Virus record (IMG/VR): IMGVR_UViG_3300038548_000036 | Coordinates: 1-25,936 of that record | Length of the DNA stretch: 25,936 nt | Reading direction: 5' to 3' (one strand) | Source: a virus | Part shown: piece by piece, positions 1 to 25,936 of the stretch | Position numbering within the stretch: position 1 is the stretch's first letter | Layout: each line of letters opens with the position of its first letter | Notes under the pieces: generated by a model | What the model was told of the DNA's origin: nothing | Databases searched by the model: none | The model's input: the letters and a program-made list of their open reading frames with translations, nothing else | Made by a program: the position numbers and the translations under genes

Positions 1-2741
1 CTCATCCCCACGCGGTTCGGTGGGCCACCCGCTCCGGCTGGTCCGGGGACGCCACGCCTAGGACGATTCATCATCCGCTGCCGTTGCATGTGACCGCGCA
101 GGTTCGGAGGAATCATAGGTCCACCTGTCACTCCACCCGGTCCTTTACCCGGTGGAGGTGCGATGGGTCCGCCTCTCGGATCGTAGCCGCTAGGTTTCTG
201 GAATCTCTGCGTCTGATTACGAAGTCGAGACATCAGGTCTCTACCACCCATCCGTTGCGTAGGATGCACTCGATCACGTGGACCGGGGAGGTTACCACCA
301 CCGGGCGGCATCATCGGGGGAGATGTTCGTCCCGGTCCTTTACCCGGCGGCATTCCTCGTGGCATGCCCCGACCTCCACCCATCGGGTTCGGTCCCGGAC
401 CTTGCCATGGAGCAGTCATTCCTTGACCACCACCGGGCATGGCACGAGGCGGAGGTGCACCGCGCCACGGCATGCCACCACCCATTGGAGGACGACCCTG
501 CATCTGCGGCGGGATGCCACCTCGACGCGGCATCGCACCTCTCATCTGCGGAGGCACGCCACCTCTCGGCGGACCTGCGAATCCTGTTGCGGAAGCCAGT
601 CCACCGTGCTGATAATTCTGAATGTAACCACCGTATGCTTCTTCCATCTCTGCTAGACCCTCGTCAATTTTGGTGGTGTCTCCGTAGTCCATGATTCTCT
701 TGTACCACGGGACATCTTCCTCAGGCGGAGGTGGGGGTGGAGGTGGAGGTGGGGCCACATGATTCCGGGTCTCCCAGTAGTTGTATCGAGCACTGTTTAC
801 TGGGTACGGATTCGCACCCTCTGCATGACCGGGACGGACAGCTCCGCCTTCCTCGTAGTAATTCACTTGACCTCCTCCTGCGTAGCCACCCGGTGGCACC
901 GCTAATGATGCTGCGACACGTGCTTTGTGTGCAAGTAATGCTCTTGAATATTCAGTGTCTCTTCCTGCTCGTGGATCTGGTGGGACGAAGGGAGGCACAA
1001 CGGGAGGCTCGACGTCAGGCGGCAGACCACCACCTCCGCCTCCGCCTCCGCCTCCTCCACCACCGGGAGGTCCACCACCTCCACCTCCGCCACGTCGTCC
1101 ACCACCTCCGCGACGTCCACCTCCACCACGTGGTCCTCGGTTAGGACCTGCGCCTGCGACTGGGTCAGTGAGTAGTGGGACGCCACCGTCGGGACGGATG
1201 TCCGGAGTGAGCGAGGGAACGGTACCCGTACCAGCTACGCCAGTCGGTTCCGGTGGGTAGTACAGCGTGTTCTTGGTGGGATCTCCTCCCTGACTCGTGT
1301 CCGCCATCCAACCACCTTCCTTAGTAAGCTTCATAAGCCGGAAGAAACCTTTGATCCCTCCGCCCAGTTTGTTGATGAGTTGTTTCTGCGTGAGTGGTTC
1401 GTTGCCTAAGTTAAAATAATCCTGAGCGTCCGCAAGCCAATCCGCATCTACGTCACCACCTTCCTGAAAATTAAGACCCGGTGCATCCATTCGTTGACGC
1501 AAATCTTCCATCGGTGCGAGTCCGCCTTCCCACATACCCGGCTCTTCTCCCGGCATGAAGATGTCTTCGCCACGGTCGTTAACACCGATGCGTCTCAGCT
1601 CGTCTGCTGTCGGCATGCGACCCAAGTCTTCGGGGGTCGCTCCGGGTCCGGGCATCATCTGCTCCATCTGCTGCTGTTCAAAGTCAGACATCTGACCCTT
1701 TGACTCTTGCGCTTGTCTCTGCAGCGCTTCGCTCCACTTGCCACGCCAGAGACGTACTTGGGACTGCGCACGGATGTAGTCAGCAATAGAGTGACCTTGC
1801 CCATGCTTTGACTGTCCGATATCTTTGAAAGTTTGCATCGCACCGATCAGTCGAGGCTTAATGAACTCTACTTGCTGCGGTCCATTCATGGTGGCGAGCT
1901 GCTCATCGATATTTGTTTTGGTTTCCAAGTTAGGAGTCGAGTTCTCCCAGCCGTAGTCGATCACTGCCGACTCTGCGTCACTCTTCGTGCCTTTCATGTC
2001 CGACAGCATTTGTTCAAGCGCGGGACCAATCTCTTCGGCTGTCTGCGGACTGTACTCTCCGGGTGCGCTCTGGTAATCCCGTTCGAAGTCACTCTTCACA
2101 CCTACTATTTCTTCCACGGTACCTCCTTCAGCACCTCCCGGTCGTGAGATATATTGTATGCGCGGATCCACAGCGGGGACGTAAGGTTGACCCGGCGTCA
2201 GGTTACGCAGTTTGTTCACAAATTGTTGACCCGGTTGACCCGGTCGTCCAGTGCCACCTACTCCTTGCGGTGGGTAAAACACAGTGTTCTTGTTGAGTGA
2301 CGTGGCGTACTTTTTGCCTGACTTTCCTTTCGCTCCTTGCACGCCTTTACGTGTGGCGCTAGGGGTATCTGCATACCAACCAGCACGCACAAGGTTACGA
2401 CGCTTGTCGGGGTTCTTGACACCAGTCATGATCTCGTCACCCCACTGACCCTTCTCCTGCAGGCTCGCCGCACGCTTACGACGTTTGCGTTCCTTCTTGT
2501 TAATTCCCTTCGCGCTATAAGACCCCGGTGCCATCAGATCGTACAGCGCGAAACCCTTATTCTTGGTTGCCCCCCAGTTACCAACCCACGACCTGCCACC
2601 GGTCGCCATGTGCAATGCACCTTTGTCGGCTTCATGAAATTCGGAAGCAACACCTTGAGAGATGCCTGCCTTCGCAGCGAACTTAGGATTGTTCGCAGCA
2701 GCTGCCATGAACTTGCGTTGCTTATCTGATGTGCTAGGCAT
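1..2741 (-). CDS. Large low-complexity virion-type protein, 3' end off the window
   Basis: An uninterrupted reading frame of 913 codons starts at ATG 2741 and is still open at the left edge, so the C-terminus is missing. The start overlaps the preceding small-terminase-like gene by 8 bases. The N-terminus (MPSTSDKQRKFMAAAANNP) resembles a short domain I associate with phage virion proteins. Residues 122-165 and 478-506 are two copies of one motif with cores NKNTVFYPPQGVGGTG and TKNTLYYPPEPTGVAGTG. Residues about 534-572 are an Arg/Gly tract ending in 13 glycines, and 664-673 are ten prolines. From about residue 710 on it is rich in Gly, Pro, Met and Arg, with repeats such as GGVPPQM and GGIPPQM. 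Double-glycine motifs (EEGGAV, QHGGLAS) match those in neighbouring ejection-type proteins. The function is unknown. A structural or ejection role is inferred from position only. The frame was checked at both ends and at 692. Confidence 0.85.
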   Translation of the reverse strand, partial: MPSTSDKQRKFMAAAANNPKFAAKAGISQGVASEFHEADKGALHMATGGRSWVGNWGATKNKGFALYDLMAPGSYSAKGINKKERKRRKRAASLQEKGQWGDEIMTGVKNPDKRRNLVRAGWYADTPSATRKGVQGAKGKSGKKYATSLNKNTVFYPPQGVGGTGRPGQPGQQFVNKLRNLTPGQPYVPAVDPRIQYISRPGGAEGGTVEEIVGVKSDFERDYQSAPGEYSPQTAEEIGPALEQMLSDMKGTKSDAESAVIDYGWENSTPNLETKTNIDEQLATMNGPQQVEFIKPRLIGAMQTFKDIGQSKHGQGHSIADYIRAQSQVRLWRGKWSEALQRQAQESKGQMSDFEQQQMEQMMPGPGATPEDLGRMPTADELRRIGVNDRGEDIFMPGEEPGMWEGGLAPMEDLRQRMDAPGLNFQEGGDVDADWLADAQDYFNLGNEPLTQKQLINKLGGGIKGFFRLMKLTKEGGWMADTSQGGDPTKNTLYYPPEPTGVAGTGTVPSLTPDIRPDGGVPLLTDPVAGAGPNRGPRGGGGRRGGGGRRGGGGGGGPPGGGGGGGGGGGGGLPPDVEPPVVPPFVPPDPRAGRDTEYSRALLAHKARVAASLAVPPGGYAGGGQVNYYEEGGAVRPGHAEGANPYPVNSARYNYWETRNHVAPPPPPPPPPPEEDVPWYKRIMDYGDTTKIDEGLAEMEEAYGGYIQNYQHGGLASATGFAGPPRGGVPPQMRGAMPRRGGIPPQMQGRPPMGGGMPWRGAPPPRAMPGGGQGMTAPWQGPGPNPMGGGRGMPRGMPPGKGPGRTSPPMMPPGGGNLPGPRDRVHPTQRMGGRDLMSRLRNQTQRFQKPSGYDPRGGPIAPPPGKGPGGVTGGPMIPPNLRGHMQRQRMMNRPRRGVPGPAGAGGPPNRVGM
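1026..1142 (-). repeat. Arg/Gly and poly-glycine codon tract
   Basis: In the left-edge gene this stretch of GGN and CGN codons encodes RGGGGRRGGGGRRGGGGGGG, then PP, then 13 glycines (1026-1064). The Gly codons alternate among GGT, GGA and GGC, so this is protein-level selection for glycine rather than a simple nucleotide expansion. It produces the poly-proline frame seen on the other strand, which is not a gene. Confidence 0.75.
1224..1310 (-). repeat. Copy 2 of internal protein repeat (left-edge gene)
   Basis: Residues 478-506 of the left-edge protein, with core TKNTLYYPPEPTGVAGTG beginning at WMADTSQ. It matches residues 122-165 at 2247-2378, which have core NKNTVFYPPQGVGGTG beginning at WYADTPS. 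The two copies share W-x-A-D-T, K-N-T-hydrophobic-Y-P-P and G-V-x-G-T-G. Copy 1 carries about 15 extra residues between the two parts. Confidence 0.7.
2247..2378 (-). repeat. Copy 1 of internal protein repeat (left-edge gene)
   Basis: Residues 122-165 of the left-edge protein: WYADTPS, a lysine/glycine insert, then NKNTVFYPPQGVGGTG. It pairs with copy 2 at 1224-1310. The duplicated motif is embedded in otherwise dissimilar sequence, which suggests a small repeated docking or binding element rather than a whole-domain duplication. Confidence 0.7.
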
Positions 2742-3300
2742 CGTCTACTTCTCCGGTGCGCCCGTCGATCACTGCGTTGTCGGGCTTCGGGTGAATCAGT
2801 GACAGGATGCTGGACATGACTTCCATCTTCGTCTCGTCACGAATACCAATGGGTGCTCCTTCCTTACCGCTGACTTGAGTCTCACGACGGTCGGACCAGT
2901 TCTGCTTCTGACGGTTGGTCAACCACAACTTGATTGCTTGCACGTCAGGTTTGTAATGCTTGATGGTGTCGGCACGGATGACTTCACCGTCCCACATCAT
3001 TATCTTTTCTTCGTCGTGCGTGTAGCCGGTCGCTGTCTGGAACAGAGCGTTCAGCACCGCAGCATCTGCATCGGTGTAGCCCTGCTCGACAGCCTTCTTG
3101 AAGTGTGGGTACTGTGCCTTCCAGATACCCATCTGCCTGCGACTGATGTCGAACACCTCGGAGATGTCGTCCTCGTCCATGCCGTTCATCATGATCGCGC
3201 GGATCTGATCTGGGAAGTCAGGCAGGAATACACGGGAGCCAGCTGGCATTATCTGCCCATGGTTATTTCTCGCCTTGCGATTGATTCTCTTGGCTGGCAT
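2734..3300 (-). CDS. Putative small terminase subunit (helix-turn-helix DNA-packaging protein)
   Basis: This 188-residue protein starts at ATG 3300, sharing one base with the preceding TAA stop (TAATG). After a basic N-terminus (MPAKRINRKARNNHG), residues about 30-70 look like a helix-turn-helix of the kind in small terminases, with DDISEVFDISRRQMGIWK as the recognition unit. It is followed by the common layout of an alternating helix (FKKAVEQGYTDADAAVLNAL), then TGYTHDEEK, then KPDVQAIKLWLTNRQKQNW. The WLTNR-x-x-x-x-W block is typical of terminase small subunits that recognise the packaging site and hand DNA to the large subunit. It lies at the downstream end of the structural genes rather than beside capsid genes, so the large terminase may lie further left. 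The alternative is another HTH regulator, but the C-terminal block argues for terminase. Confidence 0.7.
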   Translation of the reverse strand: MPAKRINRKARNNHGQIMPAGSRVFLPDFPDQIRAIMMNGMDEDDISEVFDISRRQMGIWKAQYPHFKKAVEQGYTDADAAVLNALFQTATGYTHDEEKIMMWDGEVIRADTIKHYKPDVQAIKLWLTNRQKQNWSDRRETQVSGKEGAPIGIRDETKMEVMSSILSLIHPKPDNAVIDGRTGEVDDA

Positions 3301-5936
3301 TACGGTGGTGGCTCCAGAGTTTCTTCTACCATTTCCGTCAGACGTTCAGTCATGTCGGGACCTCCTTCCTCTCCGGCTCCCGGAGTAGCTGCCCCTAGAT
3401 TCTCTCTCAGTTGATCTATCAAACCGGGCTCCCGTGTCTGCCCCATCACTTCTAAGGCCTCATCAGAGAGGTAGACTTTCCCCTGAGGATCGTTCTCGGT
3501 CAAATCCTGCATGTACTGTCGGCCACCTGCCATGAGCAGCGGCGTGAGTTCTCTCATGATGGCATCTTTCGCACGCACATCAGGTCCGATGTGGTACAGC
3601 CGCAGAAACAAGTTACGAATGGGTGCACTCTGATAACCATGACCCAACAAACCAGCGATGCCTAAAGTTGCAAAGTTGACAGCGTTCCCAGCAAAGGTAC
3701 CGAAGCCTCCTGCCGCAGCTATACCGACACCTTTACCCAAGCTCTCTACCTGAGCAGTCATTCTCAGGTATTCCAACATGCCGTCGAATTCTTTTGCGGG
3801 GAAGAAACCTCTAATCTGTCCCTCAACAGAGTCACCTGACATATACTTTAGGAAATCATTAGGAGAAACGAGAGCTTCACTTGCTGCTGTTCGACGCCAA
3901 CCGGCGAAGCGCATAGCATCATGCAGGATCCATTGTTGTGCTGCTCTCTTACCCTCTGGGCTGAGGTTGTCACGTAGAAGTTTTATGTCGTCAACATTTC
4001 CTCGGCGCATAACTCTTTCAATGACTGCTGAATCGACCTCGCCTGATTTGATCACAGCTCTAAGAGATTTACCCTCCGCTGCTGCAACGAGTTCCGCCTC
4101 TTTAGCAAGACCAGACAACCATTGCTGTCCTGCATCACCACCTTGCTCTCGTGCTGCAAGTTTAAGGTCTGCCTCCAATGCGTCAGCAACCTCATTAAGT
4201 GCCACCCGTACAGCAGGCTTTCCTGAGGATGCTTCCACTCTCAATCGTTGCAGCCAGTCAGAAATGTGACCGAACCCACGAGCGAAATCTTGTTCCTTAC
4301 CTCCCTGCCACACAGCGTTACGAGCTGTGTTCAATACATCAATAAGAGCGGGGTCTGCCAGATCTCCGTATTTTTCTTCGGCTTTAATGAGATCATACAT
4401 TTTGAATCGGAAATCTCTGATGTTGATCCGCATCTCTGGATTGTCAGCCATTACTTGCACTGCTTCATCAGCCTGTGCACGTGCAACGTAAAGCGCGTCA
4501 CCTGTGGCACCACTCAACTCTTTGAGAACCTTGGCACCGTAGTTGGTGACCGGATCAACCCCAAACCTATCTGCCACATAACGTATAACTTCAACACGTT
4601 GTTCCTTTTGAGCGGCACGAACACCACCGGTACCGGTAAGGAACATACGCTCAACCACCTTGAGCAGGATCTTCATCCGTGGGGAGTGCATCTCAGGGAT
4701 TGCGTCTTCCGTCATGACTTTCGCGGGACGTCCAGACTTTAACCAGTCTGCAGCCTTCTCAGAAAACTCGATGACCTCGTGCTTGAACGCAGGAATGACA
4801 CCAGCCAATCCTCGCGTGTGCCTCTCTACAAATTCCCCCGTCCCTTTCGTCCAAGAGCTGGGGATATAACTGCCGATGAATTTACCTGATCGTTGAACCA
4901 AACCAATCGCAGGACGTGCTATATCGATGAGAGGACCGAGGCCTGCACTCAACGCGACATCCATGTCATCGAACTGACCTCCCACTGCTTCATGTCCTGC
5001 TTGGATAACAGTCTCAGTCAGACCTGCGGTGCCAGCACCAACCATCATGCGAGGGAGTGTGGATTTCATAGCTGCGGTAGCTTTACCGGCAGGCGTAAAC
5101 GCAGCAGCAAGACCAGCTCCCTGCATCACATCCATCTTGCTCACGCCGGGAGCATTAATCATTGCTCGCGCACCGTTGATTCTATTGCTAACGAGGACAG
5201 TTCCATCAGGCGCGTGCTGAATATCAAACTGCGGCCATTTACGCTCACCCGTTTCCGGATCCACTTGCGTCAGCATCTGTGCAATCTCTGAAGGGTCGAA
5301 CATGGTGAGTGCTGCGGCAGAGATCAGGGCTTGGTCTGCCAGCGACATCCCCTCACCCATACTTGACCCTGCGCGTATGGTTTCGCTACCTTCCATCTCT
5401 TTGAGCGACAGCATCAAACCCACTCGCTCGAAGAAAGTCAGGTCCGGATTGTCCAAACGCTCTGACATTCTTTCGTAGGCAGGATTCATGATGGTCTTGC
5501 CCGTGAACATCTCGGGCAATGATTCCATTGCGAGTTCACCTTCGGCATTCAGAATGGGGATCTTCTTCCCCTCCGGACCTAAAGCATGTTCACCAGTTTC
5601 AGGATCTATTTCGTAAGAGCCTGCCGCTGCAGCCGACGCTCCGGGCTGCAACGGGAATTCACTCATGCCTCTATTTTTCTGGCGAATGTCTTCAAGGCTC
5701 ACGCCCCCAAGCGTACCTTCGCGCATGATTTCCAACCCAGTGTCTTGACCGAAGCCAACCGGGTCTTGTGCTGCCTCACCCATCCAGCCTAGGTCAGTAG
5801 CACGTCCCAGATCTTCGCCAACTGCACGATCAGAACGCTGCTGTAGGATTTCACCCCACTCACCACGTTCCGGTGCAGCAGGTTCTACTGGAGCAGGTGT
5901 TAAAACTTCTTCTTCGATGAGATCTTCGTCTGCCAT
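3300..5936 (-). CDS. Large internal virion / DNA-ejection-type protein
   Basis: This 878-residue protein begins with an acidic, proline-containing N-terminus (MADEDLIEEEVLTPAPVEP), and its ATG overlaps the previous stop as TAATG. Most of the chain looks helical and charged. Two long Ala/Gly-rich hydrophobic stretches stand out: about residues 264-320 (QGAGLAAAFTPAG, then RMMVGAGTAGLTETVI) and about 733-768 (GVGIAAAGGFGTFAGNAV, then TLGIAGLLGHGY). A large helical protein with glycine-rich membrane-compatible segments, in the same run as three similar proteins downstream of tail genes, fits an internal core protein ejected with the genome, as with the ejection proteins of T7 and P22. No lysozyme or protease motif was recognised. 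The tail end is again acidic (EEGGPDMTERL, then EETLEPPP). The family was not identified with certainty. Confidence 0.75.
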   Translation of the reverse strand: MADEDLIEEEVLTPAPVEPAAPERGEWGEILQQRSDRAVGEDLGRATDLGWMGEAAQDPVGFGQDTGLEIMREGTLGGVSLEDIRQKNRGMSEFPLQPGASAAAAGSYEIDPETGEHALGPEGKKIPILNAEGELAMESLPEMFTGKTIMNPAYERMSERLDNPDLTFFERVGLMLSLKEMEGSETIRAGSSMGEGMSLADQALISAAALTMFDPSEIAQMLTQVDPETGERKWPQFDIQHAPDGTVLVSNRINGARAMINAPGVSKMDVMQGAGLAAAFTPAGKATAAMKSTLPRMMVGAGTAGLTETVIQAGHEAVGGQFDDMDVALSAGLGPLIDIARPAIGLVQRSGKFIGSYIPSSWTKGTGEFVERHTRGLAGVIPAFKHEVIEFSEKAADWLKSGRPAKVMTEDAIPEMHSPRMKILLKVVERMFLTGTGGVRAAQKEQRVEVIRYVADRFGVDPVTNYGAKVLKELSGATGDALYVARAQADEAVQVMADNPEMRINIRDFRFKMYDLIKAEEKYGDLADPALIDVLNTARNAVWQGGKEQDFARGFGHISDWLQRLRVEASSGKPAVRVALNEVADALEADLKLAAREQGGDAGQQWLSGLAKEAELVAAAEGKSLRAVIKSGEVDSAVIERVMRRGNVDDIKLLRDNLSPEGKRAAQQWILHDAMRFAGWRRTAASEALVSPNDFLKYMSGDSVEGQIRGFFPAKEFDGMLEYLRMTAQVESLGKGVGIAAAGGFGTFAGNAVNFATLGIAGLLGHGYQSAPIRNLFLRLYHIGPDVRAKDAIMRELTPLLMAGGRQYMQDLTENDPQGKVYLSDEALEVMGQTREPGLIDQLRENLGAATPGAGEEGGPDMTERLTEMVEETLEPPP

Positions 5937-7225
5937 TACTCTGCCTCAGTCGGGAAAGGTTTCTCCCCGTAAGGAGAACCCCAGTGATCAATGCGATAGA
6001 ATTTGTCACCCGGCTTCAACTTGTCGTAATCAGCCCTCGTCTTAACGAAGATGGCATCTGGTGCGAATTTGTACCCTCCGACGGACTCCCACAAATCTGC
6101 AACGGAGTGCATGTAACTCCGCTTGTCAATCGCAGACGTCGAATTTACCGAAGCGAAATAAGCTTCGCGGATACCTGTGCGAATTGCATTCGTGTAGATG
6201 CCCTCCATTTGTTTCAGCATGCGATAGTTCGCAGTCGTGTTCTGCCCCATGCCGACGGAGATGCCTTTCATTTCCGCGAGGTCTTTGTCGGACGCTGGAC
6301 CTTTTAAATCTGCCAGTTTATCGAGATAGTCCTGAGCAATCCGCATCTGTATTTCAGTCAACTCAACGGTGTCACCAAAGTCAATGCCAAGCCAATTCGC
6401 GGCACGATTCTTCAGGTGTTGGATACCACTGGTCTTAATTATAGTATCCGCATTTTCGATAAGCCTGTTCACCTCCCTGATATTTAGAAGCGGAGCCCTC
6501 CGTCCGTACGCTTCATTGATAAAATCTTCACTGCGACCGGTCGAAGCCTGCGCTCTCTCGGCTGCTCGGATAAGTGCAGCTGCACGCGCAGGATCTAATT
6601 TCGATGCCGCTTCAAACATCGTACCGTCTGCACCTTGCAAAGGTGTCAGCTTCAGACCCAGCTCGGGTGCTTCCGGATCTACTTGCATCGCACCAAAGAC
6701 GATGCGCTGATTCTCGACTTCCTTACCCATGTCAGCAGGGTGCACCATCGTTTGGATAGCACCGTGAATAGCTTTGCCTGCAGCCCCATGCCCAGCTAGC
6801 TCAAGCATTTGATCGACAGCCTCGCTCTCCATAGCGGTCTCAGCAGCCACCATGTCCATCATCCGCTCATCGTGAGCTACTTCAGCATCTGCTCCTCGCG
6901 CACGTTCGTCACGTATTGCACCTGCAGCCATGCCGACGTTCTCGCCGAACGCACCCGTCTGCGTCGGTGATAACATTGCCTGCGCCATCGCAAGCCACTT
7001 GTCCTGTTTCTCCCGCTTACGTGCGTCATCCCGACGGGAAGATAAGTTTTCACGTGTTGCCCGCAGACGCTCAATCGCATTCTGCTTGTTCATCAGGATC
7101 ATGGTAGACAAACTCTGCCCTGCTGCAGGGTTAGTCGCACGTTCGACAAGTTGCTCAGACGTAATGGCTTGCTCCTCCTCTGGAGGAGTGAGGGTAGTCG
7201 CTTGCTCTAATGCGCCGTTTGCCAT
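5936..7225 (-). CDS. Internal virion-type protein, helical
   Basis: This 429-residue protein starts with MANGALEQATTLTPPEEEQ. The longest frame extends 24 residues upstream, but that would overlap the previous gene, whose stop lies only 4 bases before this ATG, so 7225 is preferred. Residues about 40-150 are charged and helical (RATRENLSSRRDDARKREKQ, then MAQAMLSPTQTGAFGENVGM, then ERARGADAEVAHDERM). The AMLSPTQTGAFGEN block is one I associate with a conserved environmental-phage family next to other ejection proteins. The C-terminus carries TRADYDKLKPGDKFYRID, resembling a short 'LPpGxxYxxPdG'-like tail motif seen at the end of many phage virion proteins (from memory, tentative). No enzymatic motif was found. 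It is probably part of the internal core or tail lumen. The stop overlaps the next gene as TAATG. Confidence 0.75.
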   Translation of the reverse strand: MANGALEQATTLTPPEEEQAITSEQLVERATNPAAGQSLSTMILMNKQNAIERLRATRENLSSRRDDARKREKQDKWLAMAQAMLSPTQTGAFGENVGMAAGAIRDERARGADAEVAHDERMMDMVAAETAMESEAVDQMLELAGHGAAGKAIHGAIQTMVHPADMGKEVENQRIVFGAMQVDPEAPELGLKLTPLQGADGTMFEAASKLDPARAAALIRAAERAQASTGRSEDFINEAYGRRAPLLNIREVNRLIENADTIIKTSGIQHLKNRAANWLGIDFGDTVELTEIQMRIAQDYLDKLADLKGPASDKDLAEMKGISVGMGQNTTANYRMLKQMEGIYTNAIRTGIREAYFASVNSTSAIDKRSYMHSVADLWESVGGYKFAPDAIFVKTRADYDKLKPGDKFYRIDHWGSPYGEKPFPTEAE

Positions 7226-7229
7226 TTGC

Positions 7230-8498
7230 TTAGTCCTGTTTCCATTGCAGTTCGATATCTTTCTTGTCAGCCTCGTCGTTAGCCAACGTGTGACCACCTA
7301 AGACGCCGATGCTGTCGGTCGTGTCGGGACGAAGTTTTTGTGCCCATGCACTCAACCCACCCCACGCACTTTTCCCAAGCCCGTACATCTTCTTCCACGC
7401 TGCCGTGGCGAGACCTCCTATCCCGTACTCCTGTTCAGGAATGTATCCGCCCTCAGCTAATGCTTTTGGGGACACATACCCACCCTCCGCATCTGTTAAG
7501 CCACGATAAACACCGTAAGCACCAACCATCTGCGACAACGGTGACGGCTGATAAATACTTGCCGGTCCATAGTCGGTACGCGTTGCTGTTCTGTCCATCG
7601 GCAAGCCACGAACCATTTCGTTCATGAAGCCCAACCTTTCGAACGGCAGGTTGCGTTGTTCGAGGAAGTCTTGGTATGCAAGGTCCAAACTCTGTTGTTC
7701 CTGCTGCTGTTGTTGCGCACCGATGCCTTCCATTGATGCAGCGTCCATGAGACCCATGCCCTGAGCAGCTTCGCCCATTTGACCAAGACCTTGGGCTCCG
7801 GCGTACATGCTTGCTGCACCAGCTTCTTCGAGTGCCCCTGAAATGCGTGCCAGCTCGCCTTGTCGCGACATGTCGGCACCAAAGATGTCTGCGCCCTGAC
7901 CGTACGCTCCGGACAGTGCTTCGAGTCGTTGTGCTTCGAGACCTTCCTGAATGTCGCGCACGCCTCGGATACCGACTGACTCCATCGAACCGGTACCACC
8001 ACGAGAGCCATACTGTCCTGCACCACCGAACATGCCAGACAGTTGCGGCATGAAATCTTCTTCCAGTGTTCGGGTAGCCATCTGCTCCTGTCGGTCGAGG
8101 ACGCCACTGATGTACGGGTTCATGTACGACTCGGCGACACCTTCATCCGTCCACTGTTTTCCACCTGCTTCGAGGTAAGGAGATGCCGCGCCATAGATGT
8201 TCGCAGCGCGATCCAGTCCGCCCATGTAGCCTGCAGTTCCTGCTTCCATGTAGGGTTGCCACGCACCGACGTTCGCTTCGACCATGCCGAACGCAGCTTG
8301 CTGCTCCGGCGCGAAGCCAGCGATCCTCGGACCACCGTAAGGAATGTACGGCTCAGAAGCGGCTGCATTCGCTCGCGCGATCAGTCCCTGCGTGTAATCC
8401 GACATCCATTTGGGAATGTTTTCAACCGTCTGCCCCCACGTTGTAGTGGACTGCGGAGGCTTTCCTTCAAACAGAAAGTCGGCAATGTTGTCAGCCAT
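7230..8498 (-). CDS. Internal virion-type protein with NPY and double-glycine motifs
   Basis: This 422-residue protein starts MADNIADFLFEGKPPQST, its ATG sharing one base with the previous TAA. Residues about 50-170 contain YIPYGGPRIAGFAPEQQAAF and, further on, ESYMNPYISGVLDRQEQMAT. The latter is a pattern I recall in conserved virion proteins of environmental tailed phages. The middle is Ala/Gly/Gln-rich, with a short polyglutamine patch (QQQQQEQQ) near residue 260. The C-terminal part has three closely spaced double-glycine motifs (EGGYVSPKALAEGGYIPEQ, then GIGGLATAAWKK) that resemble ones in the 642-residue protein upstream and in the protein at the left edge. It sits in a four-gene run of large proteins between the tail nozzle-like gene and the small terminase-like gene, so an internal or ejected role is inferred. 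No catalytic motif was seen. Confidence 0.75.
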   Translation of the reverse strand: MADNIADFLFEGKPPQSTTTWGQTVENIPKWMSDYTQGLIARANAAASEPYIPYGGPRIAGFAPEQQAAFGMVEANVGAWQPYMEAGTAGYMGGLDRAANIYGAASPYLEAGGKQWTDEGVAESYMNPYISGVLDRQEQMATRTLEEDFMPQLSGMFGGAGQYGSRGGTGSMESVGIRGVRDIQEGLEAQRLEALSGAYGQGADIFGADMSRQGELARISGALEEAGAASMYAGAQGLGQMGEAAQGMGLMDAASMEGIGAQQQQQEQQSLDLAYQDFLEQRNLPFERLGFMNEMVRGLPMDRTATRTDYGPASIYQPSPLSQMVGAYGVYRGLTDAEGGYVSPKALAEGGYIPEQEYGIGGLATAAWKKMYGLGKSAWGGLSAWAQKLRPDTTDSIGVLGGHTLANDEADKKDIELQWKQD

Positions 8499-10426
8499 TA
8501 CGCTCTCCCTGCCGCAGCTCTAAGCCTTGGCATGTAGCTCGCAGGCGACCTCGCTTTGTGACTGAAGCCACCCTTGCTCAGGTTCTTCGCTTTGTGCATC
8601 CGAATTTCCCTGCGCATCTCATCCAACCGTTTCGCTCCCGCGTCACCGGATCCGTCACCCAAGAGTGACACCGTTTCTGCGTCTATGACGTACTCACCGT
8701 CGCTCAGTCGCGCCGGGATGTCGTCGGACCTACCAGTGCCCGGTCCTTTAACATAACGCCCTGCGGCGCTCACAGTGGGACTGATGCGCTGTACGTCGGC
8801 GTTCTGAGCGAAGTGATCGAAGTGACCTCCACGCTGGAAGCCAGTGCCTTGCCCAAGCTCTGGCGGAGGTGGCATCCACGTGCCGGTGTTCTGATCCAGA
8901 TTGTAGCCAGCTGCTCGCAGTCGGCCACCATTACCCCGGACCATGTTGGCTGGAACAGGCTGACCTTGTGCCATCAGCGCAGCGATCTGATCTTGTGCTC
9001 CCAGTCCGCCCGTCGGACCCGGTCCAGCTGTTGGCGTGCCAGTCTCTCCAGCGAAAGGATCTGGAGTGATGAACAAGCTCTCACCTGTCTGCGGTGCTCC
9101 TGCCCTGCCGTACGTGTAGTACGCGTTCGGATCTGTCGGGCCAATGAACTGACGCTGGCTATCGTAGATCGGCAGTGACTCCAACATGTGCGGTGGCAAT
9201 TCAGGAGGTGGCTCTTCTTCGTACTCACCACCCTGCAGTGCACCCATCATAGTCATGGCTGGGAGCGCGTACTTCATCAGATCGCTCTGACCACCCGTCG
9301 GCGGAGCTGCTGCTGGAGGAGGTGCTCCAGCAGAGGCAGCGGCAGGGGCTCCTGTGCCAGCAGGGTATTCGCCAAACACATCTTCGGTAGTCTGCACCGA
9401 ACCTTCAGGGACCGGACTCATAGGTAACGGAGCATCGAGGCTGATCAGATCTTGTGAAGCTGGGTCAGCAACAGCCGACAGCGCACCCGTTTCAGTGGGC
9501 CGCACTGCCATGATGCCACCGGCACCCGGATCTTCGAGATTGAATAGTTCCTGACCTCTCTCGGTGATGCCCTCCATCGTTGGCTGCATCATCTGACTCA
9601 TTGCGCCCTGCATAGCACCCGTTGCGAAGTCACCACCGGTCAATTCGGCACCTGCGCCACTGGCGAGGCTTGAACCGATGAGAGCTGCAGTTGAGTCCTG
9701 CAATCCGGGAGCAATATCTTTCACGAAGCCACCCGCGACGTCGCCGAGACCTCCAGCGACAGCACCAGAGATTGCACCCGTTGCAAAGTCGCCACCACCT
9801 GCTGCGGACAGGCCACCTCGGACTACTGCATTACCGATGATACTCGCCGCAGCACCTGACCCACCTCCGGTCAACAGGCCACCGACCCACGTACCCAGTC
9901 CGGGTGCGAAAATGCTCAGTGCAATTGGAGCAACGATCTGGAAGATCTTGGATTCGAAGACTTTCTTCACTGCCTTCTTTACTTTCTTCCAGATCTTGGA
10001 GAAGAATCCGTACTCAGGCATGCCGGTGTTCGGGTTGACGTCGGCCTTGCCCCACATTCCTTCGAGAACGCCCAACTCTTCAGGCGTCATGTGCACCATC
10101 ATCGAGTCACCGTTGCGTCCGCCTTTGCGTGTCGTCTCAGCAGCTTTCGCCAGACCACCCTCGGCCTTATCGACGTAGCCACCGATCTCGTACAACTTCA
10201 CCTTCTTGGCGTCGCTCGTAGCCATACCCGCTTTCTTCATCATCTCTGATATAGCAAACGAGTAGAGCAACTCAGGACCACCGGGGACGCCCTCGATCAG
10301 TTCAGCAGCATCAACGATCTCTTTGTCGCCACCTTGTTCTGCCAGCATGGGAGCAAGACCGCGTCGTGCACGGATTGCCGCTCCGGCGTTAGCCTCTTCG
10401 GGTGCAGAATTATTTCGTGTAGCCAT
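8498..10426 (-). CDS. Large virion protein with glycine-zipper-like region; probable ejection protein
   Basis: This is read as 642 residues from MATRNNSAPEEANAGAAI at 10426. The frame is open for 70 more codons upstream, but those lie over the 89-residue gene, whose stop is 4 bases before this ATG. Residues about 65-95 hold IGGYVDKAEGGLAKA. About 140-175 is a basic stretch (KIWKKVKKAVKKVFESKIF) leading into a long Gly/Ala hydrophobic region (about 155-290) with two copies of GGDFATGA (GGDFATGAISGAVAGG and GGDFATGAMQGAMSQ), a glycine-zipper pattern able to pack in membranes. A Pro/Ala linker (PAAASAGAPPPAAAPPTGG) follows. The C-terminus contains GPGTGRSDDIPARLSDGEYV and DAETVSLLGDGSGDAGAKRL, a block I associate with many environmental phage virion proteins. 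A role in genome ejection is inferred from the amphipathic helix, the zipper region and the context. Confidence 0.75.
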   Translation of the reverse strand: MATRNNSAPEEANAGAAIRARRGLAPMLAEQGGDKEIVDAAELIEGVPGGPELLYSFAISEMMKKAGMATSDAKKVKLYEIGGYVDKAEGGLAKAAETTRKGGRNGDSMMVHMTPEELGVLEGMWGKADVNPNTGMPEYGFFSKIWKKVKKAVKKVFESKIFQIVAPIALSIFAPGLGTWVGGLLTGGGSGAAASIIGNAVVRGGLSAAGGGDFATGAISGAVAGGLGDVAGGFVKDIAPGLQDSTAALIGSSLASGAGAELTGGDFATGAMQGAMSQMMQPTMEGITERGQELFNLEDPGAGGIMAVRPTETGALSAVADPASQDLISLDAPLPMSPVPEGSVQTTEDVFGEYPAGTGAPAAASAGAPPPAAAPPTGGQSDLMKYALPAMTMMGALQGGEYEEEPPPELPPHMLESLPIYDSQRQFIGPTDPNAYYTYGRAGAPQTGESLFITPDPFAGETGTPTAGPGPTGGLGAQDQIAALMAQGQPVPANMVRGNGGRLRAAGYNLDQNTGTWMPPPPELGQGTGFQRGGHFDHFAQNADVQRISPTVSAAGRYVKGPGTGRSDDIPARLSDGEYVIDAETVSLLGDGSGDAGAKRLDEMRREIRMHKAKNLSKGGFSHKARSPASYMPRLRAAAGRA

Positions 10427-10430
10427 CGCT

Positions 10431-10700
10431 CTATCCCATAAAGTTTGTGGTGGAGAACATTCTCCTCGCCCACTCTTTCCAATTGTCATAGTCCATTGGG
10501 TCAGGCACATCTTGCCCCAACGCATCGACTCCGCCAAACACGCCGCTCGCCCACTGCTGCCACTCAGCTGGATCGTCCAGTCGGGGGTAGTTGGGATCGG
10601 ATCCATTCTGGTCGCTGGAAAAAAACTCCAGCTCACCAGTCATCCGGTCAGCCCACTGGATCACCTCACTGTCAGCGAAGCCTCGGGGATCGATGATCAT
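10431..10700 (-). CDS. Small conserved phage protein, Trp-rich, unknown function
   Basis: This 89-residue protein starts MIIDPRGFADSEVIQWADRM. Its ATG overlaps the stop of the nozzle-like gene by four bases (ATGA), which suggests coupled translation. It is acidic, and tryptophans recur in a repeated pattern: VIQWADRM, then AEWQQWASGVFGG, then YDNWKEWARRMF. This small protein with spaced W-x-x-W/A motifs resembles one I recall between tail and internal virion genes in environmental podovirus-like phages. A scaffold, adaptor or assembly-chaperone role is possible, but nothing in the sequence decides it. The alternative reading, in which the downstream gene starts earlier in another frame across this stretch, is less likely because this frame has clean start and stop junctions on both sides. 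Confidence 0.7.
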   Translation of the reverse strand: MIIDPRGFADSEVIQWADRMTGELEFFSSDQNGSDPNYPRLDDPAEWQQWASGVFGGVDALGQDVPDPMDYDNWKEWARRMFSTTNFMG

Positions 10701-12253
10701 GACTCGACCCTTCCGTCGGCTGGTTCAATGTGCGCGTAGGTCTTGCCCTGTTCGAAGTTGCCTCCGCCTGTGTTCGACTCAAACTTGAAGCTCATCAGCC
10801 GCCGGATGTCTTTAAATTTAACAGTTTCTTCGTCGCTTGCCGAAGGTGTCGCAAAAATCGTCTCCGGATCTGACGTCACGACGCTGGCTTTAGCGTTCGC
10901 ACGACCCTTAACTTGCACCGTCATGTCACCTGCCTGCACGAAGTCGGGTTCGATCCGTGCAACACGCAGAGACTTGTTCGCGTCGCCTTGGTCAAGCAAC
11001 GCAAACTCATGTGTTTCGAACGACGCGCGCACCGCACTGATGTTACTCAAACGGATCTTGTCGAACGCAGTCTCGTGCTGCCACAGTGTGCGACCTGCAC
11101 CGGAGACGATCTCGTTGTCCACCATGAAGGGACGCTGATACACATCGGCGTAGATGCCTGCGCAACGTCCCTGATTGAGGTCATCGCTGTCAGGCAACGC
11201 AGTGTCGAACCAGTAACCTTCGCGCACGTTGTAAACAACTGCATGCGTGCACTCGGTTGCATTGCCTCTTGGATAACACCACCACAGCTCACCGTAGCGA
11301 GGGATCTTCATGCCGAAACATTTTTGCCGCTCGCGGAAGTTGATGTTGTCGAAGAACCAATTCTGATTCAGGTTGTTGGGAACCTCTCGCACGACACCGT
11401 TGAACATGTACCACCGATCCACTCCGGGCCAGTAGTAAATGCCATCCATTTCAATGACGCCCTGAGAACTCATGATGGTCATGCCACGAGCAATAACGTC
11501 GTACGCGAAGTCAGGTTGACCACCTCCACCACCGGGGATGAAAGTGGCGCGAATAAGAATGTCCAGTCCCCAGAACAATGCTGCGGGACCTTGCCCAGCT
11601 CCACGCAGCGGCATGCCCTTCACGATCTTCTGCGTACCAATATTTATAGCGACCGGTGCCAACGTAAGATTGTTAGGTTGTGACTGAAGGATGAGTCCCT
11701 TACTGCCGTAAGTCCACGTGAACACGCCACTCACGACGACGCCACCACTGGTTGCTTCGGAAGCGTTGTAATCAGCGTGCAGACCTGTGGTGTTAAGGAT
11801 GGTCGTCGCATCGACGGTGTCAATGTACAGAGTACCGTTGACGGAGTTGTCGATGTTCGCTGCGTTCTCTGCAACGTGCGCCATCAGCAAATGATTACCG
11901 GTACCACCCGTGTCGGCGAAGATGTCGAACTGCCACAGGTTGTTGAGATCTGCATTGAATCCTGCAGGCGTGCGATCACTGAACAGGTTAAGCGAACCGT
12001 TCGACACTTGGTACTGCCCGATGGTATTCGGATGACCAAGATGTAAGTACTGGATGTCGTCTGCAGAGAACGAAGCTATGCCGCGAGTAATCTCCGGCAC
12101 CGTGTCGGTGACCTGCTGATAGCCGCCAATCTTTTTTGGTTTGCCACGCTGGAACCTGCACCACTGACCATCGAGGTAGTGCTCGCTGTCGAAACGCGTC
12201 CCGTCCCGTTTAATTCCGGGAGCAGACGCTAGCAATGCAGGTTGTTCAGGCAT
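10697..12253 (-). CDS. Tail nozzle / packaged-DNA stabilisation-like protein
   Basis: This 518-residue protein starts MPEQPALLASAPGIKRDGTR and continues with HYLDGQWCRFQRGKPKKIGG. I associate this N-terminal pattern with a widespread tail protein of environmental podovirus-like phages that behaves like a nozzle or P22 gp10-type plug. The chain is beta-rich with repeated aromatic turns (WGLDILIRATF, then YYWPGVDRWYMFNG, then YGELWWCYPRGN, then VVYNVREGYWFDTALP), consistent with a beta-propeller-like body. The C-terminus has EPDFVQAGDMTVQVKGRANA and SFKFESNTGGGNFEQGKTYA. Its gene lies one fibre gene downstream of the adaptor gene, an order that fits stacking under the connector. Exact homology to P22 gp10 is not claimed. 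The ATG is 10 bases after the previous stop. Confidence 0.7.
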   Translation of the reverse strand: MPEQPALLASAPGIKRDGTRFDSEHYLDGQWCRFQRGKPKKIGGYQQVTDTVPEITRGIASFSADDIQYLHLGHPNTIGQYQVSNGSLNLFSDRTPAGFNADLNNLWQFDIFADTGGTGNHLLMAHVAENAANIDNSVNGTLYIDTVDATTILNTTGLHADYNASEATSGGVVVSGVFTWTYGSKGLILQSQPNNLTLAPVAINIGTQKIVKGMPLRGAGQGPAALFWGLDILIRATFIPGGGGGQPDFAYDVIARGMTIMSSQGVIEMDGIYYWPGVDRWYMFNGVVREVPNNLNQNWFFDNINFRERQKCFGMKIPRYGELWWCYPRGNATECTHAVVYNVREGYWFDTALPDSDDLNQGRCAGIYADVYQRPFMVDNEIVSGAGRTLWQHETAFDKIRLSNISAVRASFETHEFALLDQGDANKSLRVARIEPDFVQAGDMTVQVKGRANAKASVVTSDPETIFATPSASDEETVKFKDIRRLMSFKFESNTGGGNFEQGKTYAHIEPADGRVES

Positions 12254-12263
12254 TAAAGGTCAC

Positions 12264-14552
12264 TCATGAGATGTTGTCGTTCTCCGAGACTTCAAAGAAG
12301 GAAGGCTGGAGGATCGTAGTGTTCACAGCACTGGCTGTGTTCTGTGCAAACTGCAAAGCGAGAGTTCCCGCCAGCGTAGCGTGTGACTCAAAGGTAAACT
12401 CAATCAGCACACAGTTTGTCCCTGTCTCCATCGTGGTGATGTTGATTTCATTAAAGGCACTCAGCTCTACGTCTGTCTCTACCGTGCTGACGGCAGACGT
12501 GGACGTCCATATGGCAAACCCTGTTTCTTCCGGTGTCTGGCTATAGTCCAGAGCGAACTTAATGTCAGCCACTGTGGTTGAAGACCAGAAGATGGTCGCC
12601 TTGCATTTATAACGTCGAGCGGGAGCGATGTGGTAGTTAGATAAGTTGCCGATGTTAGCGAGGACATCGTCGTTATTCATTACATCAAGAGCAAGAGTAG
12701 CTCTGCGCTGCATCCCATCAATCCTGTAGTCATTACCAGAATCATCCTCAAAGTGCATCGTGTTCGGATTCGTGCCGACTACATTGGGACCATCACTCCA
12801 AAGCTGACCAAACCCTCCAACCTGTGCTTCAGGACCACCCGACCGCTCGCCTAAGAAGATAGACCCATTCGTGAACCTCCAAATCTCATCGGTCTGGAAG
12901 TGGAAGATAGTGCCACCGGAGGAAACGAGGAAAGCAGTCCCCCCTCCTACGAACAGTTCTACTTGATCAGCTCCACTCGATGCGATGAAGCTTTGACCGT
13001 TGTTAGTTTTAATATCTCCCGCTACACCAATTTCAATGTTTCCTCCAGCATCAACCCAACCACCAGAGCCATCCCCCTTCAGCAGACGACCGAGTGCTGC
13101 GCTCGCTCCGACATCGCTGCCGGGAATCGTGATTGTCTTCGTCGAACCGACACCACTTGCCGTTACACCTGCCCCTACGAAGTCGAGCGTGTCTGCCAAC
13201 GTCGCTAACGGCACACCTTCGTCTTCAATGGTGATACCCGGCGAGGCCAGATCGACGATGTCTTGAATCGTCGCTTTGTACGTCAGATTGTCATCGATGT
13301 CCTCGAACGCAATGAAGTCACCTACGACAGGTGTTGGTGTCACGTTCGCACTGTTGATGTCGAGGATGAGCGTGCGGTCTCCTGTTAGGTCACCACCACC
13401 ATCCAGTCCAGCACCTGTATTGATCAATCGGCCTTCAGGAGGTACTTCCAAGTTGATTTGTGCACCACCGGGAGTCGTCGCACCCGTGCCACCCTGTCCA
13501 ACGGTGATCGGGAACGCCACACTGGTGGATGACGTTGCGTTGATCACGTCGGTAGCATCGGAGTAAAGGATTACGCTTTGCCCTTGCGGGACAGTTATCC
13601 CGGCACCAGCAACTGTGCTGACCTCCAGCGAAAAGGCACCGCTCGTCTGGTTGTCTGCCCAGTACTGCTGCGTCGTATTCGGTACGACGATGCGTCGGTT
13701 ACCCGTCAGTGCGCCCGTGAATCGATACGAGATCCTGTCGAGGTTCGCACCAGAGAGCACGAAGTCACCAGAGCCCGGTACCGCAAGCGACACGAAGTCG
13801 AACGCGATGACCGAAGCGACCGTCAGACCGATGGTGTACCAGTCAACGCCGTCCGTGAAGATGAACGTACTGCCATTCGGATCGAGGTTAAGACTCGATG
13901 CTCCATCGATGTCGCCAGACGGAGGTACGATGTTGAGCGTACCGCTGCCGGAGTTGCGCAGCATAAAGAACCAGTTGTTGCCAATGTCAACCGCTCCCGC
14001 ACTCGGCAAGTTACAGGTGCCTGCACCTGCGATGTAGATGAGACACTTCGCTCGATCACCAGTGACCACGGTAAATGGTGTCGCAGCTTCCTCATCCGAA
14101 TCAATAATCTGGTTGAGTTGTGAGCCGTCAGCTTCGAGTCCATCACCTGCTAACACGGAAGCAGACGCTGGGGTGGCTGCATTGCCCCCCAAAAGGAACG
14201 TGGTCCACAAGCCCATGTCCGTGGTGTTGTCAGTCAGTATGATGACCCACTGCTCACCGGGCTGCACATCTTGAATCGTGCCGCCTGTGACATCACGCAC
14301 AGTGAACGTGTTCCCGCCAACGTTATTGAACGTCGCCTTATTACCCAGCGAGGTGTTCCTCGCGTCGGGCATGTCTATGTTGAGTGCCGGAGCCGTAGTG
14401 TTGACATCCATGACATCCGCAACGACGTCGCCGCCTGTGATCTGCTGCTCAGTCGGCCATTGCAAAACAACATCGATGGCTGTTTCGAGTTCGAGATAAC
14501 TGACCCTCGATGGGAAGATCAGGTTGCCTCCAAATACGTCGGTATAAGACAT
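12264..14552 (-). CDS. Tail-fibre-like protein with GGTGAT and EDEGVPLA modules
   Basis: This 762-residue protein starts MSYTDVFGGNLIFPSRVSYL, its ATG sharing a base with the adaptor stop (TGATG). It is rich in Gly, Thr, Asn, Val and Ile, as fibres are. Recognisable pieces in order are an N-terminal beta domain, a segment with LIYIAGAGTCNLPSAG and GSTFIFTDGVDWYTIG, the collar motif VGQGGTGATTPGGAQINLEV seen in many phage tail fibres, then TGAGLDGGGDLTGDRTLILD. Next comes ITIEDEGVPLATLADTLDFV with GVGSTKTITI, a module shared with two other fibre-like genes in this window. The C-terminal about 140 residues look like a globular beta domain (ALDYSQTPEETGFAIW) and may contact a receptor or cap a trimer. 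Position between adaptor and nozzle genes suggests it attaches to the tail. Receptor specificity cannot be inferred. Confidence 0.8.
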   Translation of the reverse strand: MSYTDVFGGNLIFPSRVSYLELETAIDVVLQWPTEQQITGGDVVADVMDVNTTAPALNIDMPDARNTSLGNKATFNNVGGNTFTVRDVTGGTIQDVQPGEQWVIILTDNTTDMGLWTTFLLGGNAATPASASVLAGDGLEADGSQLNQIIDSDEEAATPFTVVTGDRAKCLIYIAGAGTCNLPSAGAVDIGNNWFFMLRNSGSGTLNIVPPSGDIDGASSLNLDPNGSTFIFTDGVDWYTIGLTVASVIAFDFVSLAVPGSGDFVLSGANLDRISYRFTGALTGNRRIVVPNTTQQYWADNQTSGAFSLEVSTVAGAGITVPQGQSVILYSDATDVINATSSTSVAFPITVGQGGTGATTPGGAQINLEVPPEGRLINTGAGLDGGGDLTGDRTLILDINSANVTPTPVVGDFIAFEDIDDNLTYKATIQDIVDLASPGITIEDEGVPLATLADTLDFVGAGVTASGVGSTKTITIPGSDVGASAALGRLLKGDGSGGWVDAGGNIEIGVAGDIKTNNGQSFIASSGADQVELFVGGGTAFLVSSGGTIFHFQTDEIWRFTNGSIFLGERSGGPEAQVGGFGQLWSDGPNVVGTNPNTMHFEDDSGNDYRIDGMQRRATLALDVMNNDDVLANIGNLSNYHIAPARRYKCKATIFWSSTTVADIKFALDYSQTPEETGFAIWTSTSAVSTVETDVELSAFNEINITTMETGTNCVLIEFTFESHATLAGTLALQFAQNTASAVNTTILQPSFFEVSENDNIS

Positions 14553-15196
14553 CAGACTGTATCCCTTGTGACTTGTCTATCGACGATACGTTTGATGTCT
14601 TGACCTTCGAGAATCGCAAGGTCCTTTTCGTAAATTTTTTCCCACACATCAATTCGTTCATCGTTCTTTAAAAATGGAGTTGCCTGCAGGAGTGCACCAT
14701 GAAGCAGGGCGTTCGGGGCAAAGTCCGTCGTCCAGTTCGTTTGGTTGGTGTTATCCAGTAGCGCAGGCAACTCCCAATAGTTCACCTCGAACGGATAAGC
14801 AAAATCCGCCGAGGGAACAATCAACCAGTTAAAGTAATCGTAGTCGGCATAGAATTTTGGCTGGGCTGTGAGTGCCTCATCAGGCCAATAACGCCGACAG
14901 TATTCATACGCGCGAGCAAACAGAGGGGTGCGTACCTGAGTAACGCCCACGCCGAAGTTGATGCTGATAGTGTCACGCCAGCGATCAGGTTTCGGGATAA
15001 CTGATTGTCCAACCCCCATGGTGTCCGTGACGACAGTAACGAAGCCAAGAATCTTCAGTCGGTTCGCCAGCTCCCGCTCTGCGAGATTAATCAGAGAGGG
15101 GAGCTGCTCGAATACTGTCGGATCCACACTCGTGCCTCGCTCCAGATATTTTCGGAGATCTTCTAAGAGCGAGTTGAATGTCATCGAAACAGCCAT
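14552..15196 (-). CDS. Tail adaptor protein (short-tail connector/adaptor type)
   Basis: This 214-residue protein starts MAVSMTFNSLLEDLRKYLER. An AAGGAG ribosome-binding site at 15203-15208 overlaps the previous stop and sits 6 bases before the ATG. The pattern of LPSLINLAERELANRLKILG, then PKPDRWRDTISINFGVGVTQ, then YEYCRRYWPDEALT, PKFYADYDYFNWLIVPS, FEVNYWELPALLDN and NQTNWTTDFAPNALLHGALL is the one I associate with adaptor proteins that sit under the portal in short-tailed phages (the SU10-type adaptor, or tail tubular A-like). It is the most recognisable tail protein in the window. Its final residues overlap the fibre gene by one base. Its role would be to bridge portal and nozzle. The family name is from memory. 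Confidence 0.8.
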   Translation of the reverse strand: MAVSMTFNSLLEDLRKYLERGTSVDPTVFEQLPSLINLAERELANRLKILGFVTVVTDTMGVGQSVIPKPDRWRDTISINFGVGVTQVRTPLFARAYEYCRRYWPDEALTAQPKFYADYDYFNWLIVPSADFAYPFEVNYWELPALLDNTNQTNWTTDFAPNALLHGALLQATPFLKNDERIDVWEKIYEKDLAILEGQDIKRIVDRQVTRDTV

Positions 15197-15206
15197 GGGT
15201 TACTCC

Positions 15207-15632
15207 TTACGCGTTGGGATCGACGACTGGGTTGTCATCATCCGGCAGCGTATCTTCTGCGGGTGAAGCTGGTTCAGAGTCAACGGTGTCGGTTGGTACT
15301 TCGTCGTCCACAGTTTCTTCCGGCTCTTCTTCTTCAAGAAGTTCCTCCTTCGCTGCCTGCAGACGCGCGTGTGCATCGTCAGACCTTGCACGCATGACAG
15401 CCCACTCACTGTCATTGGGTGGCCTACCTTGCGCAGCCATGTCTTCGATGGTTTTGGTGAACACTTTGAGTTCGTCGAGAGCATCATCACCTTGTGAAAT
15501 TAAAGCGCCGAGTATGCCGAGTAGCTCGGAGGCTTGGCCGAACTTTACGCTGCTGCCACCACCCAATGCAGGGTTGGACAACACCGTACTCAGACCATTG
15601 ATTGCGAGTATTGCTAGTGAGATTGGATCCAT
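15207..15632 (-). CDS. Conserved small phage protein with acidic tail
   Basis: This 141-residue protein starts MDPISLAILAINGLSTVLSN, its ATG two bases after the lipoprotein stop. The first 60 residues have a hydrophobic Ala/Leu/Gly pattern (VKFGQASELLGILGALISQ). Residues 65-100 are charged and helical (DELKVFTKTIEDMAAQGRPP, then MRARSDDAHARLQAAKEELL). The last 40 are strongly acidic and Pro/Thr-rich (EEEEPEETVDDEVPTDTVDS) and probably disordered. I recall similar proteins beside lysis and adaptor genes in environmental phages, always uncharacterised. The hydrophobic N-terminus could be a membrane or lumen anchor, but it lacks a clear uninterrupted transmembrane span. No function is proposed. 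Confidence 0.75.
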   Translation of the reverse strand: MDPISLAILAINGLSTVLSNPALGGGSSVKFGQASELLGILGALISQGDDALDELKVFTKTIEDMAAQGRPPNDSEWAVMRARSDDAHARLQAAKEELLEEEEPEETVDDEVPTDTVDSEPASPAEDTLPDDDNPVVDPNA

Positions 15633-15634
15633 TG

Positions 15635-16045
15635 TTATTGTGCTCCTTTGATGTTTCGAATTATTTCATTTATCAGGGGAGCTAACTCTGTAATCCAACC
15701 GTCAAGTTCCCTCGACGCGCTGAGTAAGCGCTGTTCGCTTGTTTCTCCCGCGTCGAATTCGCCCTTAATAATTAGAAATGCCGTGTAAGCGTCCAACAAA
15801 CTGTCGGCCACCGGCTTCGCTCGTTCCTCTGCCTGAATGATGCGTAGTTTTACACCGCGAGGGATGGCTGGATCTTCAACAAGATCAGCAGCCGTCTCCT
15901 GTACGATGACAAACGTGCCGTAAGCAGCATATGCTCGCTGCTCAGATGTTTCCGCTGCCGCAATGGGATTTGCAGTCTGACATCCTGCAAGAGCAAAGAG
16001 CCAAAGCATCAACCATGCGTAGCGGTAGTCGAGTTTCCTCACCAT
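15635..16045 (-). CDS. Lipoprotein with lipobox; possible outer spanin or virion lipoprotein
   Basis: This is read as 136 residues from MVRKLDYRYAWLMLWLFALA. The frame is open five codons further upstream, but a perfect GGAGGT at 16053-16058 lies 7 bases before this ATG, so 16045 is chosen. Positively charged residues, a hydrophobic segment and the lipobox ALAGC (Cys at residue 22) show a signal-peptidase-II lipoprotein, exported and lipid-anchored in the outer or inner membrane. The mature part is helical and acidic (EQRAYAAYGTFVIVQETAAD, then RIIQAEERAKPVADSLLDAY). It sits directly after the holin and endolysin genes, which makes an outer-membrane spanin partner for the coiled-coil membrane protein at 16722-17069 plausible. 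It is longer than classic Rz1 proteins and not proline-rich, so the spanin role is uncertain. Confidence 0.75.
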   Translation of the reverse strand: MVRKLDYRYAWLMLWLFALAGCQTANPIAAAETSEQRAYAAYGTFVIVQETAADLVEDPAIPRGVKLRIIQAEERAKPVADSLLDAYTAFLIIKGEFDAGETSEQRLLSASRELDGWITELAPLINEIIRNIKGAQ

Positions 16046-16046
16046 A

Positions 16047-16277
16047 CTAAATACCTCCATCCCCGGTGCCTGAGATTTTGTTCACCGTACGCCGCACCGT
16101 GAGCGCTTGGTAATCTTTAAAGAATGCTACTGCTGCACCACCGACAAGAGAGACCCACGTCGCTGTCGTTAGATCGGCGAACGTCAGATCTGGATTGCTG
16201 GTGAACAGCGTTACGACGCTTGATCCAAACAGAATCAGCGCTGCAATGAGTGCTCCTGTGAGAGTGTTAATGTTCAT
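16047..16277 (-). CDS. Putative holin
   Basis: This is read as 76 residues from MNINTLTGALIAALILFGSS. That ATG overlaps the endolysin stop by 11 bases, and the 14-residue upstream extension in the same frame is judged a shadow. There are two predicted membrane spans: residues about 5-25 (TLTGALIAALILFGSSVVTL) and about 36-50 (WVSLVGGAAVAFFKD). The C-terminus is basic (YQALTVRRTVNK). Size, two-span topology, charged tail and position next to a lysozyme-like gene all fit a phage holin, which would make inner-membrane holes that let the endolysin reach peptidoglycan. The ADLTTATWVSLVGG pattern resembles a holin-type protein I recall from environmental phages. No experimental family name can be assigned. 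Confidence 0.7.
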   Translation of the reverse strand: MNINTLTGALIAALILFGSSVVTLFTSNPDLTFADLTTATWVSLVGGAAVAFFKDYQALTVRRTVNKISGTGDGGI

Positions 16278-16725
16278 GTCCCTTCCTCCAGTTATTGATG
16301 TACTCGTCCGTCGTGCCACGTCCGAGATCTGTGTTGTAGTGCTCCTTCCAGTAAGTAGCCTGATGTTTCAGGTCACCTGCTTGCGGAAGTGGAGCGCGCA
16401 CACGCCTGTAATGCACACGACACATCGCAACTGCGTATTTCAAATTCCAGATCAGCTCTCGCGAATCCGGGCCTCCGATCTCAGACACAGCTGCTGCTAG
16501 CCTGTCACGGAACTGCAGGTAGTTATTCCAAATGTCATCATGCGTTGCGGGTTCCATCTGGCACACGCCCAACGCTGGACCGCTGCCCAGCTGCTTGATG
16601 TAAATAAGTCTCGACTCTTGAAGACATGTGCCCAGCACCAGCTCGGAAGCTGCTGTCGAATACAAGCCCAGATCTTCGAGAGTCGGCTCGATGATCAGGT
16701 CAATAAATTGTTCGCGATCAATCAC
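16267..16725 (-). CDS. Endolysin, lysozyme-like / transglycosylase-like
   Basis: This 152-residue protein starts with GTG at 16723-16725. The start codon overlaps the previous stop as GTGA, and GGAAG is placed 7 bases upstream. LQESRL has the glutamate (residue 37) expected as general acid in lysozyme-superfamily enzymes, followed by IKQLGSGPALGVCQMEPATH, a pattern typical of phage lysozyme-like domains (E-S-R, then G-P-A-L-G-x-x-Q-x-E). Further on, WNLKYAVAMCRVHYRRVRAP and YWKEHYNTDLGRGTTDEYIN complete the fold. There is no signal peptide, so it needs the adjacent holin to reach the cell wall. It cuts the glycan strands of peptidoglycan. A virion-associated lysin role cannot be excluded, but the cassette favours lysis. 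Confidence 0.8.
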   Translation of the reverse strand: MIDREQFIDLIIEPTLEDLGLYSTAASELVLGTCLQESRLIYIKQLGSGPALGVCQMEPATHDDIWNNYLQFRDRLAAAVSEIGGPDSRELIWNLKYAVAMCRVHYRRVRAPLPQAGDLKHQATYWKEHYNTDLGRGTTDEYINNWRKGHEH

Positions 16726-17069
16726 GAAGTGTCTTCCGTTTTCAATTCTGCTCTCGCTTCTTGCAACGCTTCCAGCTCAATCTGCAGATCAGTCAGATAC
16801 TCTGCGTCCTCTGACTCCCAGTCCGTGTCCTGACGCTGCCGGAACTTCAACGCTGCGATCTCTTTGCGCAGCGAATTGATGTCACGTGTCAGCAGCACCG
16901 AGAACGCAGACTTAATTGGCTGCGCCTGATCCTGTGCGATCTGCTTGAAGTCTTCAGCCAATGCATTGGAGATGAGTGGCTTGCCGACGTACCACAGAAC
17001 GGGGATCAGGACCGCAAGAGACGCAACGGTACTAAAAATTGTGCTTACTGAAACTTCTCTTGCAGCCAT
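16722..17069 (-). CDS. Membrane-anchored coiled-coil protein; possible inner spanin
   Basis: This 115-residue protein starts MAAREVSVSTIFSTVASLAV, with a purine-rich GGAAGAGGAT just before the ATG. A single membrane span covers about residues 8-28 (ASLAVLIPVLWYVG). The rest is a charged helical region (RDINSLRKEIAALKF, then EYLTDLQIELEALQEARAEL) with heptad-like leucines. One N-terminal membrane anchor followed by a coiled coil is the architecture of inner-membrane spanins (Rz-like), which join an outer lipoprotein to fuse the two membranes at the end of lysis. The lipoprotein at 15635-16045 is a candidate partner. It could instead be a small tail or ejection accessory protein. It is encoded immediately before the endolysin. 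Confidence 0.65.
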   Translation of the reverse strand: MAAREVSVSTIFSTVASLAVLIPVLWYVGKPLISNALAEDFKQIAQDQAQPIKSAFSVLLTRDINSLRKEIAALKFRQRQDTDWESEDAEYLTDLQIELEALQEARAELKTEDTS

Positions 17070-17080
17070 AATCCTCTTCC

Positions 17081-17398
17081 TTACGCTTCAGGCTTTGGGT
17101 CTTCAGCGCTTTCGTTTGCGGCCTTTCCTTCTTCCCCGCTTGGGCCTTGGTCCCCTTGGGGTGGGGTTTCCACGGGAGCCATGGGGGGCTTTGGGTCACC
17201 TCCTCCAGAATTTTCCGGCTGCGGTTGTGCAAGCACAACTTCACCTTGTGCCAGTGCCTGCAGCATCCCTTCGAGGACACCCAGTGCGCCGGATTTTGCC
17301 ACCGACAGTGGCACCGGTAGATCATCTACCTGTAACAACTTCACACCCGCTGCCGCAGCCATCTGAATCTGGACTGGACTTACTTCTTGCTTTGCCAT
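17081..17398 (-). CDS. Small protein with Pro/Gly/Glu-rich tail, unknown
   Basis: This is read as 105 residues from MAKQEVSPVQIQMAAAAGVK. AGGAG at 17407-17411 lies 8 bases before this ATG, which decides against an in-frame start 11 codons earlier. The N-terminal 65 residues form a compact hydrophobic and helical region (KLLQVDDLPVPLSVAKSGAL, then LEGMLQALAQGEVVLAQPQP). The remainder is a disordered acidic tail (PENSGGGDPKPPMAPVETPP, then GEEGKAANESAEDPKPEA). I do not recognise it. It sits between a beta-rich unknown and the lysis-type genes, after a 39-base gap, the widest spacing outside the region downstream of the capsid gene. It could be a chaperone or a minor virion protein, but nothing visible decides it. 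Confidence 0.65.
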   Translation of the reverse strand: MAKQEVSPVQIQMAAAAGVKLLQVDDLPVPLSVAKSGALGVLEGMLQALAQGEVVLAQPQPENSGGGDPKPPMAPVETPPQGDQGPSGEEGKAANESAEDPKPEA

Positions 17399-17437
17399 TT
17401 CTTTTTCTCCTAAGTTAAGGCTTTCGCCCACGTAAAA

Positions 17438-17902
17438 TTAAGGTCCTTCGATAACTTCCATCGTATTAGTCGCTGTCGTAATCTCAACCATAGTGCCCGC
17501 GTCTCGTATCCGAAGAATTCCATCAGGTATTTCCGGAGGTCCGCCAACTGGGTTGTTGACTTCGTACTGCCACTCGGGACCAGAGCCAAGTCCGCTACCT
17601 GCCACCCACACATTGATCTGAGTGAACGCTAGGTTTGGCGCGAAAGCACCTTGCTGATCCCACATGAAATCGTAATCGTTCTGATCAAAGCCAGCACCCG
17701 TGTAAAATGTGCCGATCTGAAATCCGGGTCCAAGCTGATCTGATTGTCTGACCTCTCCGGTGTTGAAATCAAAGATAATTCCGATCTGTGCAGGGTCATC
17801 AAACGTCTGTCGGGTTTGATCGTATGCTCCTGCATTGAACTGGATCACAAGAGGAGCAGCCCCCTTCTGTGCCAGTGAAAATTTTCGTTGAAGCAATGAC
17901 AT
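17438..17902 (-). CDS. Beta-rich small virion-type protein, unknown
   Basis: This is read as 154 residues from MSLLQRKFSLAQKGAAPLVI. The ATG shares one base with the previous fibre-like gene's stop (TAATG), so it is preferred to a start 10 codons upstream inside that gene. The sequence is rich in Gly, aromatic and Asp/Asn residues (IIFDFNTGEVRQSDQLGPGF, then YTGAGFDQNDYDFMWDQQGA, then INVWVAGSGLGSGPEWQYEV), suggesting a beta-sandwich. No motif was recognised. Coupling to the short fibre-like gene suggests the two may act together, for example as a fibre tip or assembly partner, but this is only context. Confidence 0.65.
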   Translation of the reverse strand: MSLLQRKFSLAQKGAAPLVIQFNAGAYDQTRQTFDDPAQIGIIFDFNTGEVRQSDQLGPGFQIGTFYTGAGFDQNDYDFMWDQQGAFAPNLAFTQINVWVAGSGLGSGPEWQYEVNNPVGGPPEIPDGILRIRDAGTMVEITTATNTMEVIEGP

Positions 17903-18747
17903 TAGCTTAGTCCTGCTCCTGCGATCTTCCACCTAGTTGCAGCGATCTTTTGTGCCACTGCTGCTCCACCTGCTGCCAATGATCTTGTACCGGTAGATGC
18001 GTCGTCCGCAAAGATCAACGTGTCGGTTGTGATTGCGATGCTAAACGGATTGACGCCGTCATTGTCCCAACCTAGGAGTGTTCCTATCGGATAAGCAACG
18101 GCACCGTTCGCAGGGATGGTCATTGTCTGGCCTGCATTAGCGCCAGTGAAACCAACCGTCTGACCCCTGTCACTTAAGATGCCAACCCGACTAACAGTTG
18201 TCGAAATGATCCCGGAGATTCCTGATCCCGCAGGCTCCGAATATGCACCCGTCTCATCGAGGTAATCTGTCGCTGCACCAGCAGAACTCAACACAACCCC
18301 GTTCGTTGGAGAATTGTAAACACCAGTCTCATTGAGGTAGTCGCTAGCAGCTCCTCCATCGTTCAACGTGACTCCGTTGACACTGACACCTGTGATTGCT
18401 GCGTCAAGGTTGACAACAGGATTGATTGGATCCCCAGCATTGACGCTGATATTTACTCCGCCAACGACCGAGTTAACCACCCCTCCACCGGAGATCGTGA
18501 TTGTTTTCGTCGAACCTGCACCGCTCGCTACGACATTGGGACCGACAAAGTCCAGCGTCGTCGCTCCACCCGCAAGAGGAACACCTTCGTCCTCAATTAC
18601 GATAGCGGAGGATATGTTTATATCGTCAGCCGCAATCTTACGACTGACTGTAATGCCAGCCTCGATGGTTTGCACTTCGAAGAAACTGTTAGGTCCGTCC
18701 AACGGCAACGTCGCAAGTGGCAGACCTGAAATAAAGATGTTAGGCAT
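17902..18747 (-). CDS. Short fibre-like protein with duplicated modules
   Basis: This is read as 281 residues from MPNIFISGLPLATLPLDGPN. An in-frame extension of 34 residues would overlap most of the end of the previous gene, whose stop this ATG already overlaps by 8 bases. Residues 49-85 are the EDEGVPLA module (IVIEDEGVPLAGGATTLDFV, then GAGSTKTIT). About 91-176 are the VVGGVN module (NSVVGGVNISVNAGDPINPV, then LDAAITGVSVNGVTL), followed by DYLNETGVYNSP and DYLDETGAYSEPAGSG, a tandem repeat. The C-terminus (RVGILSDRGQTVGFTGANAG, then TMTIPANGAVAYPIGTLLGW) is a beta domain I recall at the end of several phage fibre or appendage proteins. Homologous modules occur in 21417-23903 and 12264-14552. 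It is probably a tail- or capsid-attached fibre. Confidence 0.8.
   Translation of the reverse strand: MPNIFISGLPLATLPLDGPNSFFEVQTIEAGITVSRKIAADDINISSAIVIEDEGVPLAGGATTLDFVGPNVVASGAGSTKTITISGGGVVNSVVGGVNISVNAGDPINPVVNLDAAITGVSVNGVTLNDGGAASDYLNETGVYNSPTNGVVLSSAGAATDYLDETGAYSEPAGSGISGIISTTVSRVGILSDRGQTVGFTGANAGQTMTIPANGAVAYPIGTLLGWDNDGVNPFSIAITTDTLIFADDASTGTRSLAAGGAAVAQKIAATRWKIAGAGLS
18368..18471 (-). repeat. Fibre module copy (VVGGVN/GVSVNGVTL), short fibre gene
   Basis: This 104-base segment aligns without gaps to 23650-23753 in the large fibre gene. By hand count 81 of 104 bases agree. Both encode VGGVN, I-N-P, VNLDAAITGVSVNGVTL-type sequence. The similarity at both DNA and protein level shows common ancestry by duplication or recombination between fibre genes. 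Confidence 0.8.
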
Positions 18748-19105
18748 TATCGGCTTCCTCGTTTCCGTCAATTTCCGATTCTTCAAGCACACGTAGCCTG
18801 CCGTCTTCCGTTGCACGTGGGCTCTCACCGAAAGCTTCGCGCACACCACCGAGGAAGTTCACGTTCGGATCCGGACCTCCTGTCGTCAGGTCTTGGTCGG
18901 GCCGATAGAACGGCAGCGTGATGCGATCAGCCTGACGCGGAGCCAGACGATATGGATCGTAGTCATCGAGATCATCGATACAGACCTTGATCCCCGGACT
19001 GTTCGGGTCCGAATGCAAATCTTTCAAGAAAAACTTCCGCGAGCATCTCTGGCAAATGCCGATGCCGTAAGTTGAGTTGCCTGTTGGGTCTAAAAAAACT
19101 GGCAT
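18740..19105 (-). CDS. Small zinc-ribbon-like phage protein, one ligand altered
   Basis: This 121-residue protein starts MPVFLDPTGNSTYGIGICQR. Residues 18-21 are the knuckle CQRC, and a third cysteine is at residue 42 in PGIKVCIDDLDDYDPYRLAP. I recall related phage proteins in which the second pair is C-x-x-C, giving a four-cysteine zinc ribbon. Here the expected fourth cysteine at residue 45 is aspartate, so zinc binding would need Asp or is lost. The C-terminal half is acidic and disordered (SEIDGNEEADNA). It lies between the adaptor-like protein and the short fibre gene and overlaps the latter by 8 bases. It is probably a structural or assembly protein of the neck or tail; the role is unknown. 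Confidence 0.7.
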   Translation of the reverse strand: MPVFLDPTGNSTYGIGICQRCSRKFFLKDLHSDPNSPGIKVCIDDLDDYDPYRLAPRQADRITLPFYRPDQDLTTGGPDPNVNFLGGVREAFGESPRATEDGRLRVLEESEIDGNEEADNA

Positions 19106-19107
19106 GA

Positions 19108-20175
19108 CTACCTCGTGTACGGTGCAATGTTAGGACGCAGGTACGCTTCCGACTCGTCGGTCTCACCATCCCATGCGTCTTTCAAATATTTTTCTGCGTC
19201 GATATCGATGAACGGTAGCTGTGAAACATCTACCTCTTTAATCTCACGACTCAGCTGTCGAGCAAGCTCACAAATAATTGCGAGGTACCAACGATCCGGC
19301 ACCTCCAGTTCGTCTGTTAGTGCACCGACATCCTGCAACTGTCGCTGGATAAATCCGGTCACCTGATCGAACGTGAACTCAGCACCGGGTGCAGGCCACA
19401 ACTCGATCTCCGGTCGTGTGCGTTGCCTGTCGTACCAGAACTGAGTCGGTCGTCCAGTGCTCGCTTTGTCAGGCAGGTTTGCGTAGTCGTTCCGATTGAG
19501 CTTGTACATCGGAATCTCGTTGGGCTTGTTCTGATAGACCAACTCAATCACATCGAGCACTGTGGTACCGGTCGCACGCAGTCGCCACGCATCGAACTCC
19601 ACGACGCGACTCGGTGCCTGCACATCTTCCCAGATCCATTCGTTGGCAACGACTTCTTGCTCGGTGCGTGTGATGTACGGCACTGCAGTCACGAAATTAT
19701 CGTTCGACGCTTCGATCACATAGTCCCACGTCCCAGAGACGTTGGGCATGATGCCGAAGGTAGAGATTGCCATCGCACTGTCCAGTGCCATGGTGATCGT
19801 GCCCAACATCGACACCTGCGTGCACGCTGTCGTCAGGTCACTGTCGAACGCATTGCCAGCTACGCCTTCCGATGCAGTTGCGTCGCCAGTGAGCCGATTC
19901 TGATTACGCAAGTTGATCGTGTACGTGGCTTCAGTACCAAGAGGACACGGCACCGTCTGCACACGCTCGTAGATCGGCAGGATGATCGGCACAACATTCC
20001 AGAGCTTGATGCCCTTATTGCTGAGCGTCATTACATACAGCCACAGCAGTTCGAGAGCAATCTGCAGATGCTCACCTGTGATCTGTTGTTCAACCATCTT
20101 GCAACGCCGGAAGGCGTGGTCGATGAGTTGCTGGTTCAAAAATGTTGTTGAACCAATTGTCCCTGATGTCGGCAT
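19108..20175 (-). CDS. Head-completion / tail accessory-like adaptor with inserted discoidin-like domain
   Basis: This 355-residue protein starts MPTSGTIGSTTFLNQQLIDH and is encoded directly after a TAG with no gap. The N-terminal helical part (LIDHAFRRCKMVEQQITGEH, then LELLWLYVMTLSNKGIKLWN, then ILPIYERVQTVPCPLGTEAT) and the C-terminal part from about residue 215 (PMYKLNRNDYANLPDKASTG, then RPTQFWYDRQRTRPEIELWP, then RWYLAIICELARQLSREIKE) together resemble neck adaptors of the P22 gp4-like kind. Between them, residues about 95-215 look like a discoidin (F5/8 type C) beta domain, with ASEGVAGNAFDSDLTTACTQ and WDYVIEASNDNFVTAV. The inserted domain would face outwards and could bind glycans. 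Family assignment is from memory. The overall assignment to a neck protein is reasonable; the domain call is less certain. Confidence 0.7.
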   Translation of the reverse strand: MPTSGTIGSTTFLNQQLIDHAFRRCKMVEQQITGEHLQIALELLWLYVMTLSNKGIKLWNVVPIILPIYERVQTVPCPLGTEATYTINLRNQNRLTGDATASEGVAGNAFDSDLTTACTQVSMLGTITMALDSAMAISTFGIMPNVSGTWDYVIEASNDNFVTAVPYITRTEQEVVANEWIWEDVQAPSRVVEFDAWRLRATGTTVLDVIELVYQNKPNEIPMYKLNRNDYANLPDKASTGRPTQFWYDRQRTRPEIELWPAPGAEFTFDQVTGFIQRQLQDVGALTDELEVPDRWYLAIICELARQLSREIKEVDVSQLPFIDIDAEKYLKDAWDGETDESEAYLRPNIAPYTR

Positions 20176-20265
20176 CTATCTCGCTCCGCGTGCGCTACTT
20201 CCCCGTCCACCGCGTGGACGTTGTTGATGTCCGCGTGGGCGAGGAGCTTTGATGTGTTTGTCCAT
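20176..20265 (-). CDS. Possible tiny arginine-rich protein (29 residues)
   Basis: A short frame starts at ATG 20265 and ends in TAG at 20176-20178, directly abutting the ATG of the neck adaptor-like gene. It encodes MDKHIKAPRPRGHQQRPRGG followed by RGSSARGAR, with 9 arginines in 29 residues. It fills an otherwise unused gap of about 113 bases between two well supported genes, has a purine-rich stretch upstream (GAGGCGAGAAGCTGAGAATG), and uses the same strand and close spacing as its neighbours. It follows the KGG-repeat protein, also strongly basic. It may be a real nucleic-acid-binding peptide, or simply leader sequence of the next gene. Its composition is unlike random sequence, but its size prevents a firm call. 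Confidence 0.4.
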   Translation of the reverse strand: MDKHIKAPRPRGHQQRPRGGRGSSARGAR

Positions 20266-20288
20266 TACATTCTCAGCTTCTCGCCTCG

Positions 20289-20927
20289 CTATTTTTTTAT
20301 GCTGCCACCTCTCGCGTACCCAACGCTGCCACCTTTGCACTTGACGTTCTTCGGCATGCCTGCCTTCGAAGCTTGACGTGCATTTTTGGGTGCTTTCAGT
20401 TTATGCTTACCGTGCAAAACTTTTTTGGCATGTTTAAGAGCAGCATCAGCCAGTGCACCACCACCAGAACTAGCCGCAGCTTTCATGTAGCCGCCCTTTT
20501 TCAGTCCCGGCTTCAAACGTCCAGTGCCACCAGCTTCTGCTTCGGCCTGATTGCGGGCATTCTTCCCGCGACGAGCGGGCTGAACACCATGGTCCATGGT
20601 CTTCTGCTTGCCCTTCTTCATCTTGAACTCATCGGAGGTGTCGCCGCTCGCACCGTACTTCTTCACCTGACCACCGTACTTGTAGCCCATCTTTGCGCCA
20701 GCTTTCTTCAGCTTGCCGTGCATGCCGCCTTTCATGTAACCACCTTTCGCACGAGGCGTCGTGATCGTCACATCATCGACTTGGATCTCACGCTCTGGTC
20801 CCATGAAGCCGCCTGCCATTTTCTTCACTGGACCACCACGTTTGTAGCCCTTGACGCGAGAACCAGTGAAGCCCTGTTCCGAAGGGAATTCAAATTCCCC
20901 GTATGTTAATCCAACGTTCCGTTTCAT
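20289..20927 (-). CDS. Basic KGG-repeat protein
   Basis: This 212-residue protein starts MKRNVGLTYGEFEFPSEQGF, its ATG overlapping the previous stop by four bases (ATGA). It is very rich in Lys and Gly, with repeated [K/R]-G-G motifs: YKRGGPVKKMAGGFMGP, AKGGYMKGGMHGKLKKAG, MGYKYGGQVKKYG, LKKGGYMKAAASSGGGA, and the terminal KCKGGSVGYARGGSIKK. The high positive charge suggests binding to packaged DNA or to acidic virion proteins. Proteins of this type occur in many environmental phages (from memory), with no settled function. The motif spacing is irregular, so these are short linear motifs rather than a folded tandem repeat. The gene lies between a helical protein and the neck adaptor-like gene. 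Confidence 0.75.
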   Translation of the reverse strand: MKRNVGLTYGEFEFPSEQGFTGSRVKGYKRGGPVKKMAGGFMGPEREIQVDDVTITTPRAKGGYMKGGMHGKLKKAGAKMGYKYGGQVKKYGASGDTSDEFKMKKGKQKTMDHGVQPARRGKNARNQAEAEAGGTGRLKPGLKKGGYMKAAASSGGGALADAALKHAKKVLHGKHKLKAPKNARQASKAGMPKNVKCKGGSVGYARGGSIKK

Positions 20928-21415
20928 GAGTCTGGATCTCCTGTGATCTGTTGAATTCGTTGCCGAATCTGTTCTTTGTGGCCGCGTAAATTTTCGATGC
21001 CTTGGCCCAGTGCATCTTTGACCTGACGAGTTGCGCCAGTCTTAAAGCCTTGCATCGTAGTGATGCTTGTGTCGATTTCATCTCGCTCAGCTCGCAGCTC
21101 GATCAATTCAAGGGCTGCATCAGCTGGCTTAGTTTCTTGGAGCTGTCCGATAGTACTGAGCGAATCGAACAATGCTCTGTGCGCCACCGCATCGTCAATG
21201 ATGCTTAAACGCATGTTGTTATAGGTGGGGTTGTTGATCACTCCCACTCGATTGATTTCCCCTGCAACGGCATCAATCAAAGCCGTAGCCTCAGCGTTAC
21301 TGAAGTTACTGGTGATGACGGTACGAATCGCATCAGCGAAGCCACCCTTGTTGAGCGTATTGTCAGCAACGACTGCGTCGATGCCTGCTTGCCATGCGTC
21401 TGAGAGAGTCGTCAT
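20924..21415 (-). CDS. Helical small virion-type protein, unknown
   Basis: This 163-residue protein starts MTTLSDAWQAGIDAVVADNT, one base after the fibre stop, with GAGGAAA just upstream as ribosome-binding site. The first half is helical and Ala/Asn-rich (FADAIRTVITSNFSNAEATA, then NNPTYNNMRLSIIDDAVAHR). The second half is a charged likely coiled coil (ALELIELRAERDEIDTSITT, then IENLRGHKEQIRQRIQQITG). No family was recognised. The gene position directly after a large fibre-like gene is compatible with a fibre-assembly chaperone or a trimer-attachment protein, but there is no direct evidence. Confidence 0.7.
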   Translation of the reverse strand: MTTLSDAWQAGIDAVVADNTLNKGGFADAIRTVITSNFSNAEATALIDAVAGEINRVGVINNPTYNNMRLSIIDDAVAHRALFDSLSTIGQLQETKPADAALELIELRAERDEIDTSITTMQGFKTGATRQVKDALGQGIENLRGHKEQIRQRIQQITGDPDS

Positions 21416-21416
21416 A

Positions 21417-23903
21417 TTATTTCCTCAGTGCCGTGTAGATGAAATCACCATCAACCAAATCGATGATGCCCACCCCAGTCGTATTTGTCAGGTGAATCTC
21501 AAATGCAATGCCAAGAGCCACTGCGATAGGGTTCGTAGCATCCGCGAACGGGAAAGTAATGTCCATGGTGTACATGTCTCCGATTGCAAGCCTACCAGTC
21601 ACCGCTGTAAATTGTCCGGTGACCTGAGTGCTCGCCTTAGCAATCCCCGCTCCAGTCGCAATCGTCGGTGCAGTGTAATCGCAAGTGAAGTCGCAAGTAT
21701 CTCCGTTGGTCTCGACCGCAGCGAGAGAAAACTGGAGCCGGAGGGTAATATCATGATTCCTGTCCAAATCCTCGGGGAAGGAGTGGTACAAGGATGCCAG
21801 TTCACCGACCAGTGCAAACTGGAGCGCTGCAATCGTTGGCGTCGAGCCGATGGTAACATCCGTGGGCGCAGTCACACCTCTACGGAACTGGTCTCCGCTC
21901 AGGTGTAAGGTCTGTAGAGGAGGTGCCGCTTTGTCGATGATGCGCCAACGTGAATTAGTCGTATCGTAACGCACCTTGATTGTCTCGTCCGCTTCGAGCG
22001 TGTAGGTGTCGTTCGTAGCGGTGATGATGCGGTTGGCTGCTAGTGATGCTACATCCTCATCCGTAATTTCAATAGCATTCGCACTGATGTTTGTCAGGTC
22101 AAATGTGTCACCGTCTTCAGCTGCAGTCGCATCGATACCAGTCAAGACAGATGTCGTCGCGTTGCCACTGATCCGTGCCCAATGTCGCATATTTGCGCTG
22201 AACGCATCCGTCAACAAGCCGGTCCAATCGTTGTTGTTGCCTGCACCCAGTGCTGCCGGAGTGATCGGCGGATACTCCATCGCGCCTCGAACACGAACAC
22301 GACCACCGCTCAAGTCAAGTGCGTTGTTTGCCGGTAGCCACTGCATCTCCGCGTCAGGTGTAGCGATGACGTTGCCCATGGAGAAAGACGTGTCATCATC
22401 GACATGAACGTTGCCAGCACCGAAGTCAGATTGCGCGCCACCTGTATTCAAGATGAGGTAGTTCGATGCGAAGTTTATGATGGCTGAGCGAACTGCTATC
22501 CGACTGCCCGAAACAACGAGACCAGTGAGCACATCCATGTCGAGGCCAATCCAGTCAGTTGCGATCTCAGAACCGATACCGAGACCAAAGAGAATGGTCG
22601 TAGCATTGGTCATGTGAACGCCACGGATAACTCCGTAGTTTGCGACTGCCGTTGCGTTGCGCGTATTAAAAAGAGGCTGGAGAATCAGTCCAGTAGTGCT
22701 ACCAAGATTCAGTTCGTCACCTGCGTTATCGACACGGATGATTGGAGCGAAACTGAACCCACGATAAGTAACGACCGGGGTGACTCCTGCGCCAGTTATA
22801 TGATACTGACCCTGAGCCGCGTACATGAAAGATTGTGAAGGTGAAATGCCAACAGTCGTTGATCGATATGTAGGTCTCGCAAAGAACAGTGTCTGTACCG
22901 CGAACCCCGGATTGACCGTCCACCGAATGTTACTGAGGTCATCTACGGTTGAAGAAATGAACGTAGGAGAATCGACAGTGAGGATGTTCGCAACTTGGAA
23001 GAGACCAGCGACTGCCAATCCAGTAGCGGGAATAGTGTTCGCCCATCGGATTGCATAGAAACCAATATCTGTAGTCCAATCAAAATCGATAAGAATCGTA
23101 CCGTGAGTATTGATCGTGCCACGACCCGCAGCATTCGCCCCTTGGAGATTCAGAATGTCGGCTACACCAGTACCACCGAAGATGTCACTGCCGGTCGTAT
23201 TCATGCGCATCAGATCAACGTCTGCCTCATCTCTCACTGCGAAGACATCACCTCCGACAGCGTTCGCATCAATCGTCAACTCATCAGTAGGATTGACAGT
23301 AATCTGTGGGACTGTTGGATCGACATCGTATAGAGTTTGCAAACTGCTCAGACCTAGAGCAGCAGCAAGGTCTACACTGATGGGAGACGCGCCGAATGTC
23401 TGCGTCAAGTTCAGTATCGTTCCGAAAAGACCACTCAGGAACAGACTCGTGACGACCTGATCAACTGCCGTTATCGTCTTGGTGCTTCCTACACCACTGG
23501 CTGTGATGCTGGCACCTACGAAATCAAGAGAGGTCGCTAAAGTCGCTAGCGGAACGCCCTCTTCCTCAATGGTAATGCCAGTGCCAGCTGGAACTGAGTA
23601 GGCTCCGGTTTCGTCAAGGAAGTTGGTTGCGGCACCAGCCGCAGTGAGCGTCACTCCGTTGACGGACACGCCAGTGATGGCTGCGTCGAGATTGACAATG
23701 GGATTGATAGGATCCGCCGCATTGACGTTAATATTAACGCCACCGACAACGGAATCTACCTGCCCACCTCCGCCTCCACCGGCAAGCCAATCGTAGTCGT
23801 AGTTATCAGGGGTGAGCTTGGTTAGAACTTCTCCAGTCGCGCCGTCATCCGGGATCTGTATCGCTACAATCCCTGAGAAACCTAGACCCGACTGTGCAGT
23901 CAT
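21417..23903 (-). CDS. Large fibre- or appendage-like protein
   Basis: This 828-residue protein starts MTAQSGLGFSGIVAIQIPDD, 8 bases after the previous stop, with GAGGTAA upstream. Residues about 42-47 are a glycine hinge (GGGGGG). About 48-108 are the VVGGVN module (SVVGGVNINVNAADPINPIV, then NFLDETGAYSVPAGTG), and 110-145 the EEEGVPLA module (ITIEEEGVPLATLATSLDFV, then GVGSTKTIT), in reverse order to the short fibre gene. The middle has a region of short beta repeats resembling a beta-helix or intramolecular-chaperone-free spike (DVDLMRMNTTGSDIFGG, then LNLQGANAAGRGTINTHG). The C-terminal 170 residues (SLYHSFPEDLDRNHDITLRL, then DMYTMDITFPFADATN) look like a jelly-roll tip I recall from environmental phage structural proteins. 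It may be capsid-attached, because it is encoded just after the capsid-proximal genes. Confidence 0.8.
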   Translation of the reverse strand: MTAQSGLGFSGIVAIQIPDDGATGEVLTKLTPDNYDYDWLAGGGGGGQVDSVVGGVNINVNAADPINPIVNLDAAITGVSVNGVTLTAAGAATNFLDETGAYSVPAGTGITIEEEGVPLATLATSLDFVGASITASGVGSTKTITAVDQVVTSLFLSGLFGTILNLTQTFGASPISVDLAAALGLSSLQTLYDVDPTVPQITVNPTDELTIDANAVGGDVFAVRDEADVDLMRMNTTGSDIFGGTGVADILNLQGANAAGRGTINTHGTILIDFDWTTDIGFYAIRWANTIPATGLAVAGLFQVANILTVDSPTFISSTVDDLSNIRWTVNPGFAVQTLFFARPTYRSTTVGISPSQSFMYAAQGQYHITGAGVTPVVTYRGFSFAPIIRVDNAGDELNLGSTTGLILQPLFNTRNATAVANYGVIRGVHMTNATTILFGLGIGSEIATDWIGLDMDVLTGLVVSGSRIAVRSAIINFASNYLILNTGGAQSDFGAGNVHVDDDTSFSMGNVIATPDAEMQWLPANNALDLSGGRVRVRGAMEYPPITPAALGAGNNNDWTGLLTDAFSANMRHWARISGNATTSVLTGIDATAAEDGDTFDLTNISANAIEITDEDVASLAANRIITATNDTYTLEADETIKVRYDTTNSRWRIIDKAAPPLQTLHLSGDQFRRGVTAPTDVTIGSTPTIAALQFALVGELASLYHSFPEDLDRNHDITLRLQFSLAAVETNGDTCDFTCDYTAPTIATGAGIAKASTQVTGQFTAVTGRLAIGDMYTMDITFPFADATNPIAVALGIAFEIHLTNTTGVGIIDLVDGDFIYTALRK
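23650..23753 (-). repeat. Fibre module copy (VVGGVN/GVSVNGVTL), large fibre gene
   Basis: Partner of 18368-18471, with 81 of 104 bases identical by hand count and no gaps. It encodes SVVGGVNINVNAADPINPIV and NLDAAITGVSVNGVTL. Here it precedes the EEEGVPLA module, whereas in the short fibre gene the matching module follows it. Confidence 0.8.
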
Positions 23904-23911
23904 GAGTTACC

Positions 23912-24475
23912 TCAGACTACAGTGTTGATCAGCTCGCGCACCTTCACGAGCTGGTCTTCTTTCCCTTTAAGCTCATTAGCTCTCGTATCGAGGGCATCAG
24001 CTTTCTGTTGGAGTGAGGCTTCCCGACCATCCAACTCACCTGCGCGAGCTTCGTTGGTTCTCTTTTCGGATTCCACGGCAGCAACAGTGCTCTCCGCCCG
24101 CGTGAGCGCTAATTTTTCGCGGTCATGTAGGCTTTGCGCCTCTGCCGTTAATGCATCCGCTTCCTGCGTGCTTTTTTCCACGATCAGCTGCGCCTGAGTT
24201 TTAGCCTCCTCGACAATAGCTTCGCTTTTCTCCAGCGCTTCCGCCAACGCTGTGTCAGCTTCTGCTCGGGCCTGCTTAGCCTGCTCTTTGATGATGCCGA
24301 TCTCGCTAACATCACCGATTACAGCAGCAGCCTCCTGCGCTTTGCTCTGCAGCTCCTCGAAGTCTGCAACCTTCTTTGCAAGTTGGGGTGAGTCCTCAAA
24401 AAGGAAACGCGGGACGCGAACAAAGTCGCTCCCCACGTTACCAGCCATGTCTCCGCCTGCCAGTCCGTTGCTCAT
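23912..24475 (-). CDS. Long coiled-coil protein, probable virion or scaffold-like
   Basis: This 187-residue protein starts MSNGLAGGDMAGNVGSDFVR, its ATG overlapping the previous stop by four bases (ATGA). From residue about 40 to 180 it is almost unbroken heptad-type helix, rich in Ala, Glu, Lys and Gln (FEELQSKAQEAAAVIGDVSE, then EQAKQARAEADTALAEALEK, then ERKREK-like acidic/basic alternation near the end, and KADALDTRANELKGKEDQLV). A single long coiled coil fits a fibrous spacer, a trimerising stem for the following fibre-like protein, or a scaffold. Its position between a small beta protein and the fibre gene favours a fibre stem or anchor. No homologous family was recognised. Confidence 0.7.
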   Translation of the reverse strand: MSNGLAGGDMAGNVGSDFVRVPRFLFEDSPQLAKKVADFEELQSKAQEAAAVIGDVSEIGIIKEQAKQARAEADTALAEALEKSEAIVEEAKTQAQLIVEKSTQEADALTAEAQSLHDREKLALTRAESTVAAVESEKRTNEARAGELDGREASLQQKADALDTRANELKGKEDQLVKVRELINTVV

Positions 24476-25110
24476 GCCGCTAACCCCGCTTGAACGAGAT
24501 CGAACTCACAGGTGCCAATACCGGAGTTGGTAAGCAACCTGACTGCCTGAGGAGGGAACGCCAAGTTGCCGTCCGCATCTGCCGTCTCTCCTGCGAGAGT
24601 TGGGTGATCGAACCACGTGAGAATGGTGCTGGCGTCTTCCCACGGACTGTCGAACGTATGCTGCACAGTGACGTTCACCGTTCCCGTGATGATAAGTGCG
24701 AGACCGATGCTCGTCGGTGTTACGTTCTTATCGACAGGAATAACAATGGAACCACCAACTCCGTTAGTGCCGATTTCAATATTGGTCCCGACAGCAGCAT
24801 CAGCAAAGATCGAATCCACAGTGAGGAAGTCGAGCTGAGTTTCGACGGTCCCAGCAGCGGGACCAGCAATCGTTTCGCTGATGGGACGATTCTGCTCATC
24901 AGTGCCTGTGATCGTGAAGTTGATGCCGCTAAGAGCACCGACAGACTCCAATTCCACTCGCCGCTGCACATCGAGCGTCGCAGGTGCAACGCCCCCGTCA
25001 GAAAAAGCTCCGTTGATCAGCAAGAAGCCTGCACCTCCTATCTGCTGATCTACGCAAATTCCATTGGGGTCCGCTGCATCCAGCTGCCTAATTTGCTGAA
25101 TAGGTCTCAT
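24472..25110 (-). CDS. Beta-rich virion protein, probable decoration or appendage protein
   Basis: This 212-residue protein starts MRPIQQIRQLDAADPNGICV, with GGAGAGC upstream of the ATG. It is rich in Thr, Val, Ile and Gly in strand-forming patterns (VELESVGALSGINFTITGTD, then ETIAGPAAGTVETQLDFLTV, then GLALIITGTVNVTVQHTFDS, then WEDASTILTWFDHPTLA). This resembles small beta-sandwich proteins encoded after the capsid gene in environmental phages (from memory). A role on the capsid surface, or in attaching fibres, is possible. No catalytic motif is visible. Confidence 0.7.
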   Translation of the reverse strand: MRPIQQIRQLDAADPNGICVDQQIGGAGFLLINGAFSDGGVAPATLDVQRRVELESVGALSGINFTITGTDEQNRPISETIAGPAAGTVETQLDFLTVDSIFADAAVGTNIEIGTNGVGGSIVIPVDKNVTPTSIGLALIITGTVNVTVQHTFDSPWEDASTILTWFDHPTLAGETADADGNLAFPPQAVRLLTNSGIGTCEFDLVQAGLAA

Positions 25111-25121
25111 GTCCGCTCTCC

Positions 25122-25808
25122 TTAGCTACGCTCGGTCGCCGCGAAGAGGTAATCGAGGTCCAGAGCTACGGCACCTGAAGCACCTGCAAACACACTGAGC
25201 GTCGGAGCCAAGGGTCCAACCGGCAACGTTGATGCGTCAAGGAAGCCCAGAGGCGTACCGTTGGCACCGTAGTAAATCCGATCTTGTCCATCCCAGTAGA
25301 ACTCGACAGTGAACGACGTGGCATCAGCAATCGATGCGACGGCAAGCGCTACATCGATGTCTGCGCTACCAGATCGAAGCAGGACATCCAGATCGAGATC
25401 ACTCGTGTCCTTGCGGAACTGGATACAGTTGTTGGGAACCAGTGCAGCACTGTCGGCCAGACCGACGTTGATGTTGCATTCCGTTGCCTCGTCCACTTCG
25501 ATCTTCGCGCGGAAGTAGGTCGGCCTCGGTTGAGTAATGTCAAAGTTATCGGGAACCTTGATCATCGACTCTTCGTTGGTCGCCACTGCTCCAGTTGTAA
25601 GCTGAAGTACACCACCGTCAGCAGCTATCTGTGCAGTCGCACCGGTAGTAACCAGCGTCCACTGCGCAGCGATAAATTCATCGAAATCTTCCATAAAAGT
25701 ATGGAAGCGTGAGGGATCGAGTTGTGCCATCGATCCGAAAAGGTCTCCGGCATTACGGTTGTTGAGACCGTTGTCGAAGTTGGTCATTTGAATGTTAACT
25801 AAACCCAT
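25122..25808 (-). CDS. Concanavalin-like / LamG-type beta-sandwich protein, probable capsid decoration
   Basis: This 228-residue protein starts MGLVNIQMTNFDNGLNNRNA. It is the first gene after the putative capsid gene, separated by a strong RNA hairpin. The layout of FHTFMEDFDEFIAAQWTLVT, then ADGGVLQLTTGA, RPTYFRAKIEVDEATECNIN, GLADSAALVPNNCIQF and SFTVEFYWDGQDRIYYGANG resembles the concanavalin/LamG lectin fold, which is common in glycan-binding or decoration proteins. A Cys-containing loop and an aromatic-rich edge would suit carbohydrate contact. In environmental phages similar proteins follow the major capsid gene (from memory), so head decoration is inferred. No sugar specificity can be stated. 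Confidence 0.7.
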   Translation of the reverse strand: MGLVNIQMTNFDNGLNNRNAGDLFGSMAQLDPSRFHTFMEDFDEFIAAQWTLVTTGATAQIAADGGVLQLTTGAVATNEESMIKVPDNFDITQPRPTYFRAKIEVDEATECNINVGLADSAALVPNNCIQFRKDTSDLDLDVLLRSGSADIDVALAVASIADATSFTVEFYWDGQDRIYYGANGTPLGFLDASTLPVGPLAPTLSVFAGASGAVALDLDYLFAATERS

Positions 25809-25833
25809 GTTGGTTTCTCCAATTCACGTATGG

Positions 25834-25873
25834 AGAAGTTAGGGGGGACATTCGATAGCCCCCCCACCCTTCT
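25834..25873 (-). promoter_or_regulatory. Strong RNA stem-loop after the putative capsid gene
   Basis: In the minus-strand transcript AGAAG and GGGGGG pair with CCCCCC and CTTCT across a 12-base loop, with a 3 by 3 internal loop between the two stems. It lies in the 82-base gap between the capsid-like stop and the next ATG. No U-run follows, so it is not a canonical intrinsic terminator. It may be an RNA-processing or mRNA-stabilising hairpin that keeps capsid message abundant, or a leaky terminator. It is the only strong hairpin noticed between genes. Confidence 0.65.
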
Positions 25874-25890
25874 GCGTTGTTGGGACTTAC

Positions 25891-25936
25891 TTACAGTCCC
25901 GGTGTGCCGTAAACCGCACGCGGGTCCGTCCAGTCC
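25891..25936 (-). CDS. 3' end of upstream gene, probable major capsid protein
   Basis: Only 15 codons are present, ending in TAA at 25891-25893: DWTDPRAVYGTPGL. The reading frame fits an open frame entering from the right edge. The ending D-P-R-A-V-Y-G followed by a hydrophobic terminus resembles, from memory, C-termini of major capsid proteins of environmental podovirus-like phages. The neighbours (hairpin, beta-sandwich decoration-like genes) fit a capsid gene. The identification is tentative because almost all of the protein lies outside the window. Confidence 0.5.
   Translation of the reverse strand, partial: DWTDPRAVYGTPGL

Follow-up and report, generated by a model that had tools for sequence, protein, structure and literature searches.

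The 25,936-nucleotide stretch of DNA analysed here (the window) comes from a podovirus-like record of an uncultured virus; a 37.7 kb record (G001) is nearly identical to it, and the named genes of the window all lie on the minus strand. A first-pass annotation had pointed to a loose double-glycine pattern, [charged/aromatic]-GG-hydrophobic, recurring in several otherwise dissimilar virion proteins, which raises the question of whether these proteins are recognised by a shared partner, for example for co-packaging into the capsid, or are instead processed at such sites. How phages select proteins for the head and for entry into the host has been worked out in detail in only a handful of systems, and a defined seven-residue element turns the question of a packaging signal into a point-mutation experiment.

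An anchored double-glycine motif

The peptides named in the first-pass annotation are all present, within a few bases of where it had placed them. The loose pattern as such exceeds chance only weakly in individual proteins, however, and several of its instances (for example AEGGYI and KAEGGLA) are half matches that lack the aromatic residue. It was dropped as weak and replaced by an anchored pattern, fixed from position-specific counts around GG. In these counts, an aromatic residue is found at position -3 of the glycine pair 27 times in the KGG proteins (3.8 expected), 45 times in the ejection proteins (20.7 expected) and 18 times in the g01 family (6.4 expected), while the excess of aliphatic residues at position +2 is strongest in the KGG group (64 versus 14.9 expected). 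Fibre proteins show neither the aromatic peak at -3 nor the aliphatic peak at +2. The sharpened motif, [YF]-x-x-G-G-x-[VILMA], is seven residues long, with tyrosine or phenylalanine three positions before the glycine pair and a hydrophobic residue two positions after it; it was selected after inspection of the KGG family in the same 16 records that were used for counting. No described motif of this kind was found in the open-access text of the literature.

Motif-carrying proteins of the window

The full motif occurs in g01, g05, g06 and g21, none of which has a Pfam domain above the cut-off. The first of these (3..2741, minus strand) encodes a glycine-rich protein, adjoins the small-terminase gene (g02, assigned by a PHROG match) and is truncated by the edge of the window; its full length in the near-identical record is 941 residues. 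It carries the full motifs FQEGGDV (1449-1469), YAGGGQV (864-884), YEEGGAV (837-857) and YQHGGLA (594-614) and the peptide EAYGGYI (621-641), all on the minus strand, and its 40 N-terminal residues match the virion-protein PHROGs 22033 and 25121. A 42-residue module, MPSTSxKQxxFMAA..NPKFAxKxGxxQxVxxxFxxADKG, forms the g01 N-terminus (window 2616-2741, minus strand). The same module heads a small KGG protein encoded by a distant podovirus (L084, 17408-17737) and stands almost alone as PHIKZ165.1 of phiKZ, which is 81% identical to the L084 copy over 42 residues.

The ejection block lies on the same strand. It comprises g03 (3300..5936), a P22-type DNA transfer protein (phrog_770, 3.7e-23) without the motif, and g04 (5936..7297), an ejection-block protein in which the full motif is absent from the window copy and present in relatives as FARGGRV, FARGGVV and FQNGGLA. 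It continues with g05 (7230..8498), a DNA ejection protein (phrog_4287, 7.9e-13) whose C-terminal tail contains DAEGGYV (7473-7493, minus strand), LAEGGYI (7440-7460, minus strand) and the full motif YGIGGLA (7407-7427, minus strand). The adjoining g06 (8498..10426, minus strand) is an ejection or tape-measure-like protein with the full motif YEIGGYV (10172-10192) and the partial motifs KAEGGLA (10148-10168) and FQRGGHF (8819-8839), as well as a tape-measure-type C-terminal module identified by a PHROG match. Its length of 642 residues is counted from a homologue-supported ATG: the open reading frame begins at GTG 10636, its upstream part overlapping g07, and the start at ATG 10426 is favoured because several homologues begin near residue 71. 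The C-terminal GPGTGRSDDIPARLSDGEYVIDAETV module of g06 is common to the tape measure proteins of Salmonella, Escherichia, Mycobacterium and Arthrobacter phages.

The remaining carrier, g21 (20289..20927, minus strand), is a basic protein of 212 residues encoded between g22 and the adaptor-like g20 and spanned over its whole length by KGG repeats. Its full motifs are YKRGGPV (20826-20846), YKYGGQV (20664-20684) and YARGGSI (20298-20318), all on the minus strand, and it has about six half motifs besides. Elsewhere in the window, g10 matches the PHROG of an SU10-type adaptor, and the tail- or fibre-like g09, g18 and g23 share the sequence E[DE]EGVPLA...LDFVG...ASG.GSTKTIT (13113-13226, 18481-18594 and 23454-23567). 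Homology and gene order suggest that the motif carriers are virion proteins, and those of the window, through g05 and its neighbour g03, resemble the DNA ejection and transfer families of P22-like phages. Polyvalent proteins unite more than one known enzymatic or LPD domain in a single chain; the carriers of the window do not, and are not recognisable as polyvalent.

Enrichment in internal and injected-type proteins

Within the window, the motif occurs nine times in g01, g05, g06 and g21 (1.75 expected; g04, which contributes none, is counted in this group because its relatives carry the motif), a number reached by 0 of 1000 shuffles that preserve the GG pairs. The other genes of the window, with three occurrences against 1.96 expected, are at chance level. 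In the 16 records of relatives, for which the expected numbers are means of shuffles keeping the GG pairs, it is found 28 times in the KGG family (1.7 expected), 22 times in the g01 family (3.7), 19 times in the g05 family (5.4), 16 times in the g06 family (4.9) and eight times among eight homologues of the g04 family (0.96). Replication genes, a majority of which were assigned through PHROGs, have none against 3.2 expected, the ten homologues of g03 none against 2.0, and the fibres seven against 17.7, fewer than expected by chance. Homologues are counted repeatedly here, so that the fold enrichments are descriptive rather than independent tests. These composition-preserving controls agree with the attribution of the motif to virion proteins in the first-pass annotation, in that structural and ejection genes contain it in excess and replication genes not at all. 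They also bear on the simplest explanation, that the motif recurs because the proteins are rich in glycine. Such an origin would fit the weak excess of the loose pattern, but the GG-keeping shuffles lie far below the counts in the carriers and above those in the fibre and replication genes, and we regard it as extremely improbable.

A further 16 full records gave 15 occurrences in polyvalent proteins (1.3 expected) and 12 in g06-like proteins (3.8 expected), and none in the portal, the large terminase, both adaptors and the stabilisation protein. The g05-like proteins outside the window's clade contain two in the full records (3.6 expected), most having none at all; since these and g03 lack it, the motif is not required for a protein to be an ejection protein. 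Nor is it concentrated at the termini: 21 occurrences lie near C-termini, against 16.9 expected, and only eight of 283 sites fall within 25 residues of the N-terminus, against 16.2. The motif occurs for the most part in particular internal or injected-type proteins.

Conservation of the anchors

The expectation that the motif positions would be kept in homologues is borne out by the alignments, in which GG is retained at the main sites in all or nearly all homologues, together with the aromatic and hydrophobic residues, while positions -2, -1 and +1 vary. The motif columns of g21 are retained in six to seven of seven homologues, and the GG at the YEIGGYV, KAEGGLA and FQRGGHF places of g06 in nine of nine. 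Among g05 homologues from the window's clade, the C-terminal tails vary both in sequence and in length and retain two to four GG units. Copies within one genome use different codons; in a wider set, 118 of 124 copies are distinct in DNA and their glycine codon use is that of the genes in general, which shows that they are not recent DNA copies of one another. Variable codons, background glycine codon use and conserved anchors together indicate that selection acts on the peptide.

These results weigh on the possibility that the motif is a passive, flexible joint, spread through the swapping of modules and devoid of any binding role. The gain or loss of a module in polyvalent proteins can fall exactly between two copies, as a joint of this kind would lead one to expect: L186 contains, between FAGGGVV and FAGGGPV, a module that is missing from L180. 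A plain linker, however, needs neither an aromatic residue at -3 nor an aliphatic one at +2, and the fixed anchors weaken the idea, as do the divergent DNA of the copies and the absence or rarity of the motif in fibres and other modular proteins. We consider a passive joint rather unlikely.

Capsid neighbourhoods and polyvalent proteins

A separate set of 80 capsid-gene neighbourhoods, fetched by capsid similarity, shows that the place of g21, in the interval between capsid and adaptor genes, is shared by the KGG-type genes of relatives. In many loci, a gene with three to seven copies of the motif follows the capsid gene at a distance of 1-2 kb and precedes the adaptor gene. Several have a large gene with two to four copies about 5.5 kb upstream of the capsid gene, and at one locus, where the capsid gene is incomplete, an upstream large gene has up to six. 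The downstream proteins are recognisably related in 104 of 136 pairs and hence are not independent inventions. At their 270 GG sites, an aromatic residue occupies -3 in 96 cases (11 expected) and an aliphatic residue +2 in 92 (27 expected), and no comparable peak is seen in the other open reading frames of the fetched capsid loci. The residues flanking the motif in the KGG protein carry a mean charge of +2.1.

KGG-position proteins contain differing small modules joined by GG motifs, among them DUF6496 (L104, 13184-14797) and, as judged by eye, a DUF6496-like stretch (L078, 7533-8294). The capsid proteins of the window's clade (L064, 7860-8786, and others) have a conserved [YF]xxGG[VT]L of their own (TFDAGGVLF), which the other clade is without; a beta-hairpin turn together with chance may account for it, or it may be the form that the motif imitates.

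Among the large carriers of relatives, one (L146) contains an SLT domain above the cut-off and an ART-PolyVal match below it, and another contains a domain with a plasmid homologue annotated as LPD23. In the polyvalent protein that was inspected residue by residue, the motif copies lie between the modules. The 35 open reading frames with the LPD23-type domain contain 76 copies (12.9 expected), as compared with 13 (16 expected) in the other open reading frames of the same loci; a motif-bearing protein served as the seed of this set, and close homologues therefore inflate its counts. The useful control is that a majority of the divergent viral homologues, and the homologues from three plasmids and two cultured phages, contain no copy or one; L208 (three) and L213 (four) are exceptions. 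The flanks of the copies in polyvalent proteins are acidic, with a mean charge of -2.4.

Polyvalent proteins are predicted to be packaged and injected (Iyer et al., 2017, PMC5512222), and the words ‘glycine' and ‘linker' do not occur in the text of that study. Its authors propose that these proteins are processed by metallopeptidases. This proposal and the location of the motif between modules in those polyvalent proteins that were inspected would accord with a form of the processing suggested in the first-pass annotation, in which a protease cuts at or near the GG and so frees the modules of polyvalent and internal proteins. In 13 related records, however, no C48 (Ulp1-like) protease was found over the cut-off, the one sub-threshold C48 match (in G007) lying in a frame interrupted by a stop; the C39 peptidase (PF03412) was likewise not found, nor was the S78 prohead protease (PF04586) in these possibly incomplete records. 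The missing proteases weaken the case for cleavage and speak mildly against it, although a protease that escaped detection or one supplied by the host could act instead. The KGG protein, moreover, would end as small pieces. Processing is in our estimate distinctly unlikely.

Limits of the distribution

The motif is not a general feature of phages, an idea that was rejected on the chance levels seen in P22 and several cultured phages: in P22, HTVC010P, HTVC019P, HMO-2011, CRP-901, HTVC023P and QDWS535 it is at or below the number expected by chance. GB2A, which has many genes in common with the window, has almost none. Copies are present in the expected places in the Manatee Spring contig ctpbd312 and in phage 023Pt_psg01 and, in small number, in DSL-LC04 and Pag-Yong1; the genome-wide totals of these four aquatic phages are not all above those of shuffles, and it is the placement that is notable. 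In Pag-Yong1, a cultured Planktothrix phage, YAKGGAV and YASGGMI fall in the capsid-adaptor interval and YAEGGAL in the ejection block; the cultured Pelagibacter phage HTVC027P likewise has the motif in the expected places. When KGG sequences were compared with cultured phages by tblastn, two queries gave no match and one found only the Manatee Spring contig.

A possible docking tag

What the sequences show directly is how the motif is distributed, which residues it consists of, how it is conserved and that its copies in the polyvalent proteins examined fall between modules. As to its function and partner, we infer from the sequences, with slightly less than even confidence, that it may act as a multivalent tag by which internal and injected proteins are docked or packaged, with the KGG protein as a possible hub. 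The motif would then be a short linear one, [YF]-[A/K/x]-x-G-G-x-[V/I/L/A], repeated in probably flexible linkers and tails, in which hydrophobic anchors at -3 and +2 flank a Gly-Gly turn and the residues between and around the anchors vary, with a charge that follows that of the protein they belong to. Before DNA is packaged, such a tag would recruit ejection proteins, proteins of the g01 type and polyvalent cargo to the head or hold them together there. With three to seven copies and flanks of about +2, the basic KGG protein might serve as the hub and also contact DNA, and the acidic copies of the polyvalent cargo, with flanks of about -2.4, might be its clients. The opposite flank charges of KGG and polyvalent copies are compatible with a hub but no proof of one. 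Co-packaging through a putative shared partner suits the types of carrier found (ejection proteins, a basic protein of the capsid-adaptor interval, and polyvalent proteins predicted to be injected). A broader version of the same reading, a portable packaging or docking code for the injected proteins of aquatic phages, in which motif counts predict injected effectors and the KGG hub reads the motif, seems to us doubtful. If it is true, injected effectors could be picked out by means of the motif in the genomes of environmental phages, whose genes are mostly unassigned.

A family confined to motif-rich records was considered as a candidate partner; the best was the g09 fibre family, present in 77% of motif-rich and 12% of motif-poor records, and it was dropped as confounded by kinship. 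A common origin of g05 and g06 by way of an EYG...WKK module found no support, as an HMM of the g06 segment misses the g05-family proteins of the window's clade; the same HMM gives a weak match (E 0.011) to a KGG protein, over the motif itself. AlphaFold models of g05 and g06 (pLDDT 40 and 49) are too poor for the structure of the motif to be described, and a fold search with the g06 model gave no significant match. The motif segments are of low confidence in these models and probably flexible.

The same multivalent, aromatic- and glycine-containing copies might instead adhere to one another, pairing as weak beta-zippers, so that no dedicated receptor would be needed to condense the internal proteins and the DNA. 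The opposite charges of the KGG and polyvalent copies and the presence of the element in many proteins would suit such self-association as well, but low-complexity stickers do not usually require a spacing as strict as the one conserved for the anchors at -3 and +2, and we think self-association unlikely.

Comparison with known systems

Adenovirus and African swine fever virus have GG-specific proteases (adenain and pS273R, respectively) that act on Gly-Gly-X sites. As in the window and its relatives, GG recurs there in a number of unrelated proteins of the core, basic ones included. The present motif differs in having its anchors at -3 and +2 rather than a hydrophobic residue at P4, in a copy number that is high for simple maturation, and in the lack of a matching C48 protease over the cut-off in the 13 records. 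It also differs from double-glycine leader peptides, the substrates of C39 peptidases, in that its sites are not N-terminal and the peptidase was not found in those records.

RGG and KGG boxes belong to nucleic-acid-binding proteins. The KGG protein resembles them in being basic and in having aromatic residues near GG; unlike such boxes, the motif has a fixed anchor spacing, and not all of its carriers have basic flanks, as the charges of the KGG and polyvalent copies illustrate.

The likeness to polyvalent proteins (Iyer et al., 2017) lies in the carriers of some relatives, which have SLT and ART-PolyVal domains or an LPD23-like domain, and the difference in the plasmid homologues of the LPD23-like domain, which are without the motif.

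The closest parallels in function would be the packaging signals of T4 and P1. The internal proteins of T4 have only their capsid targeting sequence (CTS) in common (PMC3012670). For P1, the first 30 residues of DarB suffice for packaging, and a common packaging signal of the Dar proteins was suspected by the authors, although BLAST gave no consensus (PMC9024508). In T4, and perhaps in P1, a short element is common to diverse proteins that are packaged and injected; the present motif recurs in otherwise unrelated proteins that are probably packaged. The T4 and P1 signals are N-terminal, in contrast to the internal, repeated copies described here, which lie between modules, and the CTS is removed by a prohead protease, of which the S78 type was not seen in the 13 records. 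By position, therefore, the motif is not a CTS, but by analogy it could play a CTS-like role.
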